Shown: piece after piece, positions 1-49,004 of the stretch
How the letters are laid out: every line of letters starts with the position of its first letter
Position numbering within the stretch: the stretch's first letter is position 1
Assembly (NCBI RefSeq): GCF_002093665.1
Contig: NZ_MRWE01000024.1
Span: 25,724 to 74,727, forward strand
Direction of reading: 5' to 3'
DNA length: 49,004 nucleotides
Origin: Rouxiella badensis
Lineage (GTDB): Bacteria; Pseudomonadota; Gammaproteobacteria; Enterobacterales; Enterobacteriaceae
Program-made: the position numbers and the translations under genes
The notes under the pieces: generated by a model
What the model saw: only the letters and a program-made list of their open reading frames with translations
Database searches by the model: none
What the model was told of the DNA's origin: nothing

Positions 1-83
1 GAACTTCTTTTTAAAATTTTGCGGTTTTTTATTTTTACAAAAAAACGTAGCGGTGAAATTATTTATATTTAATAGTTTCTACA

Positions 84-833
84 TCAAGGGGTCATAATCC
101 ATGATTTTCCTGAAAAATGCTGCAATTTAAAATCAACATCGTAAACAGGCGTCAGGTTTTCTGGCTGTAACACGTTCTGTGGTGTCCCCATCGCTACCGT
201 TTTTCCCTTGTGCATCAACCATACCCAATCGGCGTGATGCAGCGTGTGGTTGAGGTCATGGTCGGTGACGAGGGCTATTCCTCCCACGGCGCAAAATTCA
301 TCGATAAGTGCGTCCATCGCCCGTTGATGGGCAATATCCAGGCTATTGGCTGGCTCATCGAGCAGTAAAAGCGCACCTTGCGGATTAATTGTTGGCCAAA
401 CCTGTAATAATGCGGCAACCAGGCGAACGCGCTGCCACTCACCGCCGGAAAGTCGAGTCACCGCTGTTGAAAGTTTGTCGGCCAAATGTAGCTTTCCACA
501 CAGCAGGTTTAACGTTTTTTCAAGCACAACGGGCTCCACGCCGACCGGCTGATGCAAGAATAAATACTGAAATACCGGCATGGTCGAAAGCGGTAAATAT
601 TGCTGGCATAAATAACTGCGGTAACGAGAAAGTTCTCTGCCAGAAAGTTTAGTGATTAATTGACCGTCGATTGATACCTCTCCGGTGGCATTTAGCATTC
701 CGGCGATGCTTGCCAACAGACTGCTCTTTCCTGCCCCATTTGGCCCGACAATATGCACGCGAGCGCCCGCAGATACGCGGGTACTTAAGGGCAAAAAGCG
801 TGACTCCAGCGCCAACTGTTTTATTTTCAGCAT
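84..833 (-). CDS. btuD: Vitamin B12 ABC transporter ATPase BtuD
   Basis: This is the ATP-hydrolysing subunit of the BtuCD-F cobalamin importer, which sits on the cytoplasmic face of the inner membrane and drives B12 uptake through BtuC. The 249-residue length is normal for the family. Walker A (GPNGAGKS) lies at residues 30-37, the ABC signature LSGGE at 128-132, and Walker B (LLLLDE) at 155-160, followed by the D-loop (NSLD) and a switch histidine in VTDHD. It is the last gene of the minus-strand btuC-btuE-btuD set, 77 bases after btuE, with a perfect hairpin in the gap. I see no convincing terminator in the 83 bases after its stop. No B12 riboswitch is visible nearby. Confidence 0.96.
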   Translation of the reverse strand: MLKIKQLALESRFLPLSTRVSAGARVHIVGPNGAGKSSLLASIAGMLNATGEVSIDGQLITKLSGRELSRYRSYLCQQYLPLSTMPVFQYLFLHQPVGVEPVVLEKTLNLLCGKLHLADKLSTAVTRLSGGEWQRVRLVAALLQVWPTINPQGALLLLDEPANSLDIAHQRAMDALIDEFCAVGGIALVTDHDLNHTLHHADWVWLMHKGKTVAMGTPQNVLQPENLTPVYDVDFKLQHFSGKSWIMTP

Positions 834-872
834 AAATTAACCAATATCTGTTGCCGGGAAAATAATAAAGTC

Positions 873-896
873 AGGGCGGAAACTTTCCGCCCTTTT
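873..896. terminator. Hairpin in the btuE-btuD gap
   Basis: A perfect inverted repeat (AGGGCGGAAA on one arm, its complement on the other) sits between btuE and btuD. The T-run on the minus (transcribed) side is poor, so it may be a partial terminator, an mRNA-processing stem or a stability element rather than a true stop. It could lower btuD expression relative to btuE. Confidence 0.45.
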
Positions 897-910
897 AGCC
901 CAAACAAGAT

Positions 911-1462
911 TTATTTCGCCAGCGCTTTTTTAACCGCCTCGAGCAAAATAGGATCTTCCGGCGTCATATCTGGTGCAAACCGTTGAAGCACTTCACCGTC
1001 ACGTCCGATCAGGAACTTCTCAAAGTTCCATAGAATGTTTTCAGGCTTGACCGGCTCACGGCCTTTGCTTGCCAATCGCTGATAGAATTCGCTGCCCTCA
1101 GGTTTTACCGCCTGCGGTTTTGCCGCTGTCAGCGCTTTATACAGCGGATGTCGACCCTCACCGTTGACCTCGATTTTACTAAACAGCGGGAATTTCACGC
1201 CAAACTGGGTAGTACAGAAGGTCTGAATTTCCTCCTCGGTACCCGGCTCCTGCGCGCCAAACTCATTGCACGGGAATCCCAGAACCTCAAAACCTTGCTC
1301 ATGCAAGGACTGATACAGTTTCTCAAGACCTTCATACTGCTTGGTCAGGCCGCACTGTGATGCGACGTTAACCACCAACAACACTTTGCCCTCAAAGGCA
1401 CCCAGTGTGGTTGATTTGCCGTCAATGGTGGTCAGTGGAGTTGAATAAATCGCATGACTCAT
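911..1462 (-). CDS. btuE: Thioredoxin/glutathione peroxidase BtuE
   Basis: This is a glutathione-peroxidase-family enzyme that reduces peroxides, using thioredoxin more than glutathione in the E. coli protein. The peroxidatic cysteine is C37 in the motif NVASQCGLT (the family's selenocysteine position). The resolving region follows in GFPCNEFG and the WNFEKF tryptophan motif is present. I chose the ATG at 1462, not the longer frame opening at 1525, because it gives MSHAIY and 183 residues, the E. coli length, and has GGAT spaced correctly upstream. It lies inside the btu cluster but is not required for B12 transport in E. coli. Confidence 0.95.
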   Translation of the reverse strand: MSHAIYSTPLTTIDGKSTTLGAFEGKVLLVVNVASQCGLTKQYEGLEKLYQSLHEQGFEVLGFPCNEFGAQEPGTEEEIQTFCTTQFGVKFPLFSKIEVNGEGRHPLYKALTAAKPQAVKPEGSEFYQRLASKGREPVKPENILWNFEKFLIGRDGEVLQRFAPDMTPEDPILLEAVKKALAK

Positions 1463-1541
1463 AATTCGTATCCTATTGTCGTGGTTAGGGTAAACACTGT
1501 GATAATAGCGAAAACTGGACAGCAATCGATGAAAATGCTGC

Positions 1542-2549
1542 CTAGTCGAGCCGCTCGCCTCTCGCCAGCAGCCAAATAAATAGGGGCGCGCCCAAAACGG
1601 CGGTCACGACCCCGATAGGGAGTTCGGCAGAATACAGCGCAATGCGCGCCATCACGTCCGCCGATAATAATACGCCACCGCCGGCCAGCGCGCAGGCAGG
1701 AAGCAGTCGCCGTTGATCGGTTATGCCGCTTAAGCGCAGCAAATGGGGGATAACCAGACCCACAAAGCCGATGACACCTGCCAGCGCGACGCTAATGCCT
1801 ACTATCCAGCCCATCGCGAGCACCAGCAAATTACGCCAGACGGCGACAGGCAGACCAAGCTGCTGCGCCTGATGGGCGCCAAGTGAAAGCAGATTCAGGG
1901 GATGCCCCTGCGCGCAGAGCCACAGCAAAACCGGCAACAGCAACAGGCCAAGCCACGACTGACGCCAGTCGATACCGCCAAAACCGCCCATCATCCAGTA
2001 CATCAGCTGACGCAGGTCGAGGCTGGAACTAAAGTACACCGCCCACGTCATGATGGCGCTACAGATAATGCCAATCGCGACGCCGACCAGCAGCAGTCGC
2101 GAATGCGCAAACAGCCGCCTGCGGGCGAAATACAGCAAGACGAAGGTGACTGCCAGCGAACCGGCAACCGCCGCAAGACTCATTATCCATATAGGAAGCA
2201 GGCCGTGGCCCAACAGGACACAAATCACCAGCGCTACGCCACCGCCGCTTGAGACCCCGAGCAGACCCGGCTCAGCCAGCGAGTTTTCAAACAGTGCCTG
2301 CATCACGGCTCCGCAAACGGCAAGCCCTGCCCCAACGAGTATCACCGCCAACGCGCGTGGCAGTCGAATCTGCCAGACAAACAGTTTAGCCGAAGGTGTC
2401 AGCCATTGATCCGGCCACAGCCAGCTGTCACCCGCGCAAAGGCTGAAAATCAGCACCGCTGCCAACAGCAGAGTCAGCGCCGTTAGCCGTTTAACGTCAC
2501 GGCTTTTTTGTTGCTGTTCAAGCTGAATGAAAGAAGGGGTAGATGACAT
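1542..2549 (-). CDS. btuC: Vitamin B12 ABC transporter permease BtuC
   Basis: This is the membrane-spanning subunit of the cobalamin importer, a FecCD-family permease that works as a homodimer with BtuD. About ten hydrophobic helices are visible, and conserved stretches such as [16 protein letters not shown] and [10 protein letters not shown] match E. coli BtuC closely. The start is uncertain. The ATG at 2549 gives 335 residues, with AGGAG about 15 bases upstream. An in-frame ATG at 2576 would add nine residues but lacks a clear ribosome-binding site. It is first in the btuC-btuE-btuD set. In E. coli btuC follows ihfA directly, whereas here two small genes intervene. Confidence 0.94.
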
Positions 2550-2655
2550 GTTAGCGGGGCAAGCTCCTGAGGCCATTCGGTGTTTCTGATTTTCATATTA
2601 AACAGTTAATAGCAGATTTGAACGCTAAATAGCGGCTTGCCGGAAAAAAGTCGAT

Positions 2656-2687
2656 AAAAAAAGCTGCCGCACGGGTTGCGACAGCTT
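2656..2687 (-). terminator. Rho-independent terminator after the DUF2502 gene
   Basis: Read on the minus strand, AAGCTG-CGCA pairs with TGCG-CAGCTT across one mismatch and a five-base loop, and is followed directly by a run of seven T. It closes the DUF2502 gene just downstream of its stop codon and separates it from btuC. Confidence 0.85.
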
Positions 2688-2717
2688 CATTGACTCCGCG
2701 CTTTTTACTGCGCGAGA

Positions 2718-3095
2718 TTAGCTATGTGGACCGCTGGTTGGCGGAATAGGCCCATGGCCCTCTGCGCCGTGCGTGCCATTGCCCTGGTCAGGACGCATGC
2801 CCCTTTCTGCACCGGCAAAGTGTTTTGGTGGCGGTTTAGGGTCCCAACGATCGCCATGCCAGTAAAGACCGCGGCTGTTGCGCTCCCCCAGGCGCTTGTT
2901 GTGGTGCTGATGCCACCACTGCGGCGAGCGCCACTCATAACCATCCCAATAGTGACCGCGAGTGTCTTGGTCACCAATATGAATGGAACCGCTCGGCGTA
3001 TTGACGTCGACGTTTACGGCGGCCTGGGCAACGTTGATTTGCGCGACGGCCGGTAGGGTCAATGCGAGGCAAAGCATCAAATGAGATTTTTTCAC
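2718..3095 (-). CDS. DUF2502 (YpeC-like) exported protein
   Basis: This is a small exported protein of unknown function in the DUF2502 family (E. coli YpeC relatives). The start is best placed at the GTG at 3095: it has AAGGTGG at the right distance and opens a signal peptide (MKKSHLMLCLALTLPAVA..., cleavage near AQA-AVNV). This gives 125 residues, against 139 from the upstream ATG. The mature part has the family hallmark GDxDxxGxYWDGxxWR, then many W, H and P residues and a His/Gly-rich tail. It is divergent from the 51-residue lipoprotein gene and has its own terminator. The family name is firm. The role is unknown; an envelope or metal-related function would be speculation. Confidence 0.82.
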   Translation of the reverse strand: MKKSHLMLCLALTLPAVAQINVAQAAVNVDVNTPSGSIHIGDQDTRGHYWDGYEWRSPQWWHQHHNKRLGERNSRGLYWHGDRWDPKPPPKHFAGAERGMRPDQGNGTHGAEGHGPIPPTSGPHS

Positions 3096-3360
3096 AACAT
3101 CCACCTTAGTTTTATTTCCTGAGAAATTTAATAACAAGATGAATTATAGCTTAATCTAGGAAGACTGGGGATTTTCAGATAAATTGCGGCATGCTTACAA
3201 TTAAAAAACAGTTGTATCAAAATAGAAATGAATTAATAGACTCTTGCGTAAATAACATTCAGCTTTCATAACTGCGCTAACATCTCTTAACGTTAGTCTG
3301 ACAACAGATATTTTTCGTTTTATTTATAATCGGGCTGTTTAAACTAACAAAGGAATAATT

Positions 3361-3516
3361 ATGCGTCGTATTTTGGCATTTGTTACCGTGGCTCTGGTTG
3401 CCTGTAGCCTCAGCGGCTGCTTATTCCCACCGTTCTGGGGTCCAGGTGGTGGCGGTGGTGGCGGTTATCACGGCGGTGGCGGCGGCGGCTGGCACGGCGG
3501 CGGCCCAGGTCACTAA
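3361..3516 (+). CDS. Small Gly/His-rich lipoprotein (51 residues)
   Basis: This short gene encodes 51 residues: a lipoprotein-type signal with the lipobox LSGC (Cys20), then PPFWGP, then a tail almost entirely of Gly with Tyr-His, Trp-His and a final His. An ideal ribosome-binding site (AAAGGAATAATT-ATG) and a strong terminator 95 bases after the stop support it as real. Mature protein would be a lipidated peptide of about 31 residues with a low-complexity His/Gly tail. It is divergent from the DUF2502 gene across about 265 bases. I do not recognise a named family. The tail resembles metal-binding or surface-exposed low-complexity peptides, but that is inference only. Confidence 0.75.
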   Translation: MRRILAFVTVALVACSLSGCLFPPFWGPGGGGGGGYHGGGGGGWHGGGPGH

Positions 3517-3891
3517 TCGCGAGAAATGTTAACTTAAGCGTTTGTCGGTGGCATTACCGATATTAATCTCGCTAAGGTTCATTTTTTCGCAACAGTATTG
3601 ACAACTTTATCAAGGGGCTTCGGCCCCTTTTTTTATTGTCCTAACGCTGAACAATAAAACAAAAAATCGTGCTCTAAATTAAATAAACTGCATCGTTAAA
3701 TATTTAAAAAACGATTTAAGATAATTCCCTTTTCTCGATGAAATTTAATCTATCAGACTATTCCTGAAGATCCCAACACCTTAACGTTATCTTTTCACTT
3801 TCATTAAATACTTTTCAGTAGACACATTTTGGTCATATCTCGCGCCCCCTCCTTCATTCCCTGGCAGGGGTTCTTTTTTCAAATCGCGAGC
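3517..3891. other. Non-coding stretch between the lipoprotein gene and ihfA terminator
   Basis: Apart from the plus-strand terminator at 3612-3634, this AT-rich stretch shows no convincing gene or RNA. Short frames such as the one opening at 3738 stop after a few codons. Confidence 0.5.
3612..3634 (+). terminator. Rho-independent terminator after the 51-residue lipoprotein gene
   Basis: The stem AGGGGC-TTCG-GCCCCT has a UUCG tetraloop and is followed by a run of seven T. It is a textbook intrinsic terminator for the plus-strand lipoprotein transcript. Confidence 0.93.
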
Positions 3892-3922
3892 AAAAAAAAA
3901 GGCCGCATACGCGGCCTTTTTA
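3892..3922 (-). terminator. Rho-independent terminator after ihfA
   Basis: On the minus strand, AAGGCCGCGTATGCGGCCTT forms a strong stem followed by nine or more T residues. It lies 11 bases after the ihfA stop and ends the pheMST-ihfA transcript. Confidence 0.92.
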
Positions 3923-3932
3923 TCAGACTGAC

Positions 3933-4229
3933 TTATTCTTTCGGAGTGGCGTTTTCCACTCTGCTCTTCAACTTCTGTCCTGGACGGAAGGTCACCACAC
4001 GGCGCGCCGTAATAGGAATGTCCTCGCCAGTTTTCGGGTTACGCCCCGGACGTTGGTTTTTGTCACGCAGATCAAAATTGCCAAAGCCAGACAATTTAAC
4101 TTGTTCACCGTTCTCTAAAGCACGACGTACTTCTTCAAAGAATAGCTCAACCAGGTCTTTGGCATCCCGTTTGCTCAGCCCGAGCTTCTCAAACAGGTGT
4201 TCTGACATTTCAGCTTTAGTAAGCGCCAT
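3933..4229 (-). CDS. ihfA: Integration host factor subunit alpha
   Basis: This is the alpha subunit of IHF, the heterodimeric DNA-bending protein used in recombination, replication, phage integration and transcription. The 98-residue length is standard. The beta-ribbon arm motif [13 protein letters not shown], with its intercalating proline region, and the C-terminal [15 protein letters not shown] are clear. The gene follows pheT by four bases, as in E. coli, so it is co-transcribed with the pheST operon. It ends at a strong terminator. Confidence 0.98.
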
Positions 4230-4233
4230 AGGT

Positions 4234-6621
4234 TCAATCCCTCAAGGATGCTTGGAATCGCTGTTTTAGAGCCTCTACACATCTTGCAACAGTAGCGGCA
4301 ATCTCCTCTTCTTCCAGTGTACGAGCGGTATCCTGCAATACCAGACTGATAGCCAGGCTTTTAAAACCATCCGCTACGCCCTTGCCACGGTACACGTCAA
4401 ATAAGTTTACGCCAACTACCTGATTTGCGCCAACTTTCTTACACTCTACCAAAATATCGTCTGCGGCGACGTTTTCAGGGACCACAACGGCGATGTCACG
4501 ACGGTTTGCAGGGAAGCGAGAAATCTCGCGCGCGTCAGGCAGGACGCGGTCTGCAAGCTTATTCCACTCCATTTCGAACACCACAGTGCGACCATTCAGG
4601 TCAAGCTTACGTTCCAGTTCTGGATGTACTACTCCAATGAAACCAATACGTTCGCCGTGTAAATAAATTGCAGCACTCTGCCCCGGATGCAGCGCCGGGT
4701 TCACTTCTGCCTTGAACTGAATCTGGTCTAATTTGCCGGTAAGTTCAAGAATCGCTTCAAGATCACCCTTCAAATCGTAGTAGTCAACTGACTGACGCGC
4801 CAGATCCCAATGTTCTTCATTTCTGTTGCCTGAGATAACACCTGACAGCATGAGATCCTGACGAATACCCAAATATGCTTCAGAATCAGGAACAAAACGC
4901 AGGCCGCTCTCGAACAGACGCACGCGACTCTGCTGGCGATTCTGGTTGTAAACCACTGAAGTCAGTAAGCCAGTCCACAGCGAAAGACGCATTGCAGACA
5001 TCTCTACGGAGATTGGGTTAGGCAGGATCAGCGCTTCTTCGCCCGGATGCAGCCATTGCTGAACCTTAGGATCGACAAAGCTGTAGGTGATCGCTTCCTG
5101 GAAACCGCGATCAACCAGCAGATTTTTCACACGTTTCAGAGAAAGATCCGCTTCGCGATGCTGGGTCATTTCCAGATTGGCTTTGACGGGTACGTCAGGA
5201 ATATTGTTGTAGCCGTAAACGCGCGCGACTTCTTCAACCAGGTCTTCTTCGATTTGCATATCGAAACGCCAGCTTGGCGCAACGGCAACCCAGCTTTCTG
5301 CCTGCACTTCAACCTGGCAGCCCAGACGCTTGAGAATATCAGTCACCTGCGCATCTTCTACGTGGTGGCCAATCAGGCGATCCAGCTTCTCACGACGCAG
5401 GGTAATTTTGGCCGCTTTAGGCAGCGTAGCGTCAGTGGTAACGTCAATAATCGGGCCAGCCTGTCCGCCACAGATTTCCAGCAGCAGCGCGGTAGCTCGC
5501 TCCATTGCCTTACGCTGCAACTCAGGATCTACGCCACGCTCATAGCGGTGCGATGCATCAGTGTGCAGACCCTGACGGCGCGCACGGCCGGTAATTGACA
5601 GCGGATTGAAGAAGGCAGACTCCAGCAGCACGTCCTGAGTCTGTGCGTTAACGCCGGAATGCGCCCCGCCGAAAATACCTCCCATTGCCAGCGCTTTCTT
5701 GTGGTCAGCAATAACCAGCACGTCGTCATTCAGTTTGGCCGTAGTGCCGTCCAGAAGCGTCAGCTCTTCGTCTTTGTTAGCCAGACGCACAACGATGCCG
5801 CCTTCGATGCGGTTCAGGTCGAAGGCATGCATTGGCTGGCCCAGTTCGAGCAGCACGTAGTTGGTGATGTCGACAACCGGGTCGATGGAACGAATACCGC
5901 AGCGGCGAAGCTTCTCGCTCATCCACAGGGGTGTTGGAGCGGCAACGTTAATATTTTTAACAACGCGGCCCAGATAGCGTGGGCAGGCCTCGTTAGCCTT
6001 AACCTCGATTGGCAGCGTGTCATTGATGGTTGCAGCCACTGGAGACATGTCTGGTTCAATCAGCGGCAGCTGGTTGATAACCGCGACGTCGCGCGCAACG
6101 CCGATGATGCCCAGGCAATCAGCGCGGTTAGGGGTGACGCTGATTTCGATAGTGTTGTCGTCAAGCTTCAGGAATTCACGGATGTCAGTGCCAATTGGCG
6201 CATCCAGCGGCAGCTCGATGATCCCTTCGCTCTCAACGTCAATACCCAGCTCGGAGAACGAGCACAGCATGCCTTCAGAAGGCTCACCGCGCAGTTTCGC
6301 CGCCTTGATTTTGAAATCACCCGGCAGAACGGCACCGACGGTCGCCACGGCCACTTTCAGGCCCTGACGGCAGTTTGGCGCGCCGCAGACGATATCGAGC
6401 AGGCGATCGCCGCCCACGTTGATTTTAGTGACACGCAGTTTGTCGGCGTTGGGATGCTGGCCACACTCGACCACTTCCCCCACGACCACGCCGTTGAAAG
6501 CGCCAGCAACGGCATCAACACCGTCAACTTCCAGGCCGGCCATAGTAATTTGTTCTGATAGTTCTTCGCTGCTGATGGCTGGGTTTACCCACTCACGCAA
6601 CCAGAGTTCACTGAATTTCAT
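4234..6621 (-). CDS. pheT: Phenylalanine-tRNA ligase beta subunit
   Basis: This is the large subunit of the (alpha-beta)2 phenylalanyl-tRNA synthetase. The 795 residues match the usual length. In order: an N-terminal tRNA-binding (EMAP-like) domain around residues 40-150 ([15 protein letters not shown]), the B3/B4 editing domain (about 210-380, [11 protein letters not shown] and RYERGVDP), the B5 domain (about 400-475), the catalytic-like core and a C-terminal FDX-ACB anticodon-binding domain ([15 protein letters not shown] near residue 705). It lies 14 bases after pheS and 4 before ihfA. The long antisense reading frame on the plus strand here is a shadow. Confidence 0.98.
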
Positions 6622-6635
6622 GTGATATTCCCGCC

Positions 6636-7728
<1,093 letters not shown>

Positions 7729-7774
7729 AGCGCTTTTTTCCGTTTCTTTTCTTACGCGCGAAAGCCTTCCTGAG

Positions 7775-7819
7775 TCAGGCGCTAAAGTAAAAAAAGAAGC
7801 GGAAAATAGCAGCATTCAT
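7775..7819 (-). CDS. pheM: pheST attenuation leader peptide PheM
   Basis: A 14-codon frame reads MNAAIFRFFFYFSA followed by TGA. It is almost identical to E. coli PheM (which ends in ST) and contains five Phe codons. Ribosome progress over these codons reports the level of charged tRNA-Phe and controls the downstream attenuator. It lies between the rplT terminator and pheS. It is too short for standard gene callers but the identity is clear. Confidence 0.95.
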   Translation of the reverse strand: MNAAIFRFFFYFSA

Positions 7820-7862
7820 GCTTGCATTACCTTAAATATTAACGGTTTTATCAATGCAATAT

Positions 7863-7887
7863 AAAAGAGGGAGCAAGCTCCCTCTTT
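7863..7887 (-). terminator. Terminator after rplT
   Basis: The minus strand reads AAAGAGGGAGC-TTGC-like loop with a complementary GCTCCCTCTTT arm: a compact GC-rich hairpin flanked by A and T runs just after the rplT stop. It separates the infC-rpmI-rplT transcript from the pheM leader, probably with some read-through as in E. coli. Confidence 0.85.
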
Positions 7888-7895
7888 CACCTGAC

Positions 7896-8267
<372 letters not shown>

Positions 8268-8311
8268 TTATTCTTGATTAAAAAAAGTGATATATCTTTA
8301 AGGATATATTT

Positions 8312-8509
8312 TTAAGCGTACGGCAAGCATGCAACAACCAGACCCAAATCGTTCTTGGATACTTGGCCTTTTGGACGCAGGTGACGTTTACGCTTAGTCG
8401 ATTTTTTGGTCAGAATGTGACGCAGGTTAGCGTGCTTACGCTTAAAACCACCGTTAGCGGTTTTTTTGAAGCGTTTAGCGGCGCCGCGTACTGTTTTGAT
8501 CTTTGGCAT
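8312..8509 (-). CDS. rpmI: 50S ribosomal protein L35
   Basis: L35 is a small, highly basic 50S protein. The start is the ATG at 8509 giving [17 protein letters not shown] and 65 residues, identical in length to E. coli L35. The longer frame reaching back to 8578 runs into the intergenic regulatory region and is not used. It is the middle gene of infC-rpmI-rplT. Confidence 0.98.
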
Positions 8510-8561
8510 TATAAATAATTCCACTTCGCATTGTTGATAACATGAATCAGTAAGGCGAACA

Positions 8562-8593
8562 TGACCCACGGCATGCAAGCACGCTGTGGGTCA
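8562..8593 (-). promoter_or_regulatory. infC-rpmI intergenic hairpin, likely part of the L20 operator
   Basis: In the 99 bases between infC and rpmI, the arms TGACCCAC and GTGGGTCA (minus strand) can close a long stem with further interior pairing. In E. coli, L20 represses rpmI-rplT translation by binding structures in this leader. The position fits, but I cannot confirm that this stem is the L20-binding fold. Confidence 0.45.
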
Positions 8594-8608
8594 GGCTACT
8601 TGAGAGCC

Positions 8609-9163
<555 letters not shown>

Positions 9164-11092
9164 TTATTCCTCCAGTTGATGAAGACTTCTGCTGCGGATC
9201 TCCGCCAGCAGTTTGTCAACGACTTCGCTAACGTCCATGCTTCCCAGGTCTTTACCGCGGCGGGTACGAACGGCAACTTTGCCTGCTTCGACCTCTTTAT
9301 CACCACAAACCAACATATAGGGAACACGACGCAGCGTGTGCTCGCGGATTTTAAAGCCAATCTTCTCATTTCTCAAGTCGGCTTTAACGCGAATACCTGC
9401 ATCTTGCAGTTTTTTGGTTAATTCTTCGACATAAGGCGCCTGTGAATCGGTAATATTCATCACAACTACCTGTACCGGTGCAATCCAGGTTGGGAAGAAG
9501 CCCGCGTATTCTTCTGTCAGAATACCAATGAAGCGTTCCATTGAACCCAAAATTGCTCGGTGAATCATAACCGGGGTCTTACGATCGTTGCTTTCGCCGA
9601 TGTAAGTGGCGTCTAAACGCTCCGGTAATGAAAAGTCGAGCTGCACGGTACCACACTGCCACGCACGATCCAAACAATCATGCAAGGTAAATTCAATTTT
9701 CGGACCATAGAAGGCCCCTTCACCCGGCTGATATTCGAATGCGATGTCATTTTCGACTAACGCAGCCGCAAGGTCGGCTTCGGCACGGTCCCACATTTCG
9801 TCGGTACCGATGCGTTTGACAGGACGGGTCGAGAGCTTGACTACCACCTTCTCAAACCCGAAAGTGCCGTACATATCGTAGACCATTTTGATACAGCTGT
9901 TCACTTCATCGCGAACCTGCTCTTCTGTACAGAAGATGTGGGCGTCGTCCTGAGTGAAGCCACGAACGCGCATCAGGCCGTGCAAGGCACCCGACGGTTC
10001 ATTACGGTGACAGCTACCAAATTCAGCCATGCGCAGCGGCAGATCGCGGTAAGACTTCAACCCTTGGTTGAAAATCTGCACGTGACCTGGGCAGTTCATC
10101 GGCTTGATGCAGTATTCACGGTTCTCGGAAGAGGTGGTGAACATCGCTTCTTTGTAGTTGTCCCAGTGGCCCGTTTTTTCCCACAGCACACGGTCCATCA
10201 TGAACGGGCCTTTCACTTCCTGATACTGATAAGACTTCAGCTTCATGCGCACGAAGACTTCCAGCTCGCGGAAGATGGTCCAGCCGTCGTTGTGCCAGAA
10301 CACCATACCCGGCGCTTCTTCCTGCATGTGATACAGGTCAAGCTGCTTACCGATTTTACGGTGGTCGCGCTTACCGGCTTCTTCAAGACGTTGCAGGTAG
10401 GAGTTCAGCTGCTTCTTGTCAGCCCAGGCTGTACCATAAATGCGCTGCAACATTTTATTGTTGCTGTCGCCACGCCAGTAAGCGCCAGAAGTCTTCTGTA
10501 GCTTGAAGTGGTGGCAGAAACGCATGTTCGGCACGTGTGGACCACGGCACATATCAACGTATTCTTCGTGATGATACAGGCCCGGACGATCGTCATGGCT
10601 GATGTTTTCATCAAGAATAGTCATTTTGTACTGCTCGCCGCGACTCTCAAAGGTGTCGCGCGCTTCCTGCCAGCTGACTTTCTTTTTAATAACGTCGTAA
10701 TTCTTTTCAGCCAGCTCGTGCATGCGCTTTTCAAGCAGGTCGAGATCTTCCTGAGTCAACGTGCGGTCCAGGTCAACATCGTAGTAGAAACCGTTGTCGA
10801 TAGTAGGACCGATAGCCATCTTGGTGTTAGGCCAGAGCTGCTTAATCGCATGACCCAACAGGTGCGCACAGGAGTGACGGAGAATTTCAAGTCCGGCATC
10901 ATCTTTGGCGGTGATAATGGCTAATTGAGCATCGTTCTCGATGAGATCGCTGGCATCAACCAGCTCACCGTTTACACGACCGGCGATACAGGCTTTCGCC
11001 AGACCCGGACCGATATCCAGTGCCACATCATAAGGAGAAACGGGATGATCAAACTGACGCTGACTTCCGTCAGGGAGAGTAATAACAGGCAT
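9164..11092 (-). CDS. thrS: Threonine-tRNA ligase
   Basis: This class II synthetase charges tRNA-Thr and edits mischarged Ser-tRNA. The 642 residues are standard. The TGS domain occupies about 1-60, the editing domain follows with [10 protein letters not shown] (HxxxH near residue 73) and CRGPH, then the catalytic core with zinc-binding Cys in [12 protein letters not shown], and the C-terminal anticodon-binding domain. A good ribosome-binding site (GAGGAAACAAC) precedes the ATG at 11092. In E. coli ThrS represses its own translation by binding a tRNA-like leader. It is followed by infC after 3 bases. Confidence 0.98.
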
Positions 11093-11390
11093 GTTGTTTC
11101 CTCATCTACAGTGGTGCCCCACACGACAGAGCACATATAGAAAAATATTTGTATTTGAATTCATTTGGTTAATTGCGCTATTTAGCTTTACCTTGCCAAA
11201 TATGTACACGCATAAGCTCAATCAACGGCAGAACTTAGGGTGTGACGCAAACAACTGGAAAAGAGTGTAACACCCGTAAAGCGCATTTTTCCAGCAACTT
11301 ACGTGGCTTTTTTTGGGGAATACAGGCGTTACTGGCGTTGAGCCCAGTGATAGCAGGAGTGTGCAAGATTTCATGAAAGCACGGAAAGAT
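11093..11390 (-). promoter_or_regulatory. thrS leader and upstream region
   Basis: The 298 bases upstream of thrS hold its leader. Just before the ribosome-binding site the minus strand can fold GTGG-GGCA-CCAC, preceded by a CGT triplet, the tRNA-Thr anticodon sequence, in CTGTCGTGTGG. This is reminiscent of the tRNA-mimicking E. coli thrS operator. Further up, GGGTGT and ACACCC form a wide dyad around 11238-11274. I could not fix a promoter. Operator assignment rests on position and partial resemblance. Confidence 0.4.
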
Positions 11391-11427
11391 TAAACGCCCC
11401 CGGATGTGTTTCCACAGGGGGCGTTTA
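11391..11427 (-). terminator. Terminator after emtA
   Basis: A long stem pairs TAAACGCCCCC with GGGGGCGTTTA around a 15-base loop just after the emtA stop. The A/T ends of the stem supply the weak A-U pairs expected at an intrinsic terminator. Confidence 0.75.
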
Positions 11428-11438
11428 TTGAATTCGTC

Positions 11439-12071
11439 TTAACGCATCGCCAGATAGGCGTTGTTCACTTTCCACAGATAACGTGGGGCCTGAGCGGCAG
11501 GGTGATTTTTCTGTATGTGTTTATAGAACTGCTCAGGCGTCATTTGATTAATTTTAGCCACGGCATAAACCCGATCTTTCGAGAAGGTTCTCAGCAGTGC
11601 TCCAGCTCCGTTTACATAAGCAACCGTAGTGGCATAGCGCAGGGTCTCGGGATTACTTATTCCGGCCAATTGCTGCTGCAACATGCTTAGGTAAGCGGTA
11701 CCTAAATCAATATTAACGCGTGGATCTTTCAGTTCATGGGTGGTCGGTTGACCATAGCGTCCTTTCAGTCGGTAAGCGTCGCGTCCTGCGGTCGAAGCCT
11801 TGAGTTGCATTAACCCGACGGCGTTAGACTTGCTGACTGCGCCAGGGTTAAATCCTGACTCTACCTGAATAATTGCCTTAACTAATGTTTCGTCGACGCC
11901 GTAGGTGCTGGCTGCCTGTTTAATAACGCTACCGTAAGGTCCCTGATGCATTAACGAGGGCTCTTCCTGAACAGGGTATTGCGGCGTCAATTTACTTGTT
12001 TGTATTGGGGTTTCTTTCGCGCACCCCGCTAAAAATAGCGCAGTCATCAAATAAAGAAATTTGAGTTTCAC
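11439..12071 (-). CDS. emtA: Membrane-bound lytic murein transglycosylase E (EmtA/MltE)
   Basis: This outer-membrane lipoprotein cleaves peptidoglycan with formation of 1,6-anhydro-muramic ends and prefers internal bonds of glycan strands. The GTG at 12071 is chosen as start because it opens a lipoprotein signal (MKLKFLYLMTALFLAGC, lipobox LAGC) and gives 210 residues, near the E. coli 203. The longer frame adds a non-signal tail. Family motifs are AIIQVESGFNP with the catalytic Glu, AVSKSNAVGLMQLKAST, and VNGAGALLRTFS. It is a stand-alone minus-strand gene divergent from yniA. Confidence 0.93.
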   Translation of the reverse strand: MKLKFLYLMTALFLAGCAKETPIQTSKLTPQYPVQEEPSLMHQGPYGSVIKQAASTYGVDETLVKAIIQVESGFNPGAVSKSNAVGLMQLKASTAGRDAYRLKGRYGQPTTHELKDPRVNIDLGTAYLSMLQQQLAGISNPETLRYATTVAYVNGAGALLRTFSKDRVYAVAKINQMTPEQFYKHIQKNHPAAQAPRYLWKVNNAYLAMR

Positions 12072-12393
12072 GTGTTTTCTCTCGCGACCTGGACGAAAGC
12101 CAGCATATACACATTTTTTGAACACTAGAATATATTTTTCGTCTATTATTAATAATGCTAGATGAAACAAGGAACTGAGGAATTAGTCGATCGGATAAAT
12201 CCTGTATTAATGTCAGTTTTTGGTAATAATGCCTTTTTTACGTGCTTTGCGTGATTTTAGAAATAATGAATGTAGTAATCTGCCTGATATAAATAATCAA
12301 TACCCTGCCCTGTGCTGTGCGTTCGATCGGGGTTTTCCTGCAATGAAAAAGCTAACTTAATGAATTATCTGGCCAGTCAGAAGGGGTGATACC
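12072..12393. other. Divergent intergenic region emtA-yniA
   Basis: This 322-base AT-rich region must contain the promoters of the divergent emtA and yniA genes. I see no gene, no strong hairpin and no recognisable operator in it. Confidence 0.5.
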
Positions 12394-13257
12394 ATGTGGC
12401 AAGCCGTTAATCGTCTGTTGAGTGAACATCTTGGTAGTGCAGAAATTCGTGAACGCGTAGAGCTTCCCGGCGGTGAGATCCATGCCGCCTGGCGAGTAAG
12501 CTACGGCGACAAAGAGGTGTTTGTTAAGTGCAATAGCCGGGAAATGCTCGAGCTGTTTGCCGCCGAAGCCGATCAGTTGGCTATGCTCGCCAAGAGCAAA
12601 ACGGTCCAGGTTCCGGAAGTCTACGGCGTTGGCAGCGACCGCGATTACAGTTTTCTGCTGCTTGAATATCTGCCGCTTTCCCCGCTCGACGTCGATAACG
12701 CCTACCTCCTGGGGCAACAGTTGGCCGCGCTTCATCAATGGAGCGAACAGCTTGAATTCGGATTGGACTTCGACAACGAACTTGCCACCGTAACGCAGCC
12801 AAACGCCTGGCAACGGCGCTGGGCGACCTTCTTCTCCCAGCAACGTATCGGCTGGCAGTTACAACTCGCCGCCGAGAAAGGCATGAATTTCGGCGATGCC
12901 GAGCTTATCGTTGAGAAGGTTCGGGCCAGGCTGCAAAACCACCAGCCACAGCCTTCCCTGCTGCACGGTGACCTTTGGCCACACAACTGCGCGCAGTCTG
13001 AAACGGGGCCGATTATTTTCGACCCGGCCTGCTATTGGGGTGACCGCGAATGCGATTTGGCGATGCTACCGCTTTACCCCAATATTCCTTCGCAGTTAAT
13101 CGATGGCTATCAAAGTATTACCCCACTTCCCTCCGGCTATATTGAACGCCAGTCGATTTATCAGCTCTACTATTTGCTGAACCGAAGCAACCTGTTTGGA
13201 GGGCAACATATGGTGGTGGCTGAACGCGCGATTGCAAGATTACTGCACGAGAAATAG
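12394..13257 (+). CDS. yniA: Fructosamine kinase family protein YniA
   Basis: This is a 287-residue member of the fructosamine-3-kinase / ketosamine kinase family, which phosphorylates glycated amines or related ketosamines so they can be repaired or used. Visible motifs are the ATP-binding KEVFVKC lysine strand, LLEYLPL hinge, the catalytic loop LLHGDLWPHN and the DFG-equivalent FDPACYWGDRECDLAM. AAGGGG sits 9 bases before the ATG. The E. coli homologue is a neighbour of yniB and yniC, as here. The exact substrate is not known. Confidence 0.92.
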   Translation: MWQAVNRLLSEHLGSAEIRERVELPGGEIHAAWRVSYGDKEVFVKCNSREMLELFAAEADQLAMLAKSKTVQVPEVYGVGSDRDYSFLLLEYLPLSPLDVDNAYLLGQQLAALHQWSEQLEFGLDFDNELATVTQPNAWQRRWATFFSQQRIGWQLQLAAEKGMNFGDAELIVEKVRARLQNHQPQPSLLHGDLWPHNCAQSETGPIIFDPACYWGDRECDLAMLPLYPNIPSQLIDGYQSITPLPSGYIERQSIYQLYYLLNRSNLFGGQHMVVAERAIARLLHEK

Positions 13258-13285
13258 CGGGAATAAGGATAAGATATTTCCGAAA

Positions 13286-13320
13286 ATAAGCCTGACCATA
13301 AAAATATGATCAGGCTTATT
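13286..13320. terminator. Bidirectional terminator between yniA and yniB
   Basis: AATAAGCCTGA pairs with TCAGGCTTATT across a 14-base loop. The A/T-rich stem ends make it usable from both sides, which suits the convergent yniA and yniB genes. Confidence 0.7.
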
Positions 13321-13378
13321 AATTACTGCACCAACCGTCTAATAACCTAATGTTATTCAGGCAATATTCTGACGCGGA

Positions 13379-13927
13379 TTAGCCCAGCAGTCCTAATAAT
13401 TTCAGAACGAAATAGGCCACAATCGCAATAATAATGGGCAGGATATAGAGCGGAAAAAACTGCAGGAAGATGGTGTGACGGGGAATAACAATCCGCTCTT
13501 CAATCTGCTGTTGAGTTCTCGCTTCGCTGCCCTTAGTTTGCTCAAGGATTAGCTGATCCTGAACGCCCTCACGAATGTGTCTGACCTGACGTGACATTCG
13601 CGCTCCGCTCGCCTGTAGCGCCAGACCCACGAAAATAAGCCAGTAAATCAGAATGAACATGATGTTGGCGCTGGTCACGCCCTGCCCCAATACCGGCTGC
13701 GGTGCGTTGTACCAGAATACGTTTAGGAACGGGGTGTTGAATTTGGCCATGTCCACCATTACGTGGACAAAATCGATCATGACCGCGTTGATCCCCTTCT
13801 CGGCTTTCGTCTGCTCATAAAAGAAGTTAAGCAATGAAATCACAGTAGAAAGTAGTGCAGGGATAAAAATCACCCATCCCAGGATCCGTTTTAAGACGGC
13901 GACGCGGCCTGCCTGTTGATACGTCAT
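13379..13927 (-). CDS. yniB: YniB family inner-membrane protein
   Basis: This is a 182-residue membrane protein of unknown function, close to E. coli YniB (178 residues). The start at 13927 (MTYQQAGRVAVLKRILGW) has AAGGGG upstream and matches the E. coli N-terminus; the frame opening at 13975 does not. Three or four hydrophobic segments are visible (near residues 15-35, 80-105 and 150-180), with a polar stretch GARMSRQVRHIREGVQDQLI between. It lies between yniA and hxpB as in E. coli. Confidence 0.92.
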   Translation of the reverse strand: MTYQQAGRVAVLKRILGWVIFIPALLSTVISLLNFFYEQTKAEKGINAVMIDFVHVMVDMAKFNTPFLNVFWYNAPQPVLGQGVTSANIMFILIYWLIFVGLALQASGARMSRQVRHIREGVQDQLILEQTKGSEARTQQQIEERIVIPRHTIFLQFFPLYILPIIIAIVAYFVLKLLGLLG

Positions 13928-14108
13928 GTATTCCCCTTGTTTAGGACGTCTCAGTAGAAACGCCAGTTTACCCATAGTTATCGAAAGACGCCTAAAATTT
14001 TGGTTAACATCTTTTAATGACTCATTATTTCGGCGCTGAGCCCCTCAGCAGTCTGTGATATGCTCTTTTTATCATCAAGCTAATTCAGTGTAATCGGGAG
14101 TGGTAAAA

Positions 14109-14786
14109 ATGAGTCATGTAAAACCCGTTCAAGCCGCAATTTTTGACATGGATGGACTACTGATTGATTCAGAGCCGTTATGGATGCAGTCAGAACTTGA
14201 GATTTTTGAAAGCATCGGCGTTGATATCTCTCGAAAAGACCTGATCCCCCACACGTTGGGGCTGCGGATTGATCAGACCGTTCGTCTTTGGGCGCAGGCG
14301 CTGCCGTGGAAGGGACCGAGTGAGGCAGAAGTTACTGCGCGAATCATCGCGCGCTGCATCGAGCTGGTCGAACAAAGCCGCCCTCTGCTGCCCGGCGTGC
14401 AGCACGCGCTTGAGCTGTGCCAGGAGCGCGGGCTGAAAATCGGCATCGCCTCTGCCTCGCCTTTGCATATGATAGACAAGGTGGTGGAGATGTTTAACCT
14501 GCAATCTTATTTCCAGACCCGCCAGTCTGCCGAATACCTGGCTTACAGCAAGCCGCACCCCGAGGTCTACCTGCTTGCCGCAGAGCACCTCGACGTCGAC
14601 CCACTAGACTGCGTGACGCTGGAAGATTCCTTTAACGGCATGATTGCCACCAAGGCCGCGCGCATGCGCTCTATCGTCGTACCCGACAGTTTGCTGGCGC
14701 AGGACCTCCGTTGGTCGCTGGCCGACGTGAAACTGGCATCACTGGCCGAGCTCACGGCGGAAGACCTCGGCCTGTTTAATCACTAA
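14109..14786 (+). CDS. hxpB: HAD-family hexitol/2-deoxyglucose phosphatase HxpB (YniC)
   Basis: This cytoplasmic haloacid-dehalogenase-type phosphatase hydrolyses 2-deoxyglucose-6-phosphate and other hexose and hexitol phosphates. The HAD motifs are in order: FDMDGLLIDSE near residue 14 (nucleophile Asp and the acid/base Asp), SASP for motif II, K in YSKPHPEVY for motif III, and LEDSFNGM for motif IV. The ATG at 14109 has GGGAG at good spacing; the GTG at 14100 would add three residues and overlaps that site. It is divergent from yniB. The length, 225 residues, is near E. coli's 222. Confidence 0.93.
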   Translation: MSHVKPVQAAIFDMDGLLIDSEPLWMQSELEIFESIGVDISRKDLIPHTLGLRIDQTVRLWAQALPWKGPSEAEVTARIIARCIELVEQSRPLLPGVQHALELCQERGLKIGIASASPLHMIDKVVEMFNLQSYFQTRQSAEYLAYSKPHPEVYLLAAEHLDVDPLDCVTLEDSFNGMIATKAARMRSIVVPDSLLAQDLRWSLADVKLASLAELTAEDLGLFNH

Positions 14787-14804
14787 ACACAGTGCATCAT
14801 CAAA

Positions 14805-14832
14805 CGACGGGCCACAGCGCTCGTCTTTTTTT
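14805..14832 (+). terminator. Possible terminator after hxpB
   Basis: ACGA and TCGT arms with partial inner pairing are followed by seven T residues. The stem is imperfect, so the call rests mainly on the T-run and position. Confidence 0.45.
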
Positions 14833-14877
14833 GCTTGAGGTCCGAGAAAAGTCACAAAGTTTGCGTGCACCCACAAA

Positions 14878-14900
14878 AATTAAAACAGCATTTCATTTTT
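14878..14900 (+). promoter_or_regulatory. Putative KdgR operator upstream of kduI
   Basis: The core AAAACAGCATTTCATT resembles the KdgR consensus GAAACA-n-TGTTTCATT, matching at 12 of 16 positions. It lies immediately upstream of the kduI -35 element, and kdgR itself is 4 kb downstream. KdgR-controlled kduI is established in enterobacteria. Confidence 0.65.
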
Positions 14901-14901
14901 A

Positions 14902-14930
14902 TTGAATTATTAGTCCAACGATCCTATGCT
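14902..14930 (+). promoter_or_regulatory. Putative sigma70 promoter of kduI
   Basis: TTGAAT and TATGCT are separated by exactly 17 bases, giving a good sigma70 match directly after the KdgR-like box. The implied leader is about 75 bases, to the kduI ATG at 15012. Confidence 0.65.
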
Positions 14931-15011
14931 TCTCTCAGCAACGAAAACCGAGTGTGGAAATCGTCATGCGCTTTCCGCGTTTTATTTTGTTTACGTAGAA
15001 GAGGCAACGAC

Positions 15012-15848
15012 ATGCAAGTCCGTCAAAGTATTCATAGCGATCACGCCAAACAACTCGATACCGCAGGACTGCGCCGTGAGTTTCTGATCGAGAAAATTTT
15101 CGAGAAAAATGCCTATACGATGACTTACAGCCACATTGACCGCATCATCGTCGGCGGCGTTATGCCGATCGAAAAAACCGTCACCGTGGGCGATGAAGTC
15201 GGAAAACAACTGGGCGTCAGCTATTTTCTGGAACGTCGTGAACTGGGCGTCATTAATATCGGTGGACCAGGCTTGATTGTTGTCGACGGAAAAACCTATG
15301 AAATCGGCAAGGAAGAGGCGCTTTACGTCGGCAAAGGCGCAAGACAGGTCGAATTTAGCAGCGTCGATGCACAGCACCCGGCTAAGTTCTATTACAACAG
15401 CGCCCCGGCGCATACCCGCTTCCCGGACAAGAAAGTTACGCTGGCCGAGGCGTCACCGCAGACGCTGGGCGATCCGGCGAGCAGTAACCGTCGTACTATC
15501 AATAAGTTCCTGGTACCTGACGTGCTGGAAACCTGCCAACTGACCATGGGCCTGACCAAACTCGAGGAAGGCAACCTGTGGAACACCATGCCTTGCCACA
15601 CTCACGATCGTCGTATGGAAGTCTATTTCTACTTCGATATGGATGAAGAAACTGCGGTGTTTCACATGATGGGTGAGCCACAGGAGACACGCCACCTGCT
15701 GGTGCACAACGAGCAGGCAGTTATCTCGCCAAGCTGGTCGATTCATGCCGGTGTCGGCACTAAGCGCTACACCTTTATCTGGGGCATGGTCGGCGAAAAT
15801 CAGGTATTTAACGACATGGATCAGGTTCCGGTCAGCGCACTCCGATAA
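15012..15848 (+). CDS. kduI: 5-dehydro-4-deoxy-D-glucuronate isomerase
   Basis: KduI isomerises 5-keto-4-deoxyuronate to 3-deoxy-D-glycero-2,5-hexodiulosonate in the breakdown of unsaturated uronates from pectin and related polymers. The ATG at 15012 gives 278 residues ([17 protein letters not shown]), the E. coli length, with GAGG upstream. The frame extends upstream but without family similarity. The cupin metal-site motif [16 protein letters not shown] and the conserved [22 protein letters not shown] are intact. kduD follows 46 bases later as the next enzyme of the pathway. Confidence 0.97.
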
Positions 15849-15894
15849 GGCGTTTAACTGACCTCCACCGCATAAGCAGAGACGAGAAACGATT

Positions 15895-16656
15895 ATGGTG
15901 CTGAACAGCTTTGATCTTGAAGGAAAAGTGGCGCTGGTCACCGGCTGTAATACCGGCCTTGGCCAGGCAATGGCGGTGGGCCTTGCGCAGGCCGGTTGCG
16001 ACATCATTGGCGTAAACCGCTCTGAGCCGAATGAAACACTCGATCAGGTGCACGCCCTCGGGCGGCGCTTCCTGGACTTACGTGCCGATCTGACCAGCAT
16101 TGAAGCTATTCCTCGGCTGCTTGAAAGCGCCGTTAGCGAACTCGGCCATATCGATATTCTGGTCAATAATGCCGGTATCATTCGCCGCGAGGATGCGCTG
16201 AAATTCAGCGAGAAGGACTGGGATGACGTGATGAACGTCAACAGCAAGACGCTGTTCTTTATGGCGCAGGCAGTGGCGAGGCAGTTTATCAAGCAGGGGC
16301 GCGGCGGAAAAATAATCAATATTGCGTCGATGCTGTCGTATCAGGGCGGGATCCGCGTGCCGTCTTATACGGCGTCTAAAAGCGCCGTAATGGGGATCAC
16401 CCGCCTGCTCGCCAACGAATGGGCGAAATATAATATTAACGTCAACGCCATTGCCCCCGGCTATATGGTTACCAACAATACCGAACAGTTGCGTGCCGAC
16501 GAGGGGCGCAGTCAGGAGATTCTCGACCGCATTCCCGCCGGGCGATGGGGTGAACAGGAGGATATTATGGGACCGGTGGTGTTTCTGGCATCGGGCGCCT
16601 CTGACTACGTTAATGGTTACACGCTGGCGGTAGACGGCGGCTGGCTGGCGAGATAG
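15895..16656 (+). CDS. kduD: 2-dehydro-3-deoxy-D-gluconate 5-dehydrogenase
   Basis: KduD reduces the KduI product to 2-keto-3-deoxygluconate with NADH. It is a 253-residue classical short-chain dehydrogenase: the cofactor motif TGCNTGLGQ at about residues 17-25, LVNNAGI in the middle, the catalytic Ser in NIASMLS and YTASK for Tyr/Lys. The length matches E. coli exactly. It is co-directional with kduI and probably in the same KdgR-controlled transcript. No kdgK or kdgA follows it here. Confidence 0.97.
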   Translation: MVLNSFDLEGKVALVTGCNTGLGQAMAVGLAQAGCDIIGVNRSEPNETLDQVHALGRRFLDLRADLTSIEAIPRLLESAVSELGHIDILVNNAGIIRREDALKFSEKDWDDVMNVNSKTLFFMAQAVARQFIKQGRGGKIINIASMLSYQGGIRVPSYTASKSAVMGITRLLANEWAKYNINVNAIAPGYMVTNNTEQLRADEGRSQEILDRIPAGRWGEQEDIMGPVVFLASGASDYVNGYTLAVDGGWLAR

Positions 16657-16767
16657 CGATAAAATCGCTCATTACACTGTCACCGACACACTATTTTTCA
16701 TTTATTATTCAAATAATTGACAAATAGTTACAGCGTAACACCTTCCGCATAAAAAGGCTTTCATCTA

Positions 16768-16787
16768 TACTGGATAAAATAACAGTT
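16768..16787 (+). promoter_or_regulatory. LexA box upstream of ydjM
   Basis: TACTGGATAAAATAACAGTT contains CTG-N10-CAG with an A/T-rich centre, the LexA (SOS box) pattern. It ends 19 bases before the ydjM ATG. The E. coli ydjM gene is a known LexA target, so this is most likely a functional SOS operator. Confidence 0.9.
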
Positions 16788-16805
16788 ATTCAGTTCGGAT
16801 GCATT

Positions 16806-17363
16806 ATGACTGCGGAAGGTCATCTCATTTTTTCAATTGCTTGCGCAGTCTTTGCTAAAAAAGCTGAGCTGTCGCCTGAGCTTGCTCACGGTGACTGGTG
16901 GCATATTATCCCTGCCTCACTGCTCACCTCGCTGCTGCCCGATATCGATCACCCTAAATCTCTGCTTGGGCAACGCCTGAAATGGATTTCGGCGCCTATC
17001 GCCCGTATGTTTGGGCATCGAGGATTCACCCATAGCCTGCTGGCCGTCGCCGCAGGGGTGTTTTTACTGAAAACCCGCCTGCCGCATGACTGGGTTATTC
17101 CAATTGATGCGCTGCACGGCATGGTGATAGGCTATCTCAGCCACATTATTGCCGATATGCTAACTCCTGCGGGTGTGCCTCTGCTGTGGCCCTGCCGCTG
17201 GCGTTTCCGTCTGCCGCTGATCCAAAGTCAGAAAGGCAACCAGCTTGAGCGCACCTTCTGCCTGCTGATGGTCGGACTTACCCTGTTCTGGCCGAACTGG
17301 ACGCCTATCATTGATGCGGTCAATCCGCACGGTCTTAACTTCATTTTGAAGTATTTGACTTAA
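16806..17363 (+). CDS. ydjM: SOS-induced inner-membrane protein YdjM
   Basis: This 185-residue protein belongs to the YdjM/YfhO-like predicted metal-dependent hydrolase family (DUF457). Motifs for a metal site are EGHLIFS near the N-terminus, LLPDIDHPKS and GHRGFTHS, with a further LSHIIADMLTPAG. Hydrophobic stretches indicate inner-membrane location. In E. coli the gene is LexA-regulated, and here a good LexA box lies just upstream. Its precise role in the SOS response is not known. Confidence 0.92.
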   Translation: MTAEGHLIFSIACAVFAKKAELSPELAHGDWWHIIPASLLTSLLPDIDHPKSLLGQRLKWISAPIARMFGHRGFTHSLLAVAAGVFLLKTRLPHDWVIPIDALHGMVIGYLSHIIADMLTPAGVPLLWPCRWRFRLPLIQSQKGNQLERTFCLLMVGLTLFWPNWTPIIDAVNPHGLNFILKYLT

Positions 17364-17400
17364 TGTCGGCGAACAAGCCGCCAAATAGCGCGTAATTCAT

Positions 17401-17440
17401 ACAAAAAAAAGCCAAAAGTAATAGCCTATTCCTTTTGGCT
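17401..17440 (-). terminator. Hairpin with minus-strand T-run between ydjM and tcyP
   Basis: AGCCAAAAG and CTTTTGGCT form a 9-bp stem around a 13-base loop. The T-run follows it only when read on the minus strand, although both flanking genes run on the plus strand and no minus-strand gene lies near. It may stop antisense transcripts or belong to an unrecognised leader. Confidence 0.55.
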
Positions 17441-17556
17441 ATAAGTATCCCTCCGGCCTATCTGGTAATCTACGCGCATTGTAATACGCTGGTGCCCCCT
17501 TCTAAAGGCAGCATTCTTAAAGCATTGTTCGTTAAGTTATCTCTGGAGCTCTAGGT

Positions 17557-18948
17557 ATGAATCTTCCGCTCGTACTAAACGTAGTGGTATTTGTTGTCCT
17601 TCTTTTATTGCTGGCAAAATCGAGCCGCAAGCAGTGGAGTCTGGCAAAGAAAGTCCTTGTAGGCCTGTTGGTCGGCGTGGTGTTTGGTCTGGCGTTACAG
17701 CTGATCTATGGTTCTGACAGCGCTATTCTGAAAAACTCTATTCCGTGGTTTAATATTGTGGGTAACGGCTACGTACAGCTGCTGCAAATGATTGTTATGC
17801 CGCTGGTATTTGTGTCTATTCTCAGCGCGGTTGCCCGCCTGCACAATGCCTCTTCACTGGGTAAAATCAGTTTCCTGACCATCGGCACGCTGCTGTTCAC
17901 TACGCTGATTGCCGCACTGGTCGGCGTCTTCGTGACCAAGCTGTTTGGCCTGACCGCCGAAGGTCTGGTACAAGGCACGCAGGAAACCGCACGTCTTGCC
18001 GCTATTCAGACCAACTATATTGGCAAGGTTGCCGATTTGACCGTGCCACAGATGGTGCTGTCATTTATCCCAAAAAACCCGTTTGCCGACCTGACCGGTG
18101 CAAGCCCAACCTCAATCATCAGCGTAGTGATCTTCTCCGCTTTCGTCGGTGTTGCTGCGCTTCAGCTGGTGAAAGACGATGCCGAAAAAGGGCCTAAGGT
18201 GCTTGCCTTCATCGACATCATGCAGTCTTGGGTGATGAAGCTGGTTCGTCTGGTGATGAAACTGACCCCTTATGGCGTGATGGCGCTGATGACCAAAGTG
18301 GTTGCCGGCTCCAACATTCATGACATCATCAAGCTCGGCAGCTTCGTGGTCGCCTCCTATCTGGGTCTGGCGATTATGTTCGCCGTCCACGCCCTGCTGT
18401 TGTCCTTTACCGGCGTTAATCCCGCGAAGTTCTTCCGTAAAGTGTGGCCGGTGCTGTCTTTCGCCTTCACCAGTCGCTCAAGTGCCGCCACCATTCCGTT
18501 GAGCGTAGAAGCACAAACTCGTCGTTTGGGCATTCCTGAGTCAATCGCCAGCTTCGCCGCCTCTTTTGGTGCCACCATCGGTCAGAACGGCTGTGCTGGC
18601 CTGTATCCAACCATGCTGGCGGTGATGGTCGCACCTACCGTGGGTATCAACCCGTTTGAACCGATGTGGATTGCCACACTGGTCGGTATCGTCACGCTCA
18701 GTTCAGCGGGCGTTGCGGGCGTAGGCGGCGGTGCAACCTTCGCAGCACTGATCGTACTGCCTGCGATGGGCCTACCGGTGACGCTGGTAGCACTGCTTAT
18801 CTCCATCGAACCTCTGATAGATATGGGCCGTACCGCGTTAAACGTCAGTGGTTCAATGACCGCCGGGACTATTACCAGCCAGTTGCTGAAACTGACCGAT
18901 AAAAAAGTCATGGACGAAGAAGAACACGCCGAACTGGCGCACCGTTAA
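17557..18948 (+). CDS. tcyP: L-cystine symporter TcyP (YdjN)
   Basis: TcyP is a sodium/dicarboxylate-symporter-family (DAACS) carrier that imports cystine across the inner membrane. The 463 residues are identical in length to E. coli TcyP, and long stretches such as [20 protein letters not shown] and [19 protein letters not shown] are near-identical. About eight to ten transmembrane segments plus re-entrant hairpins are expected; the conserved [10 protein letters not shown] and [13 protein letters not shown] fit these. It is a single-gene unit with GGAG before its ATG. In E. coli it is controlled by CysB; I did not identify a CysB site. Confidence 0.97.
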
Positions 18949-19080
18949 TCGAGACCGTTAAAGCCTGTCAAGGCGGCGTTAAAACAAGCGTCGCCGGCTT
19001 TACTCTCTGGAACAGAAGCAGGCTCGCACTCTTTATATTCTGGCCGTGATTATTGTTCCCAGCCTCGTTTGGCACCACAA

Positions 19081-19115
19081 AAAAAACGCTCCACATCATG
19101 GGAGCGTTTTTCTTT
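19081..19115. terminator. Bidirectional terminator between tcyP and kdgR
   Basis: AAACGCTCC pairs with GGAGCGTTT across an eight-base loop, with A-runs before and T-runs after. It suits both tcyP (plus) and kdgR (minus), which converge here. Confidence 0.88.
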
Positions 19116-19136
19116 TAAGCCTAAGCCGGAAATTTT

Positions 19137-19928
19137 TTAGAAAGGATAATCGTGATAACCGAGCTGCTCAGAGATATTTCTCGCCGCCGTGTGCAGCATC
19201 GCGACATAGTCCTGTTTGCTCTCTTCCGAGAAACGAATGGTCGGGAACGAGATACTTAGCCCTGCCACTACCACACCAAATCGGTCAAACACCGGTACAG
19301 CGATGCATCGCAGCCCTTGTTCCTGCTCTTCGTTATCTTCGCCATAACCCTGCTCACGCACCTGCTCAAGCACCTTCACCAGACTTGGTACATCCATGAG
19401 GGTATTTTCGGTACTGCGGGTAAACTGCATCTCGGCCAATATTGCCTGAACGTCGTTCTGTTCTCCCCAGGCCAACAATACCTTGCCGATAGCGGTACTG
19501 TGCAGAGGATTACGACGACCGATACGTGAGTGCATGCGCAGGTTATACATCGAATCAATCTTGTGGATATAAACGATGCCGTCTTCGTCCAGCGCACCCA
19601 GGTGAATGGTTTCACGCGTTAGACGAGAAAGCTCACGCATCTGGATGTCGGCGCTGCGAATAAGATCAACGTTTTGCAACGCTTTGGCACCCAGTTCAAA
19701 CAGTTTCAGGGTCAGCGTGTATTTCTCCGACTCCCCTTCCTGATCGACATAGCCGAGAGACTTCATCGTTTGCAGGAAACGATATACCGTGCTCTTCGAC
19801 ATCATCACGCGCTGTGAAAGCTCCGTAATACCGATCTCGCGTTCGTCACCCAGGGCCTGCAAAATGCCAAATACTTTGAGTACCGAGGATACTGAATCGG
19901 GTTGCTTATCAAGATCTGCAATAGCCAT
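19137..19928 (-). CDS. kdgR: DNA-binding repressor KdgR
   Basis: KdgR is an IclR-family repressor of pectin/hexuronate catabolic genes that leaves DNA when bound by 2-keto-3-deoxygluconate. The 263 residues are standard: an N-terminal winged helix (about 15-80, ITELSQRVMMSKSTVYRFLQTMKSLGY) and a C-terminal effector domain with LGALDEDGIVYIHKID and GLRCIAVPVFD. It is divergent from yebQ, with a KdgR-like sequence in between. Its likely targets in this window include kduI-kduD. Confidence 0.97.
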   Translation of the reverse strand: MAIADLDKQPDSVSSVLKVFGILQALGDEREIGITELSQRVMMSKSTVYRFLQTMKSLGYVDQEGESEKYTLTLKLFELGAKALQNVDLIRSADIQMRELSRLTRETIHLGALDEDGIVYIHKIDSMYNLRMHSRIGRRNPLHSTAIGKVLLAWGEQNDVQAILAEMQFTRSTENTLMDVPSLVKVLEQVREQGYGEDNEEQEQGLRCIAVPVFDRFGVVVAGLSISFPTIRFSEESKQDYVAMLHTAARNISEQLGYHDYPF

Positions 19929-20018
19929 AGTCTCTCTACCTGCCTGGATTTTGTTTTGTATATTATTGGCCCCATTATTCCATAAACAATCGTCGGATAC
20001 TTTTTTTGTTTCATAAAA

Positions 20019-20037
20019 AATGGAACGCTATTTCTAT
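20019..20037 (-). promoter_or_regulatory. Possible KdgR operator in the kdgR-yebQ gap
   Basis: AATGGAACGCTATTTCTAT resembles the KdgR consensus AATGAAAC-n3-GTTTCATT, matching at about 13 of 18 positions. It sits about 90 bases upstream of kdgR and 150 upstream of yebQ, so it could mediate autoregulation or control of yebQ. The match is moderate. Confidence 0.35.
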
Positions 20038-20188
20038 GAAATTAAACCAAGCGCAAGGCGCGCATGTGAGTGAAATGTTAATTCTCGTTACAATTAATAA
20101 AGATGATGACTGGCTTGCAGATTCAGACGCTGGGTAGTTAGCGTGATAATATTCCCCTCTCTTACTAGCACAACGCTGACAATCAGAC

Positions 20189-21571
20189 ATGACAACCACG
20201 GTTTCCGACGGACTTCCCGCACCACAACGCTATGGGGCGATCCTGACTATCGCGCTGGGCCTCACCGTTTCAGTTTTAGACGGCGCTATCGCCAATGTGG
20301 CCTTACCGACCATCGCACAGGATCTTCACGCCAGCCCCGCCTCTTCTATATGGATAGTCAACGCCTACCAATTAGCGATCACTATTTCGCTGCTTTCGCT
20401 GTCATCGCTCGGTGAAATCTTTGGTTATCGCCGTATCTATATGATTGGCCTTGTAGTTTTCAGCCTCACTTCGTTGGCCTGTGCGCTGTCTGACTCGCTC
20501 GCCACGCTCACCTTTGCCAGGATATTGCAGGGGTTCGGTGCGGCATCCATTATGAGCGTGAACGTCGCGTTGGTGAGGATAATCTACCCGCAACGCTTCC
20601 TCGGCCGTGGAATGGGGATCAATGCGCTGATTGTGGCGGTGTCTTCGGCGGCAGGCCCAACCGTGGCCGCGGCGGTATTGTCATTCGCGAACTGGCCGTG
20701 GCTGTTCGCCATCAACCTGCCGATTGGGCTGGTTGCCTTCTGCCTGGCGGCGAAATTCCTGCCGGCTAACCCGGTGAAAACTTCAGGCCAAAAATTTGAT
20801 TTCATCAGCAGCCTGATGAACGCCCTGACCTTTGGTCTGTTGATTAGCGCCATCAGCGGCTTTGCGCAGGGCCAAAACCGCCTGCTGATCCTCGCTGAAG
20901 TGATTGTGCTGGTCATCGTCGGCTGGTTCTTCGTCCGTCGCCAGCTGAACAAAACCTCCCCGCTGCTGCCGGTCGATTTACTGCGTATTCCTATTTTCAC
21001 TATGTCGCTGTGTACCTCGATGTGTTCCTTCGCGGCACAGATGCTGGCCTTCGTGTCACTGCCGTTCTTTTTACAGAATACGTTGGGCCTTAACGCCGTC
21101 GAAACCGGTCTGCTGCTGACGCCTTGGCCGTTGGCGACCATGGTCATGGCGCCGATTGCCGGACGTCTGGTTGAACGCTATCACGCCGGTATTCTCGGCG
21201 GTATCGGACTGGTGGTGTTCTCAGCGGGTCTATATTCACTGGCGCTATTACCCGACCACCCTTCGCACCTGAACATCATCTGGCGCATGATAGTCTGCGG
21301 TGCAGGTTTCGGTCTGTTCCAGTCACCGAACAACCACACCATCGTCTCGTCTGCGCCGCGCAGCCGCAGCGGCGGTGCCAGCGGTATGTTAGGTACCGCC
21401 CGTCTTCTGGGGCAAAGCACCGGTGCGGCAATGGTAGCGCTGATGTTCAACCTCTTTAGCGCACACGGCACGCACGCTTCGCTCGTTCTGGCCGGTTCGC
21501 TGGCGTTGGCCGGTGCAATTGTTAGCGTGATGCGCATGACCCAAAAATCGGTCAGCCAGCAAAAAGTCTGA
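20189..21571 (+). CDS. yebQ: DHA2-type MFS transporter YebQ
   Basis: This is a 460-residue major facilitator of the 14-TMS drug:H+ antiporter-2 (EmrB/QacA-like) family. It shows motif C-like and motif A-like stretches (DGAIANVALPTIA near residue 30; FGYRRIYMIGLVVF near 80) and near-identity to E. coli YebQ in IYPQRFLGRGMGIN and APRSRSGGASGMLGTARLLGQS. The substrate is unknown. The E. coli neighbourhood (kdgR-yebQ-htpX) is conserved, and divergence from kdgR hints at export or uptake of an uronate-related compound, but this is inference. Confidence 0.92.
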   Translation: MTTTVSDGLPAPQRYGAILTIALGLTVSVLDGAIANVALPTIAQDLHASPASSIWIVNAYQLAITISLLSLSSLGEIFGYRRIYMIGLVVFSLTSLACALSDSLATLTFARILQGFGAASIMSVNVALVRIIYPQRFLGRGMGINALIVAVSSAAGPTVAAAVLSFANWPWLFAINLPIGLVAFCLAAKFLPANPVKTSGQKFDFISSLMNALTFGLLISAISGFAQGQNRLLILAEVIVLVIVGWFFVRRQLNKTSPLLPVDLLRIPIFTMSLCTSMCSFAAQMLAFVSLPFFLQNTLGLNAVETGLLLTPWPLATMVMAPIAGRLVERYHAGILGGIGLVVFSAGLYSLALLPDHPSHLNIIWRMIVCGAGFGLFQSPNNHTIVSSAPRSRSGGASGMLGTARLLGQSTGAAMVALMFNLFSAHGTHASLVLAGSLALAGAIVSVMRMTQKSVSQQKV

Positions 21572-21586
21572 CCCGCGACAGAAAGC

Positions 21587-21622
21587 AAAAAGGCCCGGCA
21601 ATCATTGCCGGGCCTTTTTTAT
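21587..21622. terminator. Bidirectional terminator between yebQ and htpX
   Basis: AAAGGCCCGGCAA and TTGCCGGGCCTTTTTT form a very strong stem with a short loop, with A-runs before and T-runs after. It ends both yebQ and the convergent htpX. Confidence 0.95.
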
Positions 21623-21635
21623 TTCATCCTAAGAC

Positions 21636-22517
21636 TTACTTCAGATATTGACCGCTGCGCAGGGCTTCGATGCGCTTATCCAGCGGCGGGTGCGACATAA
21701 ACAGCTCGCTAAAGGTCTTGGATTTACCGTTGATGCAAAACGCCATCATGCTGCCTGCTTCCTGCGGCTCGTGACTGGTTTTCAAACGCTGCAACGCAGC
21801 AATCATCTTCTCACGGCCAACCAGTTTTGCAGAACCGGCATCGGCGTAAAACTCACGGTGGCGCGAGAACCACATGGTGATGATGCTGGCAAGAATACCA
21901 AACACCAGCTCGAGCACCATAGAAACCGCGAAGTAAACCAACGGGTTGCCGTTACCGCTCTCTTCGTTTTCACGATCGCCCGACATAAATCCGGCAGCAA
22001 TCTGCGCGAGAATACGTGAGATAAAGATAACAAAGGTGTTCACGATCCCCTGAATTAGGGTCATGGTAACCATATCGCCGTTAGAAATATGGCTGATTTC
22101 GTGGGCGATGACCGCCTCGGCCTCGTCCTGACTCATGCTCTGTAACAAGCCGGTACTCACTGCTACCAGCGACGCATCACGACGTGCACCGGTTGCAAAG
22201 GCGTTAATGTCTGGCGCGTGATAAATGGCAACCTGCGGCATCTTGATACCGGCCTGCTGCGCCTGACGGCTGACTACGTTCATCAACCAGCGTTCGGTTT
22301 CGTTACGCGGCTGCTCAATCACTTCCCCACCTACCGAGCGTAACGCCATCCATTTAGACATCAGCAAAGAGACGAACGCGCCGCCGAAGCCAAACAGACC
22401 GGCCATGATCATCAGTCCCATTGCACTGCTGGAACGGATGCCTGTCAGGCTGAGCACCAGCCCGAAAACGACCATGACCGCCAGGTTAGTTAACAGGAAC
22501 AACGCTATACGCATCAT
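21636..22517 (-). CDS. htpX: Heat-shock membrane zinc protease HtpX
   Basis: HtpX is an M48-family inner-membrane metalloprotease that degrades misfolded membrane proteins and overlaps in role with FtsH. The 293 residues are standard. Two N-terminal hydrophobic segments (about 4-24 and 33-53) precede the zinc motif [13 protein letters not shown], and two more segments and the third ligand Glu in [11 protein letters not shown] follow. A sigma32-like promoter lies about 80 bases upstream. The gene converges with yebQ. Confidence 0.97.
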
Positions 22518-22592
22518 AAAATTAATACTTCCTCATTGTTGTTGTCGTTGTTACTACATTGATACCGTCTCTATCAGACAGCATAACCTGAT

Positions 22593-22619
22593 CCTATGGG
22601 CTTCCCCGCAGGATTCAAG
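22593..22619 (-). promoter_or_regulatory. Sigma32-like heat-shock promoter of htpX
   Basis: On the minus strand CTTGAA (22619-22614) is followed after 13 bases by CCCATA (22600-22595), preceded by G. This fits the sigma32 pattern CTTGAAA-N13-17-CCCCATnT. It lies about 78 bases upstream of the htpX ATG, and htpX is a known member of the heat-shock regulon. Confidence 0.7.
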
Positions 22620-22704
22620 GGTCAATACCCGCCAAAGCCGACAATTCACAATACTTTACATTTTGAAGCGTTTTGTAGACAACCTCGCTCGGCAAACAGC
22701 AGAC

Positions 22705-22731
22705 AAAAAAATAGCGCACCGAAGTGCGCTA
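22705..22731 (-). terminator. Terminator after prc
   Basis: TAGCGCA-CTTCGG-TGCGCTA on the minus strand forms a tight stem followed by seven T residues, about 45 bases after the prc stop. Confidence 0.9.
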
Positions 22732-22776
22732 CTCATTTTGTGACAACCGTTCGACTGACAACGGCTAAACGACAGC

Positions 22777-24828
22777 TTACTTGCCTTTAGTATCCTGCGC
22801 TTTTTCAAGCTTAGCCAGGTCAACGGCAATGTGGTCGGCTTCATCCAGATACGGATCCGGCGCAACGTAGTCTTTCGGCAGATCGTCGAGAGACTTGATG
22901 GGCTTCTTGCCTTCACGCTTGAAGCGTTCGTTTAAACGAGTCAAACGGATAGCATCGTCTTCTTTGTCTTCTTTATCCCGCTGAGCGAAATTCAGAGAAA
23001 CGACGTCACGTTTGTCCTTGTTGGCGTTGTACTTGGCAATATCCTGCTGAATATACTGGAATTCTGGATCCTGCGCGATGCGCGCATCGTGCTCTTTCAG
23101 CAATTCCGGAATGAACGGCTTCATATCGCCGGTCTTGGTATAGGTCGCAGGATTAATGCTGTCCCAAGGCATCGCGTTGTCTTCAAAACGCTCGCCGACG
23201 TCGTTGTCGATGAGGCCAGTAGGCATGACGATGTCAGGTGTTACGCCTTTACGCTGCGTGCTACCGCCGTTAATTCGATAGAATTTCTGGATGGTGTATT
23301 GCACGGAGCCAAGCGCAGGCCACTCAGGACGCAACATCTGATCGTAAATACGATTCAGAGAGCGATACTGCTGAACGGTGCCTTTACCGAAAGTAGGTTC
23401 ACCCACGATAAGCGCACGACCGTAATCCTGCATAGCGGCTGCAAAGATTTCGGAAGCCGACGCACTGTAGCGGTCAACCAGCACCACCAGCGGGCCATTG
23501 TAGTACACCACGCCGTCGTTATCGCTGTCTTGGCGAATACGACCGTTGTTGTCACGTACCTGCACCACCGGACCGCTCGGAATGAACAGACCAGACAGAG
23601 AAACCGCTTCAGTCAACGCGCCTCCGCCGTTGGTACGCAGGTCGATAACCAGGCTGTTAACGTTCTGCTTGGCCATCTTCTGCAGCTGAACTTTAACGTC
23701 ATCGGTCAGGCCAACGTAAAATCCTGGGATGTCCATCACGGCAACTTTTTCGTTACCGACTTTCTTGATGGTCATCTTCACGGCGCGGTCCTCAAGGCGG
23801 ATTTTTTCACGGGTCAACGTGATAGTCCGGGTCTTGGTTCCTTTACCTGCTGGCAAGATTTCCAGTCGCACCTTGCTGCCTTTTGGACCTTTAATCAGCG
23901 CGACAACGTCATCAAGACGCCAACCGATAACGTCAACAACAGGCTTGCCGGTCTGCCCAACGCCGACGATACGATCACCGACTGCAATGGCTTTGCTCTT
24001 GGCCGCCGGGCCGCCTGCTACCATCGAGTTGATCACGGTATAGTCGTCATCGCCCTGCAGAACCGCACCAATACCTTCCAGAGACAGGCTCATTTCGGTA
24101 TTAAACTGATCGGTGCTGCGCGGTGACAGATAGTTGGTGTGGGGATCAATTTCGTGAGCAAACGCGTTCATGATTAGCTGGAAAACGTCTTCGCTGTTGC
24201 TTTGCGTCAGACGTTTCATGGCGAATCGATAGCGTTTGCCGAGAATATCGCGAATTTCCTGATCGTTCTTACCGGTCAGTTTGAGGTTCAGCTCGTCATA
24301 CTTGACTTTCTGGTCCCAAAGTTGGTCCAGCTCGGTGGCGTCTTTCGGCCACGGGGCTTTGGTACGATCGAGGTTAATCGAGTCGTTTCCGGTAAAGTTC
24401 ATTGGCCGCTCAAGCACGGACAAGGCATATTCGTAGCGTTCAAAACGACGTTTCTGCGCCAGATTATACAGTGCGTAAGGCGTGACCAATTGACCGGATT
24501 TCAACTCTTCTCCCAGCGTTCCGCGCTTGTCGGCGAACTGGGCGATGTCGGAAGCCATGAATACATTATGGCTGTTATCGAGCATATTCAGGTATCTATC
24601 AAAGATTTTCCCTGAGAAGTCCGCATTAAGATCGAATTGACGATAGTGAGAACGGGTGAATCGCGCAGTGACGCGCTCACTCACCGTGGCATCCTGCGGT
24701 TCCTGAACCAGTTGCGGAAGCTGACTGAGAGTGACCGGTGCACTATCATTCGCAAAGCTGGTGTTAACCAGCCCTGTTCCCGCAAAGAGCAGACCCGCAA
24801 TGACGCTTAATCTGACAAATTTGTTCAT
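22777..24828 (-). CDS. prc: Periplasmic tail-specific protease Prc (Tsp)
   Basis: Prc is a periplasmic S41 peptidase that trims the FtsI C-terminus, degrades tagged and misfolded proteins and, with NlpI, controls MepS and peptidoglycan growth. The 683 residues are standard. A signal peptide (about 1-26, cleavage near SFA) is followed by an N-terminal helical domain, a PDZ domain (SLEGIGAVLQGDDDYTVINS near residue 240), and the protease core with the catalytic Ser in YSASASEIFAAA and Lys in EPTFGKGTVQQ. It starts 19 bases after the proQ stop, as in E. coli. Confidence 0.97.
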   Translation of the reverse strand: MNKFVRLSVIAGLLFAGTGLVNTSFANDSAPVTLSQLPQLVQEPQDATVSERVTARFTRSHYRQFDLNADFSGKIFDRYLNMLDNSHNVFMASDIAQFADKRGTLGEELKSGQLVTPYALYNLAQKRRFERYEYALSVLERPMNFTGNDSINLDRTKAPWPKDATELDQLWDQKVKYDELNLKLTGKNDQEIRDILGKRYRFAMKRLTQSNSEDVFQLIMNAFAHEIDPHTNYLSPRSTDQFNTEMSLSLEGIGAVLQGDDDYTVINSMVAGGPAAKSKAIAVGDRIVGVGQTGKPVVDVIGWRLDDVVALIKGPKGSKVRLEILPAGKGTKTRTITLTREKIRLEDRAVKMTIKKVGNEKVAVMDIPGFYVGLTDDVKVQLQKMAKQNVNSLVIDLRTNGGGALTEAVSLSGLFIPSGPVVQVRDNNGRIRQDSDNDGVVYYNGPLVVLVDRYSASASEIFAAAMQDYGRALIVGEPTFGKGTVQQYRSLNRIYDQMLRPEWPALGSVQYTIQKFYRINGGSTQRKGVTPDIVMPTGLIDNDVGERFEDNAMPWDSINPATYTKTGDMKPFIPELLKEHDARIAQDPEFQYIQQDIAKYNANKDKRDVVSLNFAQRDKEDKEDDAIRLTRLNERFKREGKKPIKSLDDLPKDYVAPDPYLDEADHIAVDLAKLEKAQDTKGK

Positions 24829-24847
24829 GCCTGAGTTGGCCTCCGTA

Positions 24848-25537
24848 TCAGAACTGCAAGTGTTCTGCGCGCACGATCATCGCCAGACCCGAAGAGAGTT
24901 GCACGCGAACGCCGTCTTTTGCAATTTCCAAAACGGTGGCGTCCATAGCACTCTTCCCTGCTCTGACTTTGATTTCCTGGCCAATTTGCAGCTTTGTGAT
25001 ATCTGTCACTGGCACCTGACGCGGTTTGCTTACTTCACGTGCGGGACGTGGAGTACGCGGTTTGCGATTTTCTTGACCAGAAACAGCGGCAGGCGCATTT
25101 TCACGACGCGGAGCAGGTTTTTTTGCTGCCGGACGTGGACGACGCGGCTCGGCATTTTCACCGTTAGCTTCGCGGCGCTTGGCCTGTTGTTCAGCACGTT
25201 GTGCCTGAACGCGGGCTTTCGCTTCTTCCAATTGTTTACGGGCGTGCTCAACGTGTTGTTCTTCAAGAACACCACAGGCATTGCCGTCAAGGTCAACGCG
25301 CTGAGCGCCAACTTTAACGCCATACAAATAACGCCAACTTGAGGTATACAGACGCAGAGCAGAGCGTAATTGTGTTTTGCTCAGATTCTCTTCGCCTTGA
25401 ACGCGCTCTACCAGATCCTGAAAGATACCGATCTTTAATGGGCGCGCTTCACCTTCGGCGCTGAAGCAAAGCGGGAAACGCTCTGCCAAAAAGGCGATGA
25501 CTTCTTTACTACTGTTCAACTTAGGTTGATTTTCCAT
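24848..25537 (-). CDS. proQ: RNA chaperone ProQ
   Basis: ProQ is a global RNA-binding protein that binds structured sRNAs and mRNA 3' ends and affects osmoregulation through proP. The 229 residues show the usual layout: an N-terminal FinO-like domain (about 1-120, with [12 protein letters not shown] and [15 protein letters not shown]), a basic and Ala/Pro/Arg-rich linker (about 120-180), and a C-terminal Tudor-like domain ([26 protein letters not shown]). It is upstream of prc with a 19-base gap, a conserved operon. Confidence 0.97.
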
Positions 25538-25632
25538 GAAATTTCCTGATTACAACGGGTTTGCCAACCGGCGCAGGCATGAACAGGCGACATTATAATG
25601 ACGCTGCCCGTAAATGCTACGTGATCCGTCGA

Positions 25633-26130
25633 TCAACTTGCGATCAAATTGACATATTTTGCAGCATCACTGTTTTCCAGGTGCTGACAAAGCCCGGCTA
25701 CCAATTCTGTTAGCCCCTGTTCATCCACTTCGTCGAAGCGTTGATAAATAGTGCTATCGATATCCAAAACACCTATTACATGGCCTGCAACGGTCAAAGG
25801 CAAGACGATTTCTGCATTACTGGCAGCATCACAGGCAATATGGCCGGGAAAAGCATGCACGTCGCCGACGCGCTGCACTGCATTCTCGGCAACCGCCGTT
25901 CCACACACTCCTTTGCCTACCGGAATGCGCACACAGGCGATTTTGCCCTGAAACGGACCCAAAACCAGCGAGGTGCCATCCATCAGATAAAAACCTGCCC
26001 AGTTTACGCCCTCAAGACGCTCGTAAAGCAGTGCACTGACGTTGGACAGTGTGGCAATAAAGTTGTTTTCCCCCGCGATTAACGCGTTCAGGTCACGTTT
26101 TAATTCCGTGTAGAATGCTTCTTTAGTCAT
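25633..26130 (-). CDS. msrC: Free methionine-(R)-sulfoxide reductase (MsrC/YebR)
   Basis: This GAF-fold enzyme reduces free methionine-(R)-sulfoxide and so protects the methionine pool from oxidation. The start at 26130 (MTKEAFYTELKRDLNAL) gives 165 residues, identical in length to E. coli; the longer frame opening at 26172 adds an unrelated tail. The three conserved cysteines are present in GKIACVRIPVGKGVCGTAV and HIACDAASN, with VLDIDS downstream. It lies upstream of proQ on the same strand. The ribosome-binding site is weak. Confidence 0.94.
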   Translation of the reverse strand: MTKEAFYTELKRDLNALIAGENNFIATLSNVSALLYERLEGVNWAGFYLMDGTSLVLGPFQGKIACVRIPVGKGVCGTAVAENAVQRVGDVHAFPGHIACDAASNAEIVLPLTVAGHVIGVLDIDSTIYQRFDEVDEQGLTELVAGLCQHLENSDAAKYVNLIAS

Positions 26131-26452
26131 GTTGTAACCATTAAAACCTACGGGTAGACCGCTATTTTGCACGCTTAGCCTCTATAAAATAAGCATTAAA
26201 TGCGTATCTCGACAAGGTTAATCCAATGTGACTTCAAAAAGACTGGCCTACAATATATGTTTTGCCAGAGACAAATAGTTGTTCTGACGTTTGCATGATA
26301 CGTTATTTTATCTAAAAATCCTGACCTTCTTAGTCCCAAGAGCGTCAGATAACCAAAATGTCTGCTGTATTTAGCATTTATTGAGGCAGCAGGCGGCGCA
26401 TCAGTATGACAATCAGCCAAATTTTACTCAGGTCTTTTAGCTTGCAGGTCCA

Positions 26453-27700
26453 ATGAAAATACGAACAATGTCAGGCCCGCTGCCGCATCCGCGCTATCAG
26501 CGCTGTAGCGAATGCGATTATCTTTTTACCCTGCCGGCGTTGCGCAGAACCCAGACTGCACACTGCCCGCGCTGCAATAGCAAGGTTGAAAAAGGTAAAG
26601 TCTGTTCGCTGCCTCGTCTGATAGTCATCGCCATCAGTATCCTGGTCCTGATGCCCTTTGCCTACACCGAACCTCTGATAAGCATTCGTTTACTGGGCAC
26701 CCGCATCAATGCCAGCTTATTTGAAGGTATCTGGCAGATGTCGAGCCAGGGTTCACCGCTGACCGCCAGCATGGTGGCCTTCTGTACCGTGGGCGCACCT
26801 TTGACACTCGCTTGCTCGATTCTGTATCTGCATTTTGGCAGCAAGCTTGGCATGAACCTGAAACCCGTTCTGCTGATGCTCGACCGGCTCAAAGACTGGG
26901 TGATGCTGGATATCTACTTGATAGGTATGGGCGTGGCCTGTATTAAGGTCAAGGAGTATGCGGATATCGACACTGGCCCGGCGCTGGTCGCCTACATCAT
27001 GATGACGCTGCTGGTCACGCTGACCCTGATTAATCTCAATATTGAGCAGCTGTGGGACGAGTTTTACCCGCAGCGCCGTCCGAAGGGCGTGCCAGAATCG
27101 CTGGTACTGTGCCTGGCGTGCAAATTTACCGGCCATCCGGACGCACGCGGGCGTTGCCCTCGCTGCCACGTACCGATGCCGCTACGCTACAAGCACAGCC
27201 TGCAAAAAACCTGGGCAGCGCTGATTTCAGCAATGGTGCTGCTTATTCCGGCCAACGTGCTGCCAATTTCGATAATCTACGCCAACGGCCAGCAGCTTAA
27301 AGACACTATTTTCTCCGGCGTCGTGTCGTTAGCGACCTCAGGCAACGTGCCAATTGCCGCCATCGTGTTTATCGCCAGCGTACTGGTGCCTTTTACCAAG
27401 GTGATCGTGCTGCTGACGCTGTTGCTAAGTATTCACTTCAAGGCGCATCAGGGGCTGAAAACCCGCATCCGCCTGCTGCGTCTGGTGACCTGGATTGGCC
27501 GCTGGTCCATGTTGGATTTATTCGTTATTTCGTTGATGATGTCACTGGTTAATCGCGATCAGTTACTCGCTTTTACTATGGGTCCGGCCGCGTTTTACTT
27601 TGGCTCTGCCGTGATACTGACTATTCTTGCCGTTGAATGGCTGGACAGCCGCCTGATTTGGGATGCACATGCAACAAGACACACCGAATACACCGACTGA
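26453..27700 (+). CDS. letA: Lipid-transport membrane protein LetA (YebS)
   Basis: LetA is a PqiA-family inner-membrane protein thought to feed lipids to, or take them from, its MCE partner LetB. The 415 residues carry two PqiA domains, each opening with a zinc-ribbon: C18-x2-C21 and C38-x2-C41 first, then [20 protein letters not shown] near residue 220. Each is followed by four hydrophobic helices, with long identical stretches to E. coli ([31 protein letters not shown]-like). The end overlaps letB by 32-38 bases, showing coupled translation. Confidence 0.96.
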
Positions 27701-30299
27701 AGCACGGGTCAAAAACAGACGCCGGATTTCTCCTTTCTGGCTGCTGCCGTTCATTGCTTTATTGATAGCCGGATGGCTTCTCTACAGCAATTATCAGGAA
27801 CAAGGCACCACGGTGACCATCGACTTCCAGTCGGCGGCAGGCATCGTCGCTGGCCGCACTCCCGTGCGTTATCAGGGGGTTGAGGTCGGTACCGTGCAGT
27901 CACTGAGCCTGAGCAAAGACCTGCGCACCATCATGGTCAAAGTCAGCATTCGCAGTGAGCTGGAGGACTCTCTGCGCGAGGGCACCCAGTTCTGGCTGGT
28001 GACGCCTAAAGCCTCGCTGGCCGGTATTTCCGGGCTGGATGCGCTGGTTGGCGGTAACTATATCGGCATGATGCCGGGTACCGGCAAGACGCAGAGCCAC
28101 TTCACCGCGCTGGACACGCAGCCAAAATATCGCCTGAACACCGGTGAGTTGATGATTCACCTGCATTCCAGCGATCTCGGTTCACTCAGCAATGGCTCAT
28201 TGGTCTATTACCGCAAAATTCCTATCGGTAAAGTCTACGATTACGATATTGAGTCTGGAAACAACGGTGTCAGCATCGACGTGCTGATCGACAAGCGTTT
28301 TGCGCATCTGGTGAAGGATAACAGCCGTTTCTGGAACGTTTCCGGCTTTAAGGCCGACTTTAGCCTCAGTGGCGCGAAGATCGAAATGGAAAGTCTGGCG
28401 GCGTTGGTCAACGGCGCAATCGCCCTCGACTCTCCTGCCGACGGCAAAGAGGCCCGAACCGACCAGTCGTATGAGCTTTACCCTGACCTCGCGCAGAGTC
28501 ATCGCGGCGTTGAGATCACGCTCGATTTACCGAGCGGTGACGGCCTGAGCGAAGGGCGCACCCCGCTGATTTATCAAGGCCTGCAGGTGGGTACGCTGAC
28601 GCAGATTTCCCTTCAGCCGGACAACAAAGTCATCGGCAAACTCACCGTTGACCCTTCCGTCATCGACCTGATGCGCAGCGGCACGCGCATTGAGATGAAT
28701 AGCCCGAGAGTTAGCCTGAACAACGCCAAGATTAGCCAACTGCTGACCGGCAACACCTTCGACCTTATTCCCGGCGAAGGCCAGCCTCAGAATCACTTCA
28801 CCGTGCTCGACAGCAGCCAACGCATGCTGCAAGACCCCGGCGTGATGAGACTGCAACTGTTAGCGCCACAGAGCTATGGCATTGATGCAGGTCAGCCGCT
28901 GCTGCTGCACGGAATGGTGATTGGTCAGGTGCTTGACCGCACACTGACCGACGCCGGTATCCTGTTCAACATCGCAGTAAAATCGCAGTATAAGAACCTG
29001 CTGCATCAGGACAGTAAATTTGTGGTCAATAGTCGTCTTGACGTGAAACTCGGCGTGGACGGTATGGAAGTGCTGGGCGCCAGCGCGCAGGAGTGGATTG
29101 ACGGCGGTATCCGCGTCTTGCCGGGCAGTAAGGGAACGCCTTCAGGCCAATATCCACTTTACAGCAACGCCGAGAAGGCCGCAGAAGGCATTGTGGGCGA
29201 GAAACCGAGCGCGACGCTCACCTTAACCGCCAAGAGCCTGCCGGATATTCAGGCCGGTTCCGTAGTGCTTTACCGCAAGTTCCAGGTCGGTGAGATTGTG
29301 AATGTGCGCCCGAAAGCCAATGAGTTTGAGGTTGACGTCTATATCAGTCCTGAATACCGTAACTTGCTGACACCGAAAACGATTTTCTGGGCCGAAGGCG
29401 GTGCTAAGGTACAGCTTAACGGCAGCGGCCTGACCGTTCAGGCTTCTCCGTTGGACCGAGCCTTGAAAGGCGCGATTAGCTTCGACAACCTTGACGGCGT
29501 CACCGTAACTAAAGGCACCAAACGCGTGCTTTACGATAACGAGACCGCCGCGCGCGCCCTGGGCAGCCAGATAACGCTGAATACCTATGACGCCAGCAAA
29601 ATCTCTCCGGGCATGCCGATTCGCTACCTCGGAATTACCATCGGACAGGTCGAATCGCTGAAGCTGGATCCCGAGCTGAATCAGGTGGCAGCGAAGGCGG
29701 TGCTGTATCCTGAATACGTGGATACCTTTGCTCGTCTCGGCACGCGCTTCTCGATTGTCTCGCCAGAGATTTCGGCGGCCGGCGTTCAGAACCTCGATAC
29801 ACTGCTTCAGCCGTATATCAACGTCGAAGCGGGTAAAGGTCCGCCTAACCGGACCTTTGACCTACAGCTGGCGACCATCACCGACTCGCGCTACACCGAC
29901 GGTTTAGCGATTGTGGTGGATGCCACCGAAGTCGGCTCGCTGCAAATTGGGACACCGGTGCTCTTCCGCGGCATTGAAGTCGGCACCGTCACCGGCTTCC
30001 GCCTTGGCGAAATGGCCGACCGCGTTAATGTCTCCCTTCGCATCAGCAAGAAGTATCAGTACCTGGTGCGTGACAACACCACCTTCTGGCTGGCTTCAGG
30101 GTATAACCTGCAATTTGGTTTGACAGGCGGCACGTTCAAGAGCGGCACCTTCCAACAGTTCATTCGCGGAGGTATCGCCTTCGCCACGCCGCCAACCATA
30201 CCGGTGGCACCAAAGGCCTCGACCGGACGTCACTTCCTGTTAATGCCGGAAGAGCCTAAGGACTGGCAGCAGTGGGGAACCGCCATCCCTAAAAACTGA
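27669..30299 (+). CDS. letB: Seven-MCE-domain lipid tunnel protein LetB (YebT)
   Basis: LetB forms a hexameric tube across the periplasm through which lipids move between inner and outer membranes. An N-terminal transmembrane helix ([18 protein letters not shown]) is followed by seven MCE domains, each opening with a variant of TVTIDF...[16 protein letters not shown]. Starts are near residues 44, 160, 285, 395, 515, 635 and 750. The length, 876-878 residues, matches E. coli (877). Start could be ATG 27663 or 27669; 27669 gives [15 protein letters not shown] and resembles E. coli better. A terminator follows. rsmF, next in E. coli, is absent. Confidence 0.97.
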
Positions 30300-30308
30300 T
30301 CGTTCTAA

Positions 30309-30340
30309 GGCAGGCCTCATTTCGAGGCCTGCCCGCTTTT
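30309..30340 (+). terminator. Terminator after letB
   Basis: GGCAGGCCTC-ATTTC-GAGGCCTGCC forms a perfect 10-bp stem, followed by CGCTTTT. It lies just after the letB stop. Confidence 0.88.
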
Positions 30341-30479
30341 CCCTCCCCAGAATGGCTTTCCCGATCCCAAGCTGGAATTTTCAGATGGCACTTTTTGCAC
30401 ATTCAGCTATTCTCAAGTAATGACCAAACTGGTCATACCTCTAGATATTCACACACATTGGTTCGATGCGGAGATTCTT

Positions 30480-30722
30480 ATGGGAAAAGCAAACGTACGA
30501 ATAGGCAGTTTCGAGATAGATGACGCACAGCACACCTCGCCGGACGGGCAAGGCGGCGACAAGGTGCACATTCCCTGCAAGTCTGACCCAGACTTATGCA
30601 TGCAGCTCGACGGCTGGGATGAAAACGTTAGCGTGCCTGCTGTGGTCGATGGCCGTCAGTCGATACTCTACAAAGAGAAATATGACAGCCAGAAAGACGA
30701 GTGGATTATGCGTTTTGAATAG
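30480..30722 (+). CDS. yebV: DUF1480 family protein YebV
   Basis: This small cytoplasmic protein of unknown function belongs to DUF1480; E. coli YebV has 78 residues and this one 80. The ATG at 30480 (MGKANVRIGSFEIDD) is chosen because GGAG is seven bases upstream and the N-terminus matches. Hallmarks are IPCKSDPDLCMQLDGWD and WIMRFE at the end. Its last 17 bases overlap the end of the convergent C39-like gene, so the two transcripts must be complementary there. Confidence 0.94.
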   Translation: MGKANVRIGSFEIDDAQHTSPDGQGGDKVHIPCKSDPDLCMQLDGWDENVSVPAVVDGRQSILYKEKYDSQKDEWIMRFE

Positions 30723-31323
30723 TGCGCGGCATCATTGCCACGCCTCGCCCGGCAAAGAATTGGGCAAATTGACTAACAGGAAGCTGCACGTAAGACTGCG
30801 TAGCCTCGTTGTGCCCTGATGGATTATGGAAGGTAATGGTGCCCTGCTCGACGGCAGTCACCAACACCAGATGACCACCGGTGCGAGGCGGCGCAATTTC
30901 CGGGTGACGGATCCCCGGATGCACCGACGCAATAAAGAAGTGATTTTTTTCGAGCTCGGCCGCGATATCCTCGGCGGTCAATTCAACCCTAACCTGACCG
31001 GTTATCTGCAACTCATGCTTTAAAAACTCAACGAAGGGCGCGTAAATCAGCCCGCGAATATGATCCCCTTCACGCACGTAGGTCCCATAGGGCACGCTGC
31101 GGCGGGTTAATTCAAGAATGGGCACCACGTTGCCGGTGGTGGCCGCCAGCGCCATCTTCAGGCAACACATACCGCACACGTGATTTGCCCACTCGACAAA
31201 CTCCGCCTGCGACTGCGCGCCCGACGCCGGCCATGCGTCAATATCCTGCAGGCTTTTTTTGCCGCTCAGAATATCAGGCGCCAGCGACGGCGCCTCCCAT
31301 TGGCTGAAATACGGCACGCTCAT
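30706..31323 (-). CDS. C39-like cysteine-protease-fold protein
   Basis: The start at 31323 gives 205 residues (MSVPYFSQWEAPSLAPD). The layout fits Peptidase_C39_2: the catalytic Cys in HVCGMCCLKMAL, a His in GGHLVLVTAVE and an Asn in FHNPSGHN. There is no signal peptide, so it is probably cytoplasmic. It begins in TGATG overlap with the stop of the ASCH gene, showing coupled translation, and its 3' end overlaps yebV by 17 bases in the opposite direction. An upstream in-frame ATG at 31422 lies inside the ASCH gene and is less likely. Substrate unknown. Confidence 0.75.
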   Translation of the reverse strand: MSVPYFSQWEAPSLAPDILSGKKSLQDIDAWPASGAQSQAEFVEWANHVCGMCCLKMALAATTGNVVPILELTRRSVPYGTYVREGDHIRGLIYAPFVEFLKHELQITGQVRVELTAEDIAAELEKNHFFIASVHPGIRHPEIAPPRTGGHLVLVTAVEQGTITFHNPSGHNEATQSYVQLPVSQFAQFFAGRGVAMMPRTIQNA

Positions 31324-31715
31324 CAGAACGTTTCGACCAACGTGAATTTCATCAGCAGCAGCGGCATATCCGGTGCGAACATGTCGTACTCTTCGAAGAA
31401 ACGCTGCTGCTCTTTGCGCCATGAAGCCAGCGTACGATCGCCCTCACCCTCGGCAAAAGCGTGCTCTTCCGTCACCAGGTCGAATGGCACCTGTTTGACT
31501 TCGGTCAGCTTTACCGCACAAACCGGATGATTGCGGCCGTCAACCACGACAAACACTTCACCCACTTCCGGCTCGCCTTCATCGTCAAGATTGGCACAGG
31601 TCGCAGTTTTAATGCCTGCGATAACTTTTTGCGCCAAATCGTCAGCCTGCGCCTCGTTGTCACCAAAAGACCAACGTTCCGCGTCTTTATATTTTTGCGG
31701 GATAGGAGGAAGCAT
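31323..31715 (-). CDS. ASCH domain protein
   Basis: A 130-residue protein of the ASCH superfamily, a PUA-like fold linked to RNA binding and, in some members, to modified-nucleoside hydrolysis. The family pattern is visible: ERWSFGDN near residue 14, a basic KVIAGIKTAT turn, GEPEVGEVFVVVDGRNHPVCAVKLTEVKQVPF strands, and EGEGDRTLASWRKEQQRFF with the typical GEGD...W helix. AAGGAT is at the right distance from the ATG. It follows the WG-repeat pair by 83 bases with no clear terminator between, and overlaps the C39-like gene by one base. Confidence 0.82.
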   Translation of the reverse strand: MLPPIPQKYKDAERWSFGDNEAQADDLAQKVIAGIKTATCANLDDEGEPEVGEVFVVVDGRNHPVCAVKLTEVKQVPFDLVTEEHAFAEGEGDRTLASWRKEQQRFFEEYDMFAPDMPLLLMKFTLVETF

Positions 31716-31798
31716 AATTTATCCTTTTTATTTTACCGGTCTACGGGGTTAACTCTGTAAACATTAGCATGAAAATTTATCGCCGGGGATGCCGTCGA

Positions 31799-34678
31799 TT
31801 ACGGACACTTCACCGGCATCGTTTGCGGCCACAGACGGGTATTACCGCTGCCGTAAAGCACCTGTATACCGCACTCGTGGTCCACGCGAGCCAACGGTTT
31901 GCCGGTCGCGTCAAGCATCATCGACATTTTAGCCGTGGAGACAATCGCCACACCGCTGTTAAAGGCCGAGACGGCATTAAACACCGGCGGAATGACAAAG
32001 CTGCCCTGCGCATTGATATAACCATAGTTTTCCCCAACCTGCGCAAAAGCCAGCCCTTCGGAAATCAGCCCCAGACCGCTAAAGTTTATCGCTGCGGACG
32101 GGTGCCCCTGTGCGTCAATCCAGGTTTTATTGCCGTCGGCCTCGCTCAATACCGCCTGACCACCCTGCATGCCACTGCCGATGCCAGGGGTGGTAATCAC
32201 CAGCTTGCCGGTGGTATCGACGTAGCGCGTGGTCGGTTTGCCATCTTCTGTATCGTAAGAAACCGACATATCGCTGCCGGCCGGAAGCTGCCAGTTGCCG
32301 TCAGGCATCGCGGCGACACGCACGCCTTTTTCATCGATAAGCTCGGTGCCCTGCGGCTGAATGCGCAGCGCACGGGCATTGACAAACGCTGAACTCGGCA
32401 GGATTTGTGGCTGAATCTGCCAGATGCCCTGCGCGTTGAGATAGCCAATCTGCGGTTGACGAGAGAGTTTGACCCAGTCGCCCACCGCCGTAATCTTGGT
32501 CTGCTGCTCGTGCAGCTCGATGTTGCCCTGCGCGTCAAGCAGCCACGACTGTCCTTCCGCCGAGGTCGCCAGAATGCGGCCGTCGTTGAACTGATTGACG
32601 TTGAGGTCGGTCGTCAGGCCAATGCGAACCTTGCCGTCGTTGGCAATAATTTCTGACTGTAGCTCCGACGCCGGTTGGTCTGGGGTTTTGCGCGGCAGAG
32701 TGAGCTGCCACAGCGCATTGTTGATGCGACGCACGCTGGCATAGTCCGGTGCCACCAGCAGTTTGCCGCCGGCATCGATAATACCCCATTGGCCGTTTGG
32801 CAACTGTACGTCAGCCAGACCGTTCTCGAAGGTGCCTACCGATTGATAGTTCGGCCCAACGATGACCTTCTGGTTAACCACGTCATAGATGCCCCACAGC
32901 GCGCCCTCAGCGGCCGTCTCGCGGAAACGGAACCAGCCGTTGCCCACCGACTGCAACTCGAACTCGTTCGGCAGCGCGAAATGCTTACCGTGAGTGTCGA
33001 TAGTCGTCAGCTTGCCGTCTTGATAATCCAGAGCATAGCCATTGATAAACGGCGCGATATTATCCTCCGTGAGAGGAATAAGCGTTTTGCCCTGGGCGTC
33101 AACCACACCGGTTCCCTGCGCAGTTTTAACGATAAACTGCTGGGCCAGACCGCTGCGCGCCGACTCACTGCTGTCGGCTGGCTCAATATCCTGCCACTTG
33201 CCTTCAATCTGCACACCGCCGTCTGCACGAATGAATCCGGCACCTGCTTTCGAAGCATCCGGGTCGGGCCTGATCAACGCCAACGGGGAAGATTTATCAG
33301 TCTGCTGGTCGTTAAGCGGCTGAATGCGATAATCGTTCAACGCGGCAACATTTTTGGCATTCAGCAGCGTTTTACCGGCGTTATCGATGATATTGATCAG
33401 CGCACCCTGCTCGTCGTGCAACCAGAGACGACCGTTGATCACCTCGGCATTGTTGACCTGCGCCAGCCAGTTCACCGGCTGCGCACCGCCAATCAGACTC
33501 CCATCGGGTGAGATGATGGCATTCACCTTGTGCTGATCGCCCCGCGTGGTCAGCAGGAAGCTGCCGCTAGGCTGGTCGAACGGCACACTGCCCTTCGGCA
33601 AAGTAATGATCTGTTTCTTGCCGGGCACAAATACCGTCAGGTTCTCTTTACCGCTGTTATCCAGCAGGAACTCGCCCTGCACGGTCAGACCGGCGACGGC
33701 CTCATTGCTCAGCGAGGCGATTTCATTGCCGTCGTTATCAAGCAGGCTATTTTTGTCGGCCGTTTTAGCCAGCCAGAACTTGTCATTCAGCGGGCTAACG
33801 GACTGATAAGTCTTGTCATTCAACACGCCGTCGGTGCGAATCAGCTGCACACCGTCTTGGGTTTTGGCTATCGCCAACGCCGTATTGCTGTCATTTAGCG
33901 TAATGTTGCTGAACTGTGGGTTGATACGCCAGTCCAGATTCTGACTGGCGATGCCATAGCCCTGATCGGCGTCGCGAGCGATAAACAGTCCGCTCTGCCC
34001 GAAAGGCAGCACCACTTCCATCTTGTCATTGGCCACGTGGCGCTTGTCGTCAGGCGACAGCAGCACGGTTTTGTAGTTCAGCGCCAGTCGGGCCGGATTA
34101 CCGTCGGACAACTGTACGTCATCGACCAACGCATCGAGTGGCTTGCCAACGGTTTGTCCCTTACGGTTGATGATTTCGTTTTTGCCAGCATTGTTGACCA
34201 CTGCAAGGTCAACCTGAGTGAAATTCCCGGCCTTATCAAAGATCGGCTGAATAACCCAGTTGCCGGTATTATCGATGTATCCCCATTTGCCTTTTTGCTG
34301 CGCCGCGGCGAGACCGTAGTAATAGTCACCGACCTGCTCAAAAACAGGTTTAATCACCAATTGACCCCGATTATCGAGGAAGCCCCAGCGGTGGCCGTCC
34401 AGGCCTTTCTCCAGCGCGACGTCATCGATAGCCTGCTGAGCATCGGGAAGCAACACGGCAGCACGGCCATCATGCACCGGGCGGATACAAATATTCAGAG
34501 TGGCAGGCTGCGCCGTTTCGGCACGCAGCGTGGCGTCGGTCAGGTTAGACGGCCCGAAACAGGCGGTGTCGGTATCGGCCTGAGCCGCAAAGGTCAGACC
34601 CAGCAGGCCAACGGTCCCACCGACGGTGATAACCTGGCGCACGGCGCGCGAAAGAGGCTTAAGGTTCATCAGTTTCAT
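31799..34678 (-). CDS. Large exported WG-repeat protein, second of a tandem pair
   Basis: The ATG at 34678 overlaps the stop of the upstream paralogue as ATGA and opens an export signal (MKLMNLKPLSRAVRQVITV..., cleavage near AQA-DTDTA), giving 959 residues. WG/KWG-type units recur along the whole chain, for example HRWGFLDNRGQLVIKPVF, GKWGYIDNTGNWVIQPIF, GQWGIIDAGGKLLVAPDY and ENYGYINAQGSFVIPPVF. Two Cys lie close after the signal (ACFGP, NICIRP) and two at the C-terminus (HECGIQ, VKCP), the same 2+2 plan as its partner. The function is unknown. Repeated beta structure suggests a secreted or periplasmic binding scaffold. Confidence 0.85.
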   Translation of the reverse strand: MKLMNLKPLSRAVRQVITVGGTVGLLGLTFAAQADTDTACFGPSNLTDATLRAETAQPATLNICIRPVHDGRAAVLLPDAQQAIDDVALEKGLDGHRWGFLDNRGQLVIKPVFEQVGDYYYGLAAAQQKGKWGYIDNTGNWVIQPIFDKAGNFTQVDLAVVNNAGKNEIINRKGQTVGKPLDALVDDVQLSDGNPARLALNYKTVLLSPDDKRHVANDKMEVVLPFGQSGLFIARDADQGYGIASQNLDWRINPQFSNITLNDSNTALAIAKTQDGVQLIRTDGVLNDKTYQSVSPLNDKFWLAKTADKNSLLDNDGNEIASLSNEAVAGLTVQGEFLLDNSGKENLTVFVPGKKQIITLPKGSVPFDQPSGSFLLTTRGDQHKVNAIISPDGSLIGGAQPVNWLAQVNNAEVINGRLWLHDEQGALINIIDNAGKTLLNAKNVAALNDYRIQPLNDQQTDKSSPLALIRPDPDASKAGAGFIRADGGVQIEGKWQDIEPADSSESARSGLAQQFIVKTAQGTGVVDAQGKTLIPLTEDNIAPFINGYALDYQDGKLTTIDTHGKHFALPNEFELQSVGNGWFRFRETAAEGALWGIYDVVNQKVIVGPNYQSVGTFENGLADVQLPNGQWGIIDAGGKLLVAPDYASVRRINNALWQLTLPRKTPDQPASELQSEIIANDGKVRIGLTTDLNVNQFNDGRILATSAEGQSWLLDAQGNIELHEQQTKITAVGDWVKLSRQPQIGYLNAQGIWQIQPQILPSSAFVNARALRIQPQGTELIDEKGVRVAAMPDGNWQLPAGSDMSVSYDTEDGKPTTRYVDTTGKLVITTPGIGSGMQGGQAVLSEADGNKTWIDAQGHPSAAINFSGLGLISEGLAFAQVGENYGYINAQGSFVIPPVFNAVSAFNSGVAIVSTAKMSMMLDATGKPLARVDHECGIQVLYGSGNTRLWPQTMPVKCP

Positions 34679-37452
34679 TGTGCCTCTCCGTTTTGAGCGG
34701 AATTGGCACAACTCACCGTTTTCGCAGGCCAGGTTTGTTTGTTTTTGGCATCCAGAATAACGCGCTGATTACAGCGCAGCGCAAACTGCGCCTGCACAGC
34801 GCCGTCGGTGTTGATAACCTGCACCAGCCCCTTGGCGGCCACCCAGGCGCGTTTCTCGCTAAAGTCGGTCGCCCAATTGTATTTCGGTAGAATCGTGAAG
34901 CTACCGGTGCCATTGATGTAACCAATAAGCGGACCGTAGGTATCCTGCTTCACCGCTTTGGCACGGGTGTCTTTCATCGCACCGACCTGGGTAAAGTAGC
35001 TGCCAATCAGCTGTTTGCCGCTGGCATCGATGAATCCATACAGACCGTTAGCGCCCCGCAGCGGCACCATGCCCTCGCTCGAGGCGGCAGGCAGGATGCT
35101 GTTCAAGCCAGGATAACGTTGAACTTCATTGCCCTGCGTATCAAAGAGTACGGTTTCGCCGGTGCTGTCGTCATTCATGACAATGCGATCCATCGAGGCA
35201 AGCGGCTGTGCATTGTCTTTATCAGCCAGAGGCTCAATGCCGTTTTGATCGATCAGGGTAATGCGTTTGTCGCTCAGCGCGCTGGCCCAGTTTTGTGGCG
35301 TAATAAAGTTCAGTGGAGCCGAATAGGCTGGCGCAATCTGCCAATTGCCCTGGTCATCGACAGCACCATAGTGCGGCCCAAAGCTCAGCAGCGTCCAGTC
35401 ACCGTCAATGTGAATAGACTGCGGCACAACGTCTTTACTGACCACCGAACGGCCGTCGTCATCCATCAGGCCAACGCCGCCGTTTGCCGGCTGGATTAAC
35501 CAGTGATTATCCCCCACCTTCTGCGGGTTGCTCAGCAAATCGCTTGCTAATGCCAGGCCGCTGATGGCGCTGTAGAGGCTATAGCGCGTGCTGCCGTCAC
35601 CGTGTTCGCCCGGCTGGTCGCCGTCGGCAATCACGAAAATACTGTCGCCTACCGGCTGCGGCTTGCCGGTTCGGTTAGCGTCTGGAGCAATGGCCCACTG
35701 ACCTTTGGTATCGATAACTCCCCATCCTGCGGCCACTTTTGCCAGTGCGTAACCGTCGTGGAATGCCTCAAGCTGTGTGAAGCGGGTTGGAATTTTAGCG
35801 CTGTTGCTGGCGATGTCCCAGATACCCCAACGGCGGTCATTATTGTCGCCCTCGGTGTAAAGCAGGTCACCGCCGGAAATTGACTGCGCGGTCTGTATCA
35901 CGCGAGTTGGGATATCAATAAGGTTGCCCAGTGAGTCAATAACCTTGCGGCTTTCAACGTTCTTGTCATCGACGACCATCGCCCAGGCATAAGGCCCGTC
36001 AAACGGCGATATCTGCTTGAATTTTGGCTGGATTACCCACTGACCGTCGGCATTGACCGCGCCAGTCGTGCCGTTTTCGGTTTTCACCACCAGCGGCCCC
36101 ATACGGCCCGGCGCATCCAGCGACGCCCACTGCGGGCTGTTAAAGATAAGCCCTTGCGAGGTGAGAATCGCAGGCACTTTCTTTTTGTCGACCGGCGTCA
36201 GCAGCGCCATCGGCAGCCCCGCAGGCTGAGACACGGCGTTGTCGTCAAGTCCGCGAGCATCCAGCGGCTGAACCTTGTAATCGTTTAGCGCAGTCAGCGT
36301 TGCCTGCGTCAGCAGACCGACGCCGTTGCTGTCATAAACCTGCACCAGCTGGGCAGATTTATCCTCTGTGCCACGGTCAGCCTGCAATACCCAAAGATGC
36401 CCGTTCTGGGTGAGTAACTGAGGCTTGTTGGCTTTAACATCGACAATGCGATCGTCAGGGCCCACCATCACGATGCCCTTACTGCCCTGACCAATCAGCC
36501 AGTGGCCCCAGGTGTGGAATTCCTCGGCCTGATCGGCTGGAATATCCTGAGTTTTCTCTAATTTATTACTGAGTAATTGCTGAACATTGTTTGCATCCAC
36601 CACCAGCCAACTGCCTGAACTCAGTGGTTTTACGGATTTGTACTGTTCTTTGCTCAGACTGACGCCGTTGCGGTCGAAGAAGGTCCAGCTTGACTTGCCC
36701 TTCACCGCAACCACGTTACCGTTAAGCATCGGTTCGTTGCGGGTCTTCAGCTTCATGGGGTCAATCGCCCATTCGCCGCTGTCATCGAGGTAACCCCAAT
36801 ATCCACTTTGCGCCGTATCGCGCTGCTGAGCAGGAATAAGGCCAGACTGCGGCTCGTCAAGGTTCATAACATCATCCGGTAGCGACACGGAACGGCCTGA
36901 TGATGCATTCCACAGCGCAGGAGAGATCTGCATCTGGACGCTGGCCAGCGGCTGCCCTTGTTTAAAACCTTCAGAGTTGAGAGAGGCGGCGAACGGTAAG
37001 GTCTTGATGACTGCCCCCTGGCGGTCTATCAACGCCAGACGATCGTCGATGACCACCAACGCAGTGCCTTTGGCGTTGAAATCGGTAGCGCGGGTGAAGC
37101 GTGCCGGGATTGCCAGATTGCCTTTTGCATCTATATAGCCAAACAAGTCATCTTTCTTGACAGCGGCCAGTCCGTTGACAAAGCCACGGGCTTCACGATA
37201 TGCAGGCTCGATGGCCATCTTACCTGAAACATCGATGTATCCCCACAGGCCTTGCGACTCACGGGCCGAGCCCATCATTACCGGTGCCAGCCCCTGCTGG
37301 AAAGGCTGCTGGCAGCCATCCGCGGTTTTGGCAATGGCACACGCGCGAAGCCAAGCCTCATCGGCATGGGCTGGCGTAGAAAATGCTGCTCCGAGAACCA
37401 GCGCTAAGGCACTGAAATTCATGACATGTTTTAGTGTTTCGGAATAAATCAT
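34675..37452 (-). CDS. Large exported WG-repeat protein, first of a tandem pair
   Basis: This 925-residue protein starts at the ATG at 37452 with AAGGGAATC upstream. A signal peptide spans about residues 1-30 (cleavage near AHA-DEAW). WG-repeat units include GLWGYIDVSGKMAIEPAY, DLFGYIDAKGNLAIPARF, GYWGYLDDSGEWAIDPM, GWGVIDTKGQWAIAPD and GLYGFIDASGKQLIGSYF. The Cys pairs (ACAIAK/DGCQQP and LRCNQR/VSCANS) match its partner's placement. The central motif NDYKVQPLDARG corresponds to NDYRIQPLNDQQ in the partner, so the two arose by duplication and then diverged. It is first of a four-gene minus-strand set. Function unknown. Confidence 0.85.
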   Translation of the reverse strand: MIYSETLKHVMNFSALALVLGAAFSTPAHADEAWLRACAIAKTADGCQQPFQQGLAPVMMGSARESQGLWGYIDVSGKMAIEPAYREARGFVNGLAAVKKDDLFGYIDAKGNLAIPARFTRATDFNAKGTALVVIDDRLALIDRQGAVIKTLPFAASLNSEGFKQGQPLASVQMQISPALWNASSGRSVSLPDDVMNLDEPQSGLIPAQQRDTAQSGYWGYLDDSGEWAIDPMKLKTRNEPMLNGNVVAVKGKSSWTFFDRNGVSLSKEQYKSVKPLSSGSWLVVDANNVQQLLSNKLEKTQDIPADQAEEFHTWGHWLIGQGSKGIVMVGPDDRIVDVKANKPQLLTQNGHLWVLQADRGTEDKSAQLVQVYDSNGVGLLTQATLTALNDYKVQPLDARGLDDNAVSQPAGLPMALLTPVDKKKVPAILTSQGLIFNSPQWASLDAPGRMGPLVVKTENGTTGAVNADGQWVIQPKFKQISPFDGPYAWAMVVDDKNVESRKVIDSLGNLIDIPTRVIQTAQSISGGDLLYTEGDNNDRRWGIWDIASNSAKIPTRFTQLEAFHDGYALAKVAAGWGVIDTKGQWAIAPDANRTGKPQPVGDSIFVIADGDQPGEHGDGSTRYSLYSAISGLALASDLLSNPQKVGDNHWLIQPANGGVGLMDDDGRSVVSKDVVPQSIHIDGDWTLLSFGPHYGAVDDQGNWQIAPAYSAPLNFITPQNWASALSDKRITLIDQNGIEPLADKDNAQPLASMDRIVMNDDSTGETVLFDTQGNEVQRYPGLNSILPAASSEGMVPLRGANGLYGFIDASGKQLIGSYFTQVGAMKDTRAKAVKQDTYGPLIGYINGTGSFTILPKYNWATDFSEKRAWVAAKGLVQVINTDGAVQAQFALRCNQRVILDAKNKQTWPAKTVSCANSAQNGEAQ

Positions 37453-37925
37453 CCGATTCCCTTATGACTGAAAAATGATGAAAAGTTTGAAGCTGGAACC
37501 CACAGAGATTGATAAGGTACCGCTGGCAGCGAAAATTCGATGATAATCAGATTCAATGTAATGTTGTCCGCTGTTTCTTATAGGGTGTCAGCTTGCGCAA
37601 GAAAAAGCAGCTATTTTATTAGCTGGTAACGAATGAATACACTTTATAACGACATCAGCGTGTAAAAAAACGACATTTTGCCCTTTCTAGCGCAAAAATT
37701 TGTTTAAAACTCGGCAACCTGACGCTGAACTGCGCCACAGGCTTCGCCCATAACGCCGTTTTACGAAATTCTCATCTTAAATTTATAGCAGATACAGAGC
37801 GATAGTCCGTCCTTCGTTTGACACTCTGTGAAGCATTGCCAAGCGCATTCAGAAACTGCATCCTGTGTGATGCACAACGCAACCTCTCAACAGTTATCCT
37901 CTTATAAAGAGACAGATTAACCGCC
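37453..37925. other. Divergent intergenic region between the WG-repeat operon and the M20 gene
   Basis: This 473-base stretch must contain the promoters of the WG-repeat operon (minus) and the M20 amidohydrolase gene (plus). I see A/T-rich tracts but no recognisable operator, small gene or strong hairpin. Confidence 0.5.
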
Positions 37926-39104
37926 ATGACTATTAAAAATCTTTGCACCATTGCTGACGTAGCCGACCTCGAGCCTGGCCTGCGTGAGATTCGCCAACAC
38001 CTGCATCAAAACCCAGAATTATCCAACGAAGAAGCCAAGACTGCCGAACTGGTTGCCAAAAAACTCCATGAGCTGGGGTTTGAGGTTACGACCGGCGTTG
38101 GCGGCTACGGCGTTGTCGGCTCCCTTAAGGTCGGTAACGGCACGCGCAGCATCGGTATTCGTGCCGATATGGACGCCCTGCCTATCCTCGAACAGACCGG
38201 TCTTGCGTACGCCAGCAACGTGAGCGGCAAAATGCACGCCTGCGGCCACGATGGCCACACCACGATGCTGCTCGGTGCGGCCGCACAGCTGGCACGCAGC
38301 CGCAACTTCTCCGGCACTGTGCACCTTTTCTTCCAGCCTGCGGAAGAAATTGGCTTCAACAGCGGTGCTGAACGTATGCTGGCTGAGGGACTGTTCGACA
38401 GATTCCCTTGCGACGCAGTCTTCGGCCTGCACAACCACCCGGGTTATCCCGTGGGTAAAATGATGTTCCGCACGGGCGCGTTTATGGCAGCTTGCGATAC
38501 CGTTAACGTGACCATTCACGGTAAAGGCGGTCACGCGGCGCGTCCTCACATGACCGTTGACCCAATTTTGGTCGCCAGCAGCCTGGTTGTCGCACTTCAG
38601 AGCATCATTTCACGCAACATCGACCCTAATGAAACCGCCGTTATCACCATCGGTTCGCTGCATTCGGGCTTTGCCGCCAACGTTATCCCTGATAGCGCGC
38701 GTCTCGAGATGAGCGTGCGTTCATTTGATACCGGCGTGCGTAAAATTCTGGAAGACCGTATCAAAGCGCTGATCGCCAGCCATGCGGAAGGTTACGGCGC
38801 TCGCGCAGAGATTGACTATGTGCCCGGTTATCCGGTGTTGGTCAACCATCAAAAAGAGACCGAATTTGCCACTCAGGTCGCTCAAGAGCTGCTCGGTGAA
38901 GAGAATGTGGTACCCGACCTGCCGCCTATCTCCGGCAGCGAGGACTTTGCCTACTTCCTACAGCAAAAACCGGGCTGCTTCCTGCGTATGGGCAACGGTG
39001 ACAGTGCCGTACTGCATAACCCGGCCTATAATTTTAACGACGAAAGTCTGCCCTTTGGCGTCGCCTACTGGACCCGTCTGGTCGAACGCTACCTGGCCGA
39101 TTAA
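37926..39104 (+). CDS. M20 family amidohydrolase (hippurate hydrolase-like)
   Basis: This 392-residue protein belongs to the M20D amidohydrolase group, metal-dependent enzymes that cleave N-acyl or N-aromatic acyl amino acids (hippurate, indole-acetyl amino acids). Motifs are RQHLHQNPELSNEE near the N-terminus, RADMDALPI, MHACGHDGHT with metal ligands, QPAEEIG with the catalytic Glu, HNHPG and the dimer-domain HGKGGHAARP, then SGSEDFAYF. No signal peptide is seen, so it is cytoplasmic. It stands alone between the WG operon and the extensin-like gene; no transporter is next to it. The exact substrate cannot be read from sequence. Confidence 0.88.
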   Translation: MTIKNLCTIADVADLEPGLREIRQHLHQNPELSNEEAKTAELVAKKLHELGFEVTTGVGGYGVVGSLKVGNGTRSIGIRADMDALPILEQTGLAYASNVSGKMHACGHDGHTTMLLGAAAQLARSRNFSGTVHLFFQPAEEIGFNSGAERMLAEGLFDRFPCDAVFGLHNHPGYPVGKMMFRTGAFMAACDTVNVTIHGKGGHAARPHMTVDPILVASSLVVALQSIISRNIDPNETAVITIGSLHSGFAANVIPDSARLEMSVRSFDTGVRKILEDRIKALIASHAEGYGARAEIDYVPGYPVLVNHQKETEFATQVAQELLGEENVVPDLPPISGSEDFAYFLQQKPGCFLRMGNGDSAVLHNPAYNFNDESLPFGVAYWTRLVERYLAD

Positions 39105-39130
39105 TTGAAAGACTCTGTCAGCGTCTTCTG

Positions 39131-39829
39131 TTAGCGGCAGAATCCAAACCAGCGCATGCCAAGATGAAAATGATTGGCGTGCGCTGCGTTATAATCCGGC
39201 CCAATAATATTGCCAAAAAACGGACAGGCTCCGCGAAAGACCTGATGCAGATAGTCGGCGTCCTTTCCCTCTCGTTTCCATCCGCTTGCTACGGTCACAT
39301 CTTCACCGTCCTTCATCCTGAAACCCGCGACGTCCAGGGCCTCGGCAGTCGCATGCTCACTCAGCCTGCCCACCGCACGGTGATAAACATTGCGACAGGC
39401 AAAGCTGCCGAGGTGGTCGATTCTGACCAGCCTTTGGCCAAAGACCTGCTCGGCAAGGGGTGCGGCCGCCTGTGCCACAAACATCGTGCCGCTGACTGCC
39501 AACGGACAGCTCGCCAAAAAGCTCGAGCTCAGCGCCACCGAACCGAAATTTTGTACTCGCACTGCGCCGGTCAAAGGACACTGGCCACCGCTATCAGGTA
39601 CAGATTGGAAATTAATCAGGCCTGCGGCCCTGGCACTCTCGAGCACGGCAAGGCACGCAGCCTGATTTTTACTTATTTTCCTGAGTTTATACTGAGTCAT
39701 CAGGCCGGGAGCATCGGTCACTGACAATGGCGTAAAAGGATTGTATTGCGCGGGCAGTTGGCTCTCTAACCACGGAAAAAAGGCGACACTCACACCCAGT
39801 AAAACCAACGCGAAGAGGATATAACGCAT
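39131..39829 (-). CDS. Extensin-like C-terminal domain protein
   Basis: The start at 39829 (MRYILFALVLLGVSVAFFPWLE) gives 232 residues with one N-terminal hydrophobic anchor or signal. The rest is the extensin-like C domain: CLAVLESARAAGLINF near residue 58, GGQCPL, SFACRNVYHR, the LSEHATAEALDVAGFRM motif, and HANHFHLGMRWFGFCR at the end. The His/Asp/His-x-His arrangement resembles LAS-type (VanY-like) metallopeptidases, so a role on peptidoglycan peptides is plausible. Multiple Cys suggest disulfides outside the cytoplasm. It faces the S51 gene divergently. Confidence 0.8.
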   Translation of the reverse strand: MRYILFALVLLGVSVAFFPWLESQLPAQYNPFTPLSVTDAPGLMTQYKLRKISKNQAACLAVLESARAAGLINFQSVPDSGGQCPLTGAVRVQNFGSVALSSSFLASCPLAVSGTMFVAQAAAPLAEQVFGQRLVRIDHLGSFACRNVYHRAVGRLSEHATAEALDVAGFRMKDGEDVTVASGWKREGKDADYLHQVFRGACPFFGNIIGPDYNAAHANHFHLGMRWFGFCR

Positions 39830-39912
39830 ACCCTTTGCTCCTCTGGCGACCATGACATTACGAATTTTCTATTATAGTGAAGGATATGCGATTTATTTGA
39901 GACGAGGTAAAG

Positions 39913-40629
39913 ATGACCGTCAACGCTGAAAATACCGTACCGAATCAGGTCCACATTGTAGCTATAGGCGGTGAGACTGCGGCCGATATGCAGCAGATTA
40001 CGGCCATCGATCGCTATATCCTGTCCTTAAGCCAAAAAGAAAGTCCGCAGATTCTGTATATCTCCACGGCGAGCGGAGACGTTCCAGAGAGGATTGAGCA
40101 ATTCGAGAAAAAATTCGCGTCGGCCGGCTACCTGGTAGAGAGCCTGTCTTTCTTCCGCACGCCTTATCCTACGGTTAAACAGATCGACGAGATGATAGCG
40201 CGAGCTGACGTGATTTTTGTCGCGGGCGGTAATACGCGGGCCATGCTGGCAGTCTGGAAAGAATTTTCAATCGATCAACAGCTCAAATCGGCCATGCGCC
40301 ACGGCACTATCCTCTGCGGCGTGAGCGCCGGAGCTATCTGCTGGTTTGATTTAGGGCATTCGGATTCGGGCGGTGGCTATTCACTCATCCCAGGCTTGGG
40401 GCTGCTGACGGGCGTCATGTGCCCGCATTTCGGATCTGAGGAAGGACGCGAGGAATCTTTCAGTGCGTTGCTGGCAGAGCAGAACATTTTGCCCGCCTAC
40501 GCCGCCGATGACGGCGTAGCCCTGCATTTTCGAGATGGGAAACTTCATAAAATAATCAGGACCGATGCGGCAGAACACGGCAAAACACTGATCTCACTCA
40601 GCGATAGCGAGAGGCCCACTGCTGAATAG
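39913..40629 (+). CDS. Peptidase S51 (dipeptidase E-like) protein
   Basis: A 238-residue cytoplasmic protein of the class-I glutamine-amidotransferase-like S51 family, whose best-known member cleaves Asp-X dipeptides. The nucleophile Ser is in the elbow LCGVSAGAICWF, with ADVIFVAGGNTRAML upstream and VMCPHFGSEEGRE and YAADDGVALHF downstream, the family positions for His and Glu. It is closer in layout to the YgaJ/Lmo0363-type proteins than to E. coli PepE. Its 3' end overlaps that of the convergent idi by 32 bases. Confidence 0.85.
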   Translation: MTVNAENTVPNQVHIVAIGGETAADMQQITAIDRYILSLSQKESPQILYISTASGDVPERIEQFEKKFASAGYLVESLSFFRTPYPTVKQIDEMIARADVIFVAGGNTRAMLAVWKEFSIDQQLKSAMRHGTILCGVSAGAICWFDLGHSDSGGGYSLIPGLGLLTGVMCPHFGSEEGREESFSALLAEQNILPAYAADDGVALHFRDGKLHKIIRTDAAEHGKTLISLSDSERPTAE

Positions 40630-41161
40630 TCTCTTGCCCGAAATGGGCAAGGATAACCTTGAACCACGCAGTAAACCTTGAAGAGTCCTGCTCGACGGCA
40701 GTAAAGACGTCGGGCACCGAGATCCACTGCCAACCTTCCGCCTCTTCCGGATTAAGCTCGGGCGTTCTTTCGAACAGGCCGATAAAAGTATGGTTAAATT
40801 CATTTTCTACCAAACCATTCGAGACATCGACGCGGTAGAGGATCTGGTCTACTTCCTGCAATTCACAGTGGAATCCCATCTCCTCATACAGCCTGCGGGT
40901 AGAGGCAGCCAGGTTACTCTCACCGGGACGTGGGTGGCCGCAGCAAGAGTTGGTCCAAAGACCGCCAGAATGGTACTTTCCACTGGCGCGTTGTTGAAGC
41001 ATGAGACGTCCCTGACTATCAAAAATAAATACCGAAAAAGCGCGATGCAGTGCGCCCTGCAGATGAACCTGCATCTTGGTGCCTACGCCGACCTTGTTAT
41101 CCTGTTCATCAACCAGAATCAGGCGTTCTTCTTGCACTTTATCTTCAATAATGAGGGACAT
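40598..41161 (-). CDS. idi: Isopentenyl-diphosphate delta-isomerase, type I
   Basis: Idi interconverts isopentenyl and dimethylallyl diphosphate, balancing the two isoprenoid building blocks. The 187 residues fit the type I NUDIX-fold enzyme (E. coli 182). The catalytic Cys is in GLWTNSCCGHPRPGE, the NUDIX-like helix in RRLYEEMGF, and the catalytic Glu in NEFNHTFIG. It starts 4 bases after the stop of a lipoprotein gene, so the two are probably co-transcribed, and its 3' end overlaps the S51 gene. No carotenoid genes are near. Confidence 0.94.
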   Translation of the reverse strand: MSLIIEDKVQEERLILVDEQDNKVGVGTKMQVHLQGALHRAFSVFIFDSQGRLMLQQRASGKYHSGGLWTNSCCGHPRPGESNLAASTRRLYEEMGFHCELQEVDQILYRVDVSNGLVENEFNHTFIGLFERTPELNPEEAEGWQWISVPDVFTAVEQDSSRFTAWFKVILAHFGQETIQQWASRYR

Positions 41162-41165
41162 AACT

Positions 41166-41561
41166 TTACTTCACTCTTGTCAGGCTATAGCGTTGCGCAT
41201 CATTTAAAGCCGTTTCATAACTTTGCGGCGTACCGTCCACCTGGATGGTCAATGCTTTATCTATAGGGGTTATTGCACAGGAAAATTTCACTTTCAGGCT
41301 GTGCACACCGTTCGCCAGATACAGGTCAACATACTGATTTTTCTGTAGTCCGGCCGCTTCTTTGTCATCAACATAAACAATCAGCGGACAGCTCTCGTCA
41401 AGAATCGATCCCGCAAGTTGGGGCTGTCGGTGTACACGAACTTTGGTGGTGTCGGGTTTACTGGTGGTATAGGCCTGCAAAACCTGTTGCGTTGGGGCAT
41501 AAGGGCCACTAGAACACCCAGCCAACACCAGTGCAGCACAAATCATGAGTAACTTTCGCAC
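41166..41561 (-). CDS. Small lipoprotein of unknown function
   Basis: The GTG at 41561 has GGAG eight bases upstream and opens a lipoprotein signal (MRKLLMICAALVLAGC), giving 131 residues. The mature part has PYAPTQQVLQAYTT, then VYVDDKEAAGLQKNQYVDLYLANGVHSLKVKFSC, reading as a beta-rich domain of the PEGA-like or DUF2846-like type (small domains that display GxY-type turns). Two Cys in the mature part (ESCPLIV and KFSCAIT) may pair. The gene is immediately upstream of idi. I do not recognise a named homologue. Confidence 0.75.
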   Translation of the reverse strand: MRKLLMICAALVLAGCSSGPYAPTQQVLQAYTTSKPDTTKVRVHRQPQLAGSILDESCPLIVYVDDKEAAGLQKNQYVDLYLANGVHSLKVKFSCAITPIDKALTIQVDGTPQSYETALNDAQRYSLTRVK

Positions 41562-41680
41562 GTTAAGGTCTCCGCGAGATAACAAAGGAATTGTTCATCG
41601 CCTTAAAGCAATCAAATTTCAGAGAGCTAAACCGTGGCAGAGTACTCATGATGCTTGAATCGGCGATATCTGATTTCATC

Positions 41681-41712
41681 TGCACTCGCGCTGCTAAGGT
41701 AGCGCTAGTGCA
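41681..41712. repeat. Long inverted repeat upstream of the lipoprotein-idi pair
   Basis: TGCACTCGCGCT and AGCGCTAGTGCA pair across an eight-base loop with one mismatch. No T-run follows on either strand, so it is not a standard terminator. It is about 120 bases upstream of the lipoprotein gene and could be an operator or a processed RNA stem. Confidence 0.55.
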
Positions 41713-41763
41713 GAGAATAGAGAAGGCCTGTAATGTAACGGAAGTTGAAGAATTAAAATGTTC

Positions 41764-42033
41764 TTATGGTGCGTTTCCCAAGATGTTGCTGGTCTCGAAC
41801 TCAACATGCCCACCGACGTGGAAATGATGTTGATCAAACGCCTCACGGCCCATCGGCGTCACTTTCGTTATCTCTCCTTCATAATTACCGTCTTCAACCT
41901 CCGTAATCCTCGTCTCGAGTCGATAACTCACCGGCGGATTTCCTACGGGGAAGGTCACCAGAGTCACTTTGTCACCCAGCGTAAACTGAGTTAACAGCGG
42001 CAAAGGCGCTTGCTCAAACATGGCTTCACTCAT
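41764..42033 (-). CDS. Hypothetical protein, 89 residues
   Basis: A well-placed ribosome-binding site (AAAGGAACTGAAA-ATG) supports this short gene. The product is acidic and soluble, with alternating strands: FTLGDKVTLVTFPVGNPPVSYRLETRITEVEDGNYEGEITKVTP, then HHFHVGGHVEFE near the end. This reads like a small beta-barrel (SH3- or CSD-like). I do not recognise a family. It stands alone on the minus strand at the left edge of the AT-rich tract. Confidence 0.6.
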   Translation of the reverse strand: MSEAMFEQAPLPLLTQFTLGDKVTLVTFPVGNPPVSYRLETRITEVEDGNYEGEITKVTPMGREAFDQHHFHVGGHVEFETSNILGNAP

Positions 42034-42410
42034 TTTCAGTTCCTTTTAGGATGAGAGGGGTAGACGAAGATAACAGTCGTTGTTTTTTTCACCATGAGCT
42101 TAAAACTCACTCACCCATAAAGCGTAGAACATTGGACAACTTTTATTTGTGGTCTTGATTAGGAAATTCAGAAAATCTCTCGGAATTATGGTCGCTTAGC
42201 GATCTCGGAAAGTTGTACAACCTGGTCAAAATCCTGTACCGATTTTGCTAGCAATTCTGTGCCAGACACGCCCTTTCCTGGCATGAAAGAGTGAAGTCAC
42301 AGCATGACTAACCCATTAAAAAATTTAAGTTATCTTTAATTAATTAATTGCCTTAGCGTTTTATTAGTACGTATTTAAGAATACTTAAATAGCACAAATT
42401 GATCAAATGT

Positions 42411-42443
42411 AAGTTGTACAAAGTAAGAGTTTTGTATAAGTTT
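42411..42443 (+). promoter_or_regulatory. MerR-type (MlrA/BluR-like) operator
   Basis: AAGTTGTACA, then 12 bases, then TGTATAAG forms an imperfect palindrome. The arrangement TTGTACA-N12-TGTACAA is the one I recall for E. coli MlrA, a paralogue of BluR, which controls the ycgZ-ymgA-ymgB genes. It lies 110 bases upstream of a ymgB-family gene. The assignment combines a sequence match with family knowledge; the regulator gene is not in the window. Confidence 0.55.
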
Positions 42444-42486
42444 AATGAAGCTCAATTAGAGCTCGTAACGAAGATGCTTTGCATTG

Positions 42487-42531
42487 CCACTGAAGGTGCC
42501 ACTCGATTTCCACCTTCAGTGGTATTTTTTT
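42487..42531 (+). terminator. Perfect terminator hairpin in the ymgB-like leader
   Basis: CCACTGAAGGTG pairs perfectly with CACCTTCAGTGG around a 12-base loop, followed after TA by seven T. It ends only 22 bases before the ymgB-like ATG and there is no gene upstream to terminate. It is therefore a leader attenuator or the end of a small RNA. Confidence 0.85.
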
Positions 42532-42552
42532 GACTACTCATGGGGTTATAAA

Positions 42553-42801
42553 ATGTCTCAAATAAACAGCGTTGAGTTAGAAAAATCCCGCGTCAAGACT
42601 GCTCATGCCATTAAAAGCGAATCAGACGTCATTCAGGAAATAAAGATAGAACTTTCCCTCAAAGGACGACTGGTCAATAACAAAGCAATCATGGCAAAAC
42701 TGCTCGAACGATTAGAAATAGAAACAGACGTGGTCAAATCAGATATTTATCGAAACGCCCTCGAAACAGTAGTATTTCGTACCCCGGACGACCTGATTTA
42801 A
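42553..42801 (+). CDS. YmgB/AriR-YcgZ family biofilm/acid-response regulator
   Basis: The ATG at 42553 (MSQINSVELEKSR) has GGGG upstream and gives 82 residues. The C-terminal half matches E. coli AriR (YmgB) and YmgA: RLVNNKAIMAKLLERLEIETDVVKSDIYRNALETVV with the ending RTPDDLI (E. coli RYTADDM). Members are small, helical dimers that relay blue-light/BluR and stress signals into the Rcs pathway, raising colanic acid and lowering curli. An in-frame codon at 42484 would start inside the terminator stem and is rejected. The gene is alone here, where E. coli has three or four paralogues. Confidence 0.85.
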   Translation: MSQINSVELEKSRVKTAHAIKSESDVIQEIKIELSLKGRLVNNKAIMAKLLERLEIETDVVKSDIYRNALETVVFRTPDDLI

Positions 42802-42802
42802 A

Positions 42803-42845
42803 AAATCTTCATCACAGGGCGCGATACCTTATGTGCCTTGTGATG
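42803..42845 (-). terminator. Stem-loop between the ymgB-like and NUDIX genes
   Basis: CATCACAGGGC pairs with GCCTTGTGATG (one G-U pair) across a 14-base loop. A T-run follows a few bases later on the minus strand only. It probably ends the NUDIX transcript and perhaps the ymgB-like one. Confidence 0.5.
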
Positions 42846-42888
42846 GTCAGATTATGCGTATGTCGCTGCATCCTTTGCCTATAGGCTC

Positions 42889-43305
42889 TCAAACTGGGTT
42901 AATGACTCGCCCTACTGCTCGCCCTATCGACGTCTTGTACCCCATTGGCATATTGAGCTCTGCAATCTCATTCAGACTAAACATCCCTATTTCTTTATGC
43001 TCATGGCTGACTTTTATCGTTTGGCTTGAGGCCGGTTCAACCTTCATGAGATAGGTCACAATCAATATTTCTTTAGCACCAATCCGGTAAAGCCAGGCGT
43101 CGATAATGCCCTGCACCGACGACGCTATCTGCGTCTCCTCATACATTTCACGGATAAGACATTCTTCAGGCGTTTCCCCTTTCTCGAGCTTTCCCCCCGG
43201 CAACTCCCACTCTTCCCGCTCGTTTTTTAATAGCAGAATCTTGTCGCTAATCTGCACAATCCCCTTAATCGAGACGGGAAATAGCGATTCCTGGTACGGC
43301 TGCAT
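42889..43305 (-). CDS. NUDIX hydrolase
   Basis: A 138-residue NUDIX-fold protein. The NUDIX box runs from GGKLEKGETPEECLIREMYEETQI, near residues 37-60: the Gly, the first Glu and the REx2EE metal-binding core are intact, but the usual Gly before the last hydrophobic residue is Gln. Upstream strands (VSIKGIVQISDKILLLKNEREEWELPGG) fit the family. Substrate cannot be inferred; small nucleotide-sugar or dNTP analogues are typical. It stands alone and faces the ymgB-like gene. Base composition is somewhat poorer in GC than the core genes. Confidence 0.88.
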   Translation of the reverse strand: MQPYQESLFPVSIKGIVQISDKILLLKNEREEWELPGGKLEKGETPEECLIREMYEETQIASSVQGIIDAWLYRIGAKEILIVTYLMKVEPASSQTIKVSHEHKEIGMFSLNEIAELNMPMGYKTSIGRAVGRVINPV

Positions 43306-43469
43306 AAGCTTCTCCGTAAGAAAGAGAGGATGTTTTTATAAAAGATAGATAAAAAATAAGACCATCAGATGACAGATTTATTCGTCAAACTGAACGCGAC
43401 ACTCAGAGCTCTCAGATATTTAAGGCACGAATGTTAAGGTAATAAGAATAGAGACATTGCGCCTTGCTC

Positions 43470-43793
43470 CTATAACCAACGCCTGCACTGAGAGACCTTG
43501 AGATGGCTGTTGTAGAAGACTTTGTGCTTACGGACCCCGCATCCCTGACAGCGGGCAATCACGTAGGTAGAAGGATAAGCTCTGCCTGATGGGCTCATCG
43601 CGCCTAAATGCTGAAGTTTTAGAATTTCCCAACGATGACCGTGCGGGATAAAGAGTAGCTGACGAGGTTTGCGGAGAGAACGGAAATGGTAACGATGGAA
43701 GATTTTTAAATATTTTAGATATCCTCGTCGGCAAACCGTACTTAGAGTGATTTCAAATACCATAACAACGGACAAATAGAACAACGTAAACAT
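43470..43793 (-). CDS. Hypothetical protein, 107 residues, possible Cys/His metal site
   Basis: I do not recognise this reading frame. It has a hydrophobic N-terminus (MFTLFYLSVVMVFEITLST), a basic middle and a C-terminal part with C-x2-C, then K-H and a final C (IARCQGCGVRKHK...SQC), which could be a zinc knuckle. The ribosome-binding site is weak. It lies alone in the AT-rich tract and could be a decayed or mobile-element gene. Confidence 0.4.
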   Translation of the reverse strand: MFTLFYLSVVMVFEITLSTVCRRGYLKYLKIFHRYHFRSLRKPRQLLFIPHGHRWEILKLQHLGAMSPSGRAYPSTYVIARCQGCGVRKHKVFYNSHLKVSQCRRWL

Positions 43794-44028
43794 TGTTTTT
43801 ACCCAGATATTTTCAACAGCATTAAAATTTGTCGCTATTTTTCTTAGGGCTGATGGGAGCGGGATTAAAAGAATTTGGCCCCAGACTCACGACGCATAAA
43901 CAGCGGGGAGTAATTTAGTTAATTTCATTATCTGGGATGTTGATGTAGCGCAAGGATGGGGTGATAGGACAGGCTTTAAGGCTATTATCGAGAGCAATAT
44001 TTCACGCTAAGTAAGATGTCGTTAATGA

Positions 44029-44361
44029 CTAAGATGAGATGTGAAACTTGTTGACCCGCTCCCCGTATGTGATCCAGCCATATTCAGGAATAACCGGCTT
44101 CATTCTGGCTGCATATTCTGGAAACCGGCAAATTCGGAGGGCATCCTCCAGAGACATAAACCCACTATCGTTCAGGCATTTCTGCCTTAACCTGCCGTTG
44201 AAGGACTCCACCGTCGCATTGTCCGTCGGCGTTCCTGGGCGTGAGAAGTCGATCCTTACCCCTCTTTCATACGTCCACCTGTCCAGCATTTTTCCTGTAA
44301 ATTCAGAGCAGAATTCGCATTTCAGTGATCCCACGGATACGCAGGCGCAGTGCGCTGCCAT
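44029..44361 (-). pseudogene. IS3-type orfB (transposase) fragment
   Basis: From FCSEFTGKMLDRWTYERG to PGTPTDNATVESFNGRLRQKCL and FMSLEDA the fragment matches the C-terminal catalytic part of IS3-type DDE transposases, including the final Glu in VESFNGRLRQ. The N-terminal two thirds with the first two Asp are missing, and the sequence after FMSLEDA is unrelated. It is a relic produced by deletion. Confidence 0.85.
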
Positions 44362-44597
44362 CGGCAGTTCTTTTTTGCCAGCACGTCCTGCAGCATCGCC
44401 TTGTCGAGGCTGAGGTCAGCAACCAGCCTCTTCAGCCGCAGATTTTCCTCTTCCAGCTGCCGCATATGTTTGAGTTCAGAAGGAGAAATTCCGCCGTATT
44501 TCTTGCGCCAGGTGTAAAACGTGGCATCGGAGATACCCAGCTCGGCATGCTTGAGAGCAAAGACAATCTGCTCTTCGGTGAATCGTGACTTTTTCAT
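44322..44597 (-). pseudogene. IS3-type orfA remnant with internal deletion
   Basis: The ATG at 44597 follows GGAGGGGGG. The protein opens MKKSRFTEEQIVFALKHAELG and then jumps to ISDATFYTWRKKYGG. Intact relatives have about 10 residues between (the pattern xPVxEVCRKxG), so an in-frame deletion of about 30 bases is inferred. The zipper SELKHMRQLEEENLRLKRLV and LDKAMLQDVLAKK follow. After this the frame enters unrelated residues up to the stop at 44322. Confidence 0.82.
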
Positions 44598-44919
44598 CTG
44601 CCCCCCTCCGTTCAGGGGAGTCAATATCATGCCGGAATTCTGTTTCTGAATGGAGCAGGATTTTGGGTCAAGGTCACGCGTTTATAGCAACGATCAACGG
44701 AAAAAAATCCTAGTGATCTGCCTGCGTATATGTCGAGATTTAAACCAGATGAGACATACGTCAAAGCGGCTCTTTCGATGGTTAGAAATGAGAATTTCTG
44801 ATAGCTTTAAATAGAATGTTAAAAGATTTAGATAGCGTGCAGATTATATCAAAACGGTTTTATTTTCGGAGGTAACCATAGAGTCGATTAGCGCTCTGTC
44901 TTCAGAGAGATTTTTAAGC

Positions 44920-45195
44920 ATGATGACCGCTTACTTTGTCACACCGGTCGAACTATTCACGGCTGCCCGCAAGAAATCTTTCAGTATTTACAGTGAAAAT
45001 AGCCGACTGTTTATCCTGAACTCCAAAGGCAATCAACGCCCATTGCGTCAAACCGAGTTAGAAGAGTTTCATAATCTGTTTAAAAAGACGGGAGGCATTA
45101 TGCCAATAACCTATCGCGACGTTACTTTCAACTCGTCTTATATCTTAGCGGCAATTGAGCACATCAATTTTAAGGAAGCTATACATGCCAAATAA
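44920..45195 (+). CDS. Hypothetical protein, 91 residues, upstream partner of a DUF1737 gene
   Basis: I do not recognise a family. The product is mixed alpha/beta and soluble: VTPVELFTAARKKSFSIYS, LFILNSKGNQRPLRQTELEEFHNLFKK and ITYRDVTFNSSYILAAIEHI. The end of the frame overlaps the start of the DUF1737 gene by 11 bases, with AAGGA inside it, so the two are coupled. The ribosome-binding site of this gene itself is weak (AGAGAG about 14 bases upstream). The overlap is the main reason to believe it is translated. Confidence 0.55.
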   Translation: MMTAYFVTPVELFTAARKKSFSIYSENSRLFILNSKGNQRPLRQTELEEFHNLFKKTGGIMPITYRDVTFNSSYILAAIEHINFKEAIHAK

Positions 45196-45382
45196 TCCAC
45201 CCGAAGGCTTACCAAGATACAGGCTTTTGACTGGCCCGGATGACGCATCTTTCTGTCATCGTGTTTCTGCCGCACTTGAGCTTGGGTATGAGCTTTACGG
45301 AAATCCGGCAATTACCTACGACTCTGACAAAAAGACCGTGATCGCTGCCCAAGCAATAATTTGGAAAAGTGAAAAGAGTTAG
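45185..45382 (+). CDS. DUF1737 domain protein
   Basis: The ATG at 45185 gives 65 residues, MPNNPPEGLPRYRLLTGPDD followed by ASFCHRVSAALELGYELYG and VIAAQAIIW. This is the typical DUF1737 pattern (RYRLLTGPDDxxFCxRVxxALxxGxxLxGxP). AAGGA lies eight bases upstream, inside the preceding gene. It is a small stand-alone domain of unknown function, common in proteobacteria. The pairing with the 91-residue gene looks like a two-gene unit. Confidence 0.82.
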   Translation: MPNNPPEGLPRYRLLTGPDDASFCHRVSAALELGYELYGNPAITYDSDKKTVIAAQAIIWKSEKS

Positions 45383-45437
45383 ATCACCCTTTTTCTAACA
45401 GGCCGGGCGGGTTATGGAATAGACAATCATCAGAAAT

Positions 45438-45638
45438 CTAATCACGAGTTATTCGACATGAAAAACATCCCTTTTTCGCATTATGGGCCAGAATAAATTT
45501 AACTTCTGGCCTCTGAAATAACGCTAAAATTTTTGCCTTAACTTCTTCAGGTTGCGTAACTGTACCCTCGACTATCAGTGTTTTATTGATTTCGACAGGG
45601 CCGTCAAGCGTGACTTTGCCTGTGATTTTTTTCCTCAC
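45438..45638 (-). CDS. Possible small hypothetical protein (66 residues)
   Basis: The frame opens with GTG at 45638 without a visible ribosome-binding site. The sequence (ITGKVTLDGPVEINKTLIVEGTV, then EVKAKILALFQRPEVKFILAH) is amphipathic and protein-like with two Cys near the end, but I do not recognise it. It lies beside the integrase remnant and may be a fragment of a lost gene. Confidence 0.3.
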   Translation of the reverse strand: MRKKITGKVTLDGPVEINKTLIVEGTVTQPEEVKAKILALFQRPEVKFILAHNAKKGCFSCRITRD

Positions 45639-45927
45639 GATTTGAACCGATATATCCCTGACACAGCGGCAGCCAACCGGTGGTTAACTCGCCGATGGTG
45701 AATGCCCACGACTTAAGAGCGGTCTCGAAATTTACCCAATCTTTATGGTCCTTAGGTGTCATCAGCAAAGGGTGGCGTTACGCCTCAGGATTGGACGTTT
45801 ATTCTTTGCCAAACGGCACCGCAGAGTGAGCAAGCAGGGGAAGCTGAGCAACTTTGGTCACGCATTCCAAAGTCTCTGCCAGATGAAGAGGATTGGGAAT
45901 GCGTTGAGCTTAGGTATAAAAAACCGC

Positions 45928-46140
45928 CACTTTATGATGTCCGGCGGCATTATTGTCGTGCTGCAACGCATTCTCGGCCACTCGGATATCCGCGTAACGA
46001 TGCGCTATGCCCACTTTGCCCCTGACCATTTAGAAGATGCCTTAACCAATAATCCGTTATCGATTTTGGGTGCAAAAATGCCTGCCAAAAGTGGCGGTAA
46101 AATGGCTACAGAGGTTCTTTCTGGGAACAATTCAGGGTAA
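45928..46140 (+). pseudogene. 3' remnant of a tyrosine-type integrase
   Basis: The last 70 codons read HFMMSGGIIVVLQRILGHSD, then IRVTMRYAHFAPDHL and EDALTNNPLSILG. This is the C-terminal end of a phage-type tyrosine recombinase, with the LGH histidine and the nucleophilic Tyr in TMRYAHF. The preceding HxLRHTF arginine box and everything upstream are missing, replaced by unrelated sequence in the same frame. It ends 56 bases from the terminator end of sdsR, the expected place for an integrase beside its att site. Confidence 0.85.
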
Positions 46141-46195
46141 CTCGATGAGGTTAAGTAGTTGATTTTATTTTAAGTGGTTGATTTTGATAGCGGGC

Positions 46196-46299
46196 AAAAA
46201 AAAGACCGAATACGATTCCTATATTCGGTCTAGGGAAATGGCTCTTGGGAGAGAGCCGTGCGCTAAAAGTTGGCATTGATGCAGGCGGTTAAGCCATAC
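46196..46299 (-). ncRNA. sdsR: Small RNA SdsR (RyeB)
   Basis: The minus strand matches, from memory, enterobacterial SdsR almost base for base: GCCTGCATCAATGCC, CAACTTTTAGCGCACGG, CTCTCTCCCAAGAGCC, ATTTCCCTAGACCG and a final AATATAGGAATCGTATTCGG stem with a run of eight T. The inferred RNA is 104 nt. SdsR is a very abundant sigmaS-dependent, Hfq- and ProQ-binding RNA that represses ompD, tolC, mutS and others in stationary phase. Its place next to yebY is as in E. coli. A -10-like CTACTCT lies seven bases upstream of the inferred start. Confidence 0.92.
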
Positions 46300-46305
46300 A
46301 ACTTA

Positions 46306-46313
46306 AAGAGTAG
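46306..46313 (-). promoter_or_regulatory. SigmaS-type -10 element of sdsR
   Basis: CTACTCT on the minus strand ends seven bases before the predicted first base of SdsR. It resembles the sigmaS extended -10 CTAYACT, with the favoured C just upstream. sdsR is known to be sigmaS-dependent. Confidence 0.55.
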
Positions 46314-46496
46314 TCGAGCTTAAATGCTTTTCCAGCGAGTTTGACGACCTGTGATAATTACTTAACGAAATGAGTTACGTTTTGTGACAACATTCGCAAA
46401 ACCACCCATTAACTGTGTGGAATTCAAGCAAGAAGGGGGTTTTTAGACAGGGGGATATTAAAGAGGCCGACGTGGATCAGCCTCAGGAAGCTCAAC

Positions 46497-46835
46497 TTAA
46501 CACAGGGTTCCAGCGCGCTCGATAAACGGGGCAAGACTCATCTTGTGGCCGGGATTTTTGGGGTCATCCAGCTGAATAATGCTCAGCGGCTGTGCACTCA
46601 CCTTCCCTTCTTTCACCCACTGCTCTGCTACATCATTCAGCGGATACTGCGCCAGCGTGCTGTCATTAATCACGAACAGGGCTTTGCCCGGTCGGCATTG
46701 CAGCATCACTTCTTCACGGGTGAACGCCCATGCCTTACCATATTCCAGACGGCTCACGGTAACAACTTGCGGCGCTGCGAAACAGCTGGCAGACAGGGTG
46801 AGCAACAGGCCCCCAAGTAGCGTTTTTTTCATCAC
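46497..46835 (-). CDS. yebY: DUF2511 exported protein YebY
   Basis: A 112-residue periplasmic protein with a signal peptide (cleavage near CFA-APQV). It matches E. coli YebY along its length: [31 protein letters not shown] and the C-terminal [14 protein letters not shown]. Two Cys (QCRPG and final C) probably pair. It is the third gene of the copC-copD-yebY set, which suggests a link with copper handling. The molecular role is not known. Confidence 0.95.
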
Positions 46836-46892
46836 TCTTCCTCGTTAAACTTCTCAATAACAATCTTGTTGCCAATCCAATGCTCAGCACAA

Positions 46893-47777
46893 CTAATTAG
46901 GCGATAGGGTAGCAAAAAGGCTCACCAAAGCAATCACCAACAGTGCCAAAGCAAACTCCAGCCAGCAAACGGCGATCATGCGTCGCTGCGTATGCTCATT
47001 GTGGTGCGCGAACTGCGGAACCAGCCAATAGCGGTTATAAATGGCCACCGCGACCATCACGGTCACCAGCGCGGCCTTACAAACAAGCAGCAGCTCATAA
47101 GGCGAGTGAATGTCCGTTGGCCAACGCTGCAAGATGAATGCGCTATTGGCGATACCGGTCAGTACGACAAGCGCAACAGCCGCGTGCCCGAGCGTTGAGA
47201 ATCGCAGCAGAGCCACAATCGCCTCAGGTCGAGTCGCGGGCTGATGGGTCAGCCTCATGCAGGTCAGCAACGGGATCAGGCTGCCAAACCAGTATGCGGC
47301 ACTGAGCAAATGCACGGCGTGGTTAGTGCGCTGCAATACGCCCAAGGTGCCTTCATGCATGGCCGCATGACCGATGAGCGCCTGCCCTATCAGCATTCCG
47401 GCGCTTAGCAGCATCGCCATCAGAAAACGTCCGGGCAGGCCATCGATAAGAATCAGCAGCAGCGCGACCAGCGCCATCAGCATATGCCAGCGCCAAACCT
47501 CTCCAAAGGTGGTGGTCAGCACCAGCAGCCAAACATTCACATTGAGCATGTCGGTCCATCCGTTGCCCATAACCCCTGCCTGCACGGCGACCATCAACAG
47601 CGCGGTTAACGCAGAAAGGCAGGCCGAGGTCAGGATCAGGGTCTGGTTTTTACGCGCCAGGAGTGCGGACAAACCTTGCGGAGACAGCAAACGAGTGAAG
47701 ACGCAGGCGCCAAAAAGTTGCATCACGGAAATAAAGTGCACAAAGCGGCACAGGACAAACAGCGATGCCAGGCTCAT
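46893..47777 (-). CDS. copD: Copper homeostasis membrane protein CopD (YebZ)
   Basis: CopD-family inner-membrane protein, 294 residues, with about eight hydrophobic helices. It works with periplasmic CopC in copper uptake or homeostasis. Conserved His in FVHFISVMQLFGA, ALIGHAAMHEG and TNHAVHLLSAAYWFGSL are likely metal ligands. It starts 4 bases after the copC stop. Homologous to E. coli yebZ. Confidence 0.94.
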   Translation of the reverse strand: MSLASLFVLCRFVHFISVMQLFGACVFTRLLSPQGLSALLARKNQTLILTSACLSALTALLMVAVQAGVMGNGWTDMLNVNVWLLVLTTTFGEVWRWHMLMALVALLLILIDGLPGRFLMAMLLSAGMLIGQALIGHAAMHEGTLGVLQRTNHAVHLLSAAYWFGSLIPLLTCMRLTHQPATRPEAIVALLRFSTLGHAAVALVVLTGIANSAFILQRWPTDIHSPYELLLVCKAALVTVMVAVAIYNRYWLVPQFAHHNEHTQRRMIAVCWLEFALALLVIALVSLFATLSPN

Positions 47778-47781
47778 AACG

Positions 47782-48165
47782 TTACTTTACCGTAAAGCTG
47801 TAGGTACCTTGGGTCTTATGTCCATCAACGGAAACAACGTGCCATGAGACGTTATATTTACCGCGGGTCAATGGCGCAGGTAGGGCAATCAGGACCTGAG
47901 TGTTGTCGTTGGTGGCCAGTTTGAAATCACCGGTTTTTACCGGCTGATTGTTCGGACCTTCCAGCACGACTTTACTGAAGCTGGGTTCCACGCCCTCGCT
48001 AAATCCGAGAGTGAGCTCGGTCGGTGCTACGCTGACTTGGCTATCGGCAGCCGGCGTCTCACTCTTGAGATGAGCGTGGGCAAAAGCCTGTTGTGAAATC
48101 AAACCTGCGGCTAGAACGCAGGCAGAACTGAGAATACGCAGACGCATCAGTTTTTTAATAGACAC
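47782..48165 (-). CDS. copC: Periplasmic copper-binding protein CopC (YobA)
   Basis: CopC is a small periplasmic cupredoxin-like protein that binds Cu(II) through its N-terminal amine and His. It starts with GTG at 48165 behind AAGGAATAATT and has 127 residues, with a signal peptide cleaved at AFA-HAHL to expose the His ligand. The second ligand set is in VVSVDGHKTQG. The length and arrangement match E. coli YobA. It leads the copC-copD-yebY set. Confidence 0.95.
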   Translation of the reverse strand: MSIKKLMRLRILSSACVLAAGLISQQAFAHAHLKSETPAADSQVSVAPTELTLGFSEGVEPSFSKVVLEGPNNQPVKTGDFKLATNDNTQVLIALPAPLTRGKYNVSWHVVSVDGHKTQGTYSFTVK

Positions 48166-48341
48166 AATTATTCCTTGGCTAATTGAAGATGAAAATTCAG
48201 CCGCAACTTTAGCGCAATCTGCCGTTGGGATCTGTGGAAATTAACGGGTAATCAATGCAGAAAATAAGAAATGTGCAAATTTCGCACGAAAAGCTCAGCG
48301 GGGATGTCAATAATCACATGAATAATAAGAGTAAAATAAAA

Positions 48342-48375
48342 AAAACGCAGAACACGGTTAACGTATTCTGCGTTT
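48342..48375 (-). terminator. Terminator after ftnA
   Basis: AAACGCAGAA pairs with TTCTGCGTTT across a 12-base loop, followed on the minus strand by TTTTTTTATTTTAC. It ends the ferritin transcript about 20 bases after its stop. Confidence 0.9.
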
Positions 48376-48393
48376 CAACACTTAGCGGAAAAA

Positions 48394-48900
48394 TCAGGCT
48401 GACGGCGATTGGCCAACCATGTTTTTCAGATCTTTATCCACGAAGAACAGACCGTTACCGGTATTGCTCACCAGACCGAGTTTATCCAGGACAGATTTGA
48501 ACAGAGTCTCTTCTTCATGCTGTTCTGCCACATACCACTGCAGGAAGTTGAAGGTTGAGTAATCTTTAGTGGTCATCGCCAGGTCAGCCAACTTGTTGAT
48601 CTCTTCAGTGATCAACTGCTCGTGCTGATAGGCAAGATTGAAAACGTCGGCCAGTGATTCGAAATCGGCACGCGGGGCGTCGATAGAGCCGAGCAGCGGC
48701 AGTGCACCGGTGTCGCTCACATATTTGAACAGGCGATGCATGTGGTCCATCTCTTCGCGAGAGTGTTCCATCAGGAAGGCCGCAGCACCTTCAAAACCTT
48801 TATCACTGCACCAGGCACTCATCTGCAAATATAAGTTAGCGGAATAGAATTCAAGATTCAGCTGTTGATTAAGCTGTTTGATCATATCTTCTTTAAGCAC
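48394..48900 (-). CDS. ftnA: Non-heme ferritin FtnA
   Basis: FtnA forms the 24-subunit iron-storage shell and oxidises Fe(II) at a di-iron centre. The 168 residues are close to E. coli's 165. Ferroxidase ligands are visible: E17, E50 and H53 (SREEMDH), a Glu in YQHEQLITEEIN and Gln in VAEQHEEE. The start is the GTG at 48900 with GGAG eight bases upstream, giving MLKEDMIKQLNQQ. It lies 228 bases from copC with its own terminator. The usual activator in E. coli is Fur, acting indirectly; I saw no Fur box. Confidence 0.96.
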   Translation of the reverse strand: MLKEDMIKQLNQQLNLEFYSANLYLQMSAWCSDKGFEGAAAFLMEHSREEMDHMHRLFKYVSDTGALPLLGSIDAPRADFESLADVFNLAYQHEQLITEEINKLADLAMTTKDYSTFNFLQWYVAEQHEEETLFKSVLDKLGLVSNTGNGLFFVDKDLKNMVGQSPSA

Positions 48901-49004
48901 GATGAGGCTCCAGATTTAATATTTAAATTTATATGGATATTAGAATGCGTTATTTGCGTGCATTATGCCTAACTCTATATAAAATAAAAAGCGTTGTTTC
49001 CCAC

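Follow-up and report, generated by a model that had tools for sequence, protein, structure and literature searches.

Phage insertion at the sdsR (ryeB) small-RNA gene has already been published for Salmonella, where the att site of phage phiW104 of DT104 was assigned to the ryeA/ryeB locus (Balbontin et al. 2008, as related in an excerpt of PMC7380047). According to this excerpt, integration takes place in the last 23 bp of ryeB and alters the 5' part of ryeA, so that a bidirectional small-RNA locus serves as the hot spot. A genomic island, Cfr111.52.RyeB, is assigned to the same gene by its name (PMC10111431, in excerpt). The locus described here, within a window of 49,004 nucleotides from Rouxiella badensis, shares with phiW104 the site at the sdsR end and the setting in a bidirectional small-RNA locus, yet the host is a different one and the window holds a scar only.

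Two families of integrases are relevant to this site. For the P2-type family, which we denote type 1, the best phage match to our reference integrase is that of Escherichia phage Midge (63.8%), and the Salmonella phages PSP3 (Peduoviridae, Eganvirus) and SEN1 are among the nearest (61.8%). PSP3 resembles the type-1 prophages in having an Ogr-like regulator and D near int, but no sdsR core stands beside its int in the 250 bases read, and it has HANIRETM in place of the HSDIRVTM motif carried by the remnant in the window. The second family, type 2, is of the HK022/lambda type and is found at the same hairpin; the integrase of Actinobacillus phage vB_Apl-pPE4 is 64% identical to our type-2 reference and adjoins the same att sequence. 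Type 2 differs from the remnant in its PF09003 arm-binding domain and in a repeat that starts in the hairpin loop, upstream of the type-1 core. A search of the open-licence literature found no account of P2-type integrases that form a clade at sdsR. PSP3 also carries a DUF2511 protein (L102:243-581) that is 32% identical to YebY, the product of the host gene flanking sdsR, and that may possibly be linked to the insertion site.

The sdsR end and the integrase remnant

The elements of the locus in the window are as follows:
46197-46296, minus strand: sdsR (RyeB) small-RNA gene (Rfam RF00111 SdsR_RyeB, 109.7 bits)
46193-46338, plus strand: part of ryeA (SraC), antisense to sdsR (Rfam RF00101 SraC_RyeA, 140.3 bits)
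46231-46196, minus strand: SdsR terminator, an 11-pair stem (46231-46203) followed by a T-run, holding the attachment site
46193-46213, minus strand: remnant att core GTATTCGGTCTTTTTTTTGCC, from comparison of the core with relatives
46153-46186, plus strand: two direct repeats, AAGTAGTTGATTTTA and AAGTGGTTGATTTTG, 19 bases apart, read from the sequence
45928-46140, plus strand: C-terminal piece (70 residues) of a tyrosine integrase of the P2 type (HFMMSGG...LQRILGHSDIRVTMRYAHF...stop), from profile, tblastn, motif and tree
46497-46835: yebY (DUF2511), from a family match
30420-30722: yebV (DUF1480), from a family match

The names yebV and yebY follow the E. coli annotation; among named sequences, the window's YebY is matched best by that of Rouxiella silvae (94%).

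The integrase remnant lies in an open reading frame (45745-46140, plus strand) whose similarity to the integrase family is confined to its C-terminal part. The frame matches phrog_7269 (1.8e-16), phrog_1 and phrog_216, and its match to PF00589 covers profile positions 144-170 of 172 and scores under the curated cut-off. Positions 45928-46113 are 71% identical to a full-length Rahnella integrase over 62 alignment columns (4e-22), covering residues 294-348 of the 352-residue reference. The remaining matches of this integrase across the window all have E-values near 1, and with the full-length relative as query nothing integrase-like was detected 5' of 45926. What remains is thus the C-terminal catalytic block of a tyrosine recombinase of P2-type sequence, placed among P2-type rows that include PSP3, and a full-length gene with its N-terminal part and complete active site is absent. 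A remnant of the type-2 integrase was also sought at 42-46.4 kb and not found.

The stop codon of the remnant (46140) is separated from sdsR by 56 bases, as the initial annotation had stated from the sequence; coordinates and profile matches agree with it, and the same annotation was right that the SdsR terminator is intact, its stem and T-run being complete. The att core follows within ~100 bases of the stop, as in the type-1 clade specific to sdsR. The repeats AAGTAGTTGATTTTA and AAGTGGTTGATTTTG between the two are likely candidates for arm-type integrase sites, and comparable repeat pairs adjoin other type-1 integrases. The proposal that the element used the sdsR 3' end as its att site is borne out by the same integrase type and core at this site in relatives. 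A duplicate of the sdsR 3' end, which the initial annotation suggested seeking at the distal side, was not recovered: the core search gave a single copy in the window and no second one elsewhere in the same genome, whereas the same search gave two copies in three Rahnella genomes. A weak match to the core with two mismatches lies far off, at 3893-3910 of the window.

Integrase families at the sdsR terminator in relatives

Full integrases of 352 residues are present at the same place in Rahnella bonaserana, R. laticis, R. victoriana and R. bruchi. Behind that of R. bonaserana are found a regulator which we take to be Ogr-like (PHROG: transcriptional regulator), a D-type tail protein and a tail sheath gene, and the element is a P2-like prophage. 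Besides the copy at sdsR, the core GTATTCGGTCTTTTTTTT has a second one at a distance of 34.3 kb in R. laticis and 38.0 kb in R. bruchi, the exact direct repeat in both being the 28 bases GTATTCGGTCTTTTTTTTGCCTGTTTTT; in R. inusitata the distal copy, 37.5 kb off, has one mismatch, and in Hafnia psychrotolerans, as in the window's genome, the core is single. Past the far core copy, host genes of the M20 or extensin-like kind resume. As the core spans the 3' arm of the terminator and the T-run, each insertion rebuilds the terminator. The integrase DNA of the four Rahnella species is 89-96% identical, whereas R. bonaserana and R. laticis share only 45% identity at the four-fold sites of three host genes, which indicates that the phages pass from one species to another. 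Sister species do have full-length integrases at this locus, which the initial annotation had advised seeking in sister strains, together with duplicated sdsR ends, and its description of SdsR/RyeA as an insertion hot spot stands.

Specificity for this site follows the integrase sequence. Of 295 genomes of the family searched with the type-1 reference, 91 gave a match at 1e-60, and in the best 30 loci the 260 bases past the int stop were read for the att sequence. Among these 30, the sdsR core stands 55-92 bases past the int stop for 11 of the 12 integrases that share 71% identity or more with the reference, the lone miss (L113) being a second copy in R. inusitata that lies behind a relic adjoining sdsR, and for none of the 18 integrases of 63% identity or less; four of the latter (L122, L123, L124 and L127) have GCGTCTTAACTAA there, like PSP3. 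In a tree of 32 rows, for which three identical integrase rows were merged, the 12 sdsR-site rows and L113 form one branch (support 100/99), and the site label requires 2 changes as compared to 9.9 in shuffles. Adding the relics (38 rows, with M24T3 relic 1 omitted as too short) places 19 sdsR-site rows on one branch, again at 100/99. Although it fills only 17% of the columns, the window row falls in a 97/97 set of five with R. silvae, R. aceris, M24T3 and G004, all of them Rouxiella, and forcing it among the non-sdsR rows is rejected (p-AU 0.033). On these comparisons we assign the remnant to a P2-type integrase clade dedicated to the sdsR site.

Arm-like repeats and decayed int ends just past sdsR in four further loci (L042, L049, L053 and L054) are possible type-1 scars; they were picked out by eye and by arm alignment, no type-1 integrase being matched there.

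The lambda/HK022-type integrase is found at the same hairpin in R. aceris, R. silvae, Yersinia frederiksenii and others; it carries the PF09003 arm domain and is 42% identical to that of HK022. The 20-mer AGGAATCGTATTCGGTCTTT recurs exactly at a distance of 42.7 kb in R. aceris, 42.1 kb in R. silvae and 41.4 kb in R. rivi, is present three times in Y. frederiksenii, and has one copy in 17 of the 22 genomes searched. In Chimaeribacter coloradensis the exact repeat lies 6.6 kb away, and the integrase part matched in this short element (L056:10541-17190) is the last third of type 2 only. Within the best 30 loci of the type-2 search, the core stands beside 16 of the 20 integrases that are at least 52% identical to the reference; a seventeenth (L151) has a one-base variant of it. 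Over the 30 loci as a whole, no core was found for L142 and L146, and L158 and L167 were unreadable. Integrases of 42% identity or less in these 30 loci have it in the expected orientation in none of 10, one being unreadable, and L169 has a core-like sequence in the opposite orientation. The type-1 and type-2 repeats overlap, type 2 starting in the hairpin loop (AGGAATCGT...) and type 1 in the 3' arm.

Prophages and relics stack at sdsR. In R. silvae and R. rivi a type-1 integrase sits at the distal copy of the 20-mer, past the type-2 one, and M24T3 and G004 have two type-1 relics each. A match to sdsR was found in 45 of 79 relatives; among the best 30 loci, less the window's own, 12 of the 29 have a type-2 integrase or piece within a flank of 1.5 kb and four have a type-1, one of these four (L013) being taken from the gene-order comparison described below. 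In complete E. coli genomes sdsR is present in 5,375 of 5,426; a query of 700 bases, running from sdsR into the type-2 integrase of E2865, is covered to at least 80% at some place in 227 genomes. A query from JB41 across sdsR and pphA has 5,611 places in the 5,375 genomes, an excess that would be in line with a number of split loci similar to 227. The sdsR end of E2865 differs, inside the core, from that of JB41, in which pphA follows, a difference consistent with integration rewriting the last sdsR bases or with strain variation. Nine phage records were matched by sdsR in blastn, and in two of them, pPE4 and ZC-S1_prp, the att sequence stands beside a type-2 integrase.

In Yersinia proxima (L059 near 10423) and Y. 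artesiana (L060 near 2816) the strand of sdsR relative to yebY is opposite; the other 22 of 24 named yebY loci are without such an inversion.

Extent, origin and age of the scar

The interval between yebV and yebY measures about 15.5-15.8 kb in the window as compared to about 1.35 kb in E. coli, and with an integrase at one end of it the initial annotation had taken the whole stretch of ~15.5 kb for an insertion. We compared gene order by tblastn of the window genes on 24 named yebY loci and on Rouxiella genome stretches. The order yebV-ASCH-WG-WG-M20-extensin-sdsR-yebY is common to Ewingella (L053) and an Enterobacterales MAG (L051), the extensin-like gene lying past sdsR, no more than a few hundred bases off, in both, and in Rouxiella G004 (L099) the block from a gene that is presumably YebT-like to ymgB is collinear with the window. 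As S51, idi, two small genes and ymgB adjoin this block also in G002, M24T3 and G004, they are not specific to the scar. Moreover, in R. laticis, R. bruchi and R. inusitata the prophage sits between sdsR and such host genes. That an integrase delivered the entire interval (30.7-46.2 kb) as one island is hence scarcely credible, and an island of 15.5 kb is ruled out by synteny up to 42.8 kb in relatives, the stretch of 30.7-42.8 kb being collinear in Ewingella, the MAG and G004. The acquired part is, by this measure, only ~3.4 kb (42.8-46.19 kb), between ymgB, which ends at 42801, and sdsR. Two large adjacent WG-repeat genes (31799-37452) form a pair that is kept near sdsR in several Rahnella, Ewingella and Rouxiella.

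The stretch from yebV to the remnant reads:
30420-42801: yebV to ymgB, collinear in relatives and outside the island, by synteny
42889-43305, minus strand: Nudix hydrolase gene (PF00293)
44029-44674, minus strand: IS3-family remnant with broken transposase genes (PF01527 and PF13683 at 44029-44630)
44677-45246: 85% identical to L192:13975-14544, between tail genes; holds an open reading frame at 44920-45195
45155-45382, plus strand: small DUF1737 gene (PF08410, 7.8e-21)
45564-45629: phage debris collinear with L192:10970-11035 (1e-9), overlapping a DUF1203 fragment (45438-45638, minus strand)
45658-45701: phage debris collinear with L192:10683-10726, before the tail sheath gene (1e-9)
45822-45901: phage debris, 79% identical to L192:1102-1181, before the terminase genes of the prophage of Rouxiella G002 (5e-13)

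G+C is 45.4% at 42802-46192 as compared to 51.4% in the window, so that the AT-rich DNA noted at the outset is real, as is the IS3 remnant, which has diverged copies elsewhere in the same genome (about 81-89% over pieces). The Nudix gene is present in one of six Rouxiella genomes, the window's own, and was probably acquired. No structural gene behind the remnant is intact and only debris collinear with a prophage is left. The prophage of G002, whose genes include those for terminase, portal, sheath, tape measure and further tail proteins, is matched collinearly, and in a single relative orientation, by four pieces of the window between 44677 and 45901. As this prophage lies 45-59 kb from sdsR rather than at it, and as the DUF1737 gene falls outside the collinear series and has copies of 89-90% at other places in two Rouxiella genomes, some of the debris may stem from a different element.

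The age of the scar was judged against a neutral yardstick of three genes. The arm and remnant DNA of the window is 81% identical to that of M24T3 over 190 bases and 71% identical to that of G004 and of R. silvae, whereas the four-fold sites of yebY, copD and copC are only 44-47% identical between the window and these three (46% for M24T3). Compared with the intact R. silvae integrase over 44 codons, the remnant has 6, 1 and 19 differences at codon positions 1, 2 and 3, with 20 codons changed silently and 3 non-silently; this third-position excess indicates that the divergence was mostly gained while the integrase was under selection. M24T3 and G004 have type-1 pieces in the same position, as does R. 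aceris past a second prophage, and the Rouxiella rows group together in the tree, as would be expected if an ancient relic had been passed down vertically from a time before the Rouxiella species diverged. Given identities so far above those of the four-fold sites, and a pattern of substitution mostly acquired under selection, we consider such descent improbable. The insertion probably postdates the divergence of the species, and the description of it as old in the initial annotation finds no support, the relic being far more conserved than neutral sites.

Based on these data we propose that 42.8-46.19 kb is very probably what is left, after collapse, of one phage insertion or several at the sdsR 3' end. 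Recombination between the attP of a P2-like phage carrying a type-1 integrase and the terminator of SdsR, at its 3' arm and T-run (core GTATTCGGTCTTTTTTTTGCC...), would have left the sdsR terminator complete, placed int directly downstream of sdsR and convergent to it, and pushed the host DNA to the far end. The phage would then have been lost almost entirely through deletions, the IS3 insertion and small acquisitions, together with its distal att and all but the last fifth of int, an order of decay steps that we infer for the window. Placement in the clade, specificity for the site, core copies at both ends in relatives, collinear debris and low G+C support insertion, whereas the single core copy in the genome, the position of the G002 prophage away from sdsR and the 17% column fill count against it.

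Predicted consequences for RyeA

The 3' end of SdsR in E. coli lies at +100 to +102, and a fragment spanning +341 to +132, numbered as for sdsR, contains the ryeA promoter (PMC6610125, in excerpt). As this promoter lies beyond the att site, any insertion should displace it from RyeA, and lysogeny by phiW104 is described as lowering ryeA transcription and raising that of ryeB (PMC7380047, in excerpt, from Balbontin et al. 2008). In the window, the ryeA 5' end and its promoter would fall in phage-derived DNA. A scan for sigma-70-like sites between the int end and sdsR gave none, and the same scan also gave none at the E. coli locus, so that this negative carries no weight.

It could be argued that the integrase end is kept for a role in the host, for example as promoter or leader of RyeA, rather than as mere debris. 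RyeA, if made, must start in phage-derived DNA, and type-1 int ends with arm repeats persist by sdsR where the phage is mostly gone (L050 and L099 by tblastn, L053 by eye) as well as beside a later insertion (L048). Yet the corresponding DNA of R. ecdela and R. woolbedingensis has degenerated to 42-52% identity to the window, and we regard retention for such a role as quite unlikely, the int end in the window being in our reading what decay of the phage has left.

Tentatively, and on sequence comparison, two unrelated integrase families, P2-type and lambda-type, may each have specialised on one stress-sRNA terminator that they use from different points. Every insertion would then rewrite the sdsR 3' end and swap the RyeA promoter, so that arrival and decay of phages might repeatedly reset an RNA switch resembling a toxin-antitoxin pair, and scars might leave SdsR permanently freed from RyeA or newly coupled to it.

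The hot spot known from Salmonella is thus extended to further genera, with a dedicated integrase clade, a defined terminator core and stacking of prophages, and the boundary of the island at this locus is corrected; we regard the site-dedicated clade as a useful extension of what was known. As insertion at the core should displace the RyeA promoter, phage scars such as this one would serve as natural tests of the effect of RyeA on SdsR.
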